64,000 nt of DNA, taken from Hyphomicrobiales bacterium. Its GTDB lineage: Bacteria > Pseudomonadota > Alphaproteobacteria > Rhizobiales > Beijerinckiaceae. The translations under genes and the position numbers were made by a program. The notes under the pieces are model-generated. The model was given only the letters and a program-made list of their open reading frames with translations, had not been told where the DNA came from and did no database searches. Below are positions 1 through 64,000 of this stretch, one piece after another. The number at the start of each line of letters is the position of its first letter. Position 1 is the first letter of the stretch. The DNA is taken from the NCBI GenBank assembly GCA_019247795.1, contig JAFBAK010000140.1, positions 1 to 64,000 on the forward strand. The letters are read 5' to 3'.

Positions 1-311
1 GTCATGCCGAGATTGGCGATGGTGGTGCCCACCGTGAGATCGTTCACGGACATGCCGATCATCAGCCCGAGCGTGAAGAGCGAGTTCATGAGGGGGCGCC
101 CCCATTCGGTTTCGGTCGCGCAAAAATGCGCATCGATGTGGAGCGGCTGAGGGTTCAGCGTCATGTTCGAGAACAGCATATTGTCCATTTGCGTGACGGT
201 GCGCGTCAGGCGATGCGAATAGATCGTGCCTTCGATGAAATCCTCGAAATAGAGCCCGCCCCGCGGATGCCGCTCGGCCGTCGTGGAAACTTTTTCTCGC
301 GCGTGCGCCAT
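1..311 (-). CDS. MaoC family dehydratase (N-terminal part, runs off window edge)
   Basis: Minus-strand translation MAHAREKVSTTAERHPRGGLYFEDFIEGTIYSHRLTRTVTQMDNMLFSNMTLNPQPLHIDAHFCATETEWGRPLMNSLFTLGLMIGMSVNDLTVGTTIANLGM resembles MaoC/hot-dog hydratases; no stop before position 1. Confidence 0.85.
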   Translation of the reverse strand, partial: MAHAREKVSTTAERHPRGGLYFEDFIEGTIYSHRLTRTVTQMDNMLFSNMTLNPQPLHIDAHFCATETEWGRPLMNSLFTLGLMIGMSVNDLTVGTTIANLGM

Positions 312-685
312 GTCGGGGATCTCCTTTCGCAGCCTGGAAAATGTCACGAGGCACGAGGTGAATCAATGAGCGGCGCGGTGAGCCGCTTAATGAATGATTT
401 ACCATAAAAAGGGATGATTTCCGGCGGGAAGGGCGCTTCGCGATGCGCCAAAGCTCGAAATCACACGAAAGAGGCGTCCTTGCGCCACATGATCATTCCT
501 TGGGGCCAGGTTTCGAAGACGGCGCGAGAGCCGCATGAGGCCGCCTCGGAGAGGCCTTCCCTCCTCGCCTACTTGCCCATGACGGCAGCTCAGGGCCGAT
601 TCGCATCGAGGGCGGGCGCTCGTCCGGGGATCGGATACCTGAAGCACCCGGCCCCAAGAGTGCACGCCCGCGGAGGTCTAAGCCC

Positions 686-1900
686 ATGATCGTGCGACGC
701 TTCCTCGCTTGGGCGCGGATCGCGCCGGCTTGTGCGCGGGCGGACGCCACAGGCGCGTTGGCTCGCGCCTTCCTGTTCACGCCGATGGACGCCGAACAGC
801 GCTACGAGGCCGAGATTGCGCTCACCGTCATGCTCGACGATCCGTCGCCGCGCGTGCATCGCGCTTTGGCGGAAGCCATCGCGGGCGCCATCGAGGCGCC
901 CCGCCATCTGATCACCGGGCTTGTGGCGCTCGGCGGCGAAGCGGCCGCCATCGTGCTCGAGCGGACGCAGCTTCTCTCGCGCGCCGAGCTCGTGGACGCC
1001 GCGGCGCTCGGCTCCGAGAGGGCCCAGATCGCCATTGCCAATCGCGAGGCGCTGCCCACGCCCGTGGCCGCCGCCCTTGCCGAGGTGGCCTCGCTCGGCG
1101 CCTGTCTGGCGCTCGTGCGAAACGCCTCGGCGCTCGCGACAGAGGCGCAATGGCTTCGCATGCTGGAACGCTTCGGCGCGGAGCCGCAACTGCGCGAGGC
1201 TCTGATGCGCCGCGCCGACCTTTCGGCGCGCGTGCGCGAGCGGCTCATGGGGATCGTGAGCGGCGTGCTCAAACATTTCGTGGTTGAGCGCGCCTGGCTC
1301 AGTCGCGAGCGGGCCGAGGTCGTCGTGCGTGATGCCGGTCAGCAAGGCGCGCTGGCGCTCGCCTGCGACAAGCGCCTCGACTTGGGCGAGACGATCGCCT
1401 GCCTCCGAGAAGGTGAGCGCCTCACGCCGGCCTTCATCGTGCACGCGCTGATCATGGGGCATTTCGATCTCGTGGTCGCCTGCCTCGCCAATCTCACCGA
1501 TACGCCGTGCGCCAAGGTGGCGGCCTTCCTCGGTGACAGGCGGCGCGCGCCGCTTCTCGCGCTTCTCAAGCGGGCCGGCATCCCGTCTTGGCTCGCCCCG
1601 GTCTTCCCGGTCGCGATCGCCGAGCTGAAGGCGGCAAGGAAGCTTGCGGCCGGTGCCGCGGCGGCCACGCCTTTGCGCGTCGCGCTGACCCGGATTCTCG
1701 CGCGCCTCGAGATGGAGGCAGGTGAGGGAACGCGACGCCTGATCGTCTATTTGCGCGCGCTCGAGGCGAAGGCCGCGCGCGAAGAAGCACGCAGCATCGC
1801 GGAAGCCATGATCACGCTCGACGAGATGGATGCCGCTTGCGCCGTGCCGCCACTCGCAGCCGGCCAGGTCGAGCTCGACGCGGTGGCTGTCGCGGCCTGA
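686..1900 (+). CDS. DUF2336 domain-containing protein
   Basis: Ala/Leu/Arg-rich helical repeats typical of alphaproteobacterial DUF2336 proteins (LTVMLDDPSPRVHRALAEAIA...). Confidence 0.75.
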   Translation: MIVRRFLAWARIAPACARADATGALARAFLFTPMDAEQRYEAEIALTVMLDDPSPRVHRALAEAIAGAIEAPRHLITGLVALGGEAAAIVLERTQLLSRAELVDAAALGSERAQIAIANREALPTPVAAALAEVASLGACLALVRNASALATEAQWLRMLERFGAEPQLREALMRRADLSARVRERLMGIVSGVLKHFVVERAWLSRERAEVVVRDAGQQGALALACDKRLDLGETIACLREGERLTPAFIVHALIMGHFDLVVACLANLTDTPCAKVAAFLGDRRRAPLLALLKRAGIPSWLAPVFPVAIAELKAARKLAAGAAAATPLRVALTRILARLEMEAGEGTRRLIVYLRALEAKAAREEARSIAEAMITLDEMDAACAVPPLAAGQVELDAVAVAA

Positions 1901-1966
1901 TTCATTCTTCCGGCTTTCGCTCCCTGCGGCGGGGCGGCAATCCAGCGCTTCAGGTTGAATCGCCCG

Positions 1967-2037
1967 CATGCTCTAAGTCGTTATGGGAGCATAATCTTTT
2001 CGAAAAAATAGTTCCCATTTTTTCGGATCATGCTCTA
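1967..2037 (-). repeat. Rhizobiales-type intergenic palindromic repeat (GAGCATGATCCGAAAA...TTTTCGAAAAGATTATGCTC)
   Basis: Minus strand tagagcatgatccgaaaaaatgggaactattttttcgaaaagattatgctcccataacgacttagagcatg; dyad-symmetric core; second degenerate copy near 13.9 kb. Confidence 0.7.
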
Positions 2038-2802
2038 GGGCCCGAATTGCTCGCGGATGATACGCTCGTCGAGGCTGTGATCCGGATCGTGGAGCATCAC
2101 GAGATCGATCGAGCGATCCATCTCGATATGCACCTCCTTGGCGTCTCGGATCTCGATATGATCGGCGACGGCAGCCACGGGCCGCTTTTCGGCCTCGAGC
2201 ACTTCGATCACGAATTTGGCGCGATCGGGCAGAAGCGCGCCGCGCCAACGGCGCGGCCGGAAGGGCGAGATCGGCGTCAACGCCAAGAGGGGCGCTGCGA
2301 GCGGGATGATCGGGCCGTTGCAGGAAAGATTATAGGCGGTTGAACCCGCAGGTGTCGCCACCAGGACGCCGTCTGCGACGAGCTCCTCGACACGCACCGT
2401 GTCGTCGACGCTGATCCGCAGGCGTGCCGCCTGATACGTCTCGCGCGTCACGAACACCTCATTGATAGCATGCGCCTTCTCGCTGCCGGCTGCCGTCGCG
2501 ACCGTCATCAGCAAGGGGTGGACCACGCTTCGATGCGCGGCCGCGAGGCGCTCGACGAGCTTGCCTTCGCTGTACTCGTTCATCAGGAAGCCGACCGAGC
2601 CGCGATGCATGCCGTAGACGGGCTTGGCCGTGCCTCTGAGCCTTTCCAAGGTCTGCAACATGAGGCCATCGCCGCCAAGCGCCACGATGACATCGGCGCG
2701 TTCGATCGGATGATCGCCATAGAGCCCGGCAAGCTTCTCTCGCGCCAGACGCGCGGGCTCCGTATCGGATGCAACGAAGGCGATCTTCGGCGCGCCGCTC
2801 AA
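2035..2802 (-). CDS. nadK: NAD kinase
   Basis: [24 protein letters not shown]...[15 protein letters not shown]...[18 protein letters not shown] motif. Confidence 0.92.
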
Positions 2803-3048
2803 ACCCGCAATTCCATTTTCGAAGGGGAGGCAACTGGCGCCGCCGCGAGATTCATCACCGTCGATCCTCTTGCGGCGGTGCGCTGGGATCCTTGCTGCCG
2901 CCGCCGTTTCTCATAACCATTTCGCCGCCGATTGACTATCCGTAGTGGGGCAAAGCTGCTCCCTCCCGGGCTCTGTCGACAGGCGCGCCTCTTGCCGCTA
3001 CGAGGGACGCACGCCGCGCGCTGGCACATCCGCGCGAATCGAGGCCCC

Positions 3049-4104
3049 ATGGATTTGACGACAAGTCGCGAGATCGAGCTTCTGACCGACGTGCCACCCG
3101 AGCCGGGCGAGCTCGTCGAGGTCGCGAGCAATCTGTATTGGGCGCGGCTGCCGCTCCCGATCCGTCTGAACCATGTCAATCTCTGGTTCATGCGTGAAGG
3201 CCAGGAGAGCGGTCAACGCGAGGGGTGGCTCGTCGTCGATGCAGGCCTCGACGCACCGAGATGCCGCGACGCCTGGGAGAAACTGATCGCCGGGCCGTTG
3301 GAAGGCAGGCCCGTGCGCCGGATGGTGCTCACGCACGGCCATCCCGACCATGTGGGGCTCGCGGGCTGGCTCGCCGAACGCTTCGATTGCACCTTGCACG
3401 CGACGCGAACCGAGTGGCTCTTCGCCCATTGGCGACGCGAACGTCAAGGGCGCGCCTTCGGCCGCCCGATGCAGCGCTTCCTGATGGCTCATGGCCTGAG
3501 CACCGAGATGGTAACACGTTTCGCCGCGCAGGACGCCGCCATCGAGCGCGGCGAATTCCCCGTGCCCGAGCAACACATACGGCTCCGTCATGGTGCGCGC
3601 CATGAATTCGGCGGCCACGAGTTCCAAGTCATCGTCGGCAGCGGCCATGCCGACGAGCACGCTTCGTTCTTTCGCGCGCAAGGCCGTGTGCTGATTGCCG
3701 GCGATCAGATCCTGCAGCGCATCACGCCCGTGGTAGGCGTGTTCGGTCATGAGCCGAAAGCCGATCCCTTGAGCGATTATCTCGGTTCGCTCCCCCGCTT
3801 CGACGCCCTGCCGAAAGACACGCTCGTGCTGCCCTCGCATGGGTTGCCCTTTCATGGGCTGCATGCCCGCCTCGAGCAATTGCGCGCCCATCACGAGGAA
3901 CGGCTTGCGGAGCTGCTTTCCCATATGCGCGAGCCGCGCAGCGCCTTCGCGCTCGCGACCTTGATCTTCGAAAGGGCGATGCAGGAGGATCAAGGACGCT
4001 TCGCCCTCGCCGAAACGCTCGCACATCTGCATTACGGGGAGACGATCGGTGTCGTGGAGCGGCTCATTCAAGGCGACGGCGCGGTACGGTTCGTGCGCCT
4101 TTAG
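3049..4104 (+). CDS. MBL-fold metallo-hydrolase
   Basis: HGHPDHVGLAGWL metal-binding motif, GHADEHASFF, SHGLPFHG; start chosen at MDLTTSREIELL. Confidence 0.88.
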   Translation: MDLTTSREIELLTDVPPEPGELVEVASNLYWARLPLPIRLNHVNLWFMREGQESGQREGWLVVDAGLDAPRCRDAWEKLIAGPLEGRPVRRMVLTHGHPDHVGLAGWLAERFDCTLHATRTEWLFAHWRRERQGRAFGRPMQRFLMAHGLSTEMVTRFAAQDAAIERGEFPVPEQHIRLRHGARHEFGGHEFQVIVGSGHADEHASFFRAQGRVLIAGDQILQRITPVVGVFGHEPKADPLSDYLGSLPRFDALPKDTLVLPSHGLPFHGLHARLEQLRAHHEERLAELLSHMREPRSAFALATLIFERAMQEDQGRFALAETLAHLHYGETIGVVERLIQGDGAVRFVRL

Positions 4105-4222
4105 GCGGACCGTTCGGCGCGCCGCCTTTGTGGGACTGAAGCCTGGAAGGTCATGGTGTCGGGAAAGAAGTGATCGCGGCTCGGTGATCGTGAATTGATT
4201 CCGGTCACCTTGAAATTCAAGA

Positions 4223-4999
4223 TCACGCAAAGGCAAGCCTTGCGGCGACGGCGATCAAGGTCACCGCGAGGATGAATCGCAGGGCGGTCTCGGGCATCTT
4301 CATGGCGAGATAACTGCCGAGGAAGATGCCGGGCAGCGAGCCCGTCAGCAGCGCCCCGACGATCGGCCAATCGACAGTGCCGATGAGCGAGTGCCCGATC
4401 CCGGCGGCGAGCGTCAGAGGCACCGCATGGGCGATGTCGGAGCCGACGATCCTCGCGAGCGTGAGCCTCGGGTAAAGGATTACGAGCGCCATGAAGCCGA
4501 TGGCGCCCGCGCCGACCGAAGAGATCGAGACCAGCACGCCGACGAAGGCGCCGATGACGGGCGTTGCGATCGCGGCCGCGCGAGGATCGATCTCGTCGAA
4601 CCGTTTGCGGAGTGCGGCGACGATGGGATCGCGAAGAGCCAACACGGCAGCGGTCACGATCAAGGCGAAGCAAAGAAGCAGCGTGATCAGGCTGCGAGCG
4701 GCCTGACTATCCAGATCCATGATGGACAAGAGCAAGAGCGTGCAGATGCTCGCCGGCAGGCTGCCCATCGCCAGGCGCTTGACGATCGGCCATTCGATGT
4801 TGTGCGCAATGCCATGGAACAGCGAGCCGCCCGTCTTCGTGGCCGCGGCATAGAGGAGGTCGGTGCCCACCGCCGTTGCCGGGTGAATTCCGAAGAGAAG
4901 GATGAGCAACGGGGTCATCAGCGAGCCGCCGCCGACGCCCGTCATGCCGACGAGAAGGCCCACCGCGAACCCCGAGATCGCGTAAAGCGGATCGATCAT
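4223..4999 (-). CDS. Sulfite exporter TauE/SafE (TSUP) family membrane protein
   Basis: MIDPLYAISGFAVGLLVGMTGVGGGSLMTPLLILLFGIHPATAVGTDLLYAAATKTGG, classic TSUP N-terminus. Confidence 0.9.
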   Translation of the reverse strand: MIDPLYAISGFAVGLLVGMTGVGGGSLMTPLLILLFGIHPATAVGTDLLYAAATKTGGSLFHGIAHNIEWPIVKRLAMGSLPASICTLLLLSIMDLDSQAARSLITLLLCFALIVTAAVLALRDPIVAALRKRFDEIDPRAAAIATPVIGAFVGVLVSISSVGAGAIGFMALVILYPRLTLARIVGSDIAHAVPLTLAAGIGHSLIGTVDWPIVGALLTGSLPGIFLGSYLAMKMPETALRFILAVTLIAVAARLAFA

Positions 5000-5478
5000 C
5001 TGGCGGAGACGGCGCCAATCGACCATGGCAGGAGGCCACAATCATTGGAAGGAAGCGCCTGTCGCTCGAACATCCTGCGTTGCCTCCCAATGCGCCAAGC
5101 CTTCCGAACCGCGATCGCGGAAGCGGATCTCCTCTCGCTTCTGGCCATGCTCCCACATCGTCCGCGCACAGGGAAGAACGCTGCGTCCCACCGGCAAGGC
5201 AGCCTTCGCGGCGACGCCAGTGCACGAGGTCCGGGCGAGCACCCCGCAGCCCCAATCGAGGTTTTGCGTGGACACGTTCGGCATTGCCGAACGGCTTCCG
5301 CGCGCCATATGTCCCGGGCACGCGGCGCCGCGCACGACAAAGTCAAAGCCTCGTGTCTCGAAATTCCGAAGTGACGTACTCGAAGCGCGGCGCGAGCCGC
5401 CTCGCCAAGGCGAACGACCTCGCATTGCGAGCTGACCCGAATCTCACGTCGTCCCGTTCTACAGCAGGAGACCGTTCG

Positions 5479-5982
5479 ATGGATATCATCATCAATGGAC
5501 GGACGATCGAGTTTTCGGTGGATCCCCGTACGTCGCTTCTCGATTTGTTGCGCGATCATCTCGGCCTGACCGGGTCGAAGAAAGGGTGCAATCAAGGCGC
5601 CTGCGGCGCTTGCACCGTGCTCGTCGACGGTGAGCGGATCAATTCCTGCCTGGCGCTCGCGGTTCAGTATCAGGGGCGCAAGATCACGACGGTCGAAGGC
5701 CTTGCCCGCAACGGCGACCTGCATTCGTTGCAACGTGCTTTCATCGAGCATGACGGTTTCCAATGCGGCTACTGCACGCCGGGCCAGCTCTGCTCGGCCG
5801 TGGCGATGGTCGACGAATGGGAGCGCGGGCTCCCGAGCGTCGTGACGCAAGAGCTGGCTGCCCAAGGAATAGCGCTCGACCGCGATGAGATTCGCGAGCG
5901 CATGAGCGGCAATCTCTGTCGATGTGGTGCCTATAACGGGATCGTCGAGGCGATCACGGCGACATTCGAGAATTTGCCATGA
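5479..5982 (+). CDS. (2Fe-2S)-binding subunit, xanthine dehydrogenase/PaoA-type
   Basis: CNQGACGACTVLVDG and CGYCTPGQ...GNLCRCGAY cysteine motifs. Confidence 0.93.
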   Translation: MDIIINGRTIEFSVDPRTSLLDLLRDHLGLTGSKKGCNQGACGACTVLVDGERINSCLALAVQYQGRKITTVEGLARNGDLHSLQRAFIEHDGFQCGYCTPGQLCSAVAMVDEWERGLPSVVTQELAAQGIALDRDEIRERMSGNLCRCGAYNGIVEAITATFENLP

Positions 5983-6962
5983 AGCCTTTCACATATGAGC
6001 GCGCTCGCGATCCCAACGAAGCATTGCGCCTCGTCGGCACGGATGGGGGTGCCAAATATCTGGGCGGCGGCACCAATCTCGTCGATCTCATGCGCGAGCG
6101 CATCGAGGCGCCGGAGAGGCTCGTCGATGTGACGCGGCTCTCGACCGAGATCGAAGGCAAGCCGGACGGCGGCCTCGTGATCGGGGCGGCCGCGACGAAC
6201 ACCGCCCTTGCGGCGCACCGGGCCATCCGCGAGCAGTATCCAATGCTCGCGCGCGCTGTTCTGGCAGGCGCCAGCGCGCAAATCCGCAACATGGCGACAG
6301 TTGGCGGCAATGTCCTGCAGCGCACACGCTGCATCTATTTTTACGATGAGGCGTCACGCTGCAACAAGCGCGAACCGGGCGCGGGTTGCGATGCGCTCGA
6401 CGGTTTCAACCGCATGCACGCGATCCTCGGCGCCTCGAGCGCCTGCATCGCGACGCATCCCTCCGACATGTGCGTCGCTCTCGTGGCGCTCGATGCCGTG
6501 GTTCACACGCTCGGTGTCGAAGGCGAAAGATCGATACCGCTCGTCGATCTGCATCGCCTACCGGCAGGGCGGCCCGATATCGAGACCGAGCTGAAGCCTG
6601 GCGAACTCATCACGAAGATCGAGCTCCCGCCGCCGCTCACCAAGCGCTCTACCTATCGCAAGGTCCGCGACCGCGCTTCTTATGCCTTCGCCTTGGTTTC
6701 GGTCGCCGCCGAGGTCGATGTGACAAATGGCAAGGTCCGCGACGCGCGCCTCGCACTCGGTGGTGTTGCGACGAAACCCTGGCGCGCCTGGAAGGCCGAG
6801 GAGGCGTTGCGCGGCCAGGCCGCGACCGAGCCGAGTTTCCGCGCCGCCGCCGAGGCCGAACTCGTCGAGGCGGCCGGATTGCGCCACAACGAATTCAAGA
6901 TCGAACTCGCAAAGCGGACCCTCGTGGCCGTCCTCTGCGAGCTCGCGGGAGTAGCGACATGA
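5979..6962 (+). CDS. FAD-binding (subunit M), PaoB-type with extra Cys-rich insertion
   Basis: YLGGGTNLVDLMR, TVGGNVLQRTRCIYFYDEASRCNKREPGAGCDALDGFNRMHAIL; overlaps previous CDS by 4 nt. Confidence 0.92.
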   Translation: MKPFTYERARDPNEALRLVGTDGGAKYLGGGTNLVDLMRERIEAPERLVDVTRLSTEIEGKPDGGLVIGAAATNTALAAHRAIREQYPMLARAVLAGASAQIRNMATVGGNVLQRTRCIYFYDEASRCNKREPGAGCDALDGFNRMHAILGASSACIATHPSDMCVALVALDAVVHTLGVEGERSIPLVDLHRLPAGRPDIETELKPGELITKIELPPPLTKRSTYRKVRDRASYAFALVSVAAEVDVTNGKVRDARLALGGVATKPWRAWKAEEALRGQAATEPSFRAAAEAELVEAAGLRHNEFKIELAKRTLVAVLCELAGVAT

Positions 6963-9268
6963 GCGCCCTGAAGGACACGGCGAAGAGTGCAATGCAAACC
7001 GCCGTCAGGCTCACGCCGGACAAGTGGCTGCCGGGCGCGACATCCGACCCCTTGATGCACAAGCACGGCTTGCTCGGCGCGCCGGTCTCGCGAGTCGACG
7101 GCGCTCTCAAGGTGCAGGGCAAGGCGCGTTTCGCGGCCGAGGTCGCGATGGAGGGCCTCGCCTATGCGGGGCTCGTCCACAGCACGATCGCACGCGGGCG
7201 CATCGCGGCAATCGATACGGGTGCGGCGGAGGCCGCGCCAGGCGTGGGGCTGGTGATGACGTACAAGAACGCGCCTCGGATGAAGGCGCCGGCGCTCTTC
7301 GGCACATCCCCTTCGGCGGCCGGCGCGAGCAGCTTGCCGATCATGCAGGATGCGAGCATCCACTGGAACGGCCAGACGGTCGCGGTGGTACTCGCCGAGA
7401 CGCAAGAGCAGGCCGATTATGCGGCTTCGCTCATCGAGATCAGGTACGAAGTCGAGCCCGCGGTGACGTCTTTCGAAATGGCCAAGGGGAGAGCGCGCCG
7501 GCCCGAATCGATTCTCGGCGAACCGGCCGAGCTCGAGATTGGCGATGCCAAGGCAGGACTCGCTGGCGCCGCGACCGTGGTCGACCATATCTATCGTACC
7601 CCGCGCTACAACCACAATGCGATCGAGCTGCACGCCGCAACGATCGTCTGGGAAGGGGATCAGCTCATCATTCATGACGCGAGCCAGCTCGTGAACGCAA
7701 CGGCGTCGACGGTCGCCGGCGTGTTCGGCCTCAAGGACCATCAGGTTCGCGTGATCTCGCCCTATGTGGGCGGCGGCTTCGGGGGGAAATGCCTGTGGGA
7801 TCACCAGATCCTCGGAGCCGCGGCCGCGAAGCTCGCGGGGAGACCGGTCCGTATTGTCCTTTCTCGCGAAAGCGTCTTCCGGCTCGTCGGCGGCCGCACC
7901 ACGACCGAGCAGCGCGTTGCGCTCGGCGCTAACGCCGATGGTACGCTTGCGGCTCTGATCCATACCGGTGTTGCGGCGATGACGACGCACAATGCCTGTC
8001 CGGAACAATTCACCTTCCCGGCGCGCCATCTCTATGCCGCCCAGAACATCCATGTGGCGCAAGAAGTGGCGGACCTGGACATGCTCGCCAACACCTTCAT
8101 GCGCGCGCCCGGAGAATCGGTCGGCACGTTCGCGCTCGAATCCGCGATGGACGAGCTGGCCGAAGCGCTGAAGATCGACCCGATCGAATTGCGTCGACGA
8201 ATTGAGCCCGAGAAAGATCCGACTTCGGGCACCCGATTTTCATCCCGCAATATCGTGGAAGCCTATGCGAGAGGCGCCGAGCATTTCGGCTGGAGCCGAC
8301 GCAATCCGGTGCCGCGATCCCAGCGCGATGGCGAGTGGCTCATCGGCATGGGCTGCGCGACGGCGACGTATCCGTATTATCGCTTTCCGGGTGCGACGGC
8401 GCGGATCACGCTCAACGCCGACGGGCAAGCGATCGTCGCCATGGCGAGCCACGAGATGGGCATGGGTACCGCGACCACGCAGGCGCAGGCGGCTGCCGAG
8501 CGGCTGGCGCTGCCTTTGGAGAACGTGAGCTTCGAGTATGGAGACACCGCGCTTCCGCCCGGAACCGTTGCCGGCGGCTCCTCCCAGACGGCAAGCATCG
8601 GAGCCGCAGTGATCGCCGCGTTCGAGGAGCTCGTGCCCGCCCTTTTGCAGCTCGCCGGCAACGACTCCCCCCTTGCCGGCCTCAAGGCGAGCGAGGTCGA
8701 GGCGCGCGACGGCGGCCTTGGCAAGATCGACGATCCCCAAAGCCACGAATCTTATGCCTCAATCCTTTCGCGCGCCGGCCGGAAGGAGGTCGTCGCCGAG
8801 GCAAAGGCACCGATGCCGCTCGAAATGCAGAAATATTCGATGCACTCCTACGCGGCTCAGTTTTGTGAGGTGCGCGTGAATGCGGTCACGGGAGAGGCCC
8901 GCGTGTCGCGCTTCCTCGGCTCCTTCGATTGCGGGCGCATACTCAACTCCAAAACCGCGGCTAGCCAGTTCAAGGGCGGCATCATCATGGGGCTTGGCCT
9001 TGCGCTCACCGAGGAAACGCTCTTCGACGAACGCAGCGGACGGATCATGAACCCGAGCCTCGCCGAATATCACGTGCCCGTGCATCTGGATGTGCCAGCG
9101 ATCGACATCATCTGGACCGATATTCCTGATCCGCACAGCCCGATGGGTGCGCGCGGCATCGGCGAGATCGGCATAACGGGGGTGGGCGCGGCCGTCGCGA
9201 ACGCCATCTACAACGCGACCGGCAAACGAATCCGCGAGCTTCCCATCACACTCGACAAGCTCCTTTGA
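6959..9268 (+). CDS. Molybdopterin-binding large subunit, xanthine dehydrogenase/PaoC-type
   Basis: SPYVGGGFGGK, FMRAPGE, GARGIGEIGITGVGAAVANAI; overlaps FAD subunit by 4 nt. Confidence 0.93.
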   Translation: MSALKDTAKSAMQTAVRLTPDKWLPGATSDPLMHKHGLLGAPVSRVDGALKVQGKARFAAEVAMEGLAYAGLVHSTIARGRIAAIDTGAAEAAPGVGLVMTYKNAPRMKAPALFGTSPSAAGASSLPIMQDASIHWNGQTVAVVLAETQEQADYAASLIEIRYEVEPAVTSFEMAKGRARRPESILGEPAELEIGDAKAGLAGAATVVDHIYRTPRYNHNAIELHAATIVWEGDQLIIHDASQLVNATASTVAGVFGLKDHQVRVISPYVGGGFGGKCLWDHQILGAAAAKLAGRPVRIVLSRESVFRLVGGRTTTEQRVALGANADGTLAALIHTGVAAMTTHNACPEQFTFPARHLYAAQNIHVAQEVADLDMLANTFMRAPGESVGTFALESAMDELAEALKIDPIELRRRIEPEKDPTSGTRFSSRNIVEAYARGAEHFGWSRRNPVPRSQRDGEWLIGMGCATATYPYYRFPGATARITLNADGQAIVAMASHEMGMGTATTQAQAAAERLALPLENVSFEYGDTALPPGTVAGGSSQTASIGAAVIAAFEELVPALLQLAGNDSPLAGLKASEVEARDGGLGKIDDPQSHESYASILSRAGRKEVVAEAKAPMPLEMQKYSMHSYAAQFCEVRVNAVTGEARVSRFLGSFDCGRILNSKTAASQFKGGIIMGLGLALTEETLFDERSGRIMNPSLAEYHVPVHLDVPAIDIIWTDIPDPHSPMGARGIGEIGITGVGAAVANAIYNATGKRIRELPITLDKLL

Positions 9269-9416
9269 GCAGCGCTCGAGAGCGCGTTGTCGGCTTGAGA
9301 GCGCCGGATCTTAACCATCGCTTCACCCAAACAGAAGGCTCGGCGAGGTCTGGCAGGCCCCTTCGGAACAATCCCTGACCGCTTTGGTTTGTTTTACGGA
9401 GATCGGGAGAGGTCAA

Positions 9417-9617
9417 ATGGGGAGAGCAGAGCGGCTGCGAGCGCACGCTGAGTGCGCAAGACGCATGGCAGAGGCGGCGGGAACGGAAGATCGCAAGTGT
9501 TTGCTCGCGTTGGCGAGAGAATGGCTCAAGATCGCGGAGCGGATCGAGCTGAGATCGCAACCGTCTCCTGGACGAACGTTCAGCAGCGGCGGGCACTGGA
9601 TGAGCCCGCGTCAGTGA
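9417..9617 (+). CDS. Small conserved-looking protein (66 aa)
   Basis: MGRAERLRAHAECARRMAEAAGTEDRKCLLALAREWLKIAERIE resembles the short helical 'AEECRRLA...LLELAREWLRLA' proteins common in Rhizobiales; purine-rich gagagg upstream of ATG. Confidence 0.6.
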   Translation: MGRAERLRAHAECARRMAEAAGTEDRKCLLALAREWLKIAERIELRSQPSPGRTFSSGGHWMSPRQ

Positions 9618-9771
9618 ACGATGGCGACGCGGGCCGAGCTCCACCGAGATCGGTTCGTGCTCGAGGCTCAAGAGGCGCCATCTGCAAAAGTTTGCTTCTC
9701 ACGAACCGTCCCTGACCGGGAGACTGGCGCCACATGGTTTCGGCCAGACTGCGCCGGCGCGCCGGCGTGCC

Positions 9772-10065
9772 TCAGGAGGTCTCCCTCAGCCTGTCGAGAT
9801 CGCTTCTCAGACGGTCGACGTCGCGCCGGTGCATGCGCGCTGCCCTTCTGTGCCGGCCCTGGCCTAGCCAGGTGGCGATGCCGCCTGCCAGCACGCCGAG
9901 GATAAGGGCTGCGAAAACCACCACGAAGAGCGGCACATCAACGGTGTAGGGCGTGTCCGAGAACGGGTCGAAGGAGAGGCTCACATTGCCGCGGTTGCCG
10001 ACCGCGAAGGCAACCGCGAGAAGTGCGAGAGGAACCACGACAATCGCCTTGAGAAGGCCTCGCAT
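9772..10065 (-). CDS. lapA: LapA/DUF1049 family membrane protein
   Basis: MRGLLKAIVVVPLALLAVAFAVGNRGNVSLSFDPFS...FAALILGVLAGGIATWLGQGRHRRAAR; located next to ihfB. Confidence 0.8.
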   Translation of the reverse strand: MRGLLKAIVVVPLALLAVAFAVGNRGNVSLSFDPFSDTPYTVDVPLFVVVFAALILGVLAGGIATWLGQGRHRRAARMHRRDVDRLRSDLDRLRETS

Positions 10066-10179
10066 ATCTACAGCCCGGCTCCGCCTCGGAGGCGCCCACG
10101 GCGCATCTCTTCATCATCTCGGGCAGCAACATGCGTCCGGCAAGGATGGAACGACGCGAACGCCTCCCTCTCGACCGTC

Positions 10180-10539
10180 TTAGGGGCTGCCTTCACTGTC
10201 TCTCTCGACGGCGCCCGCGGAAAGCGAGACGGCCCTGCGAGGCCGCAGCGCCGCCGTGCCGTCATGGTTGAGCGCCTCGCGAATCTCCTTGCTCGCCTTG
10301 AACATCGGCACGCGCTTGGCGGCGACCGGAACGCGCTGGCCGGTGCGCGGATTACGCCCGACGCGCGAGCGGCGTTCCTTCGCCGAGAAGGCGCCGAAGC
10401 CTCTGATTTCGACACGATTGCCGTTGGCGAGCGCGTCCGTGATCGCGTCGAGCACGGCCTCGACAGCGGTCTCGGCATCTCGCTGATAAAGACCCGGATA
10501 GGTTCGCATCACGCATTCGACGAGTTCTGACTTGATCAT
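10180..10539 (-). CDS. ihfB: Integration host factor subunit beta
   Basis: [72 protein letters not shown]. Confidence 0.95.
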
Positions 10540-10560
10540 TGAGGCCCCCGGCCAGTGCCT

Positions 10561-11523
10561 TCATTCGCCCATGGGCTGCCATAAGGCGAGCAGCCCGCTC
10601 GCCGCCTGTGTCTGCATCGGTCCGCTCGCAGCCGAGAAGATTTTCGAGGCATCCGCCAGGCCCAATTCCGAGAGCGCGCCCATCATGGCGTCTCCGGTCA
10701 GACGCCGCAGCCAGCCACCATGTTCGGCAGTCCAGTTGCGGATCGGTAGCGAGGTGTCAATCCCCTTGTCGCGCTTCAGCCAGTCGAGGGCCTCGTCCTC
10801 GCCGCCGATCCCGTCGATCAGCTTGAGGCTCACCGCTTGCGACCCGGCGAAGACGCGTCCATCCGCGACCTTGGCAAGAGCGTCAGGGTCGAGGTGACGG
10901 CGTTCGCGCACGAGGTTCTTGAACCATGTGAAGGTGTCTCCGACGAGCGCGTTCATCGCCGCTGTCGCCTCGGGCGCCGTCGGCTCGAAGGGGTTGGGCG
11001 AAGCCTTGAGCGGGCTCGACTTGATCATCTCCATCTTTACGCCGAGCGTACCCAGGAGCTGCGTCACATTCGGGTTTTGAAAGATCACTCCGATCGATCC
11101 GACCGCCGACGAGTTGCGGGCAACGATGTGATCGGCGGCGAGCGAAACCATGTACCCGCCGGACGCGGCAAGCGAGCGATCGATGGCCACGATGGGGCGT
11201 TTCTCTCCGACCTTTCTCAAATGCTCGTAGATTTCCTCCGAAGCGGCGGCGCCGCCTCCGGGGCTGTCGATGTCGAGCAGCACGGCTTTGGCGTTCGATT
11301 TTGCCAAGCGGTCGAGCATGCGTGTGAAATCGGCATCATCGAGAATGATGCCGTTGACCTTCACGCGGGCGATGTGCGCGACATTCTCGGCACCGACGCG
11401 AAAGAGCCGGGAGGCTCCGATGAAGATCGCAATGACGGCGAACATGCCCGCGATCACACGCCAGAAGGTCACGCGGCGGCGCAAATATCGGCGTTCGACC
11501 ACGGCGTCGGAGGTCATGCTCAT
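10561..11523 (-). CDS. sppA: Signal peptide peptidase SppA
   Basis: LLDIDSPGGGAAASEEIYEHLRK, AASGGYMVSLAAD, SSAVGSIGVIFQ. Confidence 0.92.
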   Translation of the reverse strand: MSMTSDAVVERRYLRRRVTFWRVIAGMFAVIAIFIGASRLFRVGAENVAHIARVKVNGIILDDADFTRMLDRLAKSNAKAVLLDIDSPGGGAAASEEIYEHLRKVGEKRPIVAIDRSLAASGGYMVSLAADHIVARNSSAVGSIGVIFQNPNVTQLLGTLGVKMEMIKSSPLKASPNPFEPTAPEATAAMNALVGDTFTWFKNLVRERRHLDPDALAKVADGRVFAGSQAVSLKLIDGIGGEDEALDWLKRDKGIDTSLPIRNWTAEHGGWLRRLTGDAMMGALSELGLADASKIFSAASGPMQTQAASGLLALWQPMGE

Positions 11524-11818
11524 GGCGCTAATCTAATCCTCGAAGAGGTGAGAGAGCAAGGAAGATGCGGTGAAGTAAAAGGCCATAAGCCGGTCGCGGA
11601 GATGGCACCGCCGCGCAAATTTTGCGGTGCCGAACGTGTCAAAAAAGAGCAACAAAGACAGTATAAAACCGAGGGTTGCACTTCTCCCGCAAAACGCTCA
11701 CTTCGCGGCGCGCAACCTCGAATTCGCCTATCGGTTTTAACGTGGTTCTCTCGTTTCGATCGGGTCTCGCATCGTTTGCAATGCGAATCGGCCGCGCGAA
11801 TGGCGCGAATTTTGCGGC

Positions 11819-11844
11819 GAGGCGGCATGCAGCCATGCCGCCTC
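11819..11844 (-). terminator. Candidate rpsA transcription terminator hairpin
   Basis: Perfect 11-bp stem gaggcggcatg-cagc-catgccgcctc just past the rpsA stop; weak U-tract on the minus strand. Confidence 0.5.
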
Positions 11845-11854
11845 GGAATTGCAG

Positions 11855-13558
11855 TTACTTCTTCTCGTTGGCGCGGCGCAACGCAGCCCCGAGAATATCG
11901 CCGAGCGAAGCGCCGGAATCGGTCGATCCGAACTGCGCAATCGCTTCCTTCTCCTCCTGCACCTCGAGCGCCTTGATCGAGACGGACACCTTGCGCGCCT
12001 TGCGGTCGAATTGCGTGACCCGCGCATCCACCTTCTCGCCGGCCGCGAAGCGTTCGGGACGCTGATCGCCGCGTTCGCGAGCGAGCTCCGCGCGACGGAT
12101 GAAGGCCGTCAGGTCTGTGCCGACGATCTTCACCTCGAGGCCGGATTCCTTGACCTCGGTGATCTCGCAAGTCACGACGGCGCCCTTCTTCAAATCGCCC
12201 GCCTCGGCGAAAGGATCGCCTTCGAGCTGCTTGATGCCGAGCGAGACGCGCTCCTTCTCGGTGTCGACGTCGAGCACCACGGCCTTGACCATGTCGCCCT
12301 TTTTATACTGCTCGATCACCTCTTCGCCCGGCCGATGCCAATCGAGATCGGAGAGATGCACCATGCCGTCGACATCGCCGGGCAGTCCGATGAACAGACC
12401 GAACTCAGTCTTGTTCTTGACCTCGCCCTCGATCGTCGAGCCGACCGGGTGCGTCTCCTGGAATTCCTCCCAAGGATTGCGCAACGCCTGCTTCAGGCCG
12501 AGCGAGATGCGGCGCTTGACCGAGTCGATCTCGAGCACCACCACCTCCACCTCCTGCGAAGTCGAGACGATTTTGCCGGGATGCACATTCTTTTTGGTCC
12601 AGGACATCTCCGAAACGTGGATCAGGCCCTCGATGCCCGGTTCCAACTCCACGAAAGCACCATAGTCGGTGATGTTCGTGACGCGTCCCTTTAGCTTCAT
12701 GCCGATCGGGTATTTGGCCTCGACGCCCTGCCAGGGATCACCCTGCAGCTGCTTGATGCCGAGCGAGATGCGCTGCGTCTCATGGTTGATGCGAATGATC
12801 TTGACCTTCACGCTCTGCCCGATCGCCACCACCTCGGACGGGTGATTGACGCGCCGCCACGCCATGTCGGTCACGTGCAAGAGGCCATCGATGCCGCCGA
12901 GATCGACGAAGGCGCCGTATTCGGTGACGTTCTTGACGACGCCCTCGATGATTTGGCCTTCCTCGAGGTTGGCGACGATTTGCGAGCGGCTCTCGGCGCG
13001 CGTTTCCTCGAGCACGGTGCGTCGGGAGACGACGATGTTGCCGCGCCGGCGATCCATCTTCAGGATCTGAAAAGGCTGAGGCTGGTTCATCAAGGGGCCG
13101 ACGTCGCGCACCGGACGGATGTCGACCTGGCTCCGGGGCAGGAAGGCCATGGCGCCATCGAGATCGACGGTGTAGCCGCCCTTCACCGAGGCGAAGATCA
13201 CCCCTTGCACCTTCTCATTGGCTTCGAAGGCTTTCTCGAGCTTGCCCCAGCTCTCCTCGCGGCGAGCTTTTTCGCGCGAGATCACCGCCTCGCCGAGCGC
13301 GTTCTCGATCCGGTCGAGATAAACTTCGACCTTGTCTCCCACCTTGAGCCCACCGTCCTTCCCGGGGGCCTGGAATTCCTTCAAAGGCACCCGGCCTTCA
13401 GTCTTGAGGCCGACATCGATGACGGCCACATCCTTCTCGATCGCGACGACCGTCCCTTCGACGACGCCTCCCTCGATCGCGTTCGACCTCTGGAAGGATT
13501 CTTCCAGCAACGCCGCAAAGTCTTCGCGCCCCGGAGCGCGGTCAAAAGCAACTGACAT
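11855..13558 (-). CDS. rpsA: 30S ribosomal protein S1
   Basis: Tandem S1 domains (VKNVTEYGAFVDLGGIDGLLHVTDMAWRR etc.); start at MSVAFDRAPGREDFAALLEES. Confidence 0.96.
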   Translation of the reverse strand: MSVAFDRAPGREDFAALLEESFQRSNAIEGGVVEGTVVAIEKDVAVIDVGLKTEGRVPLKEFQAPGKDGGLKVGDKVEVYLDRIENALGEAVISREKARREESWGKLEKAFEANEKVQGVIFASVKGGYTVDLDGAMAFLPRSQVDIRPVRDVGPLMNQPQPFQILKMDRRRGNIVVSRRTVLEETRAESRSQIVANLEEGQIIEGVVKNVTEYGAFVDLGGIDGLLHVTDMAWRRVNHPSEVVAIGQSVKVKIIRINHETQRISLGIKQLQGDPWQGVEAKYPIGMKLKGRVTNITDYGAFVELEPGIEGLIHVSEMSWTKKNVHPGKIVSTSQEVEVVVLEIDSVKRRISLGLKQALRNPWEEFQETHPVGSTIEGEVKNKTEFGLFIGLPGDVDGMVHLSDLDWHRPGEEVIEQYKKGDMVKAVVLDVDTEKERVSLGIKQLEGDPFAEAGDLKKGAVVTCEITEVKESGLEVKIVGTDLTAFIRRAELARERGDQRPERFAAGEKVDARVTQFDRKARKVSVSIKALEVQEEKEAIAQFGSTDSGASLGDILGAALRRANEKK

Positions 13559-13825
13559 TCTGTCTCCCAAAAAGCCCTTCGAGGGCGTGGCGCCGGCGTG
13601 TTCGAGTGATCGGGCTCCTTTCCGCCGACATTCGCCGAGACGGGCCGAGGGTCCGGCATCGACGAAAGCACCGCTCGTGGAGCGGGCCGGCGCGAGCCGG
13701 CGGGCAGGAGCATGGTTCAAGTCAGCAATATCAGGCAGGTGCAATGCCTATCGGGCCGCAGCGGTTTCGTCCGCTACGGCCCGTCGAGCCACGTCTACAT
13801 AGCAACGGGCGAGACCAAGAGCAAT

Positions 13826-13870
13826 ACTCGAGGTCCATGCACTCGAGGTCCATGCACTCGAGGTCCATGC
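13826..13870. repeat. Tandem repeat, 3 x 15 bp (actcgaggtccatgc)
   Basis: Three exact consecutive copies in the rpsA upstream region. Confidence 0.95.
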
Positions 13871-13874
13871 GGGC

Positions 13875-13926
13875 AGAGCATGATCCGGTAGGATGGCTGC
13901 CGATTTTTCCGACAAGATGATGCTGC
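13875..13926 (+). repeat. Degenerate second copy of the Rhizobiales-type palindromic repeat
   Basis: agagcatgatccggtaggatggctgccgatttttccgacaagatgatgct shares both ends with the copy at 1967-2037. Confidence 0.6.
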
Positions 13927-14062
13927 GCTGAAAATCGCGTGCATTGATTCATGGCTCTCGCGCGAGGCGCGCTCGCGGCTCAGGGTGCCGGAAGGCCGTC
14001 TTGCGGCCGCCCCAAACTCGGCGGATGATCGCAGCGTCGAGCTTTCCCGAAGGAACGGAGCG

Positions 14063-14881
14063 ATGAGGCTCGCTGGCAAGACGGTCCTGATCACCGGATC
14101 GACCGACGGCGTCGGCCGCGTGGTTGCGAAGCGCGTGGCCGCTGAGGGTGCGCGCGTCCTCGTCCATGGCCGCAACCTCGACCGTGGCGAGAGCCTCATT
14201 GGCGAGTTGCGCGCCGATGGCCATGTCGACGCGGATTTCCTCGAGGCTGATCTCTCCTCCCTCGCAGAGGTGCGCAAGCTTGCGCTCGCGATCGAGACGA
14301 GCGAGGCGCGGCTCGATATCCTCATAAACAACGCGGGCATCGGTTCGGGCGGCGTCACCGGAAAGCGTGAACTGAGCGTCGATGGGTACGAGTTGCGCTT
14401 TGCCGTCAACTATCTCGCGGGCTTCCTGCTCACGCATCTCCTTTTGCGGAAGCTGCTCGCGAGCACGCCATCGCGCATCGTCAATGTCGCTTCTCTCGGT
14501 CAGGCGCCGATCGATTTCGCCGATGTCATGATCGCGCGCGGATACACGGGTTCACGCGCCTATTCGCAAAGCAAGCTCGCGCAGATCATGTTCACCATCG
14601 ACCTGCACGAGGAGCTCGCCGGCAAAGGCGTTACCGCGAACTGCCTTCATCCGGCGACCTACATGAACACCAACATGGTGCGCCAATCCGGCACCACGCC
14701 GATCAGCACCGTCGAGGAAGGCGCGGATGCCATCATGAATCTCGTGGTTTCGCCCGAGCTCGAAGGCCGCGGCGGCAGATTTTTCGATCGGCAGCGCGAA
14801 GCACGCGCCCAGCCTCAAGCCTATGACCCGGCGGCCCGTGCCCGGCTACGCACGCTGAGCTTGCGTCTCACCGGGCTTTAG
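14063..14881 (+). CDS. Short-chain dehydrogenase/reductase
   Basis: GKTVLITGSTDGVGR, NNAG, YSQSKLAQ. Confidence 0.9.
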   Translation: MRLAGKTVLITGSTDGVGRVVAKRVAAEGARVLVHGRNLDRGESLIGELRADGHVDADFLEADLSSLAEVRKLALAIETSEARLDILINNAGIGSGGVTGKRELSVDGYELRFAVNYLAGFLLTHLLLRKLLASTPSRIVNVASLGQAPIDFADVMIARGYTGSRAYSQSKLAQIMFTIDLHEELAGKGVTANCLHPATYMNTNMVRQSGTTPISTVEEGADAIMNLVVSPELEGRGGRFFDRQREARAQPQAYDPAARARLRTLSLRLTGL

Positions 14882-14939
14882 CCCTTGCCATCGAGTTTCG
14901 ATTACATCCGCGACGGCGACGAAATGCCGGCGCGGCTCG

Positions 14940-16250
14940 TCACGCGGCGACGGCCCACTGGTCAGGATCGTCCGTTTGACCGATCAGAGCGAGGCCGTAA
15001 GCGATTGACTCGAATTGATCGGCAGAAGTGAGCTTTTCCTTGCCGAAGCGGTCCGCAAACAGCTGCTGGACCGCCGGCACGAACGAAGAGCCACCCGTCA
15101 AAAACACCTTTTCCACGTCACGCGGTCCAAGCCTCGCTTTTCTCAGAGCCTGATCGACCGTCGTCCCGATACGCGCCAAGTCCTCGTCTATCCAGCTTTC
15201 GAAATCCGCACGCGTGATTGCCGCGCGAATATCGAGATTGCCCTCGACGAACCGAAATTCGACGATATCGCTTGTCGACAGCGCGACCTTGGCCGCTGAG
15301 ACCGCGCGGTAGAGAGAAAAGCCGAGATCGAGCTCGATGAGGGCAATGAAATCGAGAAGCAGCGCCGGTTCGAGAGCGGCGCGCGCCAGCTCCCGCAATT
15401 CGCGCAGATCGGCGCTTCCCTTCATGAGCGCGAGCTCATGCCAGCGCGCCAGCTTCGCATAATAGTGGTTCGGAAGCGGCAGCACCTTGCCAAATGAACG
15501 ATAGCTGCCCCCCTTGCCGAGACGAGGCGAAATCACACGGTCGATGATCCGGTAGTCGAAGCTGTCCCCAGCGATGCCGATGCCGGCATGACCGAGCGGC
15601 TCCGCACGCAGGGCACCCGCCATTCGCGAGAAACGCATGATGGAGAAGTCGCTCGTGCCGCCGCCAAAATCGGCGACCAGCACCGTCGCATCCCGGTCGA
15701 GACGGCGGGCGAATGAGAAGGCCGCCCCGACAGGTTCGTAGACGTAGCAGGAGTTCCTGGCTCCGAGCCGGTCGAAGGCGTCGCGATAGCGCTGCATCGC
15801 CAGCGCGTCGTCAGGAGCGGCGCCGGCGAAACGCACCGGCCGGCCGATCATGACCCGCGAGGTCGAAAGGTCCAAATCTGTCCCGGCGTGGCGCGTCAGT
15901 GTTCGAAGAAAGGCCGCGAGCAAGTCCTCGAACTGGTAGCGCTGCCTGAGTATCAGGGTCGATTGGAAGGCTCTGCTTGCAGCGAAGGATTTGAACGACT
16001 GCATGAAACGGAGCACAGCGTCCCTTTCCAGCACTCGTTCGATGGCCCAAGCGCCGCCCTCAGCGCTCGGCAGCCCGCTGCCTTGCCGCTCCTGCCAGAA
16101 GCACAACGCTGAGGCGTAGACGCTCTGCCTCGTTCCGCCATGCTCGAACCGAACTGCCTCCACCTTTCCCCTGTCCGTCGCAATCGCGACAACCGTGTTG
16201 CTGGTGCCGAAATCGACGCCGATCGACACGGCGGGCGGGGCGCTCGGCAT
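14940..16250 (-). CDS. Hsp70 family protein (YegD-like)
   Basis: VSIGVDFGTSNTVVAIA, VADFGGGTSDFSIM, VFLTGGSSFVPAVQQLFADRF; lacks a full DnaK C-terminal substrate-binding region. Confidence 0.88.
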   Translation of the reverse strand: MPSAPPAVSIGVDFGTSNTVVAIATDRGKVEAVRFEHGGTRQSVYASALCFWQERQGSGLPSAEGGAWAIERVLERDAVLRFMQSFKSFAASRAFQSTLILRQRYQFEDLLAAFLRTLTRHAGTDLDLSTSRVMIGRPVRFAGAAPDDALAMQRYRDAFDRLGARNSCYVYEPVGAAFSFARRLDRDATVLVADFGGGTSDFSIMRFSRMAGALRAEPLGHAGIGIAGDSFDYRIIDRVISPRLGKGGSYRSFGKVLPLPNHYYAKLARWHELALMKGSADLRELRELARAALEPALLLDFIALIELDLGFSLYRAVSAAKVALSTSDIVEFRFVEGNLDIRAAITRADFESWIDEDLARIGTTVDQALRKARLGPRDVEKVFLTGGSSFVPAVQQLFADRFGKEKLTSADQFESIAYGLALIGQTDDPDQWAVAA

Positions 16251-16390
16251 GAGAGGCTCGGATCGAGGAAATGGAGGGGCCGACCTCTAGCGGCCGCGCT
16301 TCGTCCTGACAAGTCCGTGTTGCTGGCTCAGCAGATCCGGCCACTCCTCATTTGCGACGAAGCTCACTTGCGTCGGTCATGCTCGTATCG

Positions 16391-17089
16391 TCAGGGCTTT
16401 TCCGAGATGTGCGGAAGCTCCGTCTTGGCCGGACCACGTGGGGCGATATCGGCCGGCTCACGTCGCGTGCGTTTCTTCTCGGCGATGACGGCAAGAGCCG
16501 CCGAGAGCGCGGCTTGTGCATCGAGGTTCGTGGTGTCGATGAGGATGGCATCAGGTGCTTGCCGCAAAGGGGAGGCCGAGCGCGTCGAATCGCGCTCGTC
16601 GCGACGACGGATATCGGCGAGCACCGTGTCGTAATCGAGCGGAGCTCCGCCGAGCACGAGTTCGCGCCAGCGGCGCCGCGCGCGTTCCTCGGCGGAAGCG
16701 GTGACGAATAGCTTCACCTCGGCATTGGGGCAGATCACGGTGCCGATGTCGCGCCCATCGATGACAGCGCCCCCGGGCTGGCAAGCAAATGACCGTTGCA
16801 GATCGACGAGCGCGGCCCGCACCGACGGATAGGCCGCGATCCGAGACGCTGCCTCTCCCATCGGCGCGCCCCTTAGCGTCGCGGCTTCGAGCTTGGAAAG
16901 GTCGAGCGATGCGGCAGACGCGGTGGCCGCGTCTTCGTCCTCGAGAGGGCACCCGCGATCGATGAGGCTCTTCGCCACGGCCCGATAGAGGAGGCCCGAA
17001 TCGAGATGAGCGAGACCGCAATGCGCGGCGACGGCCTTGGCGAGCGTGCCCTTTCCCGAAGCGGCCGGACCGTCGATCGCGATGATCAC
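16391..17089 (-). CDS. cmk: Cytidylate kinase
   Basis: [60 protein letters not shown]. Confidence 0.95.
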
Positions 17090-18447
17090 CTCGACGTCGC
17101 TCCGGCGAAATTGCCGCCGAGCCCGCTCATGATGTCGAGGAAGTCGGGAAAACTCGTGGCGATCATCGTGGTGTCATCGACAGTGACCGGGCGGCTCGCG
17201 GCGAGGCCCATGACGAGGAAGCTCATCGCGATACGATGATCGAGATGGGTCTTCACCTCTCCACCGCCCTCGACTTCGCCATTTCCGCCCTGGATGACGA
17301 GATCGTCGCCCTCGACGCAATGCACGACACCGCAAGCCGCAAGGCCCGCCGAGACTGCCGCGAGCCGATCGCTTTCCTTCACCCGCAACTCGCTCAAGCC
17401 GCGCAAGCGTGTCTCGCCGCGCGCGAAGGCCGCGGCGACGGCGATCACCGGATATTCATCGATCATAGAGGGAGCGCGCGCAGCCGGCACATCGGTGCCG
17501 CGAAGCTCGCTCGCCCGCACACGCAAGTCCGCGATCTCCTCGCCGCCTTCCTGGCGCGGATTCACGGCCTCGATGCGAGCGCCCATGTCCCGTAGCGTGG
17601 CCAGGAAGCCCGTGCGCAACGGGTTGAGCATCACGCCTTCGACGACGACATCCGAGCCTTCGACGATAGAGGCGGCAACGATCGGAAAGGCAGCCGAAGA
17701 TGGATCGCCCGGGACGATGACAGGCGCCGGCCGCAGCTCCGGCTGGCCGGTGAGCGTAATTCGCCGCCCCCCCTCTCCCTGCGGCGCAACATCGACCTGT
17801 GCGCCGAAATGACGAAGCATGCGCTCGGTGTGGTCGCGCGACGCTTCGGTCTCGACCACCGTGGTGCATCCGGGTGCGTTGAGGCCGGCGAGCAGAACCG
17901 CCGATTTGATTTGGGCCGAGGCGACGGGCGTCCGGTATTCGATAGGGGCCGCGTGGCGGGCTCCCGCGATGGTGATCGGGCAGCGGCCGCCCTCGGCCTC
18001 GGCCACGACCTGCGCGCCCATGCGTGACAGCGGGTCAAGAATACGCCGCATCGGCCTTTTGCGAAGCGACGCATCACCGTCGAAAGTGGCGCTGATCGGA
18101 TGGCCGCCCACGACGCCCATCATCAACCGCGTACCGGTCCCGGCGTTACCGAAATCGAGAACCCCGTCCGGCTCGACAAGGCCGCCGATCCCCACGCCCC
18201 GTACATTCCAGAGTCCCTGGCCACCCCGCTCGACCGCGGCGCCGAGCTGACGGCAGGCCTGGGCAGTGCGCAGCACGTCATCGCTCTCGAGCAGGCCTTC
18301 CACGCTGGTTTTCCCGATGGACAAAAGCCCCAGGATCAAGGCCCGATGCGAGGTGGATTTATCGCCGGGAACCCGCATGCGCCCGGCGAGCGCGCCGGAC
18401 CGTTTGGCCGTGAGCGGCCGTGCCCCGAGGGAGTCGGAGGCGGACAT
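17086..18447 (-). CDS. aroA: 3-phosphoshikimate 1-carboxyvinyltransferase
   Basis: [47 protein letters not shown]; start at [12 protein letters not shown]; overlaps cmk by 4 nt. Confidence 0.95.
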
Positions 18448-18805
18448 GCATATTCCTCTCTTCACTATGCCCACGCCACGCCGGCAAGTTGCGAGTGCGC
18501 CCGGTCGGCTTGTCGCGCGGGCTCGACGGTGCGTCAAGACGGGGCGGCGCCTAGCCTTCGCCAATTTCGAGGCCATTGCGGGGCCTACGCAATTCGACTG
18601 AAAAACATTGAACAATCACGATAAGCATGCAGCGACAGAGTATTCATTTTACGTAAAGTATAAAACAAAAGCCCTTGATGCAGCGTATTTTGGTTAAACT
18701 TTACGTTCCCTTTCTGTCCCTATACTCAGCCAAAATCGGGTGCAAACGATACTCCGATCGGGCCCATCGCCGGCTTTTCCAGCGTTTCACCGAAGAGGGC
18801 GCGTG

Positions 18806-19618
18806 ATGAAAGCCGCCTCCTTGCTTTCGCTTTGTTTCACCTTCGCCTTGTTGCATGCGCCTTCGGCGGCGTGGGCGCAGCTCTACAACGTGCCGACGCG
18901 CGCCAATACGGGTTCGGTGGGCGGCGGCAACAGCGACACCGGGCGCAATTCCCAAGCAACAGAGCTTGGAGGCGGTTTCATCGAGCTTGTCGCAACAGGG
19001 CCTTTGACGGGATCGTCTCGGCCCGAGACAGCGTCGATGCTCCAGGGAGCAGCGTCAGGTGAAGCCTATGGCGTGCCGCCCTTCGGCCCGGCGCCGCAAC
19101 GCGCCCGGGCGCTGGCTTACGCGCCCTTGGCGGCCGAAACCTATGCACATCCGCGCCCGGTGCTCTCGGAGCCCGAAGCCGAATTTCGTCGCCAGGAAGT
19201 GGAATATCACGGGGAGGAAGCGCCCGGCACGGTCATTATCGACACGCCCGAAAAATTCCTGTTCCTCGTCGAGCCGGGCGGGCGCGCCCTTCGCTACGGC
19301 ATCGGTGTCGGCCGGCCGGGCTTCGAATGGGCTGGGATAAAGACCATCACCCGCAAAGCCGAATGGCCGGGCTGGACGCCGCCTTCGGAAATGCTCAAGC
19401 GTCGACCGGATCTGCCGCCACACATGGACGGCGGTCTCGGCAACCCGCTCGGCGCTCGCGCGCTCTATCTCGGCTCAACGCTTTATCGGATTCACGGCAC
19501 GAATGAGCCCGAGACCATCGGCAAAGCCGTTTCGTCCGGCTGCATTCGCATGCTCAACGACGATGTGGTCGATCTTTATGGTCGCGTGAGAATCGGCACC
19601 CGCGTCGTGGTCATGTAG
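18806..19618 (+). CDS. L,D-transpeptidase (YkuD domain), secreted
   Basis: Signal peptide MKAASLLSLCFTFALLHAPSAAWA; C-terminal YRIHGTNEPETIGKAVSSGCIRMLNDDVVDLYGRV catalytic motif. Confidence 0.93.
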   Translation: MKAASLLSLCFTFALLHAPSAAWAQLYNVPTRANTGSVGGGNSDTGRNSQATELGGGFIELVATGPLTGSSRPETASMLQGAASGEAYGVPPFGPAPQRARALAYAPLAAETYAHPRPVLSEPEAEFRRQEVEYHGEEAPGTVIIDTPEKFLFLVEPGGRALRYGIGVGRPGFEWAGIKTITRKAEWPGWTPPSEMLKRRPDLPPHMDGGLGNPLGARALYLGSTLYRIHGTNEPETIGKAVSSGCIRMLNDDVVDLYGRVRIGTRVVVM

Positions 19619-19654
19619 CTCGAGCCCCCGATCTCACCTCGAGAACCTTAAACG

Positions 19655-20551
19655 CTACACGTCGCCGGAAAAGCCGGAATCGTCACCGAACGAGCCCGAA
19701 TCGTCGAAGTTGCCGGAATCGTCGGAAGAACCGTCATCCTCATCCCGATCGGAAGGCGAATCCTGCGAATTATCATAAGAAGCATCGACCGGCCGGTCGC
19801 GATCCGAGCTATTCCAGTTTCCACTGCTGTCATTGCCGGCGCTATCACTTCCACCATTGTTTTGGGAAAATGCGTCCTGCCGATTGGCGGCCTCGTTGTC
19901 GCCGAAGCCGCTCTGGCCGAAGGAGCCGAGGCTCGTTCCGGCGCCGGAGCCAAATCCCAGACCCGAATGATGGCCGAAGGCACTGGTCAGCGCATTTGCC
20001 AATACCATGCCGCCGGCGACGCCCGCGGCTGTCGACATGGCGTTTTGGAGGAAGCCGCCCCCTTGTGTCGCCCCACCCCAAGGCTGGCCGGCCAAAGCCT
20101 GCCCCCCCGAAGGCTGGCCGTAACCCGGTTGGTTGCCCCAAGGGCCGCCCGGTTGTGGCGCGCTGCCCGACATCGGCCCCGAAGGGGGTGGCCCGCCCGG
20201 CTGAGAATACGCGGTGCGCGGGGGCGGGGTTTGCGCCGGCGCGGACCTCCCCGCAAGTGGTGGGCCGGAGGCGCCGAAAAGGCTCGAGAGAAAGCCGCCC
20301 GATTGCGGCCGTCTCTGCTCTTCCTCTCGTGCTTGCTGAAGTTGTTGCTCGAGCGTCTCGATACGCTGCTGCAGATTGGCTAGGGCCTGTTCGTTGACAT
20401 AGACCAGCTGCGCCATCGCATAAGGCGCGTAGGGCTGCTGCGCGACGAGATCGTTGATCAGCCTTTCGGCCTCGGGGTCACGCGGACGGCTCTCGGCGGC
20501 TTTCAGCCGCTCGAAGATGCCGAGGATCACTTGGCGCTCTTCGGGGGTCAT
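19655..20551 (-). CDS. DUF2076 domain-containing protein
   Basis: MTPEERQVILGIFERLKAAESRPRDPEAERLINDLVAQQPYAPYAMAQLVYVNEQAL; Gly/Ser/Asp-rich tail. Confidence 0.88.
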   Translation of the reverse strand: MTPEERQVILGIFERLKAAESRPRDPEAERLINDLVAQQPYAPYAMAQLVYVNEQALANLQQRIETLEQQLQQAREEEQRRPQSGGFLSSLFGASGPPLAGRSAPAQTPPPRTAYSQPGGPPPSGPMSGSAPQPGGPWGNQPGYGQPSGGQALAGQPWGGATQGGGFLQNAMSTAAGVAGGMVLANALTSAFGHHSGLGFGSGAGTSLGSFGQSGFGDNEAANRQDAFSQNNGGSDSAGNDSSGNWNSSDRDRPVDASYDNSQDSPSDRDEDDGSSDDSGNFDDSGSFGDDSGFSGDV

Positions 20552-20872
20552 GGTTTTGCCTCCTTTGGGCGGGGGTCAGGTCGTCTGACGCGATCGGTCC
20601 ATCTGACAAATGCGCTGCAGGAGGATATGCGGGCGATGCCGAGCCGTTCTCGAAGAATAGCGCCATTCGCCACGCGAGCCTCACTCTGCAACGCGAGTAG
20701 TGGCCTCGCCGATCCTTGCCTATTTCGAACCTTCGGGTCACTTAAGTGGCGACCGTGAAGGTCGCAAGAGCGACGCTTGCTCGTTCAGCCGCCACTTGCT
20801 AGCGATGCAAGAGGTCGTGAGACCCTTCCGCTTCTAGGTCAGCCGAAATCGAGGCGGGCGGATGGGCCGGAC

Positions 20873-20948
20873 GCCGGTTTAGCTCAGCTGGTAGAGCAAC
20901 CGCCTTGTAAGCGGTAGGTCGGGGGTTCGACTCCCTCAACCGGCACCA
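20873..20948 (+). tRNA. tRNA-Thr (anticodon TGT), CCA encoded
   Basis: gccggtttagctcagctggtagagcaaccgccttgtaagcggtaggtcgggggttcgactccctcaaccggcacca folds as a cloverleaf; T-loop ggttcgactcc. Confidence 0.96.
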
Positions 20949-21075
20949 TTTTCGATTTGCCGTCTGTGTACTCGCCAGATTTGGCGTTACGACGCTGCGG
21001 ACACCGAAATCGAGCTCCAGTTCCGGCAGGCACGTGGACGGTTAAAAGGAGAGAAGCGCCAGGAGAGGAGTGCCG

Positions 21076-21237
21076 CTAGTAAGTCGAGAAATGTTGCTCG
21101 AAGCCACAACCGCCCGGACCGCCGCCTGAACCTTCGGTGGAGCAATGGACACTGGCGCAACCGCTCACCGCGAAGAGAAGCACCGCCAATGTCAAACACA
21201 TAGCCAGGGCGGCCTTGTGCCTTCCACGATCCGGCAT
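21076..21237 (-). CDS. Small Cys-rich lipoprotein (53 aa), absent from the supplied ORF track
   Basis: MPDRGRHKAALAMCLTLAVLLFAVSGCASVHCSTEGSGGGPGGCGFEQHFSTY; signal peptide with lipobox VSGC. Confidence 0.6.
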   Translation of the reverse strand: MPDRGRHKAALAMCLTLAVLLFAVSGCASVHCSTEGSGGGPGGCGFEQHFSTY

Positions 21238-21370
21238 GGCTTCGCTCCTACGTTGCTTCGCAAAGGCCTCTAAAATGCCGCCTCATTTGCTGATGCACTT
21301 ATGCGGTTTGGGTCTCACCTGTTTGTAGTCGGCATCCTGCAGCTCAGGCAAAATAAGGCACGATCCGCGA

Positions 21371-22696
21371 TTACGCAGCGTCGGCGCTCTTGATGTTTGC
21401 ATCGGCTCGATCGAGAGCGCGCCTCAGCCGCACGATCGTCTTTGCTTCATCCACCGCGCAGTTGTCGTAGGTCAACTTCTGACCCGCGCTGATGGGTTGC
21501 ACCACGCGTGCGCCCTCGGCAAGCCCCAAGGGTATTGCGCGTTCACGTCGCGCCTCGGCCCATGTCATGGAGAAACCCCGATAGTCACACTCGCCGATTC
21601 GACCCATGAGCACGCCCGGGGCAAGATTGCGCTTTGCCACCGCAATGGCCTCTGCAACGGGATGGTCGAGAGGCTGGATGTCGTGGCGGCGATAGAGCAC
21701 GGCGCGAGCAGCCGTCAGCGGCGTCTCGAGACTCGTCAGGTGAAAAGGCCGATGCAAGGTGAATTGCGGGCCGCGGCCAACGTGCAAATCGGCCATGCGC
21801 TCCCTTACGCGGGCGTGCAGCGGTTCAACCACGCAAAACACGCCCGGCGCGACATCCTCTCCGATCGTGTAATCGACAACGCCCTTGCGCGATAAGATGC
21901 CGCCTTCCGACCGCAATCGAAACACGTCTGCGAGCTCGTCTCGGCAAGCTCGCGGCCCATGCATGCCCGGCTTGTCAGGCACAAGCCCTGTCGCATTTGC
22001 CAAGGCCACCATCTCGACCATCGTTTTCGTGCCGTCGACAAACTCGGCGAGCACCCGCGGATTCATGTTGCGGGCCTGCGCCTCGCTTTCGAAATCCTGC
22101 GGCATGGCATCAAACCGCAAAGCGTTATTCTTGCCTTTGCCGGCCGCCACCACCCTCATTCCCAGTGCTCGCGCGAAAGCGACCAGCTCGGCCGCGGCGG
22201 CAGGCTCGTCTCCGGCTGCGCCCGAATACACCACGCCGGCACGCTGTGCTTGCGCCTTGAGCTGACGGCCGACGGTGATATCGGCCTCCACGTTCAGCAT
22301 GACGATATGCTTGCCGTTGCGGATGGAAGCCTGTGCGACCTCAGCCCCCGAATTCGGATGACCGGTAGCATCGATGATCACCTCGACGCGGCCAGCTGCC
22401 GCGGCGGCCTCGATCTCGGTTGTAAGTGCAATGCGCCCGGACTCGATGACACGGTCGACAGCGGAACCGCTTGATGCCTCGACGAGGTCGCTGCGACCCA
22501 TTCCAGCGAGGAGAACAGCGTCGATCGCGTTACTGCGTTGTGAGCGGACCGTGATGGCTCCCACGCGCAAGCCTCGCATCAGGGCGATCTGGACAATGAG
22601 GTCGGTGCCCATTTGGCCTGCCCCGACCACGGCGACCGTTATGGGGCCCGATGTCTTTGTTCGCTCCGCGAGATCCGCAGCGAAGGATGGAAACAT
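21371..22696 (-). CDS. NAD(P)-binding homoserine dehydrogenase-like protein with C-terminal SAF-like region (COG4091-type)
   Basis: ITVAVVGAGQMGTDLIVQIALMRGLRVGAI; IDATGHPNSGAEVAQASIRNGKHIVMLNVEADITVG; C-terminal VVQPISAGQKLTYDNCAVDE. Confidence 0.75.
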   Translation of the reverse strand: MFPSFAADLAERTKTSGPITVAVVGAGQMGTDLIVQIALMRGLRVGAITVRSQRSNAIDAVLLAGMGRSDLVEASSGSAVDRVIESGRIALTTEIEAAAAAGRVEVIIDATGHPNSGAEVAQASIRNGKHIVMLNVEADITVGRQLKAQAQRAGVVYSGAAGDEPAAAAELVAFARALGMRVVAAGKGKNNALRFDAMPQDFESEAQARNMNPRVLAEFVDGTKTMVEMVALANATGLVPDKPGMHGPRACRDELADVFRLRSEGGILSRKGVVDYTIGEDVAPGVFCVVEPLHARVRERMADLHVGRGPQFTLHRPFHLTSLETPLTAARAVLYRRHDIQPLDHPVAEAIAVAKRNLAPGVLMGRIGECDYRGFSMTWAEARRERAIPLGLAEGARVVQPISAGQKLTYDNCAVDEAKTIVRLRRALDRADANIKSADAA

Positions 22697-23109
22697 GTCG
22701 CCCTCTAGGTTGACTTCCCTGCTTGTGGCTCGCTTGCGTGAAGGTCTCGCGTCGCGCCGATCCAAAAGGCGCCACTGACCTTATCGTTCCATGGCTACTT
22801 ATAGCCGCGAACTCTGAGGGGCGAAAGCCGAGCAGGGAATTTCCGCCGCAAAACTGCCTCGAATCGGGTGGGAACATCACTCGTCGGTGACGCGTGTGCG
22901 GACAGACCTTCCGCAGACGCTGAACTTTGGCTGGGCAACGCGGTACGACCAGGTCTCGTGACCATCGCAGCGATTTTCGCTAAAATCGTTGTCGAAAAGC
23001 TGAATCACCTCGGGGTTCACGCTGGGTTCGATCGCGCGCTCAGGCGTTCGAAACCGCGCTGACCGCTCCTCCAAAGGCAGCTCGAGCCTCGCACGCGACA
23101 TGTTTTGAA

Positions 23110-24252
23110 ATGTGGACGCAAATGACCGCGTTGCCGGCCTTCCTTTTCCTCTTCATCTCGGGGCTGGGCTGCTTCTATCTTCTCTGCGCATGCGCAGCGT
23201 CGCTGAAATTTCCAGGAAAGGCACGCGTTCTTTCGCGAAAAGCACCGGCAATCACCATCCTCAAGCCGCTGCGTGGCGCGGATTCGAGCTTGCTCTCGAA
23301 CCTCTCTTCGTTTTGCGCTCAAAATTATCCAGGCGATGTCCAGCTCATCTTCGGCGTCATGGAGCGGGATGATCCGGCGACCTTGATCGTGCAACAGCTC
23401 GCCGCCTCGTTTCCCGACCGAAAGATCGACCTGGTCGCCGATCCGACGATCCATGGGACCAATGCGAAAGTCTCGAACCTGGTCAACATGATGGATCGGG
23501 CCTGCCACGATTGCCTGGTGCTCGCTGATAGCGACATCCGGGTGCCGCCCGACTATCTCAGGCAGATCGTCGACACGCTCGATGCTGCCGGCGTTTGCGC
23601 CGTCACCTGCCTCTATTTTGGCATGACGGCGAGCGGTCTCTGGTCGAGATTGTCCGCGCTCGCGATCAACAGTCATTTCCTTCCAAACGCCATCGTCGGC
23701 CTGCGTTCTCGTCTCGCGACACCGTGCTTTGGGTCGACGATCGCGATCGGCCGCAAGCATCTCGATGAGATCGGCGGCTTCAGCGCCTTTTCGGATTGCC
23801 TGGCCGATGACTACGCCATCGGCGCCGCCTTGCGCCAAAAGGGCGGCGCCGTCGCCATCGCGCCTCTGCTCGTGGCGCATGAATGCACAGAGGCGTCACT
23901 CAAGGAGCTGTGGAACCACGAATTGCGTTGGGCGAGGACCATTCGCACGGTCGATCCTCGCGGCTATGCGGGCTCGCTGCTCACTCATCCCCTCCCCTTC
24001 GCGCTTTTGGCGCTTGCGGCCGGAGCCCTGACGTCAGGTCTCGGCATGGCAATCCTTGCCGTCTCATGTCGAATTTTGCTTCTGCGCGTGATTGCGCGTA
24101 AGCATGGCCTCGTCGCTCCCGCATATTGGCTCACGCCGATCCGCGACCTTCTCTCCTTCGCGATATTTGTTTGGAGCTATCGAGGGCGAAGTGTCGAGTG
24201 GAAAGGACGCCACTATATAGTAAAGCCAAGTGGCACTTTGACCGCGAACTGA
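23110..24252 (+). CDS. hpnI: Hopanoid biosynthesis glycosyltransferase HpnI
   Basis: GT2 features (ITILKPLRGADSSL, LADSDIRVPPDYLRQIV, LADDYAIG) directly upstream of hpnJ. Confidence 0.9.
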   Translation: MWTQMTALPAFLFLFISGLGCFYLLCACAASLKFPGKARVLSRKAPAITILKPLRGADSSLLSNLSSFCAQNYPGDVQLIFGVMERDDPATLIVQQLAASFPDRKIDLVADPTIHGTNAKVSNLVNMMDRACHDCLVLADSDIRVPPDYLRQIVDTLDAAGVCAVTCLYFGMTASGLWSRLSALAINSHFLPNAIVGLRSRLATPCFGSTIAIGRKHLDEIGGFSAFSDCLADDYAIGAALRQKGGAVAIAPLLVAHECTEASLKELWNHELRWARTIRTVDPRGYAGSLLTHPLPFALLALAAGALTSGLGMAILAVSCRILLLRVIARKHGLVAPAYWLTPIRDLLSFAIFVWSYRGRSVEWKGRHYIVKPSGTLTAN

Positions 24253-25695
24253 GTGATCGACCTCATGATGCGAACGCTTTTCCTGCAGGCTCCGTCCTAT
24301 GACGGCTTCGATGGCGGCGCCGGCTCGCGCTATCAAGCCAAGCGGGAAATCGCTTCTTTCTGGTATCCGACCTGGCTTGCTCAGCCGGCGGCCTTGATCG
24401 AAGGCTCGAAGCTGATCGACGCGCCGCCGCACAGGATCGGCAGGGACGCGATTGTCGCGCAGGCGCGAAACTTCGACCTTCTCGTCCTGCACACGTCGAC
24501 CCCATCCTTCGCCAGCGATGTGAAGATGATCGAGGCGATGAAATCAGTAAATCCGTCGCTGAAAGCGGGGCTGATTGGCGCCAAAGTGGCGGTCGAGGCC
24601 GATAAAAGCCTTCGCGCTTCGCCGCTCGTCGATTTCGTGGCACGCAACGAATTCGACTTCACGATCCGCGACGTTGCCGAAGGACGAGAGCTTTCGAACG
24701 TCGACGGCCTCTCCTGGCGCAACAGCGAGGGCCTGATCATCCACAATGCTGAACGCGCGGTCGTCGAGAATATGGACGCCCTTCCTTTCGTGACGCCCGT
24801 CTATAAGCGGGACCTGACGATCGAGAATTACTTCATCGGATATCTGAAACACCCTTATATCTCGTTCTATACAGGGCGCGGTTGCAAGTCGCGCTGCACT
24901 TTCTGCCTCTGGCCGCAGACCGTGGGCGGCCATCGTTATCGCACGCGAAGCGTCGGTCATGTGATCGACGAAATCCGCTGGGCCAAGGCCGCCTTCCCGA
25001 AGGTCAAGGAATTCTTTTTCGACGATGACACCTTCACCGATGACGCGCCGCGCGCCGAAGCGATTGCGCGCGAGCTCGGCAAGCTCGGCGTGATGTGGTC
25101 GTGCAACGCCAAGGCCAATGTGAGGCGCTCGACGCTGAAGATCATGCGCGACAACGGGTTGCGGCTCTTACTTGTCGGCTACGAGACCGGGAACCAACAG
25201 ATTCTGCACAACATCAAGAAAGGCATGCTGGTCGACGTCGCGAAACGGTTCACCAAGGACTGCCATGAGCTCGGGATCGTGATCCATGGTACATTCATCA
25301 TGGGTCTTCCGGGAGAGAGCGCGGAGACCATCCGGGAAACGATCGAGTTCGCCAAGGAGATCAATCCGCATACGATCCAGGTTTCTCTTGCCGCGCCGTA
25401 TCCGGGCACATTCCTGCACAAGCAAGCCATGGAGAATGGCTGGCTCGATGACGCCAATGCCGAGCTCGTCAATGCCGACGGAGTGCAGATTGCACCCTTG
25501 CACTATCCGCACCTCAGTCATTCCGAGATCTTCAATTCGGTCGAGGAGTTTTACCGTCGCTTCTATTTCCGCGCGCCTAAGATCGCCTCGATCGTGGGCG
25601 AGATGGTGCGAAGCCCCGAGATGATGAGGCGCCGCTTGCGAGAAGGTGTCGAGTTCTTCCGCTTCCTCAAGGAGCGCCGCGAGGTCGCGCCCTGA
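24253..25695 (+). CDS. hpnJ: Hopanoid biosynthesis B12-binding radical SAM protein HpnJ
   Basis: TGRGCKSRCTFCLWPQTVGGHRYRTRS CxxxCxxC motif; MMRTLFLQAPSYDGFDGGAGSRYQAKREIASFWYPTWLAQPAALIEGSKLIDAPPH. Confidence 0.93.
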   Translation: MIDLMMRTLFLQAPSYDGFDGGAGSRYQAKREIASFWYPTWLAQPAALIEGSKLIDAPPHRIGRDAIVAQARNFDLLVLHTSTPSFASDVKMIEAMKSVNPSLKAGLIGAKVAVEADKSLRASPLVDFVARNEFDFTIRDVAEGRELSNVDGLSWRNSEGLIIHNAERAVVENMDALPFVTPVYKRDLTIENYFIGYLKHPYISFYTGRGCKSRCTFCLWPQTVGGHRYRTRSVGHVIDEIRWAKAAFPKVKEFFFDDDTFTDDAPRAEAIARELGKLGVMWSCNAKANVRRSTLKIMRDNGLRLLLVGYETGNQQILHNIKKGMLVDVAKRFTKDCHELGIVIHGTFIMGLPGESAETIRETIEFAKEINPHTIQVSLAAPYPGTFLHKQAMENGWLDDANAELVNADGVQIAPLHYPHLSHSEIFNSVEEFYRRFYFRAPKIASIVGEMVRSPEMMRRRLREGVEFFRFLKERREVAP

Positions 25696-26531
25696 AGCAG
25701 CTCATCCTGACGGCCGATGATTTCGGCCTCGCGCCTGAAGTCAACGAAGCCGTCGAGAAGGCCCACAAGAACGGAATCCTCAGTGCGGCGAGCCTGATGA
25801 TCGGGGGATCGGCCGCGAAGGACGCGGTCGCGCGGGCAAAGCGCATGCCGCTGCTGCGCGTCGGCCTGCATGTGACCGTCGTCGAGGATAGCCCCCTCTT
25901 GCCGGCGGGAGACATCCCAGGCCTCGTCGACCGGAACGGATCTCTACGTGGCGATCTTGGAGCGTTCGGGGCGGCGATCCTGGTGAAGCCCTCGACGCGA
26001 CGGCAGCTTCGCCGGGAGATCCGCGCACAATTCGAGGCCTACAAAGCGACCGGTCTCGCGCTCGACCATGTCAACGCGCATCTGCATTATCATCTGCATC
26101 CGATCGTTCTCGGCGAGATCCTCGCAAGCGGGCTGGATTACGGCATGCGCGCTTTGAGGGTCCCGATCGAACCGCTCGGAGTCTTGCGACGCGTTGAACC
26201 GACACCGACATATCCGGTCGCCCTTGTCGCCAAGGCGTGGGCTTTGATGATGCGCCAGCGAGCCAGAAGAGCCGGGCTCGTCAGCACGGATCAGGTGTTC
26301 GGCCTTTCCTGGTCGGGCCACATGACAGAGGAGCGCCTGGCCGGCCTCATCGACAACCTGCCGGAGGGCACGACCGAGATCTATACTCACCCGGCCATGC
26401 CGGGCGGCCACGCCGGCGCGGCACCGGGGTATGGCTATGCGGCGGAGCTCGCGGCTCTGTTGTCTTGTCGCTGCCGCAAGGCGGTCGAGCGCTCCGCGGC
26501 CAAGATAGGCGGCTATTCCGACTTGCTGTGA
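25692..26531 (+). CDS. hpnK: Hopanoid biosynthesis-associated deacetylase HpnK (ChbG/YdjC family)
   Basis: LKQLILTADDFGLAPEVNEAVEKAHKNGILSAASLMIGG lies upstream of the first ATG (25797); DHVNAHLHYHLHP; only a CTG at 25692 is available near the expected start. Confidence 0.85.
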   Translation: MKQLILTADDFGLAPEVNEAVEKAHKNGILSAASLMIGGSAAKDAVARAKRMPLLRVGLHVTVVEDSPLLPAGDIPGLVDRNGSLRGDLGAFGAAILVKPSTRRQLRREIRAQFEAYKATGLALDHVNAHLHYHLHPIVLGEILASGLDYGMRALRVPIEPLGVLRRVEPTPTYPVALVAKAWALMMRQRARRAGLVSTDQVFGLSWSGHMTEERLAGLIDNLPEGTTEIYTHPAMPGGHAGAAPGYGYAAELAALLSCRCRKAVERSAAKIGGYSDLL

Positions 26532-26713
26532 GCAGCCGGGGCGCTAGGTGAAGCTGGGTGCGCAAGACTTGCATTCGGGTGGATTTCCGGGCGGAAATAT
26601 GTCAGTTGTTGTCAATTCTTGCGGCGAAATCCGCTCGATGATCGGCGACATCCTCTATTGCGGGCCTTTTTACACGCCCGCGCGTTTCAATACTGACCAT
26701 GAGGGGTGAAGGG

Positions 26714-27637
26714 ATGAAGATCATTCTTGCCCAACCCCGCGGTTTCTGCGCCGGCGTCGTACGGGCCATCGAGATCGTCGAGCGTGCGCTCGAGAAATAT
26801 GGCGCTCCGGTCTATGTGCGCCACGAGATCGTGCACAATCGCCACGTCGTGGAATCTCTCAAGGCGAAAGGCGCCCATTTCGTCGAGGATCTCGACGAGG
26901 TTCCGCCCGGCGCGGTTACCATCTTCAGCGCGCATGGCGTCTCACGGAAGGTGGAGAACGAGGCGAAGCGGCGCTCGCTGCCGACGATCGATGCTACCTG
27001 CCCGCTAGTGACAAAGGTGCACAACCAGGGCCGGCGCTATGTCGATCAGGGGCGCGTGCTGGTCTTTATCGGCCATGCCGGGCACCCCGAGGTCGAGGGA
27101 ACCCTGGGCCAGATCGACGGGGAAATCCACCTCGTTCAAAGGGAGGAGGATGTCGAAAAGCTTCCGCTCGCTTCCGAGACGCCCATCGCCTATATCACGC
27201 AGACGACGCTGAGCGTGGATGACACGCGCGAAGTTATCGCCGCTCTGCATCATCGTTTCAAAGATGTGCAGGGACCCGACATTCGTGATATCTGCTATGC
27301 GACACAAAACAGACAGACTGCGGTGCGCGAATTGTCGCGATTGGCCGATGTGATCATCGTCGTTGGCGCTCGCAACAGCTCCAACTCGAATCGTCTTCGT
27401 GAGATCGGTGAGGAGGCTGGCTTGCCTAGCTATCTTGTCGCCGATAGCAGCGAGATCGACGCAGAGTGGTTGCGCGACGCCAAGGTGGTGGGCGTGACGG
27501 CCGGCGCCTCCGCGCCGGAGGTTTTGGTGGACGACGTCGTTCGGGCGCTGATGCGCATTGCTCCGTCCGAGTTGTCGATTCTCGACGGGCCGAAGGAGAA
27601 CGTGAACTTTCGCCTTCCCGCGGACGTGGCACCTTAG
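26714..27637 (+). CDS. ispH: 4-hydroxy-3-methylbut-2-enyl diphosphate reductase
   Basis: [47 protein letters not shown]. Confidence 0.96.
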
Positions 27638-27657
27638 GCGCGGCAATCAACAGGGCT

Positions 27658-28827
27658 TTGAAGGAGCTTCACTTGGGCATTCCGCTGCGGCAGATCGCAA
27701 GGGTCGGCGCTTATATCGTGCGCCAGCATCTGGCAGGCCGGAAACGATATCCGCTTGTGCTGATGCTCGAGCCGCTGTTCCGCTGCAATCTCGCTTGCGC
27801 GGGCTGTGGCAAGATCGACTATCCCGATTCGATCTTGAACAAGCGCATCTCGGTGAAGGATGCGCTCGACTCGGTCGATGAATGCGGGGCTCCCGTCGTC
27901 GTCTTGGCAGGAGGCGAGCCTCTCCTGCACAAAGAGCTCCCCAAGATCGTGGACGGCGTGATCTCGCGGCGTAAATTCGCGATCGTGTGCACCAACGCGT
28001 TGTTGCTCGAGAAGAAGATCGATCAGTACAAGCCGAGCCCCTACTTCACCTGGTCGATTCATCTCGATGGCGACAGAGAGATGCACGACAAGTCAGTTTG
28101 CCAGGCAGGTGTTTACGAGCGGGCCGTCTCGGCGCTGCAAACCGCAAAGGCGAAGGGCTTCCGCGTTACGATAAATTGCACATTCTTCAACGATGCGGAT
28201 CCGCAACGCGTCGCGGCGTTCTTCGACACGGCCACCGAGCTCGGCGTCGACGGCATCACGGTTTCACCCGGATATGCTTACGAGCGGGCGCCCGACCAGC
28301 AGCATTTCCTGAACCGCTCGGCGACCAAGGAGCTGTTCCGCTCCATTTTCCGGCACGGCCAAGGAAGCCGCAAATGGCAGTTCAATCAATCGGCCCTATT
28401 CCTCGATTTCCTTGCCGGCAACCAGCGCTATCACTGCACGCCGTGGGGAAACCCGACGCGAACCATCTTCGGCTGGCAACGCCCCTGTTATCTTCTCGGA
28501 GAAGGTTACGCGGCAACCTTCAAAGAGTTGATGGAAACGACGGATTGGGACGCCTACGGCACGGGCAATTACGAGAAATGTGCCGATTGCATGGTCCATA
28601 GCGGTTTCGAGGCGACAGCGGTCAACGATACCGTCAGGCGTCCATGGAAGGCGCTCGCCGTTGCGTTGCGCGGTGTTCGCACCGAGGGGCCGATGGCACC
28701 GGAAATTCCACTCGAGAAGCAGCGCCCCGCCGAATACGTATTCGAGCGCAACGTCCGCCAAAAGCTATCGGAGCTGCACGCTGCCGACACCGTGGAGAAG
28801 CCCGGGAAGACTGCGACAGCAGCGTAG
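27658..28827 (+). CDS. hpnH: Adenosyl-hopene transferase HpnH (radical SAM)
   Basis: IPLRQIARVGAYIVRQHLAGRKRYPLVLMLEPLFRCNLACAGCGKIDYP; start probably TTG (27658 or 27673), no ATG nearby. Confidence 0.94.
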   Translation: MKELHLGIPLRQIARVGAYIVRQHLAGRKRYPLVLMLEPLFRCNLACAGCGKIDYPDSILNKRISVKDALDSVDECGAPVVVLAGGEPLLHKELPKIVDGVISRRKFAIVCTNALLLEKKIDQYKPSPYFTWSIHLDGDREMHDKSVCQAGVYERAVSALQTAKAKGFRVTINCTFFNDADPQRVAAFFDTATELGVDGITVSPGYAYERAPDQQHFLNRSATKELFRSIFRHGQGSRKWQFNQSALFLDFLAGNQRYHCTPWGNPTRTIFGWQRPCYLLGEGYAATFKELMETTDWDAYGTGNYEKCADCMVHSGFEATAVNDTVRRPWKALAVALRGVRTEGPMAPEIPLEKQRPAEYVFERNVRQKLSELHAADTVEKPGKTATAA

Positions 28828-29454
28828 AGCGGTGAACGCCGCATAACTGTCGCGCGCCGCGGCGAGAAGTAGCGGCAGCTCTCCGGGGCGTTGGATGAGA
28901 CCCGCCAACACTGCCGTGATGTTCACTCCGCCGTCTGCGGAAAGGGCCGCCGCCACGAAGGTCGGAAGATCTCGATTCGCGGCATCGCACACGGCGCGCA
29001 AGATCCCGAAAGGCACCCCACGCGCGGCCGCGAAGCGCGCTGCGATCGAGCTTTCCATATCAACCGCGATCGCTCCGGTTCCGGCGCGCAATTTTGCCTT
29101 GGCCTCGGCGGTAAGAACCGGCGCCTCCGCCGCGGCGAAACTTCCCAAAAAGCTTCTCCGTCCGGCGAGCTCGAGGTTGCGTGCGAGTTCGTGCCGGAGA
29201 AAGCTGTCCGTGGCGAGCCTTTCATTCTTCGCGATCACCTCCGTCCCGAGAACGATGTCGCCTCGGCGCAAGCCTGGATCGAGTGCGCCGCAGATTCCTA
29301 CGCTCATGACCAGGCTCGGAGGGCTCGCCAGCTCGGCAAGCTTCGCGCGGAGCGTGGCTGCGTCGCCGCAGATCGCCCTCGCGCCGGACCCTGCGAAAAT
29401 CGCGGCCTCGCGCCTCAACCCACTGACGATCAACAGGCCCGCGGGAGCTTTCAT
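28765..29454 (-). CDS. hpnG: Hopanoid biosynthesis nucleoside phosphorylase-like HpnG
   Basis: GLRREAAIFAG, MSVGICGALDPGLRRGDIVLGTEV, VDMESSIAARFAAARGVPFGILRAVCDAA. Confidence 0.92.
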   Translation of the reverse strand: MKAPAGLLIVSGLRREAAIFAGSGARAICGDAATLRAKLAELASPPSLVMSVGICGALDPGLRRGDIVLGTEVIAKNERLATDSFLRHELARNLELAGRRSFLGSFAAAEAPVLTAEAKAKLRAGTGAIAVDMESSIAARFAAARGVPFGILRAVCDAANRDLPTFVAAALSADGGVNITAVLAGLIQRPGELPLLLAAARDSYAAFTALRCCRSLPGLLHGVGSVQLR

Positions 29455-29460
29455 CTCGGC

Positions 29461-31449
29461 TTACATGCCGAACGCAATGTCGCGGCTGTTGCCACGCTTG
29501 AGGTTGCGGAAGCGCGCCAGCGCCCAGAGCGGGAAAAACTTGGAGTAACCGTGGTAGCGGAGATAGAAGACACGCGGGAAACCCGTGGCCGTGTGAAACT
29601 CCTCGGGCCAAAAGCCGTCCGCGCCTTGCGTGGCCGCCAAATAGTTTATGCCACGCTCTACAGCCAGATTTTCCGTCTCGCCGGCGGCCATCAACCCCAA
29701 CAAGGCCCAGGAGGTCTGAGAGGCCGTGCTGGGCGCGGCCTCAAAGGCCTTGTAGTCGAGCCTGTAGCTGTCGCCGGCCTCCCCCCACCCGCCGTCGGCG
29801 TTCTGGATGGCCACGAGCCAATCGACCGCCCCTCGGATGGGTGGCGCTTCCCGATCGATCCCTGCGGCAGCGAGCGCGCAGAGCGCCGACCAGGTGCCGT
29901 AGATGTAGTTGATGCCCCATCGTCCAAACCAGCTGCCATCCTCCTTCTGCCTCGAGAGGAGCGCGTCGATGCCGCGAGCCAGCGCCGGGCTCGTGTCGCG
30001 CGTGTCGCCGAGCTGCGCCAGCATGGAGACGCAGCGTGCCGTGACATCTTCGGTGGGCGGGTCAAGCAGCGCGCCATGATCGGCGAACGGGATGTTGTTG
30101 AGGTAGTGATAGGTATTGTCGGCGTCGAAGGCAGCCCAGCCGCCATCGCGGCTCTGCATGCCCTCGACCCATTCCTTGGCGCGAGCGATCGCCGCGGCCT
30201 CCTGATCATCGGGCTCGCCGGAAATATGCTGTGCGGCCCGATCGATGGCCATCGTCACCACCGCCGTGTCATCGAGATCGGGGTAGTGCGGATTGGCATA
30301 TTGGAAGGGCCAGCCACCGGGACGCGTGGCGGGCCGCTGCGCAGCCCAGTCGCCCTTCACGTCGAGCACCTGCAAAGGCTTGAGCCAGCCCAGGCCGGCC
30401 CGTGCGGCGGTCCCGCAGGCATCGCCTCCGACCTCGAGCAGGGCATGGACCGCAAGCGCCGTATCCCAGACAGGCGAGACGCAAGGCTGGCAATAAGCCT
30501 CGTCCTCCTTGAGAACGAGCAACCGCTCGATGGAGGCCCGTGCGGTCACGAGATGGGGATGATCGGGCGCATAGCCGAGCGCGTCGAACATCAGCACGCT
30601 GTTGACCATGGCGGGAAAGATGGCGCCGAGTCCATCCATGCCGTTAAGGCGCTCGGTGACGAAGGCAATCGCGGCATCGATGGCGCGCCTCCTCGTCGCC
30701 GACGGGAAGATCGGCTCGGAAAGCTTGAGCAGAATATCGACCGCGCCGAAGAACTTGGCCCAGCCCCAAGGCTGATGGGCGGCACCCTTGGGCCAGTCCC
30801 GCACCTTCTCCGGCTGAATCGGAAAGAGCTCGTCGATGCGCACGCCTCGCGGATTTTTCGCCTTGGGCTTCAGCACCTGCAAGACGAGCAAAGGCACGAG
30901 GACGGTCCGCGCCCAGTAGGAGATCTTGCCGAGGTGGAAGGGGAACCACTTCGGCAGGAGCATTATCTCGACGGGCATCGACGGCACGCCGCGCCACGGG
31001 ATCGCGTCATAGAGCGCGAGAAGAAAGCGCGTGAAGACATTGCTTCCCGCCGCACCGCCATGCGCGAGAATGGCCTCGCGCGCTTGGCGCATATGCGGCG
31101 CTTGCAAATCATCGCCGATCATTTTCAAGGCGAAATATGCCTTGACGCTGGCACTGATGTTGAAGGCACCCTGATGGTAAAGTGGCCAGCCGCCATGCGC
31201 GCCGCGGATGCGACGCAGATAGGCGCCGATCTTCCGCTCGAGTTCCGGATCCGGTGCTTCCCCGCGGAAGTGGCGAAACAGGATGTATTCCGCCGGAATC
31301 GTCGCATCCGCCTCGAGCTCGAAGCACCAATGCCCATCGGGCTTCTGGCAGGCGAGCAGCGCCTCGGTCGCCGACATGATCCTCGGCTCGATTGCGTCGA
31401 GCGCCGAGGCATGCTCGCGCGAAAGCTCAATGGATCGCAACTCGGCCAT
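29461..31449 (-). CDS. shc: Squalene-hopene cyclase
   Basis: QW repeats (KEDGSWFGRWGINYIYGTW, NADGGWGE), DxDDT motif YPDLDDTAVV. Confidence 0.97.
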   Translation of the reverse strand: MAELRSIELSREHASALDAIEPRIMSATEALLACQKPDGHWCFELEADATIPAEYILFRHFRGEAPDPELERKIGAYLRRIRGAHGGWPLYHQGAFNISASVKAYFALKMIGDDLQAPHMRQAREAILAHGGAAGSNVFTRFLLALYDAIPWRGVPSMPVEIMLLPKWFPFHLGKISYWARTVLVPLLVLQVLKPKAKNPRGVRIDELFPIQPEKVRDWPKGAAHQPWGWAKFFGAVDILLKLSEPIFPSATRRRAIDAAIAFVTERLNGMDGLGAIFPAMVNSVLMFDALGYAPDHPHLVTARASIERLLVLKEDEAYCQPCVSPVWDTALAVHALLEVGGDACGTAARAGLGWLKPLQVLDVKGDWAAQRPATRPGGWPFQYANPHYPDLDDTAVVTMAIDRAAQHISGEPDDQEAAAIARAKEWVEGMQSRDGGWAAFDADNTYHYLNNIPFADHGALLDPPTEDVTARCVSMLAQLGDTRDTSPALARGIDALLSRQKEDGSWFGRWGINYIYGTWSALCALAAAGIDREAPPIRGAVDWLVAIQNADGGWGEAGDSYRLDYKAFEAAPSTASQTSWALLGLMAAGETENLAVERGINYLAATQGADGFWPEEFHTATGFPRVFYLRYHGYSKFFPLWALARFRNLKRGNSRDIAFGM

Positions 31450-32707
31450 GCGCAGTCTCGTACTCCTTCATGATGATCGACGCCGCTCTGTAGCCTGAGC
31501 GCACCGCGCCTTCGATGGTGGCCGGCAGATCGGTCTGCGTCCAGTCCCCCGCCAAGGCGATATTCGTCCAGCTTGTACGTGCGGAAGGTCGCTTGGCGTC
31601 CTGTTGCGGAGTTGCGGCGAACGTGGCACGCCTCTCGCTGAGAATTTGCCACGCAGGTTGGCGCGCCGCAAAGCCGAAAATTTTGGCGAGTTCCTCCCAG
31701 ATCCGCGCTGCAAGTCTTTCGCGGGGCTCGCTGAGCAGGCGGTCCGCGCTGCTGATCGTCACCGAGACGTGGTCCCTATAGGCGAAAACCCACTCGGCGA
31801 GCCCATTCACGACGCCAAGAAGCAAGGGCTGGTCAGCGCTCGGCTCGACGCGAAAATGAATGTTGAGAATCGTTCTGAAATCGTCAGGCACCACGAGACT
31901 CGGGAGCATCTTCTGCGCAATCCAGGGAGGAACCGCCATGACGAGCGCATCGTTCTGCGCGAGCGCTTTGCGCTCCTTCCCGAATGAGAGAGCGACGGCG
32001 CGTCCGTTTTCGATCTCAACTCCGCTCAACCGCTCGCCGAGACGGATCCTCGCGCCTTGGGCCGCAAGGTGCGTCAACGCCGGATCCACAAAGGTGGAGG
32101 AGAGCCCTTCAAGCGCGACCATCGGCCGGCAAGCCTGACCGCCGGCCCCGAGCGTTTCCCGCAACATCGCTCCCGCAAGCCTGGCCGAGCTTTCGCGCGG
32201 CTCATTGTTGAGTCCGGCGAGGAGCACCGGTCGCCAAAGCCGCTCGTAGAGCGGACCCGAGCAATTCATCACGTCGCCAAAAGGGGTATTGGTCTTAGCC
32301 CGCAGAGCGGCGAAGGCTGCAAAATATTCGCGTAAGCGCGTGCCGGGAACGCGGTGGCCGGCCTTGAACAGCCACCATGGCACGCGGCCGTCATTCAGGC
32401 GCAATTGCCAATGCTCGCCACTCGCGAGATCCGCGAAATCGAAAATGGCCGAGTCGGGGCCCTTCAACCTTTGGCTCGAGCCGATGCGGCGCAGATAATC
32501 GATGGCCGCATGGTTGCCCGAGAGCAAAAGGTGGTTGCCATTGTCGATCCGAATATCGAGCGTCCGATCGTGATACGATCGACAGCGACCCCCGGCAAAG
32601 CGCGCCGCCTCATGCAGCACCACCTTGCGGCCTTCGTCCGCCAGGCGCACCGCCGCGCTCAGGCCTGCGATGCCGGCTCCAACGACGTGAACCGTTCCGC
32701 CGTTCAT
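31427..32707 (-). CDS. hpnE: Hydroxysqualene dehydroxylase HpnE
   Basis: MNGGTVHVVGAGIAGLSAAVRLADEGRKVVLHEAARFAGGRCRS; located between hpnD and shc. Confidence 0.93.
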   Translation of the reverse strand: MNGGTVHVVGAGIAGLSAAVRLADEGRKVVLHEAARFAGGRCRSYHDRTLDIRIDNGNHLLLSGNHAAIDYLRRIGSSQRLKGPDSAIFDFADLASGEHWQLRLNDGRVPWWLFKAGHRVPGTRLREYFAAFAALRAKTNTPFGDVMNCSGPLYERLWRPVLLAGLNNEPRESSARLAGAMLRETLGAGGQACRPMVALEGLSSTFVDPALTHLAAQGARIRLGERLSGVEIENGRAVALSFGKERKALAQNDALVMAVPPWIAQKMLPSLVVPDDFRTILNIHFRVEPSADQPLLLGVVNGLAEWVFAYRDHVSVTISSADRLLSEPRERLAARIWEELAKIFGFAARQPAWQILSERRATFAATPQQDAKRPSARTSWTNIALAGDWTQTDLPATIEGAVRSGYRAASIIMKEYETAHGRVAIH

Positions 32708-33531
32708 GGAATGGCGTGGCGCAGGATGGCGCCGAGCATGCGCAGGCGACTGACACGCACGCGCCGTCGCGGTGGCGCGAATCCGCGCGTGACCATGTTG
32801 TCGAGCAGGGAACGATAGGCGGCGGCCATCAGTCGAGGCGCCCGAACCGCGGCTCGCGGCTCGCCCGCCATGATCCGGCGAGCCTCGTCGAAATGCGCGC
32901 GAGCGCGCTCGGCGATCTCGAGACAAGCGCCCGACAGCCGCGGATCGGCCGCAACCGACAGCGGCTCGTCGGCCGTGATCCCGGCGCGCAGCAGGGCCTC
33001 GTGGGGAATGTAAAGCCGGCCGATCGCGGCATCCTCATCGATGTCGCGCAGGATATTGGTAAGCTGCAGCGCGCGTCCGAGATGATGCGCCAAGGTCGCG
33101 CTCGTCTCTTCTCCCAAGCCGAAGACACGTACCGACAAACGGCCGACGGCGCTCGCCACTCGATCGCAATAGAGGTCGAGCGTCGTCCATTCGGGAGCTC
33201 GAATATCGGCCGCGGCATCCATCGCCATTCCGTCGATGATCGAATTGAAGTCTTCCTGCCTGAGCCCGTATCGCCGCACGGCTCGCGCAAGCGCCTCGAG
33301 ATCCGCCGGCGCCCGGCCGGAGAAAATCTCGCCGATCTTGCTGCGCCAATTTTCGAGGGCAAGGAGGCGCTGCGCGAACGCTGCGCTCCCGTCGGCAATG
33401 TCGTCGACCACTCTGCAGAAGTCATAGATCGCGTACATGGCCTCGCGCCGCTCTCGCGGAAGGATTCGCATCGCCAAGTAGAAGGAACTTCCTGTCGCCC
33501 TCACGACCGGCGACGACGCTGTTTCATTCAT
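32704..33531 (-). CDS. hpnD: Presqualene diphosphate synthase HpnD
   Basis: SSFYLAMRILPRERREAMYAIYDFCRVVDDIADG; LGRALQLTNILRDIDEDAAIGRLYIP. Confidence 0.95.
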   Translation of the reverse strand: MNETASSPVVRATGSSFYLAMRILPRERREAMYAIYDFCRVVDDIADGSAAFAQRLLALENWRSKIGEIFSGRAPADLEALARAVRRYGLRQEDFNSIIDGMAMDAAADIRAPEWTTLDLYCDRVASAVGRLSVRVFGLGEETSATLAHHLGRALQLTNILRDIDEDAAIGRLYIPHEALLRAGITADEPLSVAADPRLSGACLEIAERARAHFDEARRIMAGEPRAAVRAPRLMAAAYRSLLDNMVTRGFAPPRRRVRVSRLRMLGAILRHAIP

Positions 33532-34403
33532 CGCGGCAGATTCCTGCCCGTGACGAAGGAACGCGCGATGATCGCCGCAAAACCGCGGGCGACGCCGCAT
33601 CCACCGAGTGCCGCAAAGCCGAACTTGCCGAGATGGACGCGTTCGCTCAACGGATCGCGTGTCGCGAGGCGGCGAACCAGATGCTCTGCAAGCATCTGGA
33701 TGGCCGCGATCTCCAATGAGAGCCGCACGTCACGGACCTGTCGAGACAGCGAAGCCGATTGGCGAAGCAGTGCCGAGGTTTGCCCTGCGAGCTCGCGGAT
33801 CGCGCCGAGCAATGCGGGCCTGGATTGTCTCTCCGCAAGCATTTCGGGGCGCGCGCCATGGCTCGCGAGCACATCGAGCGGCAGATAAACTCGATCGAGC
33901 TGTCGATAGTCTCGAGCGCAGTCCTGGAGATGATTGATCACCTGGAGCGCCGCGCAAAGCGGGTCGGCGGCCTGCCAAGTCGCGCGATCCTCCTTGTGCA
34001 CGTCGAGAACGAAGCGACCGACCGGCATTGCCGAAAGCCGGCAATAGTCCATGAGATCGTCCCAGCTCGCATAGCGCAGCTTGCGGACATCCAGCCGAAA
34101 CGCGTCGAGGAGATCGTAGGCGTGACGCGGCGCAAGGCGGTAGTCGCCAAGCGCCGCGCGAAGGGGCTCGGCTTCGGGATCGGCGGGACCTTTGCCGGAA
34201 AGGGCTTCGCCGAGCCGATCGAGGAGGGCGAGCTTTTCCTCGGGCAGGAGCGTGGGATGGTCGGCGACGTCGTCTGCTGCCCGCGCAAAACGGTAGAACG
34301 CGAGAACGGGTCCGCGGTACCTTCTGTCCAAGAGCCAGGACGCGACAGGAAAATTCTCGTCGCGGTGGCCCTTGCCGGAGCGGGCCGCGGTCGCGGTCGT
34401 CAT
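33528..34403 (-). CDS. hpnC: Squalene synthase-like (hydroxysqualene-forming) HpnC
   Basis: ENFPVASWLLDRRYRGPVLAFYRFARAADDVADHP; ALQVINHLQDCARDYRQLDRVYLP. Confidence 0.94.
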   Translation of the reverse strand: MTTATAARSGKGHRDENFPVASWLLDRRYRGPVLAFYRFARAADDVADHPTLLPEEKLALLDRLGEALSGKGPADPEAEPLRAALGDYRLAPRHAYDLLDAFRLDVRKLRYASWDDLMDYCRLSAMPVGRFVLDVHKEDRATWQAADPLCAALQVINHLQDCARDYRQLDRVYLPLDVLASHGARPEMLAERQSRPALLGAIRELAGQTSALLRQSASLSRQVRDVRLSLEIAAIQMLAEHLVRRLATRDPLSERVHLGKFGFAALGGCGVARGFAAIIARSFVTGRNLPR

Positions 34404-35590
34404 GCGCGCTCCGCCTTTTTGGCCGGGGCCTGGAATCGGTCTTTCCAATAGCCGCCGCGCCCCCGCCAGTGCTGCAGGGCCGAATCCACGGTGAATGCCG
34501 AATATAGAGCCGCGATGGCGGGTAGCGCCAGCGCGGACCAGGCGGAGCGGCCATATAGGCGAAGTGTCGGAGCGAAGCAGACAACCATAAGCATCCAGGC
34601 GATCGCGCCATCGAGCTGTGCCACACCACGGGCAAAAAGGGTGAACAGCGGCGGCAGCAGATAGGTCGTGATCATGCCGATGAGGGTGCCTGCGAGCCGG
34701 ACCGGCGAGTAGCGCAGTTGCGCGTAAGCCGAGCGCGCGACCATTCGTCTGATGTCGCCCAGCGCCGGATAGCGACGAAGGCTGCGGGCCTGCTGACTGA
34801 GTCCGAGCCAGATCGGACCCTGCCGCTTCATCAGCGATCCGAGCGCACAGTCGTCGATCAGCGCGCCGCGCACGGCTTCCAGGCCGCCGGCACGCTTCAA
34901 GGCCTCGCGCCTCGCGAGCATGCACCCGCCCGCCGCGGCGGCCGTGGCCTGTCTTGCATCATTGACCCAAGCGAATGGATAGAGTTTTTGAAAAAAGAAG
35001 ATGAAAGCGGGAATAAGCCAGTTCTCCGCCGCGCTTTCGCAGTTGAGCTTCACCATCAGCGAGGTCAGGACCCTGCGCTTCGCGCAGGCGATGGCGAGGA
35101 GGCGGCGGAGCGTTCGCGGCGAGAATACAATATCGGCATCGCTGAACAGGACGAATTCGGGTGGTTCATCCTTGTTTTCCAAAATCGAGAGCCCCTGCTG
35201 CATCGCCCAAAGCTTTCCGGTCCAGCCCGGCGGCAGATTCCCTCCCGCAACTACAACGACGCGCTGGTCAGCACGCTGCGCCAAAGCCGCGTCGCGTGCC
35301 TTAACGGCAGTGTCGTCCGTGCTTTGGTCGTCGACAATGACGATGCTGAGAGCACCAGGATAGTCTTGCCGCAGGAGCGAACTAACGCTTTGTGCGATCG
35401 ACTCCGCCTCGTTGCGCGCCGGTATCACAGCCGCAATCCTGGGCCAGCCCCCATCGGGAGGCATTGCGGCTTCCGTGACGCTCATCTCGGCCGTGTCGTC
35501 GCGCTCACGGCAGAGCCAGAACCATCCCCTGCCGAGAAGGAGATACGCCCAGATCGCCAGCGGCACAAAAGAGATCGCAGCAGTGATCAT
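34400..35590 (-). CDS. hpnB: Hopanoid biosynthesis glycosyltransferase HpnB
   Basis: PRIAAVIPARNEAESIAQSVSSLLRQDYPGALSIVIVDDQSTDDTA; multiple C-terminal TM segments. Confidence 0.92.
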   Translation of the reverse strand: MITAAISFVPLAIWAYLLLGRGWFWLCRERDDTAEMSVTEAAMPPDGGWPRIAAVIPARNEAESIAQSVSSLLRQDYPGALSIVIVDDQSTDDTAVKARDAALAQRADQRVVVVAGGNLPPGWTGKLWAMQQGLSILENKDEPPEFVLFSDADIVFSPRTLRRLLAIACAKRRVLTSLMVKLNCESAAENWLIPAFIFFFQKLYPFAWVNDARQATAAAAGGCMLARREALKRAGGLEAVRGALIDDCALGSLMKRQGPIWLGLSQQARSLRRYPALGDIRRMVARSAYAQLRYSPVRLAGTLIGMITTYLLPPLFTLFARGVAQLDGAIAWMLMVVCFAPTLRLYGRSAWSALALPAIAALYSAFTVDSALQHWRGRGGYWKDRFQAPAKKAERA

Positions 35591-36603
35591 CTCAGATAGC
35601 CGTGCAGGCGAAACCAGGCCAGAGCATCGCTCAGGCCCTCGCGGTAGGATCTTGACGTGTATCCGAGCTCGCGTCGCGCCTTGGCATCGTCGAAGAACAT
35701 CTTGTAGCGGGCCATGCGCAGGCCGTCGATCGTGACGAAGGGCTCGCGGCCGCTGAACTTGGCGAAGAGCCCCGCCGCATAGGCTACGGGATAGATCACA
35801 GGGCGAGGGATGCGCAGCCTAGGAGGGCGACGGCCAACGATAAGGGCGATTTCGGCCAGCATGTCGGCCAGCAGAATGTTGTCGCCGCCCAGGATGTAGC
35901 GCTCACCGATTCGGCCATGCCGGAGGGCGGCAACATGGCCGGCCGCAACGTCGTCGACGTGCACGAGATTGAGGCCGGTGTCCACGAATCCAGGCATGCG
36001 CCCGCAGGCCGCTTCGATGATGATGCGGCCCGTGGGCGTCGGCCTGACGTCGCGCGGGCCGATCGGCGTCGACGGGTTGACGATGACGGCTGCAAGCCCC
36101 TCGCTCCGTACCATTTTTTCCACGAGGCGCTCGGCCACGACCTTGCTGCGCTTATATGCGCCGATCGCGTCCTCCTCCGAGAGCGGATCGCTCTCAGCCG
36201 CGAGCTTGCCGTCGCCGAGCTTCAAGGTCGCGACGCTGCTCGTGTAGACGATGCGCTCAACGCCTGAGCGAAGGGCCTCTTCCATAATCAGCCGGGTCCC
36301 CTCGACATTCGTGCGCCTGATCTCATCGGGATCGCGCGCCCACAAGCGATAGTCGGCCGCTGCGTGAAACAGGAAGCGCACGCCCTTCAGCGCCGCCGCC
36401 AAAGACGAGCGGTCGTGCAGATCGCCTTCGCAGATGCTGTCCTCCCGCGCGAGATTGACGCGGGGACTCGAGGGGCGCACGAGAACGCGCACGCGATAGC
36501 CCTGCGCCCGCAAGGCGGCCGTGATGGCCGATCCGACGAAGCCGCTGGCGCCCGTGACGAGCACCTGCGATGCCTCATGCGCGCTCCGGGGGCTCGCTCC
36601 CAC
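35587..36603 (-). CDS. hpnA: Hopanoid-associated sugar epimerase HpnA
   Basis: VLVTGASGFVGSAITAALRAQGYRVRVLVRPSS; GTG start proposed at 36603 (VGASPRSAHEASQ). Confidence 0.92.
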   Translation of the reverse strand: MGASPRSAHEASQVLVTGASGFVGSAITAALRAQGYRVRVLVRPSSPRVNLAREDSICEGDLHDRSSLAAALKGVRFLFHAAADYRLWARDPDEIRRTNVEGTRLIMEEALRSGVERIVYTSSVATLKLGDGKLAAESDPLSEEDAIGAYKRSKVVAERLVEKMVRSEGLAAVIVNPSTPIGPRDVRPTPTGRIIIEAACGRMPGFVDTGLNLVHVDDVAAGHVAALRHGRIGERYILGGDNILLADMLAEIALIVGRRPPRLRIPRPVIYPVAYAAGLFAKFSGREPFVTIDGLRMARYKMFFDDAKARRELGYTSRSYREGLSDALAWFRLHGYLR

Positions 36604-36619
36604 GGCGCGTCGCGGAAGT

Positions 36620-37255
36620 TCAGCCTCCGAGCAAGCTCTCCGTTCGCTCGCGAAGCCGCTTGATGAGGGCATCGGCGCCGCCCGAGGCGATGATCGACGC
36701 AAATTCGTCCCGTCGTGTCGCAAGATCGCTGATCGTGCCGTTGAGATAGACGTCGATCACGCGCCCGCCGCGCACCAAGTAGTTGATGGTCACGGTCCGG
36801 CCGCCCGCTTGAACGAGCTTCGTCTTCACGAGGTCTCCCCCGCCTCGCGGTTCAGGGCTTGTTTGGGGATCGACCACGAAGCTCTCCCCGGAATAATCGC
36901 TCACCTGGCTCGCATAGTCGGCGATGATGAAGCGCGCGAATGCCTCGCGGACCGCCGCCTGTTGGGCCCCCGAGAAGCTTGACCATGCCGGTCCCACGGC
37001 GAGCCGCGTCATCGTCGCGAGATCGAAGGCCGAGGAGATTGCGGGCGTGAAGCGGCGGTCACGCTCGCGCACGCTGAGCCGACCGGCTTGTTGGATCGTA
37101 GGGAGCAGCTGCTGATAATAGGATTGGATATGTCTTGCGGCGGGGCTCGCCGTCTGCGACTGCGCCGGGAGCGGCGCGAATAACAACAAGGCAAGAAGCA
37201 TTTTCGCCGAAACCAAGGCGGCTTTCATGCTCGGTTTGATGTGTTTCACTTTCAT
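36620..37255 (-). CDS. hpnM: Hopanoid-associated MlaC/Ttg2D-like protein HpnM
   Basis: Signal peptide; FAFARFIIADYASQVSDYSGESFVVDP-type MlaC fold region; upstream of hpnA and divergent to hpnN. Confidence 0.88.
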   Translation of the reverse strand: MKVKHIKPSMKAALVSAKMLLALLLFAPLPAQSQTASPAARHIQSYYQQLLPTIQQAGRLSVRERDRRFTPAISSAFDLATMTRLAVGPAWSSFSGAQQAAVREAFARFIIADYASQVSDYSGESFVVDPQTSPEPRGGGDLVKTKLVQAGGRTVTINYLVRGGRVIDVYLNGTISDLATRRDEFASIIASGGADALIKRLRERTESLLGG

Positions 37256-37402
37256 AGCGGGTATTCCACTTTCCGGAACGGATGACGCGTTGCTGCCCAG
37301 TTTACAGGCTCAAGACGAAGTCTCAATTGGAAGGCATGCGGTCCTCGGGCAAGCCCCATCTCCTTCAATCCCGACGAGCCGAGCCCGCTACAACAGCTTG
37401 CG

Positions 37403-40072
37403 TTGACCGAATTGCGGCGCGACGCAATAGAGGCGCTTCCATCACTCGAGATCCACCGCGATGCTGTCGTGACGATTACCGCAGCTACCTTCCTCGTGCG
37501 ACTTTCCAGCCGTTACGCATGGCTCGCGATCCTTTGTTTTCTCGGCCTGACGGTCCTTTGTGCCGGCTGGTTCGTCCATCATTTCGCGATAACCACCGAC
37601 AGCAGCAAGCTCCTCTCGAAGGATCTTCCATGGCGACAACAGGAGATCAAGCTCGATCGAGCCTTCCCGCAACGTACCGACCAGATCGTCGCAGTGATCG
37701 ACGCGTCGACACCGGAAGGCGCCGACGAGGCAGCCGACGCGCTCGTGAACGAGCTCTCAGCGCGCCATAACCTGATCCGCAGCGTGGCGCGTCCGGATGG
37801 CGGCGAGTTCTTCGCCAGGAACGGCATTCTCTTTCAGACGACGGCCGAGGTGCGCCGCGATGCCGCAGATCTCATTGCTGCCGAGCCGTTTCTCGGCACT
37901 CTTGCAGCCGATCCGACATTGCGGGGGGTACTGCGCACATTGTCCCAGTCGATCGAGGGCGTGCGCCTGGGAAGGTCGAAATTTCAGGACCTGCAGGTGC
38001 CCGTCACCGCAATTGCCGACGCGCTTGAGCGCCTCGAGGAGGGGAAGGATCCGGCTTTCTCCTGGCGAAAGCTCATCACCGGGAGGGCTCCGGAAATCTC
38101 GGATCTGCGACGCTTCGTCAATATCCAGCCCGTTCTCGACTATGACGACCTTCAGCCTGGCGGGAAGGCGACGCGAGCCATCCGTGATGCCATCGCGAAG
38201 CTTGGGCTGACACCCGCCGCCGGCACGACGGTGCGCCTCACGGGGGCGATTGCCCTCTCGGACGAGGAGTTCGGCACCATCGCCGAAGGTGCCGAGCTCA
38301 ACAGCATCGTGACCCTGCTCGTCGTGGTTTTGCTGCTTTGGCTTGCGTTGAAGCAGCTGCGCATCGTGCTCGCGGTTCTGCTTACACTCGTCGTGGGTCT
38401 CGTCATCACCGCGAGCGCCGGGCTGTGGATGGTCGGCGCGCTCAATCTCATCTCGGTCGCCTTCGCCGTCCTGTTCGTGGGCCTTGGCGTTGATTTCGGC
38501 ATTCAGTTCAGTGTCAGATATCGCGCCGAGCGGCTGAAATTGCCCGATTTCCATGAGGCGCTTCTCGCGACGGCGCGCATGATCGCAACGCCGCTTCTGC
38601 TTGCCGCCGCCTCGATCGCGGCGGCCTTCTACTCTTTCCTGCCGACCGCTTATCGAGGGCTTTCCGAGCTTGGCCTGATCGCTGGAACCGGGATGATGAT
38701 CGCCTTTATCACGACGGTGACGCTTCTTCCCGCGCTGCTGACGGTGCTGCGACCGCATGGCGAAAAAGAGCCGATCGGTTACGCGGGGCTGGCTCCACTC
38801 GACAGCTTTCTGGAGAGACGGCGCAATCTGGTGGTCGGAACGACGCTCACGGCGACGATTTTCGCGTTGCCTTTGCTCGCGGGGCTGCGCTTTGATTTCA
38901 ACCCGCTTGATCTTCGCTCACCGAGCACGGAGTCCGTTTCGACAGTGCTCGACCTGTTGCGAGACCCCAAGACCAGCCCGAATACCATCGACATCCTGGA
39001 GAGCGATCTGCCAAAGGCCGAAGAGGTCGCAGCAAATCTTCGGCGGCTGCCCGAGGTCGCCCAAGCGCTCACGCTGCAAAGCTTCGTTCCGGGAGAGCAA
39101 GAGGAGAAGCTCGAAATCATCGAGGATGCAAACTTCTTTCTCCAGAACACGCTCAATCCTATCGAAGTCGAAGCTCCGCCCTCGCAGGACGATACGCTCC
39201 AATCGATCGAGACGACGGCCCGGGACCTGCAAACGATGGCGGGCGAGGCCGACACTCCCGCGGCCCGCCAGGCACGGCGTCTCGCGGACCTGCTCTTCGA
39301 TCTGGCCAAGTCTTCGCCCGACGCACGCGCGAAAGCTGAAGCCGCTCTAACAAAGCCACTCATGACCACGCTGCGGGAAGTGCGCGAGCTTCTCTCCGCC
39401 GAGCCGGTGAGCATCGACACGCTGCCGGCCGACTTGAAGAGAGATTGGATCGCCGAGGACGGCGAGGCGAGAATCGAGGTCGCGCCCAGCGGCAACGGCA
39501 ATGACAACGCGACGCTGCATCGTTTCGTCGAAGCGGTGCGCAAGATCGCGCCCGAGGCGTCGGGATCACCGGTCTTCATCATCGAAGCCGCAGCGACGAT
39601 CGTGCGCGCGTTTCTCGAAGCTGGCGCCTTCTCGGTCATTTCGATCGCGCTGATTCTCTACGTCGCCTTGCGACGCTGGACCCATGTCGCGCTGACGCTC
39701 GTGCCGCTTCTCGTCGCCGTCGTGGTCACGCTCGAGCTCTGCGTCGCGATAGGGCTCGAGTTCAACTTCGCCAACATCATCGCGCTGCCTCTCCTTCTCG
39801 GGGTCGGCGTCGCCTTCAAGATCTACTACGTGTTGGCGTGGCGTAACGGAGAGACGAATTTCCTGCAATCGAGCCTGACCCGCGCCGTCTTCTTCAGTGC
39901 CTGCGCCACGGCCACGGCCTTCGGCAGCCTCTGGTTCTCGCATCATCCGGGCACATCGAGCATGGGCAAGTTGATGGCGCTGTCCCTCATCACGACGCTG
40001 TCGGCCGCCGTCATCTTCCAGCCCGCACTGCTCGCCACCCAACGAAAAGGCGAGCGAAAAGCCGCAGAATAG
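37403..40072 (+). CDS. hpnN: Hopanoid transporter HpnN (RND/MMPL family)
   Basis: 889 aa with two sets of TM segments (VAFAVLFVGLGVDFGIQFSVRYR; IIALPLLLGVGVAFKIYYVLAWRNGE); exact start uncertain. Confidence 0.93.
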   Translation: MTELRRDAIEALPSLEIHRDAVVTITAATFLVRLSSRYAWLAILCFLGLTVLCAGWFVHHFAITTDSSKLLSKDLPWRQQEIKLDRAFPQRTDQIVAVIDASTPEGADEAADALVNELSARHNLIRSVARPDGGEFFARNGILFQTTAEVRRDAADLIAAEPFLGTLAADPTLRGVLRTLSQSIEGVRLGRSKFQDLQVPVTAIADALERLEEGKDPAFSWRKLITGRAPEISDLRRFVNIQPVLDYDDLQPGGKATRAIRDAIAKLGLTPAAGTTVRLTGAIALSDEEFGTIAEGAELNSIVTLLVVVLLLWLALKQLRIVLAVLLTLVVGLVITASAGLWMVGALNLISVAFAVLFVGLGVDFGIQFSVRYRAERLKLPDFHEALLATARMIATPLLLAAASIAAAFYSFLPTAYRGLSELGLIAGTGMMIAFITTVTLLPALLTVLRPHGEKEPIGYAGLAPLDSFLERRRNLVVGTTLTATIFALPLLAGLRFDFNPLDLRSPSTESVSTVLDLLRDPKTSPNTIDILESDLPKAEEVAANLRRLPEVAQALTLQSFVPGEQEEKLEIIEDANFFLQNTLNPIEVEAPPSQDDTLQSIETTARDLQTMAGEADTPAARQARRLADLLFDLAKSSPDARAKAEAALTKPLMTTLREVRELLSAEPVSIDTLPADLKRDWIAEDGEARIEVAPSGNGNDNATLHRFVEAVRKIAPEASGSPVFIIEAAATIVRAFLEAGAFSVISIALILYVALRRWTHVALTLVPLLVAVVVTLELCVAIGLEFNFANIIALPLLLGVGVAFKIYYVLAWRNGETNFLQSSLTRAVFFSACATATAFGSLWFSHHPGTSSMGKLMALSLITTLSAAVIFQPALLATQRKGERKAAE

Positions 40073-40226
40073 CCGGCCAAAAACTGCGGCAAACTGCGGC
40101 AAAAAAGTGACAGTCAGGGTCGGCAGCGCCTGCTAGGCTGGCACGTTTCCTCAATTGATTCGAGCGCGCCGCCGCTCGTTGCTCAGCTTACGAATTTTCA
40201 TTCCTCCCAAGCGGAGATTTTGTTTC

Positions 40227-41021
40227 GTGGAGATAACAAAAAGTCGCTCGCGGCGGCCTCGCGGCGCCAAAGCTTGGGTTGCGCTATCGATCATGTTGTT
40301 CGCGCCGGCTTTGCTCTCGGGCTGTGCAAGCGTCCAACGGGACGCGTCGCTCCCCATCAACGATCCCAATGAGAAATCCAATCGCGCCGTATTCGCGGCG
40401 AACCAGGCGGTCCTCCATCCTTTGTCTCAAGCGGTCAAGACCGTCACGCCCGGCCCCATCCACGATCGACTGCACGATTTGAATGCGAACCTGCAAGAGC
40501 CGCGTGTTTTTGCAAACGACGTTCTCCAAGGGCGCTTTCAAGCGGCAATCACGACATTCGGACGTTTCATCACGAATTCATCGATCGGCATCGGTGGTCT
40601 TTTCGATGTGGCCACGCTTGGGGGATTGCCACGCCAAAGCGGCGACTTCGGCCAGACCTTGTTCGTCTGGGGCGTCAGCGAAGGCCCTTATATGCTGCTG
40701 CCCTACTTTGGTCCGTCGACGGCGCGCGACGCCTTTGGCACGATCGTCGATACGGTCGGCGATCCCGTCGGCTGGTTCTTAGGCCAACGTTTCGGCTGGG
40801 GGGCGACGGTCGGCACCGGCTTGTTGGACGCCTCCGTTCGGCTATCGGAGCTCAAGGAAGCCGAGGACGTATCGATCGATTTTTATGCCTTCCTGCGTTC
40901 CGCCTATTACCAGCAGCGCCGCGCGGATCTGCGTGAGGCGCTAGGCCTGCCGCCGGTCGTCGAATCGCCGGCCACCACGCCAGTCCCCCAGGGACGAGCC
41001 AAACACGCGAAATCCCGCTGA
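40227..41021 (+). CDS. mlaA: MlaA/VacJ family lipoprotein
   Basis: Lipobox LLSGC; NDPNEKSNRAVFAANQAV, SSIGIGGLFDVATLGGLPRQSGDFGQTLFVWGVSEGPYMLLPYFGPSTARD; GTG start inferred. Confidence 0.92.
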   Translation: MEITKSRSRRPRGAKAWVALSIMLFAPALLSGCASVQRDASLPINDPNEKSNRAVFAANQAVLHPLSQAVKTVTPGPIHDRLHDLNANLQEPRVFANDVLQGRFQAAITTFGRFITNSSIGIGGLFDVATLGGLPRQSGDFGQTLFVWGVSEGPYMLLPYFGPSTARDAFGTIVDTVGDPVGWFLGQRFGWGATVGTGLLDASVRLSELKEAEDVSIDFYAFLRSAYYQQRRADLREALGLPPVVESPATTPVPQGRAKHAKSR

Positions 41022-41060
41022 CCTTCCGAGTGGTCGCGCAGGCGATTACGCGTGACTTGA

Positions 41061-41840
41061 TTAGACGCGGAAAACGTAACTTTGCGTGCCGTCCCGATCG
41101 ATGTCGGGTGGGAATGACGCGTGCTTGTCCGCATAGTAGCGAGCCCGTTGATCACCGTATTTCGCGAGATTGTAGGTGAGGTAGAGCACGCGCCTTGCCT
41201 GAGCCGTGTAGTTGGGTTTCGAGGCGTGCGGCACGAAGGAATCGAAGAAGATCACGTCGCCGGGCTCGGTTGGAATTGCGCGCAACGGCAAAGCGTCTTC
41301 AGCCATCGGACGCCACTCCTCGCCGAGCAATCCCTCACGGTGATGTCCGGCGGCGATTTCAAGACAGCCATTCTCGATGGTGGTGGGATCGATCGTCACC
41401 ATGGCGGTGACGAAGAGCGGGGCATATCGGGTCCACCCTGCCTGCTGATCCTGATGCAGCTTGAATCCCGGACCACCGGGCATCTTGAAGTTGATCTTCT
41501 CCTTGAACAACAACGCCGGCCCACCCATAAGCCCGCCCACCCAGCGGGGCAGCGCGCCCTTACGGACCAGCCGGTCGAATCCTTCGTGAAATGGACAGAA
41601 ATTCTCGATGCGTTGGACGAGCCGTCGCCCGGGCTCGGTCAAGCTGTCCTCGTGGTAGACCCAGTGGCGCCCCGAGATCTCCGGCGCGGCAGCAAGTTCC
41701 TCGGTCCAGGCGAGAATATCGGCCGTCTCTTCGGCGCTGAAAAAGCCGCGGGTTACGAGAAAACCGTCCGATTCCATGGCGGCTCGTTGCGTCGCGTCGG
41801 GCTCGAATGGCGCAGTATCCTGCATCTTTGGCTTCCTCAT
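41061..41840 (-). CDS. Phytanoyl-CoA dioxygenase (PhyH)-family Fe(II)/2OG oxygenase
   Basis: KLHQDQQAGW (HxD), ENGCLEIAAGHH, GDVIFFDSFVPHASKPNYTAQARRVLYLTYN. Confidence 0.88.
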   Translation of the reverse strand: MRKPKMQDTAPFEPDATQRAAMESDGFLVTRGFFSAEETADILAWTEELAAAPEISGRHWVYHEDSLTEPGRRLVQRIENFCPFHEGFDRLVRKGALPRWVGGLMGGPALLFKEKINFKMPGGPGFKLHQDQQAGWTRYAPLFVTAMVTIDPTTIENGCLEIAAGHHREGLLGEEWRPMAEDALPLRAIPTEPGDVIFFDSFVPHASKPNYTAQARRVLYLTYNLAKYGDQRARYYADKHASFPPDIDRDGTQSYVFRV

Positions 41841-42607
41841 TCTCCGAGCAGCGGCAGAAGCGCGCGCGCCTTGATCACGTCCTGCGGGAAGTCGATCTCG
41901 GTCCAGGGCAAGCCACTGATGTCCTCGAAGCCGAAGCGGTCCGGCGGACTTGCGAGAATCATGTCCCGGATGGGCTCCTCGTATTCGAGGCTCGTCAGCC
42001 CCGATTCCACATAGGCTTGCGCACGCTTGGCCAGCTCCGCCGCCGCATCTTGCGTGAAGCGAAAGAACCCGACGGACTCGCCGTGCCATTCATGGGGTAT
42101 TTTTGGCCGTTTGTGAAAATCGACGATGTGGCCATTCGCCACGCATAGTTTGACGGGCTCGTCGCCCGGTTCGATGTCGCGATCAAGCAGAAGGCAGTTC
42201 GGCTTATCGGCACGAAGCAAGCGGGCCAGCAGCCGCACGTCATAGAGCACATCGGCATCCATCAGGATCACCGGCGTGCCGCTTTCCAGGATTTCCCGGC
42301 CCGTGAGCAAGGAAACGATGCTGCCCTTTTCGAAATCAGGATTGATGATGAGCCGCGCCGATGCACCTCCATTGCCATCCAGTTCCTTGCGAATCGCGTC
42401 CTCGCGATAGCCGACCACAATGCTGATGTCGGTCACCTGCGCCGCGCGCAGACTCGCGAGATGCCGCTCGAGCAAGCTGCGCCCACCGAAGCGCAAGAGA
42501 GCCTTGGGCAATTCTTCCCCATTCGGCCTGCCGTCATGCAGCCGCACACCCGCGCCCGCCGCGAGGATCAAGGCGCGTGGGGCCGCTTGACCGGAATGGC
42601 TCGACAC
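41837..42607 (-). CDS. Nucleotidyltransferase (MobA/LicC/IPCT-like NTP transferase)
   Basis: RALILAAGAGVRLHDG...LPKALLRFGGRSLLERHLASLR; PVILMDADVLYD; GTG start inferred; overlaps PhyH by 4 nt. Confidence 0.87.
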   Translation of the reverse strand: MSSHSGQAAPRALILAAGAGVRLHDGRPNGEELPKALLRFGGRSLLERHLASLRAAQVTDISIVVGYREDAIRKELDGNGGASARLIINPDFEKGSIVSLLTGREILESGTPVILMDADVLYDVRLLARLLRADKPNCLLLDRDIEPGDEPVKLCVANGHIVDFHKRPKIPHEWHGESVGFFRFTQDAAAELAKRAQAYVESGLTSLEYEEPIRDMILASPPDRFGFEDISGLPWTEIDFPQDVIKARALLPLLGE

Positions 42608-42663
42608 GGGATCGTCTTCCCGTGTTCGACAGACGATGTCAACGCGTGGCCGCATCGCGCGAT

Positions 42664-43704
42664 ATGATGACAACCGCGGGAAAGTGCTCAGGAAGACGGA
42701 TGAAGCTCGGTGCACTGCTCGGAGTTGTCGTGCTTGCTGCCTTGGTCGCCTGGATGCTGGCGAATGAAGGGGCGGTGTGGCGCATACTCGATCTCGTCCG
42801 ACAAGCCGGTTGGATCGGCCTGACCGCAATCGTGCTCTTCCATGTCGTCCAGCTCGTATTCTCCGCTGAAGGCTGGCGCGTCCTCCTCGATCCGGCGACG
42901 AAACGGCCGAGCCTTTTCTTCTACATGGTAGCACGCTGGATCCGCGAGGCAGTCAACAATCTTTTGCCCGTTGCGCAGATCGGCGGCGAGTTCGTCGGCG
43001 CCCGTCTGCTGAACCGACAAGGTGCGGAGCTACGAGCATCGATTGCGAGCGCAATCGCGGACCTCACCGTTGAATTGGTTACGCAGATCGCGTTCACCCT
43101 CGTCGGGCTCGCGGCCTTGCTGCTCACCGCAGGCAATGGGCCGACGGCCCGCCTGGTCGCCATCCTCCTCTTTGCCGCCGCGGCGGTTGCCGCCGCATTC
43201 GTCGCCGCGCAGTGGATGGGCCTTGCGCATCTGATCGAGATCTCGGTGATGAGAATCGGCCGCATGATCGGCTGGAAGGAGTCTGGCGAGGAGCCGGCTC
43301 TCCACGCGGCGCTCATGGAGATCTACGGCGCGAAGCGGCGGCTCCTGAGGGCGGCACTCAACCATCTGATTTCCTGGCTCCTCGGAAGTGTCGAGGTGTG
43401 GTTGGCGTTCCGCCTTATCGGGAGCGACGTCGAGCTTGCCACCGCGCTCGTGATCGAGAGTCTCGGCCAGGCATTCAAGGCGGTCGGTTTTGCCGTTCCG
43501 GCCGCCCTCGGCGTGCAGGAGGGAGGTTACGTCATCGTCTGCGGGCTTTACGGCCTGTCGCCGGAAGTCGCGATCGCGCTGTCGTTGATCAAGCGCCTGC
43601 GCGAGATCGCGCTCGGACTGCCGGCCCTCGCGGCGTGGCAATGGCTCGAATCGAGGCCCGGGCGAGAAAAGGCGTCATTTCCATCGTCGAGAGGCGCCTC
43701 GTGA
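42664..43704 (+). CDS. hpnL: HpnL-type lysylphosphatidylglycerol synthase-like membrane protein
   Basis: Multi-TM; WIREAVNNLLPVAQIGGEFVGARLL, ALVIESLGQAFKAVGFAVPAALGVQEGGYVIVCGLYGLSPEVAIALSLIKRLREI. Confidence 0.82.
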   Translation: MMTTAGKCSGRRMKLGALLGVVVLAALVAWMLANEGAVWRILDLVRQAGWIGLTAIVLFHVVQLVFSAEGWRVLLDPATKRPSLFFYMVARWIREAVNNLLPVAQIGGEFVGARLLNRQGAELRASIASAIADLTVELVTQIAFTLVGLAALLLTAGNGPTARLVAILLFAAAAVAAAFVAAQWMGLAHLIEISVMRIGRMIGWKESGEEPALHAALMEIYGAKRRLLRAALNHLISWLLGSVEVWLAFRLIGSDVELATALVIESLGQAFKAVGFAVPAALGVQEGGYVIVCGLYGLSPEVAIALSLIKRLREIALGLPALAAWQWLESRPGREKASFPSSRGAS

Positions 43705-44303
43705 TCGGTGGTTCCTGGACGCATCTCCTCGTTCGCCAATTGATCAGGCCGCTGCTCGGCACGCCGGTCAAGCCCAACCATCTGACAACCTTGCGTCTCG
43801 TTTCCGGTCTTGCCGCGTGCGCCTGTTTCTCGCTCGGCACTCCTTCCGGAACGGGATGGGGCGGCGCGATCTGGCTGATCTCCGCCCTCCTCGATCGCGC
43901 CGATGGGGAGCTTGCGCGAATAGGCGACATGCGCAGCGAGAGCGGCCATCGTTACGATTACGTTTCGGATGTTCTCGTCAACACGGTTTTTTTTGTCGCC
44001 GTCGGCGTGGGATTGCGCAATTCATGGCTCGGCGCCTGGTCGATACCGCTCGGCTTGCTCGCCGGCGTCGCTCTCTTCTTATGCATGTGGTGGTCGGAAC
44101 TTTTGGAGCGGCAGAGTGAGCCGGACACGCGCGCCTATGGCGGAAAATGGGGTTTTGATCCGGACGACGCGCTGATGCTGATGGCACCCTTCGCTTGGCT
44201 TGGATGGCTCGCGCCGATTCTGGTCGGAGCCGCAGCGGTCGCTCCCTTCGTGGCGGCCGCCACGGGAGTGCGATTGCTGCGGCTGAAAAACGCCAGCGCC
44301 TGA
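43641..44303 (+). CDS. CDP-alcohol phosphatidyltransferase family protein
   Basis: Complete family motif DRADGELARIGDMRSESGHRYDYVSD (DxxDGxxAR-x8-GxxxDxxxD). Confidence 0.9.
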   Translation: MARIEARARKGVISIVERRLVIGGSWTHLLVRQLIRPLLGTPVKPNHLTTLRLVSGLAACACFSLGTPSGTGWGGAIWLISALLDRADGELARIGDMRSESGHRYDYVSDVLVNTVFFVAVGVGLRNSWLGAWSIPLGLLAGVALFLCMWWSELLERQSEPDTRAYGGKWGFDPDDALMLMAPFAWLGWLAPILVGAAAVAPFVAAATGVRLLRLKNASA

Positions 44304-44314
44304 GTGGTCCGGCC

Positions 44315-44917
44315 TTAGATCTTCGTGCCGCGCAAAGGGGAACCGCTTGAACGCAGCGTCCAACGTCCGTCGCATCGCGAAAGCACCGTCACGGTCAGCG
44401 GAGCCACATCGATGCGCCAGAATGAGCGAGCGTGCGCTCCAATCGCGTGGATGATCGCGGCTCGCACGACGGCGGGATGCGTCACTGCGGCAAAGCGGCC
44501 AGGTTCCTCCAGCAGCGTGTTCAACCAGTGAGCCACCCTGGCGAGCACGGCGCAAATCGATTCGCCGTCGTGAGGAGCAGCGCCGGGATCGCTCAGCCAG
44601 TCGCCGATGGCTGCTGGCTCCGCCTCTTGTACTTCGGCCAGTGGACGGCCCGTCCATCGTCCATAGTCGCAGTCTCGCAAAGCCAACTCGATGACCGGCT
44701 CAAGCGCCAAGGCGCGTGCCGTCTCAATCGTGCGCAGCTCGGGACCCGTCCAGGCGCGCCGCAAACGAAGCGCCAGACCGAGCTTCGCCGCTTTGTCACG
44801 CGCGGACGCGTCGATGCTCTCGTCGACAGGAAAGGCTGCCCGGCGCAGAGCGGGCGTCGAGGCATGACTGATCAGTATTACGCTCGTAACCAACGATGTG
44901 TTTTTCTTGGCGCGCAC
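44315..44917 (-). CDS. Histidine phosphatase superfamily-like protein with altered catalytic motif
   Basis: VILISHASTPALRRAAFPVDE (SHAS in place of RHG), AWTGPELRTIETARAL, DYGRWTGRPLAEV, GESICAVLARV, VTHPAVVRAAI. Confidence 0.82.
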   Translation of the reverse strand: MRAKKNTSLVTSVILISHASTPALRRAAFPVDESIDASARDKAAKLGLALRLRRAWTGPELRTIETARALALEPVIELALRDCDYGRWTGRPLAEVQEAEPAAIGDWLSDPGAAPHDGESICAVLARVAHWLNTLLEEPGRFAAVTHPAVVRAAIIHAIGAHARSFWRIDVAPLTVTVLSRCDGRWTLRSSGSPLRGTKI

Positions 44918-44934
44918 TCGTTTGACATGCCTTT

Positions 44935-45075
44935 ATGAAGTACCTAGCCTGAGCTTGTCAGGAGTCGGGAAGCCGGTGCAAGTCCGGCACGGTCGCGCCA
45001 CTGTAATCGTTACGAAACCCAACGAATCGTATCGTCAGTCAGACCCCCTCCGGGCGAGGTGAGCATTAGCGGGAC
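44935..45075 (+). promoter_or_regulatory. Cobalamin riboswitch upstream of cbtBA
   Basis: ggagtcgggaagccggtgcaagtccggcacggtcgcgccactgtaat...gtcagtcagacccc matches the B12-element core and the 3' box. Confidence 0.88.
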
Positions 45076-45097
45076 GCGCTATCCCAAGGAGCATCAC

Positions 45098-45307
45098 ATG
45101 ACCCACGCCGCGCTCGAGCGGGTTGCCGCTCCCACCGCTATTCCGCTCAAGGATCTTGTTCCCTGGGCGATCTTTGGCGGGTTGCTGATGCTGCTCGCGA
45201 TCTATTTCGTGGGTGCCGAGCAGGGGGCAACCTCGATCTTCTCCGGCATGTATGTCCACGAATTCGTTCACGACGGAAGGCACTTGTTGGGGTTCCCCTG
45301 CCATTGA
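45098..45307 (+). CDS. cbtB: Cobalt transporter subunit CbtB
   Basis: Single TM and His-rich C-terminus YVHEFVHDGRHLLGFPCH. Confidence 0.93.
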   Translation: MTHAALERVAAPTAIPLKDLVPWAIFGGLLMLLAIYFVGAEQGATSIFSGMYVHEFVHDGRHLLGFPCH

Positions 45308-45325
45308 TCATCGAGGGCGTTCACA

Positions 45326-46084
45326 ATGGTCAGCCGCCTTCTCGTCCGGGGGATGCTCGTCGGGGTCGTGGCGGGATTGCTTTGTTTCGTTTTCCTGAAA
45401 ACGTTCGGAGAGCCGCAGGTCGATCGCGCCATCGCCTTCGAGACCCAGCTGGATGAAGCCAAAGCAGCCGCTCACAAAGCCATGGGCATGGATATGTCCA
45501 AGGAGGAGCAGCCTGAGCTCGTCAGCCGAGAAATGCAGGCTGGCCTGGGTCTCTTTACGGGCGTGCTCGTCTATAGCACCGCCTTCGGCGGCTTGTTCGC
45601 CCTGGCCTTCGCCTTCGCTTATGGTCGCGCGCCCGAAGCGGCAACGCCTCGAGCTCTCTCGGCGCTCTTGGCGGTCATCGGCTTCGTCGCGATCTATTTG
45701 ATCCCGAATCTGAAATATCCCGCCAATCCGCCGTCGGTCGGTGAGCCCGACACGATCGGTATACGCACGGCTCTCTACTTGACCATGATTGCCGTCTCCA
45801 TCGCCGGCATGATCGCTTCCGTATCACTCAAACGGTTCGTCAGCGGCAGTTGGGGGGCTTGGAACGGGACATTGGCCGCGGTCGGCACATATCTGGTCCT
45901 CATGGTGCTGGCGGGGCTTTTGCTCCCGTCGATCAATGAGGTTCCGGACCAGTTTCCCGCCGTGGTGCTGTGGAATTTTCGCCTCGCCTCCGTAGGCGCT
46001 CAGCTGATCATGTGGGCCGCCCTGGGCGTTCTGTTTGGAGCCCTGACGCAGCGGGCTTCGGCGCGAGGCGCTCTGGTGGGCTGA
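45326..46084 (+). CDS. cbtA: Cobalt transporter subunit CbtA
   Basis: Polytopic membrane protein MVSRLLVRGMLVGVVAGLLCFVFLKTFGEPQVDRAIAFE directly after cbtB. Confidence 0.93.
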   Translation: MVSRLLVRGMLVGVVAGLLCFVFLKTFGEPQVDRAIAFETQLDEAKAAAHKAMGMDMSKEEQPELVSREMQAGLGLFTGVLVYSTAFGGLFALAFAFAYGRAPEAATPRALSALLAVIGFVAIYLIPNLKYPANPPSVGEPDTIGIRTALYLTMIAVSIAGMIASVSLKRFVSGSWGAWNGTLAAVGTYLVLMVLAGLLLPSINEVPDQFPAVVLWNFRLASVGAQLIMWAALGVLFGALTQRASARGALVG

Positions 46085-46126
46085 GGTCCGGACTCCGGTT
46101 CGTCGCGATTTTGCCTGCTCGGCTAG

Positions 46127-47167
46127 TCAATGCCCGGCGCGCCGAGTGTCGTGCTCCGATTGCTCATCATCCACGTCATCCGGCAATGCTTGGCGGTCGA
46201 AGAAGGCGCTCCACGCCGAGAGGGATGGAGCAGGTTCGCCACTGGCGCGCATCTGCCTCAGAGCGACTCGAATGCCGGTCCTGGCAAATTTGGTACTCGG
46301 GAAATCGAATCTTGCCGCATCCAAGCCCCGGCAGACCGCCTGTCTGGCGCGTTCTTTGAGCGCGAACAATTCCGGATCGCCATATTTCGCGAGAAGCGCT
46401 TGGAAACGCCTGTGCAGCCGCTGATCGAAGCACCGCTCGCTTCCGTTCCGTTCCTTGGTGGGATGGGCCGGATAGAGATGCGCGCAAGGGACGAGGCCAG
46501 CGGGGATTGGATGGGTTGCCGCGTGGGTTCGCCCGCTTTGAAGCAGCTTGGGCAGGACATGCGTGTGGGGTCCGTCCGGGCTTTGGCCGCCTGACGCGGG
46601 GATGGGCTGATAGACCTCGACGCGGCCGAGGCGTGTTGCGAACACCCGATGCGGGCCGTGGCTGAGGATTGCAGCGATGGCCGGATTCCCCGGCGCGAAC
46701 AGGCTCCTTTTTTCAGCCGCTCGCAGTGTTTGAATGAGGTCTGCATTCGCCGTTCGGACGCAAATATCGGCCTGCAGGATGCCAAGTCCGAGATCGAAGA
46801 GGATCGCACCGCGATCTTGATCGCGGAGCGCCGCCGTGTCAGGGCCGAGCTCCGTGACAACATGCCGTCCGTGCATGGCGCAGTCGCTCAGGCTCGAGCA
46901 GAGTGCGACCGCGTGGTTCCATTGCGTCGGATTGGCACTCAACGTCTCGTAGGCGACCGGCTGCAGGCCCGCGAAACGTTCAAAGCGGATGCCGCCGAGC
47001 TGGGTTGCAACGCTCAAGGCCGTGCCGTCGACAGCGACCTCGACCGCTTCGTTGGGATCGCGGACGAACTCGGCGATCGCGCCGAAGGTGCCTGCGCTCC
47101 AGCCCGTGCTCGCATCTTGCAGCTCGCGTGCGAGCCAGTTCTTGATGTCGTCAGCCTCGCTCTTCAT
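46127..47167 (-). CDS. Uncharacterised His-rich protein at the end of the btu operon
   Basis: MKSEADDIKNWLARELQDASTGWSAGTFGAIAEF...; GPHTHVLPKLLQSGRTHAATHPIPAGLVPCAHLYPAHP; overlaps the 3' end of the ABC ATPase gene. Confidence 0.75.
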   Translation of the reverse strand: MKSEADDIKNWLARELQDASTGWSAGTFGAIAEFVRDPNEAVEVAVDGTALSVATQLGGIRFERFAGLQPVAYETLSANPTQWNHAVALCSSLSDCAMHGRHVVTELGPDTAALRDQDRGAILFDLGLGILQADICVRTANADLIQTLRAAEKRSLFAPGNPAIAAILSHGPHRVFATRLGRVEVYQPIPASGGQSPDGPHTHVLPKLLQSGRTHAATHPIPAGLVPCAHLYPAHPTKERNGSERCFDQRLHRRFQALLAKYGDPELFALKERARQAVCRGLDAARFDFPSTKFARTGIRVALRQMRASGEPAPSLSAWSAFFDRQALPDDVDDEQSEHDTRRAGH

Positions 47168-47963
47168 CGCCCCGCTCCTCCTCCTTGTCATCCGCTTGCA
47201 GCGTGCGCCACGTCACGAGATACGGCGCGCCATCATGGTGGCCGCGAACCACCTCGACGCCATAGATTTCCGAAATCAGATCATCGCCGAGCGTCGTCGG
47301 CGCTCCATCGAGAACGATGCGGCCCCGGTCGAGGAGCACGATGCGGTCACAGTAGCGCGTCGCGAGCGTCAGATCGTGGAGAACGACGATGACGCCGGCA
47401 CCGCGACTTGCGACGGAGCGCAGCAAATCCATGGCCTGAAGCTGGTGCAGCGGGTCGAGCGCTGCGGTCGGCTCGTCGGCCAGCAGCATCTCGGCCTCGA
47501 CGGCGAGCGCACGGGCGAGCAGGACCCGCATGCGTTCGCCTCCCGACAAGGTGTGGAATATCCGTCCGCGCAAGCGAGCGGTTCTCGTCGCATGAAGCGC
47601 GGCCTCGACGGCCCGCTCGTCACCGGGACTGTCGGCGGCGAAAAGTCGTCGATGCGGCAGGCGCCCGAGCGCGACGAGATGGTCGACGCGAAGCGACCAT
47701 TCAACCCTGCCGTTTTGGGCAAGGTAGGCGATCCGGCGCGCGAACTCTCGGCGAATGAGATCTGTCGAGAGCCTGCCATCGACGTGAAGGGCCCCTCGGT
47801 CAGGCTGGTGAAGGCCGGCAAGTACGCGCAGCAAAGTCGTCTTGCCCGCACCATTCGGGCCGATGAGGCCGACAAGCTCGCCCGGCTCAAACGCGAGCGA
47901 CACGCGATCGAGCACCTGTGCTCCGCCAAGTGAAACGCTGACCTCGTCGGCTGCAATCCTCAT
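47151..47963 (-). CDS. btuD: Cobalamin ABC transporter ATP-binding protein
   Basis: GLIGPNGAGKTTLLRVLAGL Walker A, LSGGERMRVLLARAL signature, LLADEPTAALD. Confidence 0.9.
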   Translation of the reverse strand: MRIAADEVSVSLGGAQVLDRVSLAFEPGELVGLIGPNGAGKTTLLRVLAGLHQPDRGALHVDGRLSTDLIRREFARRIAYLAQNGRVEWSLRVDHLVALGRLPHRRLFAADSPGDERAVEAALHATRTARLRGRIFHTLSGGERMRVLLARALAVEAEMLLADEPTAALDPLHQLQAMDLLRSVASRGAGVIVVLHDLTLATRYCDRIVLLDRGRIVLDGAPTTLGDDLISEIYGVEVVRGHHDGAPYLVTWRTLQADDKEEERGDEERG

Positions 47964-48985
47964 CAGCGTTCGCTCCTGTGGCGATAGACGAGGCTGAAGA
48001 GGAAAGGGGCGCCGATGAGCGCCGTCACGACCCCGAGCTTCAGCTCGGGGTGGATGGGCAGGAGCCGAACCACGATATCGGCGCCGAGCAGCAGCGACGC
48101 ACCCCCAAAACCGCTCACCAGCAGCAGACGCCCTGGCCGGTTTCCCACATAGGGGCGCAGCAGATGCGGCACGACCAGGCCGACGAAACCGATCGTGCCC
48201 GTGACCGCGACAGCGCTTCCGACCGCAAGTGCTGCACCGCCGATGACCTTGAGGCGCAGCTTTTGCAGATCGAAGCCGAGGCTCGCCGCCGTATCTTCGC
48301 CGAGCGTCAGACCGTCGAGCGCCGGTGCGGTCGAGACCAGGAGCGCCCAGCCGATCGCCATGAGCGGCAACACGAGCCAGAGCTGCGGAAGGCTGCGATC
48401 GGCGAGCGATCCCATGAGCCAGAAGATGATCTCGAAAGCCGCATAGGGGTTGGGAGAAAGGTTGAGCGCAAGCGTGGTCAACGCGCCGGCGAAGCTGTTG
48501 ATGGCGATGCCCGCGAGGATCAGGGTGGTCGTGCCGGCACCACGTCCCGCGACGGCGAAGAGCAAGACGGTGGCGAGGATCGCACCGGCAATGCCGCCGA
48601 GCGGCAGCGCGAGCAGAAAGGCGCCAGCGAGCCCTGAGTAGAACACGAGCACGGCGCCGAGCGCGGCTCCCCCCGACACGCCGACGATACCAGGTTCCGC
48701 CAAGGGGTTGCGAAGCAATCCCTGCATCGCGGCTCCGGTGATGCCAAGACTGAAGCCGGCGACGAAACCGAGCGCAGCGCGGGGGACACGCAGTTCGAGC
48801 AGCACCAACGCGGGAAGGCTGTGCGTGCCGCGCAGCGCATCTGACGCAGCAGCCACGATATCGAGCCTGGCATAGCCGATCACCAGGGAGGCGAGCGCCA
48901 TCAGCACGGAGAGCAGCGACAGCCCGAACAGCAATGGGAGAGAGCCCGACCTTCCGGTTGCCACACGTATTGCGTCAGCGCTCAT
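47963..48985 (-). CDS. btuC: Cobalamin ABC transporter permease (FecCD family)
   Basis: GAAMQGLLRNPLAEPGIVGVSGGAALGAV; GFVGLVVPHLLRPYVGNRPGRLL. Confidence 0.9.
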   Translation of the reverse strand: MSADAIRVATGRSGSLPLLFGLSLLSVLMALASLVIGYARLDIVAAASDALRGTHSLPALVLLELRVPRAALGFVAGFSLGITGAAMQGLLRNPLAEPGIVGVSGGAALGAVLVFYSGLAGAFLLALPLGGIAGAILATVLLFAVAGRGAGTTTLILAGIAINSFAGALTTLALNLSPNPYAAFEIIFWLMGSLADRSLPQLWLVLPLMAIGWALLVSTAPALDGLTLGEDTAASLGFDLQKLRLKVIGGAALAVGSAVAVTGTIGFVGLVVPHLLRPYVGNRPGRLLLVSGFGGASLLLGADIVVRLLPIHPELKLGVVTALIGAPFLFSLVYRHRSER

Positions 48986-49848
48986 GAGGGCGGGCGTTCC
49001 GATGAAGGCGCGCGCGTGCGCTCGATGAGGAGTTGGACGGCATCGACGATCGACGGACCGGCGCAGGTCCACAAACGTGACGGCATGTCGAAAAGACGCA
49101 GCTTCTCGGCCAACGCCGTGACGATCGGGTGATGCAGCGCTTGCGTCGCGAGCGAGGGCGCGCTCTCGCTGTCGCCGTTGAGGATCAAGATTTCGGCCTT
49201 CTGCAGTACGACCGCTTCGAGCGGAATTTGGAGATAGTTGTCGATCTCGAGCCGAGCGGCCAGATTGTCGAGGCCCGCGCGTTTCAAAATCTCGTCGATG
49301 AGCGAGCCCCGCCCCACGGTGAAGCCGTTCGGCCGCAGCACGATAGCCTTGAGCGGCGGGCCGGCGACTTGGGCGGCGAGCTGCTCGAGCCTCTCATCCA
49401 TTTCGCGGATCAGCGCTTCGCCCTTCGACTGCTGCCCGAGGGCTCGCGCGATGTCGCGAATGTTCTGGCGAGTCTCGGCGAAGCTGCGCGGCACCCCGAC
49501 CTCGATGACGCGCATTCCCGTCCGCTTCAGCAGCGCGACGGTCGTGCGTGTGGTGAACGCACCCGCGAGGACGAGATCAGGGTCGTAGGAGAGCACCTCC
49601 TCCGCGAGGCCGTGATTGGCCGGGTGGAGTTTGGCTTCGTCCGGCAGGTTGGCGTTGCGCGGATCTTGCGAGAGCCAGCTCACCGAGGCGATCTGTCCCG
49701 GGTCGGCAAGCCGCAGGAGCAACTCGTCCGTGCACATGTTGAGCGAGACGACGCGCTGGGGCCGCACCTCGTCCGCATGTCCGAGCGTCGCGGTCATGAG
49801 AGCGAGGCAAGCCGCGAAGATGAAGGCGACGGCCTTGGCGCATCTCAT
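48982..49848 (-). CDS. btuF: Cobalamin ABC transporter substrate-binding protein
   Basis: RVVSLNMCTDELLLRLADPGQIASVSWLSQDPRNA; signal peptide; under the B12 riboswitch. Confidence 0.88.
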   Translation of the reverse strand: MRCAKAVAFIFAACLALMTATLGHADEVRPQRVVSLNMCTDELLLRLADPGQIASVSWLSQDPRNANLPDEAKLHPANHGLAEEVLSYDPDLVLAGAFTTRTTVALLKRTGMRVIEVGVPRSFAETRQNIRDIARALGQQSKGEALIREMDERLEQLAAQVAGPPLKAIVLRPNGFTVGRGSLIDEILKRAGLDNLAARLEIDNYLQIPLEAVVLQKAEILILNGDSESAPSLATQALHHPIVTALAEKLRLFDMPSRLWTCAGPSIVDAVQLLIERTRAPSSERPPS

Positions 49849-51794
49849 TGGGCAGTCACCTTCACGCCCCCATAAACGCCAATTCCCGGTCGATCGAACC
49901 CGACGGGATCCTGGTAGTGGCGGTTGAGCAGGTTGTCGATGCGCCCGAACACGGTCGTGCGCTCATTCACCTCGTAGTTCGCCGCCAGGTTGACGACCGC
50001 GTAAGGATCGGATTTCAGCCTGGTGATCGTGAAATCGCGGTTGCCGTCAACCCAGCTCCCGACAAAGACGAGCGAGCCCGAGAGCTTGAGCTGCGGCAAA
50101 GCTTGCCAGTTGGCCTGCAAGCTCGCCTTGTTCTTGGGGCGGCGCAAAAGCTCCTGGCGGGCGATGTCGTCCTTGGCGACCGTGAAGGTATAGTCGGCCC
50201 GCAGGCTGATCGTTTCGGTCAGCGCCAGCGTGGCGAAATTCTCAAACCCCCAGGTTGTCGCCCGACCGACGTTGATGAAGGTTGTGAAATCGGCATTGTC
50301 AGTGATGAGGTTGCGGATATCGTTATGAAAATAGGTTGAGCCGAAGCTCAAGATTCCCGCTGCCTGCTCGAAACCGACATCATAGCCCTTGCTTTGCTCG
50401 GGCTTCAGGTTCGGATTGGCGAAGAACCCAAACGCCGGAAAATCCTGGAAGAGCTCGCTCAGGCTCGGAGCCTTGAAGCCGGTGCCGTAGCTTGCTTTGA
50501 ACTTCGTGCCGGTCTCTTCGATGAGGATCGCCGGAGCGATGCGATAAGTGGAGTGACCGCCGAATGAATCATTGATGTCGTGGCGGATGTTCGAGGTGAG
50601 ATAGAGCCAGGTGGCGTAAGAGGATTGCAGCTCGAGATAGCCGGCCTTGTTGGCGTTCGAGGCCACGAATTGTCCGGTGTCCATGCGGTCGTTCTCGGCT
50701 TCGAGCCCGCCGATGAGCTTCTGGCCGGGCAGGAAGGTCCACACGCCGCGCCAATCGGCTTTCACCCGCTCGCCGAGATTGTGGGTCGGAATCGTGCCGC
50801 CGATATCCTCCGGCGAGCCTTGAAAGCGTGACCAGAGATTGGAGTAATCGATCCCGAACGTATTGACGAACACGTCGCCCAAAGGCGCCCAGACCGCCTC
50901 GCCCCGCGTGAAGAACTGGTGGTCGTTCTGGGTGCTCCGAAATGCGTCGGGCACAGCGGGAAAACCGGAATCATTGACCGACAGCAAGGTCGAGGTCGTA
51001 TAGCGCGCAACGCCATTGAGATTGAAGCTGTCGCTGAGATGCGCTCCGAGGCGCGCGGAGTAGGTGTAGTTGTCGTAATAGTAGTCACGGATCGGCCGGC
51101 CCGGCGGCACGAGATCCGGCGGCGTGACCGGCGTATCCGTCGATTTGAGATGCACGATGCTGAAGGCATAATCGACGATCGAGTTCGATCCGCTGAACCC
51201 TGCAGTCTCGTTCAAGGTGCCGAACGAGCCACCCTCGACGCTCGCTGTCGCTTTCGGAGGGCCATCGCCTTTTTTGGTGGTGATCGAAATGACACCACCG
51301 ATCGCATCGGCGCCGTAAAGGCCGCTTTGCGGTCCGCGCAAAACTTCGATGCGCTCGATGTCGCCGGTCGCAAGCTGCCCGAAATCGAAGGCGCCGTTGG
51401 GCGTGCTCGGATCGGTGACATCGATGCCGTCGACCAAGACCTTCACATGGTTCGAGTTGGTTCCGCGTATGAACACCGAGGTGAGGGTGCCCGGGCCGCC
51501 GGTCTGGACCACATTGAGGCCCGGCACGGTGCTCAGCGCATCGGGAACCGTACGTCGCTGCTGATCCTGCAGCTCTTGAGAGGTGATCACCGTGACCGAG
51601 TTGCCGAGCTCGGCGGTGGGCGTGGGGACGCCGGTTGCCGTGACCGAGATGGTGCCGAGATCGGCAGGCGCGCCGGCACTCAGCGTCGTCTGAGCGCGAG
51701 CCGGATGGAATGAGCAAAGCCAGGAGACCGAGCAGGCGAGGAGCGCAAGCGCGCCACGACACCCTCGCCGGTGCGTCGATGTCGAATGTTCCAT
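49845..51794 (-). CDS. btuB: TonB-dependent cobalamin receptor
   Basis: Plug domain VTVITSQELQDQQRRTVPDALSTVPGLNVVQTGGPGTLTSVFIRGTNSNHVKVLVDGIDVTDPS; barrel ending GGVKVTAQ. Confidence 0.92.
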   Translation of the reverse strand: MEHSTSTHRRGCRGALALLACSVSWLCSFHPARAQTTLSAGAPADLGTISVTATGVPTPTAELGNSVTVITSQELQDQQRRTVPDALSTVPGLNVVQTGGPGTLTSVFIRGTNSNHVKVLVDGIDVTDPSTPNGAFDFGQLATGDIERIEVLRGPQSGLYGADAIGGVISITTKKGDGPPKATASVEGGSFGTLNETAGFSGSNSIVDYAFSIVHLKSTDTPVTPPDLVPPGRPIRDYYYDNYTYSARLGAHLSDSFNLNGVARYTTSTLLSVNDSGFPAVPDAFRSTQNDHQFFTRGEAVWAPLGDVFVNTFGIDYSNLWSRFQGSPEDIGGTIPTHNLGERVKADWRGVWTFLPGQKLIGGLEAENDRMDTGQFVASNANKAGYLELQSSYATWLYLTSNIRHDINDSFGGHSTYRIAPAILIEETGTKFKASYGTGFKAPSLSELFQDFPAFGFFANPNLKPEQSKGYDVGFEQAAGILSFGSTYFHNDIRNLITDNADFTTFINVGRATTWGFENFATLALTETISLRADYTFTVAKDDIARQELLRRPKNKASLQANWQALPQLKLSGSLVFVGSWVDGNRDFTITRLKSDPYAVVNLAANYEVNERTTVFGRIDNLLNRHYQDPVGFDRPGIGVYGGVKVTAQ

Positions 51795-51921
51795 GATGAG
51801 ACCTCGGGCGGGACGCCAAGTGGCACGTCACCGCGAACGAAGTCTCCCCTCGAGCTCCAACCGGAGCCTTCGGTTCGGCTACCATCAGGACACCCCGCCC
51901 GACGTGCTCGCGTGTGACCAC

Positions 51922-52098
51922 GGTTGACGGCAGGTCTCCTGGCTTGCGGATCATCGCCCTTTCGTCGCCTTCCCAGGACCCGAGTTCCCAGTGGCAAAAT
52001 GACGAAGGGCTATCCGCCGACAGTTGCGGGGGCAGCTGCGGAATGAGGCGCCAAGGCGCCCGCACCGCATTCCCATTTGATCCCCGAAGGGAACCGTC
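51922..52098 (-). promoter_or_regulatory. Cobalamin riboswitch upstream of btuB
   Basis: Minus strand ggttcccttcggggatcaaatgggaatgcggtgcgggcgcc...gctgcccccgcaactgtcggcgg...cactgggaactcgggtcctgggaaggcgacgaaagggcgatgatccgcaagccaggagacctgccgtcaac. Confidence 0.95.
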
Positions 52099-52260
52099 GT
52101 CGGCTACACTACGGGCCGACCCGACGTGAGGTCAAGTTTTGAACACACCCTTGAAGCTGGGCATTCGGCGGTTTCTTCAGGCGGAAGAGGAAGACGCGCC
52201 CGCGGACGAGCTCGCGCCAAATGATCGGCGGAACGCCGCGAACCTTTACGAGCCCCGCTC

Positions 52261-53544
52261 TCAAAAAGGCGCGTAGGGAAGATGCGCGATTTGCGCGCCG
52301 ATCTCGTAATATTTCTCTTTCGCGGCGCGGAATGCCGGGACCGAGACCTTGGAGACCGGAAGCGACATGCCGTCGAGGTCGACTTTCCCCGTGATCAGGT
52401 TCGCGATTTCCCGCCCCATCACCGTGCCGGGCGCGATGCCGCGCCCGTTATAGCCGCTGATGCCGACGGAGTTCGGGCCGAATATATGCAATCGTGGCAG
52501 ATGATCGGAGGTCATTCCGATCTTCCCGTACCACTCGGTCTCGAATTCGATCTCGTCCAGTTGTGGAAAGATCCTGCGGATATAGCGACGAGCCCAGGCG
52601 CGATGGATGCGCAGGCCCGTCGACTCCAGCGCGCCGACACTCCCGACGATGAGCCGCCCCGCCTTGTCCAATCGGAAGCCGCTCAAAACGGTCTTAGTGT
52701 CCCAGGTGCCTCCTCCATTCGGCAGTATCGTCTTGCGGACATTGTCGCTCAGCTTGTGCGTGGAAATCTGGAAATACGGAAGGAGCACCTCCTCGTTGCG
52801 GATCGGCGCGGCCGGCCCGATGGAATAGGCGTCCGTCGCCACGACGAGCCAAGTCGCGCGCACCTTCCCGAGTTCGGTCTTCACCGACCATTCGGCCCCG
52901 ACGCGTTCGAACGAAGCGACCGGGCTGTCAGTGAAAATGCGGGCACCTTCGCCAAGTGCCGCACGTGCGAGGCCGCGCGCATAGGCGAGAGGCTGGATCG
53001 TGCCGGCGCGCGTATCGTAGATCGAGCCCTTGTAGCCGATGGCGCCCGTCCGCTTTGCGGTCTCATTCGCGTCCAGCAACTCGATCTTCGCGCCGAGGCG
53101 CTGCCATTGCGAGACGCGTTCGCGAAGCTGGCTGAGGCCGCTTTCTCCGACCGCCAAATGGTAGGTGCCGCGGTGATCCGCCTCGCAATCCATCCCGTAC
53201 CGGGCGGCCAAAGCAAAAACGTCCTTTGGCGCTTCGCCCAGCAGACTGATCAGACGCTTTCCGTAAATCGGGCCAAGCGTCGCGACGAGATCGTCAGGCA
53301 TCATCCACATGCCGGCATTGACGAGGCCAGAATTGCGCCCCGAGGCGCCAAACCCGATCTCGTGGGCTTCCAGCACGACGACCTTCTTGCCGCTTTTCGC
53401 GAGATGGAGGGCCGCCGAAAGCCCCGTATATCCGGCTCCGATCACGACCACATCGCACGACAGCTCCTCGGTGAGCTGCGTGGTCTGCGGGGGCGGAGGA
53501 GCCGACAGTTCCCAGAGCCCATGCGATCGCTTATTTCCCAGCAT
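52261..53544 (-). CDS. FAD-dependent amine/amino-acid oxidoreductase (DadA/PuuB-like)
   Basis: CDVVVIGAGYTGLSAALHLAKSGKKVVVLEAHEIGFGASGRNSGLVNAG; GISGYNGRGIAPGTVMGREIANLI. Confidence 0.9.
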   Translation of the reverse strand: MLGNKRSHGLWELSAPPPPQTTQLTEELSCDVVVIGAGYTGLSAALHLAKSGKKVVVLEAHEIGFGASGRNSGLVNAGMWMMPDDLVATLGPIYGKRLISLLGEAPKDVFALAARYGMDCEADHRGTYHLAVGESGLSQLRERVSQWQRLGAKIELLDANETAKRTGAIGYKGSIYDTRAGTIQPLAYARGLARAALGEGARIFTDSPVASFERVGAEWSVKTELGKVRATWLVVATDAYSIGPAAPIRNEEVLLPYFQISTHKLSDNVRKTILPNGGGTWDTKTVLSGFRLDKAGRLIVGSVGALESTGLRIHRAWARRYIRRIFPQLDEIEFETEWYGKIGMTSDHLPRLHIFGPNSVGISGYNGRGIAPGTVMGREIANLITGKVDLDGMSLPVSKVSVPAFRAAKEKYYEIGAQIAHLPYAPF

Positions 53545-53572
53545 TCATCGCTCCACGAATTCGAAAGGCCGA

Positions 53573-54412
53573 TCAGGTCCGCTTCGACGAGACCGGCATA
53601 TCATCCGGATGGCCGAACTCGCAGAATATACCGCCGAGAAAGCGAACCGAAGCGGCCTTCGGATCCGGAACGGCAGTCTTGCCCTCGACTTCCGCGCGGA
53701 AAGGCTCCGAGCTGTCCTCAGGCTCATAGCCGAGATGTTGCCCGAGGCGGTTGTCGACGGTCTTCACCTTGTTGTTCGACATCCCGAACGAGATCGTGTG
53801 CCCGACGCGAGGCGCCGTGAGCGCCGCTTCGACGAGCCGCACGCAATCGCCAAAAGACAGATACGACCAGAGCATGCGTCGATCGCTCGGCTGAGCCATG
53901 GACGAAAAAATCCGCAGGCAGGCGGTTTCGATGCCGAATTTGTCCCAGTAGAGCCGGCTGAGGCTTTCGACGAAGGTTTTCGAGACACCGTACAAGCCAT
54001 CGGGTCTCACCGGAGCGTTTGCATCGATCTGCGCTTCGACTTTGTGGAAGCCGATGGCGTGAACCGACGACGCGAACACGATACGCTTCACGCCATGTTT
54101 TCGCGCTCCCTCGTAAATGTGATACGAGCCCCGAATGGTTGAATCGAGAACCTCTTGCCAGGGGCGCTCATAGGGGGCGCCTCCAAAGTGCACGATTGCG
54201 TCGCAATCCTTCGTCCCCTCCATCGTGGCGTCCCGATCGGCGAGATCGAAAATCGCATGCTCTTCGTGGGCGGCCCGCTCACCAAGCGGTTCGCGATCGG
54301 CGAGCCGAAGCGTGGTTGCGAGCGGGGCAAGCCCCGCGCGAAGCTGTGATCCGAGGCGGCCCGCCGCTCCGGTGATCAGGATGCGCCGGTAAAGGGGCAT
54401 GTCTCTCCTCAT
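53573..54412 (-). CDS. NAD-dependent epimerase/dehydratase, uronate dehydrogenase-like
   Basis: RRILITGAAGRLGSQLRAGL; IVHFGGAPYERPWQEVLDSTIRGSYHIYEGARKHGVKRIVFASSVHAIGF; YGVSKTFVESL. Confidence 0.85.
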   Translation of the reverse strand: MRRDMPLYRRILITGAAGRLGSQLRAGLAPLATTLRLADREPLGERAAHEEHAIFDLADRDATMEGTKDCDAIVHFGGAPYERPWQEVLDSTIRGSYHIYEGARKHGVKRIVFASSVHAIGFHKVEAQIDANAPVRPDGLYGVSKTFVESLSRLYWDKFGIETACLRIFSSMAQPSDRRMLWSYLSFGDCVRLVEAALTAPRVGHTISFGMSNNKVKTVDNRLGQHLGYEPEDSSEPFRAEVEGKTAVPDPKAASVRFLGGIFCEFGHPDDMPVSSKRT

Positions 54413-56154
54413 TTGTCGGTGCTGGCTGCCGAGCGGCCTTCCCCGCTTGCCGGCAACTCGCCATGTTTCAGGCCGGCTTCGACCGATGCGGCGTCGGGTT
54501 CGGTCAGTCCGTAGATTTCCTTGGCCGTGTCGGACGAAATATAACCGAGCGCCAGATCACGAAGCACTTCGGCACGCGGCCTTTCAGATGCAGGGCCATA
54601 GCCGGCTCCCCCCGGAAGAGCCAACATCACCTTGCGGCCTTCGGGGACGAATTGACGCCCCTTGCCGGCCATCTTCGTCCCGTCGTCGAGCGCGATCTTC
54701 GTGGGCGAGCCGTCACACCCGCCGCGGCGTCCGCGGGGAGGATATTTGACGCGGTCGAACATCGCGGAAATGTCGAAGACGTGGCCGTCGACGGCACCGA
54801 TCTCCATGAATTGGCCGAGCCCACCGCGGCGGGCCCCGGCCCCCCCGGAATCGGGGCGGAGTTCCTTGCGCCAAATGATGATCGGTCCGGTATGTTCGGT
54901 CGCCTCGATCGGCATGGTCATGACGCCGGACGGAAAGGCGGTCGTATTCATGCCGTCGAGATGCGGGCGAGCGCCGGAGCCACCGCAGTTGAAGGTCAAG
55001 ACCTCGGCGCGTTGAGCACCGGCCTTGCGTGCGGCCTCGGACGCCGGCCGCAATGACACCTGGAAATTGCACAGCGGGCCGGCGCCCTCGGCCGGTACGG
55101 TGCCCGGCAGCAGTTTGTCGAGCGCCCCATAGACGGTGTCGGGGATGAGGTGACCGATCACATGGCGAAGCGCCACCGGTGCGGGGTGGAGCGCGTTGAC
55201 GATCGTGTTCTCCGGCGCGCTGATCTTGAAAGGTTCGAGCGAGGCCGCATTGTTCGGAATGTCGGGCGCGATCGCGCATTTCAAGGCGAAACAGGCATAG
55301 GCCTTGGTATAGACCAGCGGAGAATTGATGCCTTTCGGATCGACCGGTGAGGTCCCGTCGAAGTCGACCGATATTTCATCCTTCGCAATCGTCAGCCTCA
55401 CCTTGATCTCGATCGGCGTCGCGAATCCGTCGCTCATCATCGAGCCTTCCGCGGTCCCCGGTTCGAGCGCGGCAATGCGTTCGAGCGTGGCGCGCCGGGA
55501 ATTCTCGAGGACGAAATCGCCCACCACCTCGACATTGTCGAGGTCGAACTCTTCGAGCATGCTGGTGAGACGTCGGTGGCCCACATCGTTGCAGGTCGCG
55601 AGCGCGAAGATGTCGCCGACAACCTGATCCGGCTCGCGCACATTCGCGCGGACGAGCCGCACGAAGGCCTGATCGACCCTGCCCCGATCGGCAAATCGCA
55701 TGATCGGAATGTAAAGGCCTTCTTCGTAGACGGAATTCGCGTCGGCACCGAAGCCTCGCCCGCCGATATCGACGATATGGGCCGTGCAGGCGAAGAAGCC
55801 GACATGGGCTCCCTTGTAAAAGGAAGGTGTCACGACGGTGATGTCGTGCAAATGCCCTGTTCCCATCCATGGGTCGTTGGTGATGTAGATGTCACCTTCG
55901 TGGATATCGTCGCGGCCGATCTCTCGAATGAAATGAGCGACCGCGTCGGCCATCGCGTTGACGTGGCCAGGCGTGCCGGTGACCGCCTGGGCGAGCATCA
56001 GGCCGGCCTTATTGTAGATGCCTGCCGAAAGATCGCCGGCCTCGCGTACGGAGGTCGAGAAGGCCGTGCGGATGAGCGCCTGGGCCTGCTCTTCCACCAC
56101 CGAGATCAGGCGATTCCACATAACCTGGAGCGAGACTGTGGACAGGTTGCGCAT
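54409..56154 (-). CDS. hyuB: Hydantoinase B/oxoprolinase family protein
   Basis: MWNRLISVVEEQAQALIRTAFSTSVREAGDLSAGIYNKAGLMLAQAVTGTPGHVNAM; ITNDPWMGTGHLHDITVV. Confidence 0.93.
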   Translation of the reverse strand: MRNLSTVSLQVMWNRLISVVEEQAQALIRTAFSTSVREAGDLSAGIYNKAGLMLAQAVTGTPGHVNAMADAVAHFIREIGRDDIHEGDIYITNDPWMGTGHLHDITVVTPSFYKGAHVGFFACTAHIVDIGGRGFGADANSVYEEGLYIPIMRFADRGRVDQAFVRLVRANVREPDQVVGDIFALATCNDVGHRRLTSMLEEFDLDNVEVVGDFVLENSRRATLERIAALEPGTAEGSMMSDGFATPIEIKVRLTIAKDEISVDFDGTSPVDPKGINSPLVYTKAYACFALKCAIAPDIPNNAASLEPFKISAPENTIVNALHPAPVALRHVIGHLIPDTVYGALDKLLPGTVPAEGAGPLCNFQVSLRPASEAARKAGAQRAEVLTFNCGGSGARPHLDGMNTTAFPSGVMTMPIEATEHTGPIIIWRKELRPDSGGAGARRGGLGQFMEIGAVDGHVFDISAMFDRVKYPPRGRRGGCDGSPTKIALDDGTKMAGKGRQFVPEGRKVMLALPGGAGYGPASERPRAEVLRDLALGYISSDTAKEIYGLTEPDAASVEAGLKHGELPASGEGRSAASTDK

Positions 56155-56157
56155 GGC

Positions 56158-58278
56158 TCAAGCTCCAACCGCGAGGGCCAGCGCGGGCTGCGCGCCGACC
56201 TTGTCACGTTTGAAGATCTCGATGCAGCCATCCGATCGGCAGGTCGCGGCCGAATGCGAGGGCACGATGATCGTGGTCTCGTCCTCGATGATGACGCAGG
56301 GTCCCTCGGCCAATTGACCGACCTTGAGCTGCTCCCGCGCAAAAATGGCGGCCCGGACCTTGTAGCCGAGCGTGGAGTCGTAGACATGGCGCGCCGTCGA
56401 CGCCTCGATCGGCGCGAGGGACCCGAGCGGTATCGCGGCAGCCGGAGTTGTCTTTCTGGTGCTTGCGTTGACCGCCCAGACCGTGATCTCGACATCGAGG
56501 CCTTGCACGCTGCGCGAGAACAACTTGGCGTATTCGGCCTCGAACAGCGCCCGGTAACGATCGGCCGCCGGCTCGGCATCGGTCACATCGATCGGGATTT
56601 CCCAACCCTGGCCGACATAGCGCATATACGCCTTCGCCTCGGTGCCGATCGGCGCCTGCGCATCGCAGGAGCGTACAAAGCTTCGGGCTTCGCTCTCGAG
56701 CTCGCCAAGCAATGTGGAAACGGCACCTCCATCGAACCGGGACAGGCGCATATAGACGCTTCGCGTCGCCTCGAAGCTGAAGGGCGCCCGTAGAAAGCCG
56801 ATCGCTGAACCGACGCCGGCACCTGGAGGAACGAGCACACGCTCGATTCCGAGCTTTTCGCAAAGCCGGCCGGCATGAAGCGGTGCGGCGCCGCCGAAGG
56901 CGATCATGGTATAGCTCGAAAGGTCTTCTCCATTCTCGACCGCGTGCACGCGCGCGGCATTGGCCATGTTTTCATCGACCACCTCGGTAATGCCGAAGGC
57001 AGCGGTTTCGTCGTCCATCCCCAGCCGCTCGCCGACATTCGTCATGATGGCCTGCCGCGCCGCGTCCATGTCGAGCTGCATGCTGCCACCGGCGAAGTTT
57101 TCAGGATCGAGCTTGCCGAGCAGGAGATCGGCATCGGTCACCGCGGGCCGCTCACCGCCTTGCCCATAACAAGCCGGGCCAGGGTCGGAGCCGGCGCTTT
57201 CCGGTCCGACCCGGATCTGGCGCATCGCATCCACATGGGCGAGCGAGCCGCCGCCGGCGCCAATCTCGACCATGTCGATCACCGGGATCGAGATGGGCAT
57301 GCCCGAGCCCTTCTTGAAACGATAGCTGCGTGCGACCTCGAACACGCGGCTGGTCTTGGGGGTCTGCTTTTTGATGAGGCAGATCTTCGCGGTCGTGCCA
57401 CCCATATCGAAGGAGAGCACGCGCTCAAGGCCGAAGCGAGCCGCGAAATGGGCGGCGTAAATCGCGCCGCCCGCGGGTCCCGACTCGATGAGCCGAACCG
57501 GAAATTCCGCCGCGCCTTCGAGCGAGATGATCCCGCCGCCCGAATGCATCAGGAAGATCGGACAGTCGGCCCCTTCGCCCGCCAGCTTCTGCGCCAGCTT
57601 GAGGAGGTAGCGTTTCATCATCGGCTTGACATAGGCGTTCGCCACGACCGTGTTGAACCGCTCGTATTCCCGCATCTGCGGCGAGACTTCGGAAGAGATC
57701 GAGACAGAAAGGCCGGGAATTCGTTCGAGAAGCACGTCGCGGACCATGCGCTCGTGCTCCGGGTCGAGATAAGAATGAATGAGGCCGACCGCGACGCTTT
57801 CGTACCCGGCCTCGGCGATCTTCTCGGCAAGGTTTTCCACATCCGCGCGTGCAAGCGGAATGAGCGTCTTGCCGTTGGCGCCGATGCGCTCGCGCAGCGT
57901 GTAGCGCCGGTTGCGAGGCAGGAGCGGTTCCGGCAGCACGAGATTGAGGTCATATTGCTCGAACCGGCTTTCGGTTCGCATCTCGATCGTGTCGCGAAAA
58001 CCCTCGGTGGTGATCAGCGCCGTTTTGGCGCCGCGCCGCTCGATCAGCGCGTTCGTCGCGAGAGTCGTGCCATGGATGATCCTGCAGATCGCGTGCGGTG
58101 TGACGCGAGCCTTCGCGCACACACGATGCATTCCCTCGAGGACCGCGTGTTCGGGCGCCTCATAGGTGGTCAAGACCTTCGTCGAAAAGCTTTGGCCCTC
58201 GATCTCGAGCACAACATCGGTGAATGTGCCCCCGATATCGGCGCCGAGATAACCGCGAGCGGACGAAATGATGCTCAC
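56158..58278 (-). CDS. hyuA: Hydantoinase A/oxoprolinase family protein
   Basis: GYLGADIGGTFTDVVLEIEGQSFSTKVLTTYEAPEHAVLEG; RIIHGTTLATNALIERRGAKTALITTEGFRD; GTG start inferred. Confidence 0.93.
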   Translation of the reverse strand: MSIISSARGYLGADIGGTFTDVVLEIEGQSFSTKVLTTYEAPEHAVLEGMHRVCAKARVTPHAICRIIHGTTLATNALIERRGAKTALITTEGFRDTIEMRTESRFEQYDLNLVLPEPLLPRNRRYTLRERIGANGKTLIPLARADVENLAEKIAEAGYESVAVGLIHSYLDPEHERMVRDVLLERIPGLSVSISSEVSPQMREYERFNTVVANAYVKPMMKRYLLKLAQKLAGEGADCPIFLMHSGGGIISLEGAAEFPVRLIESGPAGGAIYAAHFAARFGLERVLSFDMGGTTAKICLIKKQTPKTSRVFEVARSYRFKKGSGMPISIPVIDMVEIGAGGGSLAHVDAMRQIRVGPESAGSDPGPACYGQGGERPAVTDADLLLGKLDPENFAGGSMQLDMDAARQAIMTNVGERLGMDDETAAFGITEVVDENMANAARVHAVENGEDLSSYTMIAFGGAAPLHAGRLCEKLGIERVLVPPGAGVGSAIGFLRAPFSFEATRSVYMRLSRFDGGAVSTLLGELESEARSFVRSCDAQAPIGTEAKAYMRYVGQGWEIPIDVTDAEPAADRYRALFEAEYAKLFSRSVQGLDVEITVWAVNASTRKTTPAAAIPLGSLAPIEASTARHVYDSTLGYKVRAAIFAREQLKVGQLAEGPCVIIEDETTIIVPSHSAATCRSDGCIEIFKRDKVGAQPALALAVGA

Positions 58279-58434
58279 CTGATGCACTCTCCTTGGGCGG
58301 AGCGGGAAGCGGGCGCCGACATTACCCGCTCTCGATTTGACGACGTTCAACAATCACGTCCAATTATTTTATTATGTTATGATGAGAAATTTTATTTATT
58401 GTCTCTCACTCGCTCGCAGACGGGCAGGTAACCC

Positions 58435-59334
58435 ATGAACATCACCCTGAAACAGATCGAGACTTTCGTCTGGCTCGCGGCCCTGAAAAATTTTCGCCGG
58501 GTCGCGGAGCAGATGAATACGACGCAGCCGAACATCTCGTCGCGCATTTCCTCATTTGAAGAGGCTTTGAGCTTGCGGTTGTTCGAACGCGACGCCGGCT
58601 CAGTCGTACTCACTGATCAAGGGCAGTCGGTTCTTCCGCTCGCGGAGCGCACGCTGCAAGCGGTTCAAGCCCTTCTTCAAGCGGGAGACACTACGCGGGA
58701 ACAAGCCGTGTTGCGTCTTGGGGTCGCCGAAACAGTGGCGCAAACTTGGCTTCATCGCTTCCTCAAGGAAATCAGCCGCCGTCTACCGAATGTCATCGTC
58801 GAACTGACGGTGGACCTGACGGTCAATCTGCAACGCAATCTGCTCGAGCGAACGCTCGACCTCGCGTTTCTCAACGGCCCCATATCCGAACTTTCCGTCA
58901 CCAATCTGCCCTTGGGGACGGTTCCTTTGCTATGGGTCGCCGCACCCCAGATCGCGGCCAAAATACCGGCGGGAGCCAAGGCCGAAGATTTGTCCGGTTT
59001 TCCCATCTTGACGCATGCGAAGAACACGCGGCCCTACACCGAGGTCGTCGAGTATTTCCGAAGAAACGGCGTTCGACTCAATCGTCCGATCTCCTCCAGC
59101 AACCTTGCGGCCTGCCTCAATCTCGCTCTCGATGGACTTGGGATCGCGACGCTTCCTCGGCAGTCGGTTCAACGTTTCCTCGCCTCGGGCGACCTCGTCA
59201 CCCTCAAATGCGGGTGGGTTCCGTCCCCGATGAGCTTCACCGCCTCGTTCGTCACGTCGCCGCCGCGCCAGGTCGTCGAGACCGCGGCAGCTCTCGCAAC
59301 CGAAATCGCGGATTGGAATGCGCGAGAGACTTGA
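58435..59334 (+). CDS. LysR family transcriptional regulator
   Basis: MNITLKQIETFVWLAALKNFRRVAEQMNTTQPNISSRISSFEEALSLRLFERD N-terminal wHTH. Confidence 0.94.
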   Translation: MNITLKQIETFVWLAALKNFRRVAEQMNTTQPNISSRISSFEEALSLRLFERDAGSVVLTDQGQSVLPLAERTLQAVQALLQAGDTTREQAVLRLGVAETVAQTWLHRFLKEISRRLPNVIVELTVDLTVNLQRNLLERTLDLAFLNGPISELSVTNLPLGTVPLLWVAAPQIAAKIPAGAKAEDLSGFPILTHAKNTRPYTEVVEYFRRNGVRLNRPISSSNLAACLNLALDGLGIATLPRQSVQRFLASGDLVTLKCGWVPSPMSFTASFVTSPPRQVVETAAALATEIADWNARET

Positions 59335-59340
59335 CCGGGC

Positions 59341-60564
59341 TCATGTCGTGGCGCCCGGCGCATAAGGCGCTTGCGCCATGTCGTGTTCTTTCGGGAATGG
59401 CCTGAACATCGAGGCAATCAGGAAGGCGCCGAGGCCCATCGCAAACGACCCGACATAGAGCCAGCGATAGCTGCCGATCTCGTCGTAGATCAGACCGCCC
59501 GCGATCGGCCCCGCTGCCATGCCGAGACTTCCGGCCATGGCCGTGCCGCCGATCACGGTCCCCATCATGCGCATCGGGAAGTTCTCGCGCGCTATCACGG
59601 CATAAAGCGGCATGATCCCCGCATAGATGAAGCCGAACACCGCCGCCGCGGCATAGAAGCCGAGAAGGTTGCCGGCCAGCACATAGCCGAGCGCGCCGAT
59701 CGCCTGTGCCAGCAAGCCGGCCACGAGGACAGGCTTGGCTCCGAACCTGTCACCGAGAACTCCGAAGCCGATACGACCGAACATGCCCGCAAATCCCTCG
59801 ACGCTGTAGATGGAGACGGCCGCGATCATGGGAATTCCGCAGGTCACCGCGTAGCTCACGGTGTGGATGATCGGACCGGAATGCGTCGCGCAGCAAAAGA
59901 AATTGGTCAGAACCAGGATTACGAATTGCGGCGACCGAAGAGCTTGGTTCACCGACATCGCAGGCGAGTTGTCCCTCTGCGACACGCCCATGGGGCTGGC
60001 GGGAGGACGTCGGACGAGGAGCGCCGCCGGCACCATCAGGACGGCCGTGAGCACCGCGATTATCAAAAGCGACGTGCGCCAGTCGTGGTTCGTGACCAGC
60101 CAAGCCGCCAAGGGTGACATCGTCATCGGAGCCATTCCCATGCCGGCCGAGACGAGGGACACGGCGAGGCTGCGATGCGTATCGAACCACCCGGTCACAC
60201 AAGCCATCATCGGCGCAAAGATGGCCGAAGCCGCCAGCCCGACACCGACACCGAAGAGAAGCTGGAAGGTCGCGAGCGATGTCGTGCGGCTTGCCAACGC
60301 AAGGCTCGCGGCGAGGAGGACGGAACCGATGACGGTCACGACGCGCGCGCCGAGCCGATCGGAGAGGCTGCCCCAGGCCATGCTGCCGAGCGCCATCGCC
60401 AGGAAGCCGATCGTCATGGCGGCAGAGACGCCCGTGACCGACCATCCGGTATCTTGCGCGATGGGCCGCAGAAGCACCGGCAGGGAAAACATCCCGCCCA
60501 TTGCGACGCAGCCCAAAAGGCCACCCGCGGCGACGATGATCCAGCGGTACTGCGCGTTGAGCAT
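59341..60564 (-). CDS. MFS transporter
   Basis: 12-TM-like; RWIIVAAGGLLGCVAMGGMFSLPVLLRPIAQDTGWSVTGVSAAMTIGFLAMALGSMAWGSLSDRLGAR. Confidence 0.93.
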   Translation of the reverse strand: MLNAQYRWIIVAAGGLLGCVAMGGMFSLPVLLRPIAQDTGWSVTGVSAAMTIGFLAMALGSMAWGSLSDRLGARVVTVIGSVLLAASLALASRTTSLATFQLLFGVGVGLAASAIFAPMMACVTGWFDTHRSLAVSLVSAGMGMAPMTMSPLAAWLVTNHDWRTSLLIIAVLTAVLMVPAALLVRRPPASPMGVSQRDNSPAMSVNQALRSPQFVILVLTNFFCCATHSGPIIHTVSYAVTCGIPMIAAVSIYSVEGFAGMFGRIGFGVLGDRFGAKPVLVAGLLAQAIGALGYVLAGNLLGFYAAAAVFGFIYAGIMPLYAVIARENFPMRMMGTVIGGTAMAGSLGMAAGPIAGGLIYDEIGSYRWLYVGSFAMGLGAFLIASMFRPFPKEHDMAQAPYAPGATT

Positions 60565-60615
60565 CGATCAGTCTCCGACTTTGAGAAGCATAGCTCCTGA
60601 TGTTGGAGCGTCACC

Positions 60616-61539
60616 ATGCTCGAATTTATGAGCACGAACTCTTCGGGGCGCACCCCCTGCTCCAAGCACAAGCGCCAAACCGCAAATCCGACATCCTGTG
60701 ATATACGAAAGGGGCGCCCTCCATTGAAGGGACGCAAGCTCCCCAGTCCCGATTCCAGAAAAGTGATTCATACCGTGTCGCTTAATCTCGAGATTCGAAG
60801 CTATCGCGGTGGCGGCCGACATCGCCACGGCTTCACGCAGATCCTGTTCCCCTTACGAGGCTCGATGCAGGTCGACATCGAGGGTTGCTCCACGGGCATC
60901 GTCTCGAGCCACCGGATCGCGGTCATTCCGGAGCAGCATATGCACGACTTCGTTCCGAGCCGCGATTGCAATCTCCTGGTGATGGACATCGACGCGGCGG
61001 CGCTGGCAAATGAACAGATTCCCTGTGTCTTGCGCCAAGGCGCATCGGCGTTCGTCTCCATGGAACCGTGGCTGTGGCGGCTCTTCGCGCTTCTCGGCGC
61101 CGAGGTTGCGAGCGACCCTCGGACGGCGGAGAGGATCATTCCGCTGGCCATGACCGGCCTGCAGCTCATGCGTGCTGTGCCAAGTTTCACTCCAGAGGCA
61201 GCGCCGAGACGTCGTATCCGGGAAGCCGCCGAGAAGCTGAGCGAAGTCGGCACGGCGGCGCGCGTCGCGGAAGTCGCCCGCGGCGCGGGGCTCGGTCAAA
61301 GCCGCTTCCACGAATTGTTTCTTGAGACCCACGGAAAAACGCCGAAGCAATTTCGTTTGGACAAGCTCTTCGACAAAGCGGTCGACCGCTTGATCCAGAG
61401 CCGCGAATCCGTCTCATCGATCGCCTATGGGCTCGGATACGCGAATGTCTCCTCATTCAATCGATTGTTCAAGCAGCGCTTCGGCGTGACACCGACCGAG
61501 TTTCGCTCGCTCCGATTGGAGCGCGCACCGCGAGCGTGA
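60616..61539 (+). CDS. AraC family transcriptional regulator
   Basis: C-terminal double HTH: VAEVARGAGLGQSRFHELFLETHGKTPKQFRLDKLFDKAVDRLIQSRESVSSIAYGLGYANVSSFNRLFKQRFGVTPTEFR. Confidence 0.92.
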   Translation: MLEFMSTNSSGRTPCSKHKRQTANPTSCDIRKGRPPLKGRKLPSPDSRKVIHTVSLNLEIRSYRGGGRHRHGFTQILFPLRGSMQVDIEGCSTGIVSSHRIAVIPEQHMHDFVPSRDCNLLVMDIDAAALANEQIPCVLRQGASAFVSMEPWLWRLFALLGAEVASDPRTAERIIPLAMTGLQLMRAVPSFTPEAAPRRRIREAAEKLSEVGTAARVAEVARGAGLGQSRFHELFLETHGKTPKQFRLDKLFDKAVDRLIQSRESVSSIAYGLGYANVSSFNRLFKQRFGVTPTEFRSLRLERAPRA

Positions 61540-61667
61540 TGCGCTCGTGGAGCTAGTGACGGCGAAGCCCGGACGAAGCGTAGTTTCAGCAAAGCCAATC
61601 GGAGCTTTGCCTCATCCCTTCGGCGCTTATCTGAATTAACCTTCGGCTCAAAGACCGGAGATGACCG

Positions 61668-62393
61668 ATGAATCTCACCGACTTCAAAGCCCTGACTTTC
61701 GATTGTTACGGCACCTTGATCGATTGGGAGACCGGAATCTGGAACGCGCTTCAGCCGCTCCTGAGCGAGGGACGTCTCGAGCTCACGCGTGAGGAGGCGC
61801 TCGAGGCCTTCGGTCGCTTCGAAAAGGCGCAAGAGGAGGAGACGCCATCCTTGCGCTATTCCTCCTTGCTCGCCACTGTCCATGCGCGACTCGCTCGACA
61901 TTTCGGCGCACACATATTCGCCGATCTCAATGATCGTTTCGGCGCTTCGGTTGCCGAATGGCCGGCATTCCCCGATACAGCCGACGCACTCGCTTACCTG
62001 AAGCGTCACTACCGCCTCGTGATCCTTTCGAATGTCGACCGTGCGAGCTTCGCGGCGAGCAACAACAAGCTCGGCGTGACTTTCGACGCGATCTACACGG
62101 CCGAAGACATCGGCTCGTACAAGCCGAACCCGCGTAATTTCGCTTACCTTATCGAGCACATGGAAGCCGATCTCGGCATTCGTCGCTCGGAGATCTTGCA
62201 TACCGCGCAAAGTCTGCGTCACGACCATGCGCCGGCCGAGAAAGTCAATCTCGCGAGAGCCTGGATTGATCGCCGCTTCGAAAAGAAGGGCGCCGGCGCG
62301 ACGGGAGAGCCCGCGAAGCCGCCGAAACTCGACTTCCAATTCAAAAGCCTCGCCGAATTCGTCGAAGCTCACCGGGCCGAGGGCGCGCGCTGA
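61668..62393 (+). CDS. HAD superfamily hydrolase (haloacid dehalogenase type II-like)
   Basis: FKALTFDCYGTLIDWETGIWNAL; LVILSNVDRASF; DIGSYKPNPRNFAYLIEHM. Confidence 0.92.
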   Translation: MNLTDFKALTFDCYGTLIDWETGIWNALQPLLSEGRLELTREEALEAFGRFEKAQEEETPSLRYSSLLATVHARLARHFGAHIFADLNDRFGASVAEWPAFPDTADALAYLKRHYRLVILSNVDRASFAASNNKLGVTFDAIYTAEDIGSYKPNPRNFAYLIEHMEADLGIRRSEILHTAQSLRHDHAPAEKVNLARAWIDRRFEKKGAGATGEPAKPPKLDFQFKSLAEFVEAHRAEGAR

Positions 62394-62413
62394 TCCCGAA
62401 GGATAGCTGCGCC

Positions 62414-63546
62414 ATGCCATCCTCATTCGAGTTCATCGTGCTCGGCGGCGGGATCGCCGGCGCCTCTGCGGCTTATGTACTCTCGCGGCACGGCCGTGTC
62501 GCCCTCCTCGAGAAGGAGAGCCAATGCGGCTTCCACAGCACGAGCCGCTCGGCCGCCGTCCTCTCCTGTGCTTACGGCCCGCGAAGCTGGCAAATCCTCT
62601 CGGCCGCGAGCGCCGGCTTTTACGCCGAGCCGCCCGAACGTTTCACGGAGACGTCTTTGGCGAAACCACTCGGCGCGCTTTATCTCGGCTCGGCGCACGA
62701 AGAAGAGAGCTTGAGGATGCGGGCCGCCGACCTCGTCGAACGTGGCGTTGCGTGCGAGCTGATCTCGACGGAAACGGCGGGCCGTATGGTACCCATGGTC
62801 CACATGGAGAATTTCGCGCTGGCTCTGCACGAGCCGGGATGCGTCGATCTCGACACCAACGCTTTGCTCAACGGCTATTTGCGCGAGGCGCGGCGGCGTG
62901 GCGCGAAGATCATGGTCAAAGCCGAGATCGGTAGCATCACGCGTTCATCGTCCATTTGGCAGATCGCCACCGGCAACGAAACTTTCGAGGCGCCGATTCT
63001 CATCGATTCGGCGGGCGCCTGGGCCGACGAGGTCGCGGCACGTGCCGGCTTACCGCGTCGCGGTCTCACGCCCTTGCGGCGCACGGCAATCACTTTCGCT
63101 CCCCCGGCCGGGCACGAAGCCCGTCGCTGGCCTATGACGTTCGACCTCGCGGAAACCTGGTATCTCAAACCCGAAGGCCGGCAGATCATGTGTCACCCGC
63201 CGACCTCGTGCCGACCGAACCCTGCGATGCGCAGCCCGATGCCTACGATATCGCGGTCGCCATCGACCGTGTCGAAAGCGTCACCAGCCTGAAGGTCGAT
63301 CGCCTCAACGGCCGTTGGGCAGGCTTGCGAACTTTCGCGCCCGATCATGAGGCTGTGATCGGTCCTGACCCCGAGGAGCCGAGCTTCATCTGGTACGCGG
63401 GTCAGGGCGGGAATGGCGTCATGGCCTCGCGCGCCGCCGGTGAGGTTTGCGCCGCCCTGGCGCTTGGTGAGAATATTCCAGCGCCGATTGCACGCCTTGG
63501 CCTCACAAAGGATATGATCTCACCCGCTCGCTTGAAGCCGCTCTGA
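62414..63546 (+). pseudogene. FAD-dependent oxidoreductase (DadA-like), apparent -1 frameshift near 63192
   Basis: Frame 1 gives SFEFIVLGGGIAGASAAYVLSRHGRVALLEKESQCGFHSTSRSAAVL...WYLKPEGRQIMC; the other frame continues SPADLVPTEPCDAQPDAYDIAVAIDRVE...IWYAGQGGNGVMASRAAGEVCAALAL. Confidence 0.85.
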
Positions 63547-63578
63547 TTTACCGCCACCATCGCAAGGGACGAATTGCC

Positions 63579-64000
63579 ATGCAGATCGATCGATCCCATC
63601 TCGAACGCCCACGCTCGGACTTCGCTGCGGGAGCGGCGTATGTGAGGGGCCGCTTCGTGCCCATTGCAGAAGCGACCATCCCGGTCACGGATTTCGGTTA
63701 TCGGCGCTCGGACGTCACTTACGATGTCGTCAGTGTCTGGAATGGCGTGTTTTTCAGATTGGAGGATCACCTCAAGCGTTTTCAGTCCTCGATGCGCGCG
63801 CTGCGCCTCGAGCCTGCCGAATCGATCGACGACTTGCGACAGATCCTCGCCGAATGCGTGCGGCTTTTGGGAAAGCGCGAGGCTTACGTGGCGATGGACT
63901 GCCTGCGCGGCGCGCCGCGTCCCGGCATGCCGCGCCATCCCTCGAATTGCGAGAACCACCTCATCGCATACGCGGTGCCCTGGGTCTGGGTCATCCCCGA
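63579..64000 (+). CDS. Aminotransferase class IV (branched-chain/D-amino acid aminotransferase-like), truncated by window end
   Basis: MQIDRSHLERPRSDFAAGAAYVRGRFVPIAEATIPVTDFGYRRSDVTYDVVSVWNGVFFRLEDHLKRFQSSMRALRL. Confidence 0.88.
   Translation, partial: MQIDRSHLERPRSDFAAGAAYVRGRFVPIAEATIPVTDFGYRRSDVTYDVVSVWNGVFFRLEDHLKRFQSSMRALRLEPAESIDDLRQILAECVRLLGKREAYVAMDCLRGAPRPGMPRHPSNCENHLIAYAVPWVWVIP

Follow-up and report, generated by a model that had tools for sequence, protein, structure and literature searches.

Four genes arranged as two divergent overlapping pairs lie beside a hopanoid locus in the window, which is the whole stretch of 64,000 nucleotides of DNA that was analysed. The minus-strand pair consists of a PhyH-type Fe(II)/2-oxoglutarate (2OG) oxygenase (41061..41840, PF05721), predicted to hydroxylate an (amino)phosphonate, and a PntC/LicC-like cytidylyltransferase (NTase; 41837..42643, PF12804), predicted to activate 2-aminoethylphosphonate (AEP) or a relative of it with CTP. 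The ATG of the oxygenase gene and the stop of the NTase gene overlap by 4 nt (41837-41840, ..gagaATGAgg..). The plus-strand pair consists of HpnL, an LPG-synthase TM/flippase-like membrane protein (42700..43704, TIGR03476 and PF03706), and a CDP-alcohol phosphotransferase (43641..44303, PF01066 and its motif), predicted to transfer the headgroup from a CMP ester to a lipid hydroxyl; with the start of the latter at 43641 and the end of HpnL at 43704, these genes overlap by 64 nt. The GTG start of the NTase at 42643, common to the congeners, is separated by 56 bp from the HpnL ATG at 42700. On the other side of the oxygenase gene, both on the plus strand, are mlaA for an outer-membrane lipoprotein (40155..41021, PF04333, 1.1e-55) and hpnN for the hopanoid RND transporter (37403..40072, TIGR03480 and NF052374 above cut-off), which forms the edge of the hopanoid locus. 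This locus further contains hpnI, hpnJ, hpnK, hpnH, hpnG, shc, hpnE, hpnB and hpnA (23110..36723) by NCBIfam matches, with HpnG scoring slightly below its cut-off and the others above. The positions, strands, overlaps and divergent gap given in the preliminary description of this DNA were all exact, and Pfam and NCBIfam matches agreed with its families for the four genes, with the intact motif of the phosphotransferase, and with the hopanoid locus and mlaA beside them.

The four genomes of the genus (G000 to G003) all share the order hpnN-mlaA-PhyH-NTase<>HpnL-CDP-alcohol phosphotransferase. Compared with the three congeners (G001 to G003), the four ORFs showed protein identities of 60-85% and dN/dS of ~0.06-0.21, with synonymous sites close to saturation in some pairs, and the dN/dS of hpnN and mlaA was comparable. 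Given this identity, the low dN/dS and the kept order, the four genes are not chance ORFs, and they are under purifying selection within the genus. The adjacency of mlaA to the module was conserved in the genus and was also found in a few other clusters. A scan of the region for sigma-70 promoters and terminators gave no promoter-like site, and terminator-like sites were not in excess. In a sample of 60 genomes, no other genus of the family had the NTase. Further families of the order have NTase relatives with identities of ~25-45% (G037, G041, G057, G049 and G039), which were set aside, as they lie in a different gene context; that of G037 adjoins a LicD-like gene.

The four proteins and their nearest relatives

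The NTase matched NTP_transf_3 (PF12804) at 1.3e-15. When its profile was compared with solved structures, PntC (6pd1) came first at 1.5e-22 over positions 3-245, the whole length, with an identity of just ~20%, and LicC (1jyk) came second at 2.2e-14. The predicted model (pLDDT 87.9) gave PntC-AEPT (6pd2) as the top fold match in Foldseek, with LicC again second. By profile and fold, the NTase is nearest to PntC, the AEP cytidylyltransferase, which favours AEP over phosphocholine (PMC6697681). All active-site columns examined were conserved. In the HMMER alignment, the AEP-amine residues Glu104 and Glu196 of T. denticola PntC corresponded to Asp133 and Glu226 of the NTase, the first being LicC-like and the second PntC-like, so that phosphocholine-type substrates are also conceivable. 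The same pair was present in NTases adjoining PEP mutase, and no examined active-site column set the NTases of mutase-less genomes apart from the others.

The oxygenase matched PhyH (PF05721) at 7.8e-25. Its top NCBIfam match was the methylphosphonate hydroxylase NF052437, at 179 bits under the cut-off of 500, with a runner-up at 31 bits. The HxD...H facial triad (H127, D129 and H203, numbering of P0001) and the 2OG-binding arginines R214/R215 were invariant in 25 homologues. The enzyme appears nearest to phosphonate hydroxylase, and hydroxylation of an (amino)phosphonate is predicted. Structure prediction, put forward earlier as a check on the NTase and the oxygenase, was in line with these matches: the NTase model fitted PntC-AEPT best, and the confident PhyH model was closest to 2OG hydroxylases.

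HpnL scored 277 bits against the curated cut-off of 195.65 for TIGR03476 and also matched PF03706. In the tree, whose deep branches are long and uncertain, it fell inside a clade of 38 HpnL rows (support 100/98), all of which adjoin the NTase, the CDP-alcohol phosphotransferase or PEP mutase, and this clade was separate from the HpnLs adjoining hpnIJK. By this placement, the HpnL of the window is a member of a phosphonate-module clade. A 2025 survey of alphaproteobacterial hopanoids listed HpnL without a function and saw no further candidate genes near hpn loci (PMC12583986). The CDP-alcohol phosphotransferase matched CDP-OH_P_transf (PF01066) at 1e-12 and contained the complete DxxDGxxAR-x8-GxxxDxxxD motif, here DRADGELAR-x8-GHRYDYVSD, whose D, G, A and R positions did not vary among 23 homologues.

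Related loci and the tie to hopanoids

The NTase alignment was scanned against 84,980 species genomes, which gave 80 loci, and the clusters spanned Alpha- and Gammaproteobacteria and Cyanobacteria. At most of these loci, a PEP mutase-NTase fusion, a phosphonopyruvate decarboxylase and a PhnW-like (AEP-transaminase-like) aminotransferase were found beside the NTase, and the loci with these genes also carried HpnL, the CDP-alcohol phosphotransferase and often PhyH. The set of mutase, decarboxylase and transaminase is the AEP pathway. Examples were found in Sphingomonas (L056), Acidisphaera (L023), Roseomonas, Inquilinus, Telmatospirillum, Nostoc (L080) and a gammaproteobacterium (L073). Module genes were interspersed among hpn genes, for example in L158, L189 and L073, the last with the order shc-hpnG-PhyH-hpnN-hpnA-HpnL-NTase-PepM-Ppd-PhnW-dxs-hpnH-hpnB, and hpnN was a recurrent neighbour of the module. 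Within ~10 kb of the NTase at 47 loci, where many contigs are short, an hpn gene was present at 34/47, the CDP-alcohol phosphotransferase at 29/47, HpnL at 21/47 and PhyH at 18/47. The preliminary description had taken the four genes as one module, and this held, as the module recurs in numerous families, for the most part next to genes of AEP biosynthesis, and its hosts are nearly all hopanoid makers; the logic of an NTase acting with a CDP-alcohol phosphotransferase likewise fits a CDP-activated headgroup. On the neighbourhood conservation proposed as a check, the order is kept in the genus and the module is widespread; the low counts for the phosphotransferase and PhyH near the NTase speak against the pathway proposed below. 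Since many relatives have no PhyH nearby, the oxygenase step is taken as optional.

With an NTase resembling PntC, an oxygenase resembling phosphonate hydroxylase and relatives beside AEP genes, the headgroup would most likely be AEP or its 1-hydroxy form. The headgroup precursor had been left unnamed in the preliminary description for want of a PEP mutase or kinase gene in the window; the lack of a mutase stands, and a candidate precursor can now be given.

The tie to hopanoids was measured in 385 evenly drawn alphaproteobacterial genomes, in which the NTase was called at E <= 1e-60, the next matches being clearly set apart. Squalene-hopene cyclase was present in 47/48 genomes with the NTase and in 55/337 without it (Fisher p 1.7e-30, which overstates the independence of the genomes, as the 48 belong to 23 families), and the co-occurrence was repeated across families. 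In this sample, 27 genomes from 12 families had the cyclase and the NTase no more than 25 kb apart. Among the wider NTase loci, cyanobacteria and gammaproteobacteria included, the cyclase scored above the cut-off in 46 of 50 genomes. PEP mutase followed the NTase in the alphaproteobacterial sample, being found in 40/48 genomes with it and 4/337 without, and 41 of the 44 genomes with PEP mutase also had the cyclase. From the co-occurrence and the cyclase within 25 kb, the acceptor lipid is likely to be a hopanoid.

Diacylglycerol is a common substrate of CDP-alcohol phosphotransferases. The same phosphonate chemistry could thus act on diacylglycerol and give a classic phosphonolipid in the style of the Kennedy pathway, with an indirect tie to hopanoids through common membrane domains or transport, and the related cluster of Nostoc and Burkholderia was proposed to be one for a phosphonolipid (PMC5987646). 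This reading leaves unexplained why the NTase is nearly exclusive to cyclase genomes and often inside hpn loci, and we consider it rather improbable. A diacylglycerol phosphonolipid confined to hopanoid makers would show the same co-occurrence.

HpnH is required for C35 hopanoids. As a discriminator it gave no contrast, being present in all 80 genomes tested (40/40 with the NTase and 40/40 hopanoid genomes without it). The neighbourhoods of the NTase loci had also given the idea that hpnIJK and the phosphonate module are mutually exclusive headgroup sets. This was rejected, with HpnI above the cut-off in 14/40 genomes with the NTase and in 12/40 hopanoid genomes without it. The window itself carries both sets.

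A genus without PEP mutase

The preliminary description had noted no PEP mutase in the window, and this proved true for the entire genome and three congeners. With TIGR02320 and the EDKxxxxxNS motif as the criterion, no PEP mutase was found in G000 to G003, the best match reaching 128 bits against the cut-off of 319.55; one of these genomes (G001) consists of 3 contigs with 100% completeness. The best mutase-like matches of the congeners scored far under the cut-off and carried KRCGH or KKCGH of the isocitrate-lyase type, so that a hidden mutase was rejected. The decarboxylase-like matches examined in G000 were split two-subunit TPP enzymes at unrelated loci, and a hidden decarboxylase was rejected as well. 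The Acidisphaera locus (L023) has its transaminase-decarboxylase-mutase block placed precisely between HpnL and the NTase. The window has just the 56 bp at this place, and no relic of the transaminase, decarboxylase or mutase was found there. The genus retains the attaching half of a phosphonate pathway, predicted as above, with no phosphonate-making gene.

Of the 48 sampled alphaproteobacterial genomes that carry the NTase, 8 had no PEP mutase. NTases from mutase-less genomes were scattered over several places in a tree of 34 sequences, which takes 5 changes, at least 4 of them forced by supported branches; completeness figures are absent for several of these metagenome assemblies. In G486, from another genus, comparison with its congener G408 showed a clean 2.1-kb deletion, by which the decarboxylase was lost and a 26-residue transaminase relic was left. 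PEP mutase was not found in G486 and its PhyH appears frameshifted, so that this lineage may be decaying. By analogy, the locus of the window might be a functionless remnant on its way to being lost. The four genes of the window's genus are open in four species with none broken, their dN/dS of ~0.06-0.21 is like that of hpnN and mlaA, and the locus has no relics of lost genes, which makes a remnant highly improbable.

The missing mutase counts against the AEP reading for this genus, which must import its phosphonate or act on some other compound. It could have switched to a phosphate ester, phosphoethanolamine or phosphocholine, with a LicC-like NTase and a PhyH acting at another position. The four mutase-less genomes, including the one of 100% completeness, LicC as the second-nearest solved relative, and the LicC-like Asp in place of Glu104 of PntC fit such a switch. 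NTases beside PEP mutase have the same residues, however, no checked column separates the mutase-less members, and hydroxylation of the carbon beside the ester oxygen would be expected to give an unstable product, and we regard the switch as quite unlikely. The mutase is missing and the oxygenase is kept, and action of the oxygenase on a phosphate ester would be hard to justify chemically; the genus therefore probably takes up environmental aminophosphonate.

Proposed pathway and comparison with known systems

Gene content, conservation, co-occurrence and relatedness to PntC are observed. On these grounds we give an even chance to a hopanoid-linked pathway for a phosphonate headgroup, of which the four genes would supply the half that activates and attaches. 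In the proposed mechanism, the PntC-type NTase would couple CMP from CTP to AEP or a close relative, and PhyH, where present, would hydroxylate the phosphonate, probably to 1-hydroxy-AEP. The CDP-alcohol phosphotransferase would then pass the phosphonate to a lipid hydroxyl, most likely on the C35 side chain of a bacteriohopanepolyol. HpnL may aid the placing or flipping of the product, and HpnN and MlaA may ferry it to the outer membrane. In most relatives, the phosphonate would be made by the cell's own PEP mutase, phosphonopyruvate decarboxylase and AEP transaminase, and the window's genus would probably salvage it. In its broadest form, the proposal is that hopanoids bearing a phosphonate form a class spread over Alphaproteobacteria, some Gammaproteobacteria and Cyanobacteria and are made through the PntC/CDP-alcohol phosphotransferase/HpnL module, with aminophosphonate salvage in mutase-less lineages such as this genus. 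This is put forward tentatively, as possible but doubtful.

Among the molecular fossils of bacteria, hopanoids are the principal group, and we know of no description of a hopanoid with a phosphonate. If the proposal is true, a headgroup would be named for many extended hopanoids of Alphaproteobacteria, most alphaproteobacterial PEP mutases (41 of the 44, in cyclase genomes) would be linked to membrane lipids, HpnL would gain a working context, and a phosphonate lipid pathway might run on scavenged phosphonate. The full cluster is present in culturable Sphingomonas, Roseomonas, Inquilinus and Nostoc, which makes a concrete test possible.

The pathway had been called undescribed, which holds in part. 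In Nostoc and Burkholderia, Gagunashvili and Andresson annotated as 'phosphonolipid' a cluster with a CDP-alcohol phosphatidyltransferase, an OG-Fe(II) oxygenase, an NTP transferase, pepM, ppd, AEPT and hpnL (PMC5987646, Fig. 7 legend). This is nearly the gene set of the window, hpnL included, but the mutase is present, and the passages on the cluster draw no hopanoid link. In Acetobacteraceae, PEP mutase, decarboxylase and aminotransferase adjoin terpenoid genes, and an undiscovered terpene-phosphonate was suggested in one sentence (PMC8776678), in a section that contains neither the NTase/CDP-alcohol phosphotransferase/HpnL module nor a class-wide tie to the cyclase. What appears to be new here is the link to hopanoids across genomes, together with the form that lacks the mutase; neither these nor a phosphonate hopanoid was found in the papers searched.

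Rice et al. (2019) defined PntC and found mutase and NTase often paired (PMC6697681). In the Pnt phosphonyl-tailoring pathway, a LicC-like cytidylyltransferase activates AEP for attachment to a molecule of the cell surface (PMC6697681), a role like that predicted for the NTase of the window, and relatives have a standalone NTase beside a PEP mutase-NTase fusion. The Pnt pathway uses LicD-type transferases or glycosyltransferases and glycans, whereas the locus studied here has the CDP-alcohol phosphotransferase, HpnL, PhyH and a hopanoid locus, in a genus entirely without PEP mutase. LicC, the CTP:phosphocholine cytidylyltransferase, shares the fold and reaction type but ranks behind PntC in profile and fold, and lic genes were not observed in the part of the window examined. 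The hpnIJK genes determine the glucosamine and cyclitol-ether headgroups of bacteriohopanetetrol. Like the predicted role of the module, theirs is to decorate a hopanoid, and they form a set inside the hpn locus, often with an HpnL of their own, but their headgroup is based on a sugar and not on a phosphonate.

Deletion within a hopanoid/phosphonate cluster

Comparison of two genomes from one genus, G486 (locus L191, 6973-7165) and G408 (locus L189, 5064-7160), revealed a clean 2.1-kb deletion within the hopanoid/phosphonate cluster of G486. It eliminated the phosphonopyruvate decarboxylase gene together with nearly the whole transaminase, of which a 26-residue relic persists.

Module surroundings, HpnL paralogues and a LicD-linked relative

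In the window, the region adjoining the module (44315-51794) is probably devoted to cobalamin uptake. It encodes a CobC-like phosphatase, two small membrane proteins resembling paired cobalt transporter components, and a DUF6925 protein, as well as an ABC-type transporter with a likely TonB receptor after it.

At least two HpnL genes were present per genome in G125, G191, G197, G257, G309, G319, G475, G478, and G486, and in several multi-HpnL genomes one HpnL shared a contig with hpnI. Individual HpnL paralogues may be dedicated to particular headgroup modules.

In G037, from another family of the window's order, a LicD-like gene was overlapped by an NTase relative (44%; L006/L014, 94-2228), and this pair is a candidate for another CDP-activated headgroup route within the order.

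Hopanoid and AEP genes in other lineages

Two records appear to be misnamed or contaminated: L036 (named Mycobacterium sp. KBS0706) carries an HpnL almost indistinguishable from the Inquilinus limosus protein, while L021 (named Solirubrobacterales) closely resembles alphaproteobacterial sequences.

On the gammaproteobacterial contig L073, one 17-kb stretch interleaved hopanoid genes (shc, hpnG, hpnN, hpnA, hpnH, and hpnB), dxs, and the entire AEP pathway. In the cyanobacterial loci L080, L083, L096, and L046, the CDP-OH transferase and NTase genes were immediately preceded by hpnJ- and hpnI-like genes, and thus the hopanoid link is also visible in another phylum.
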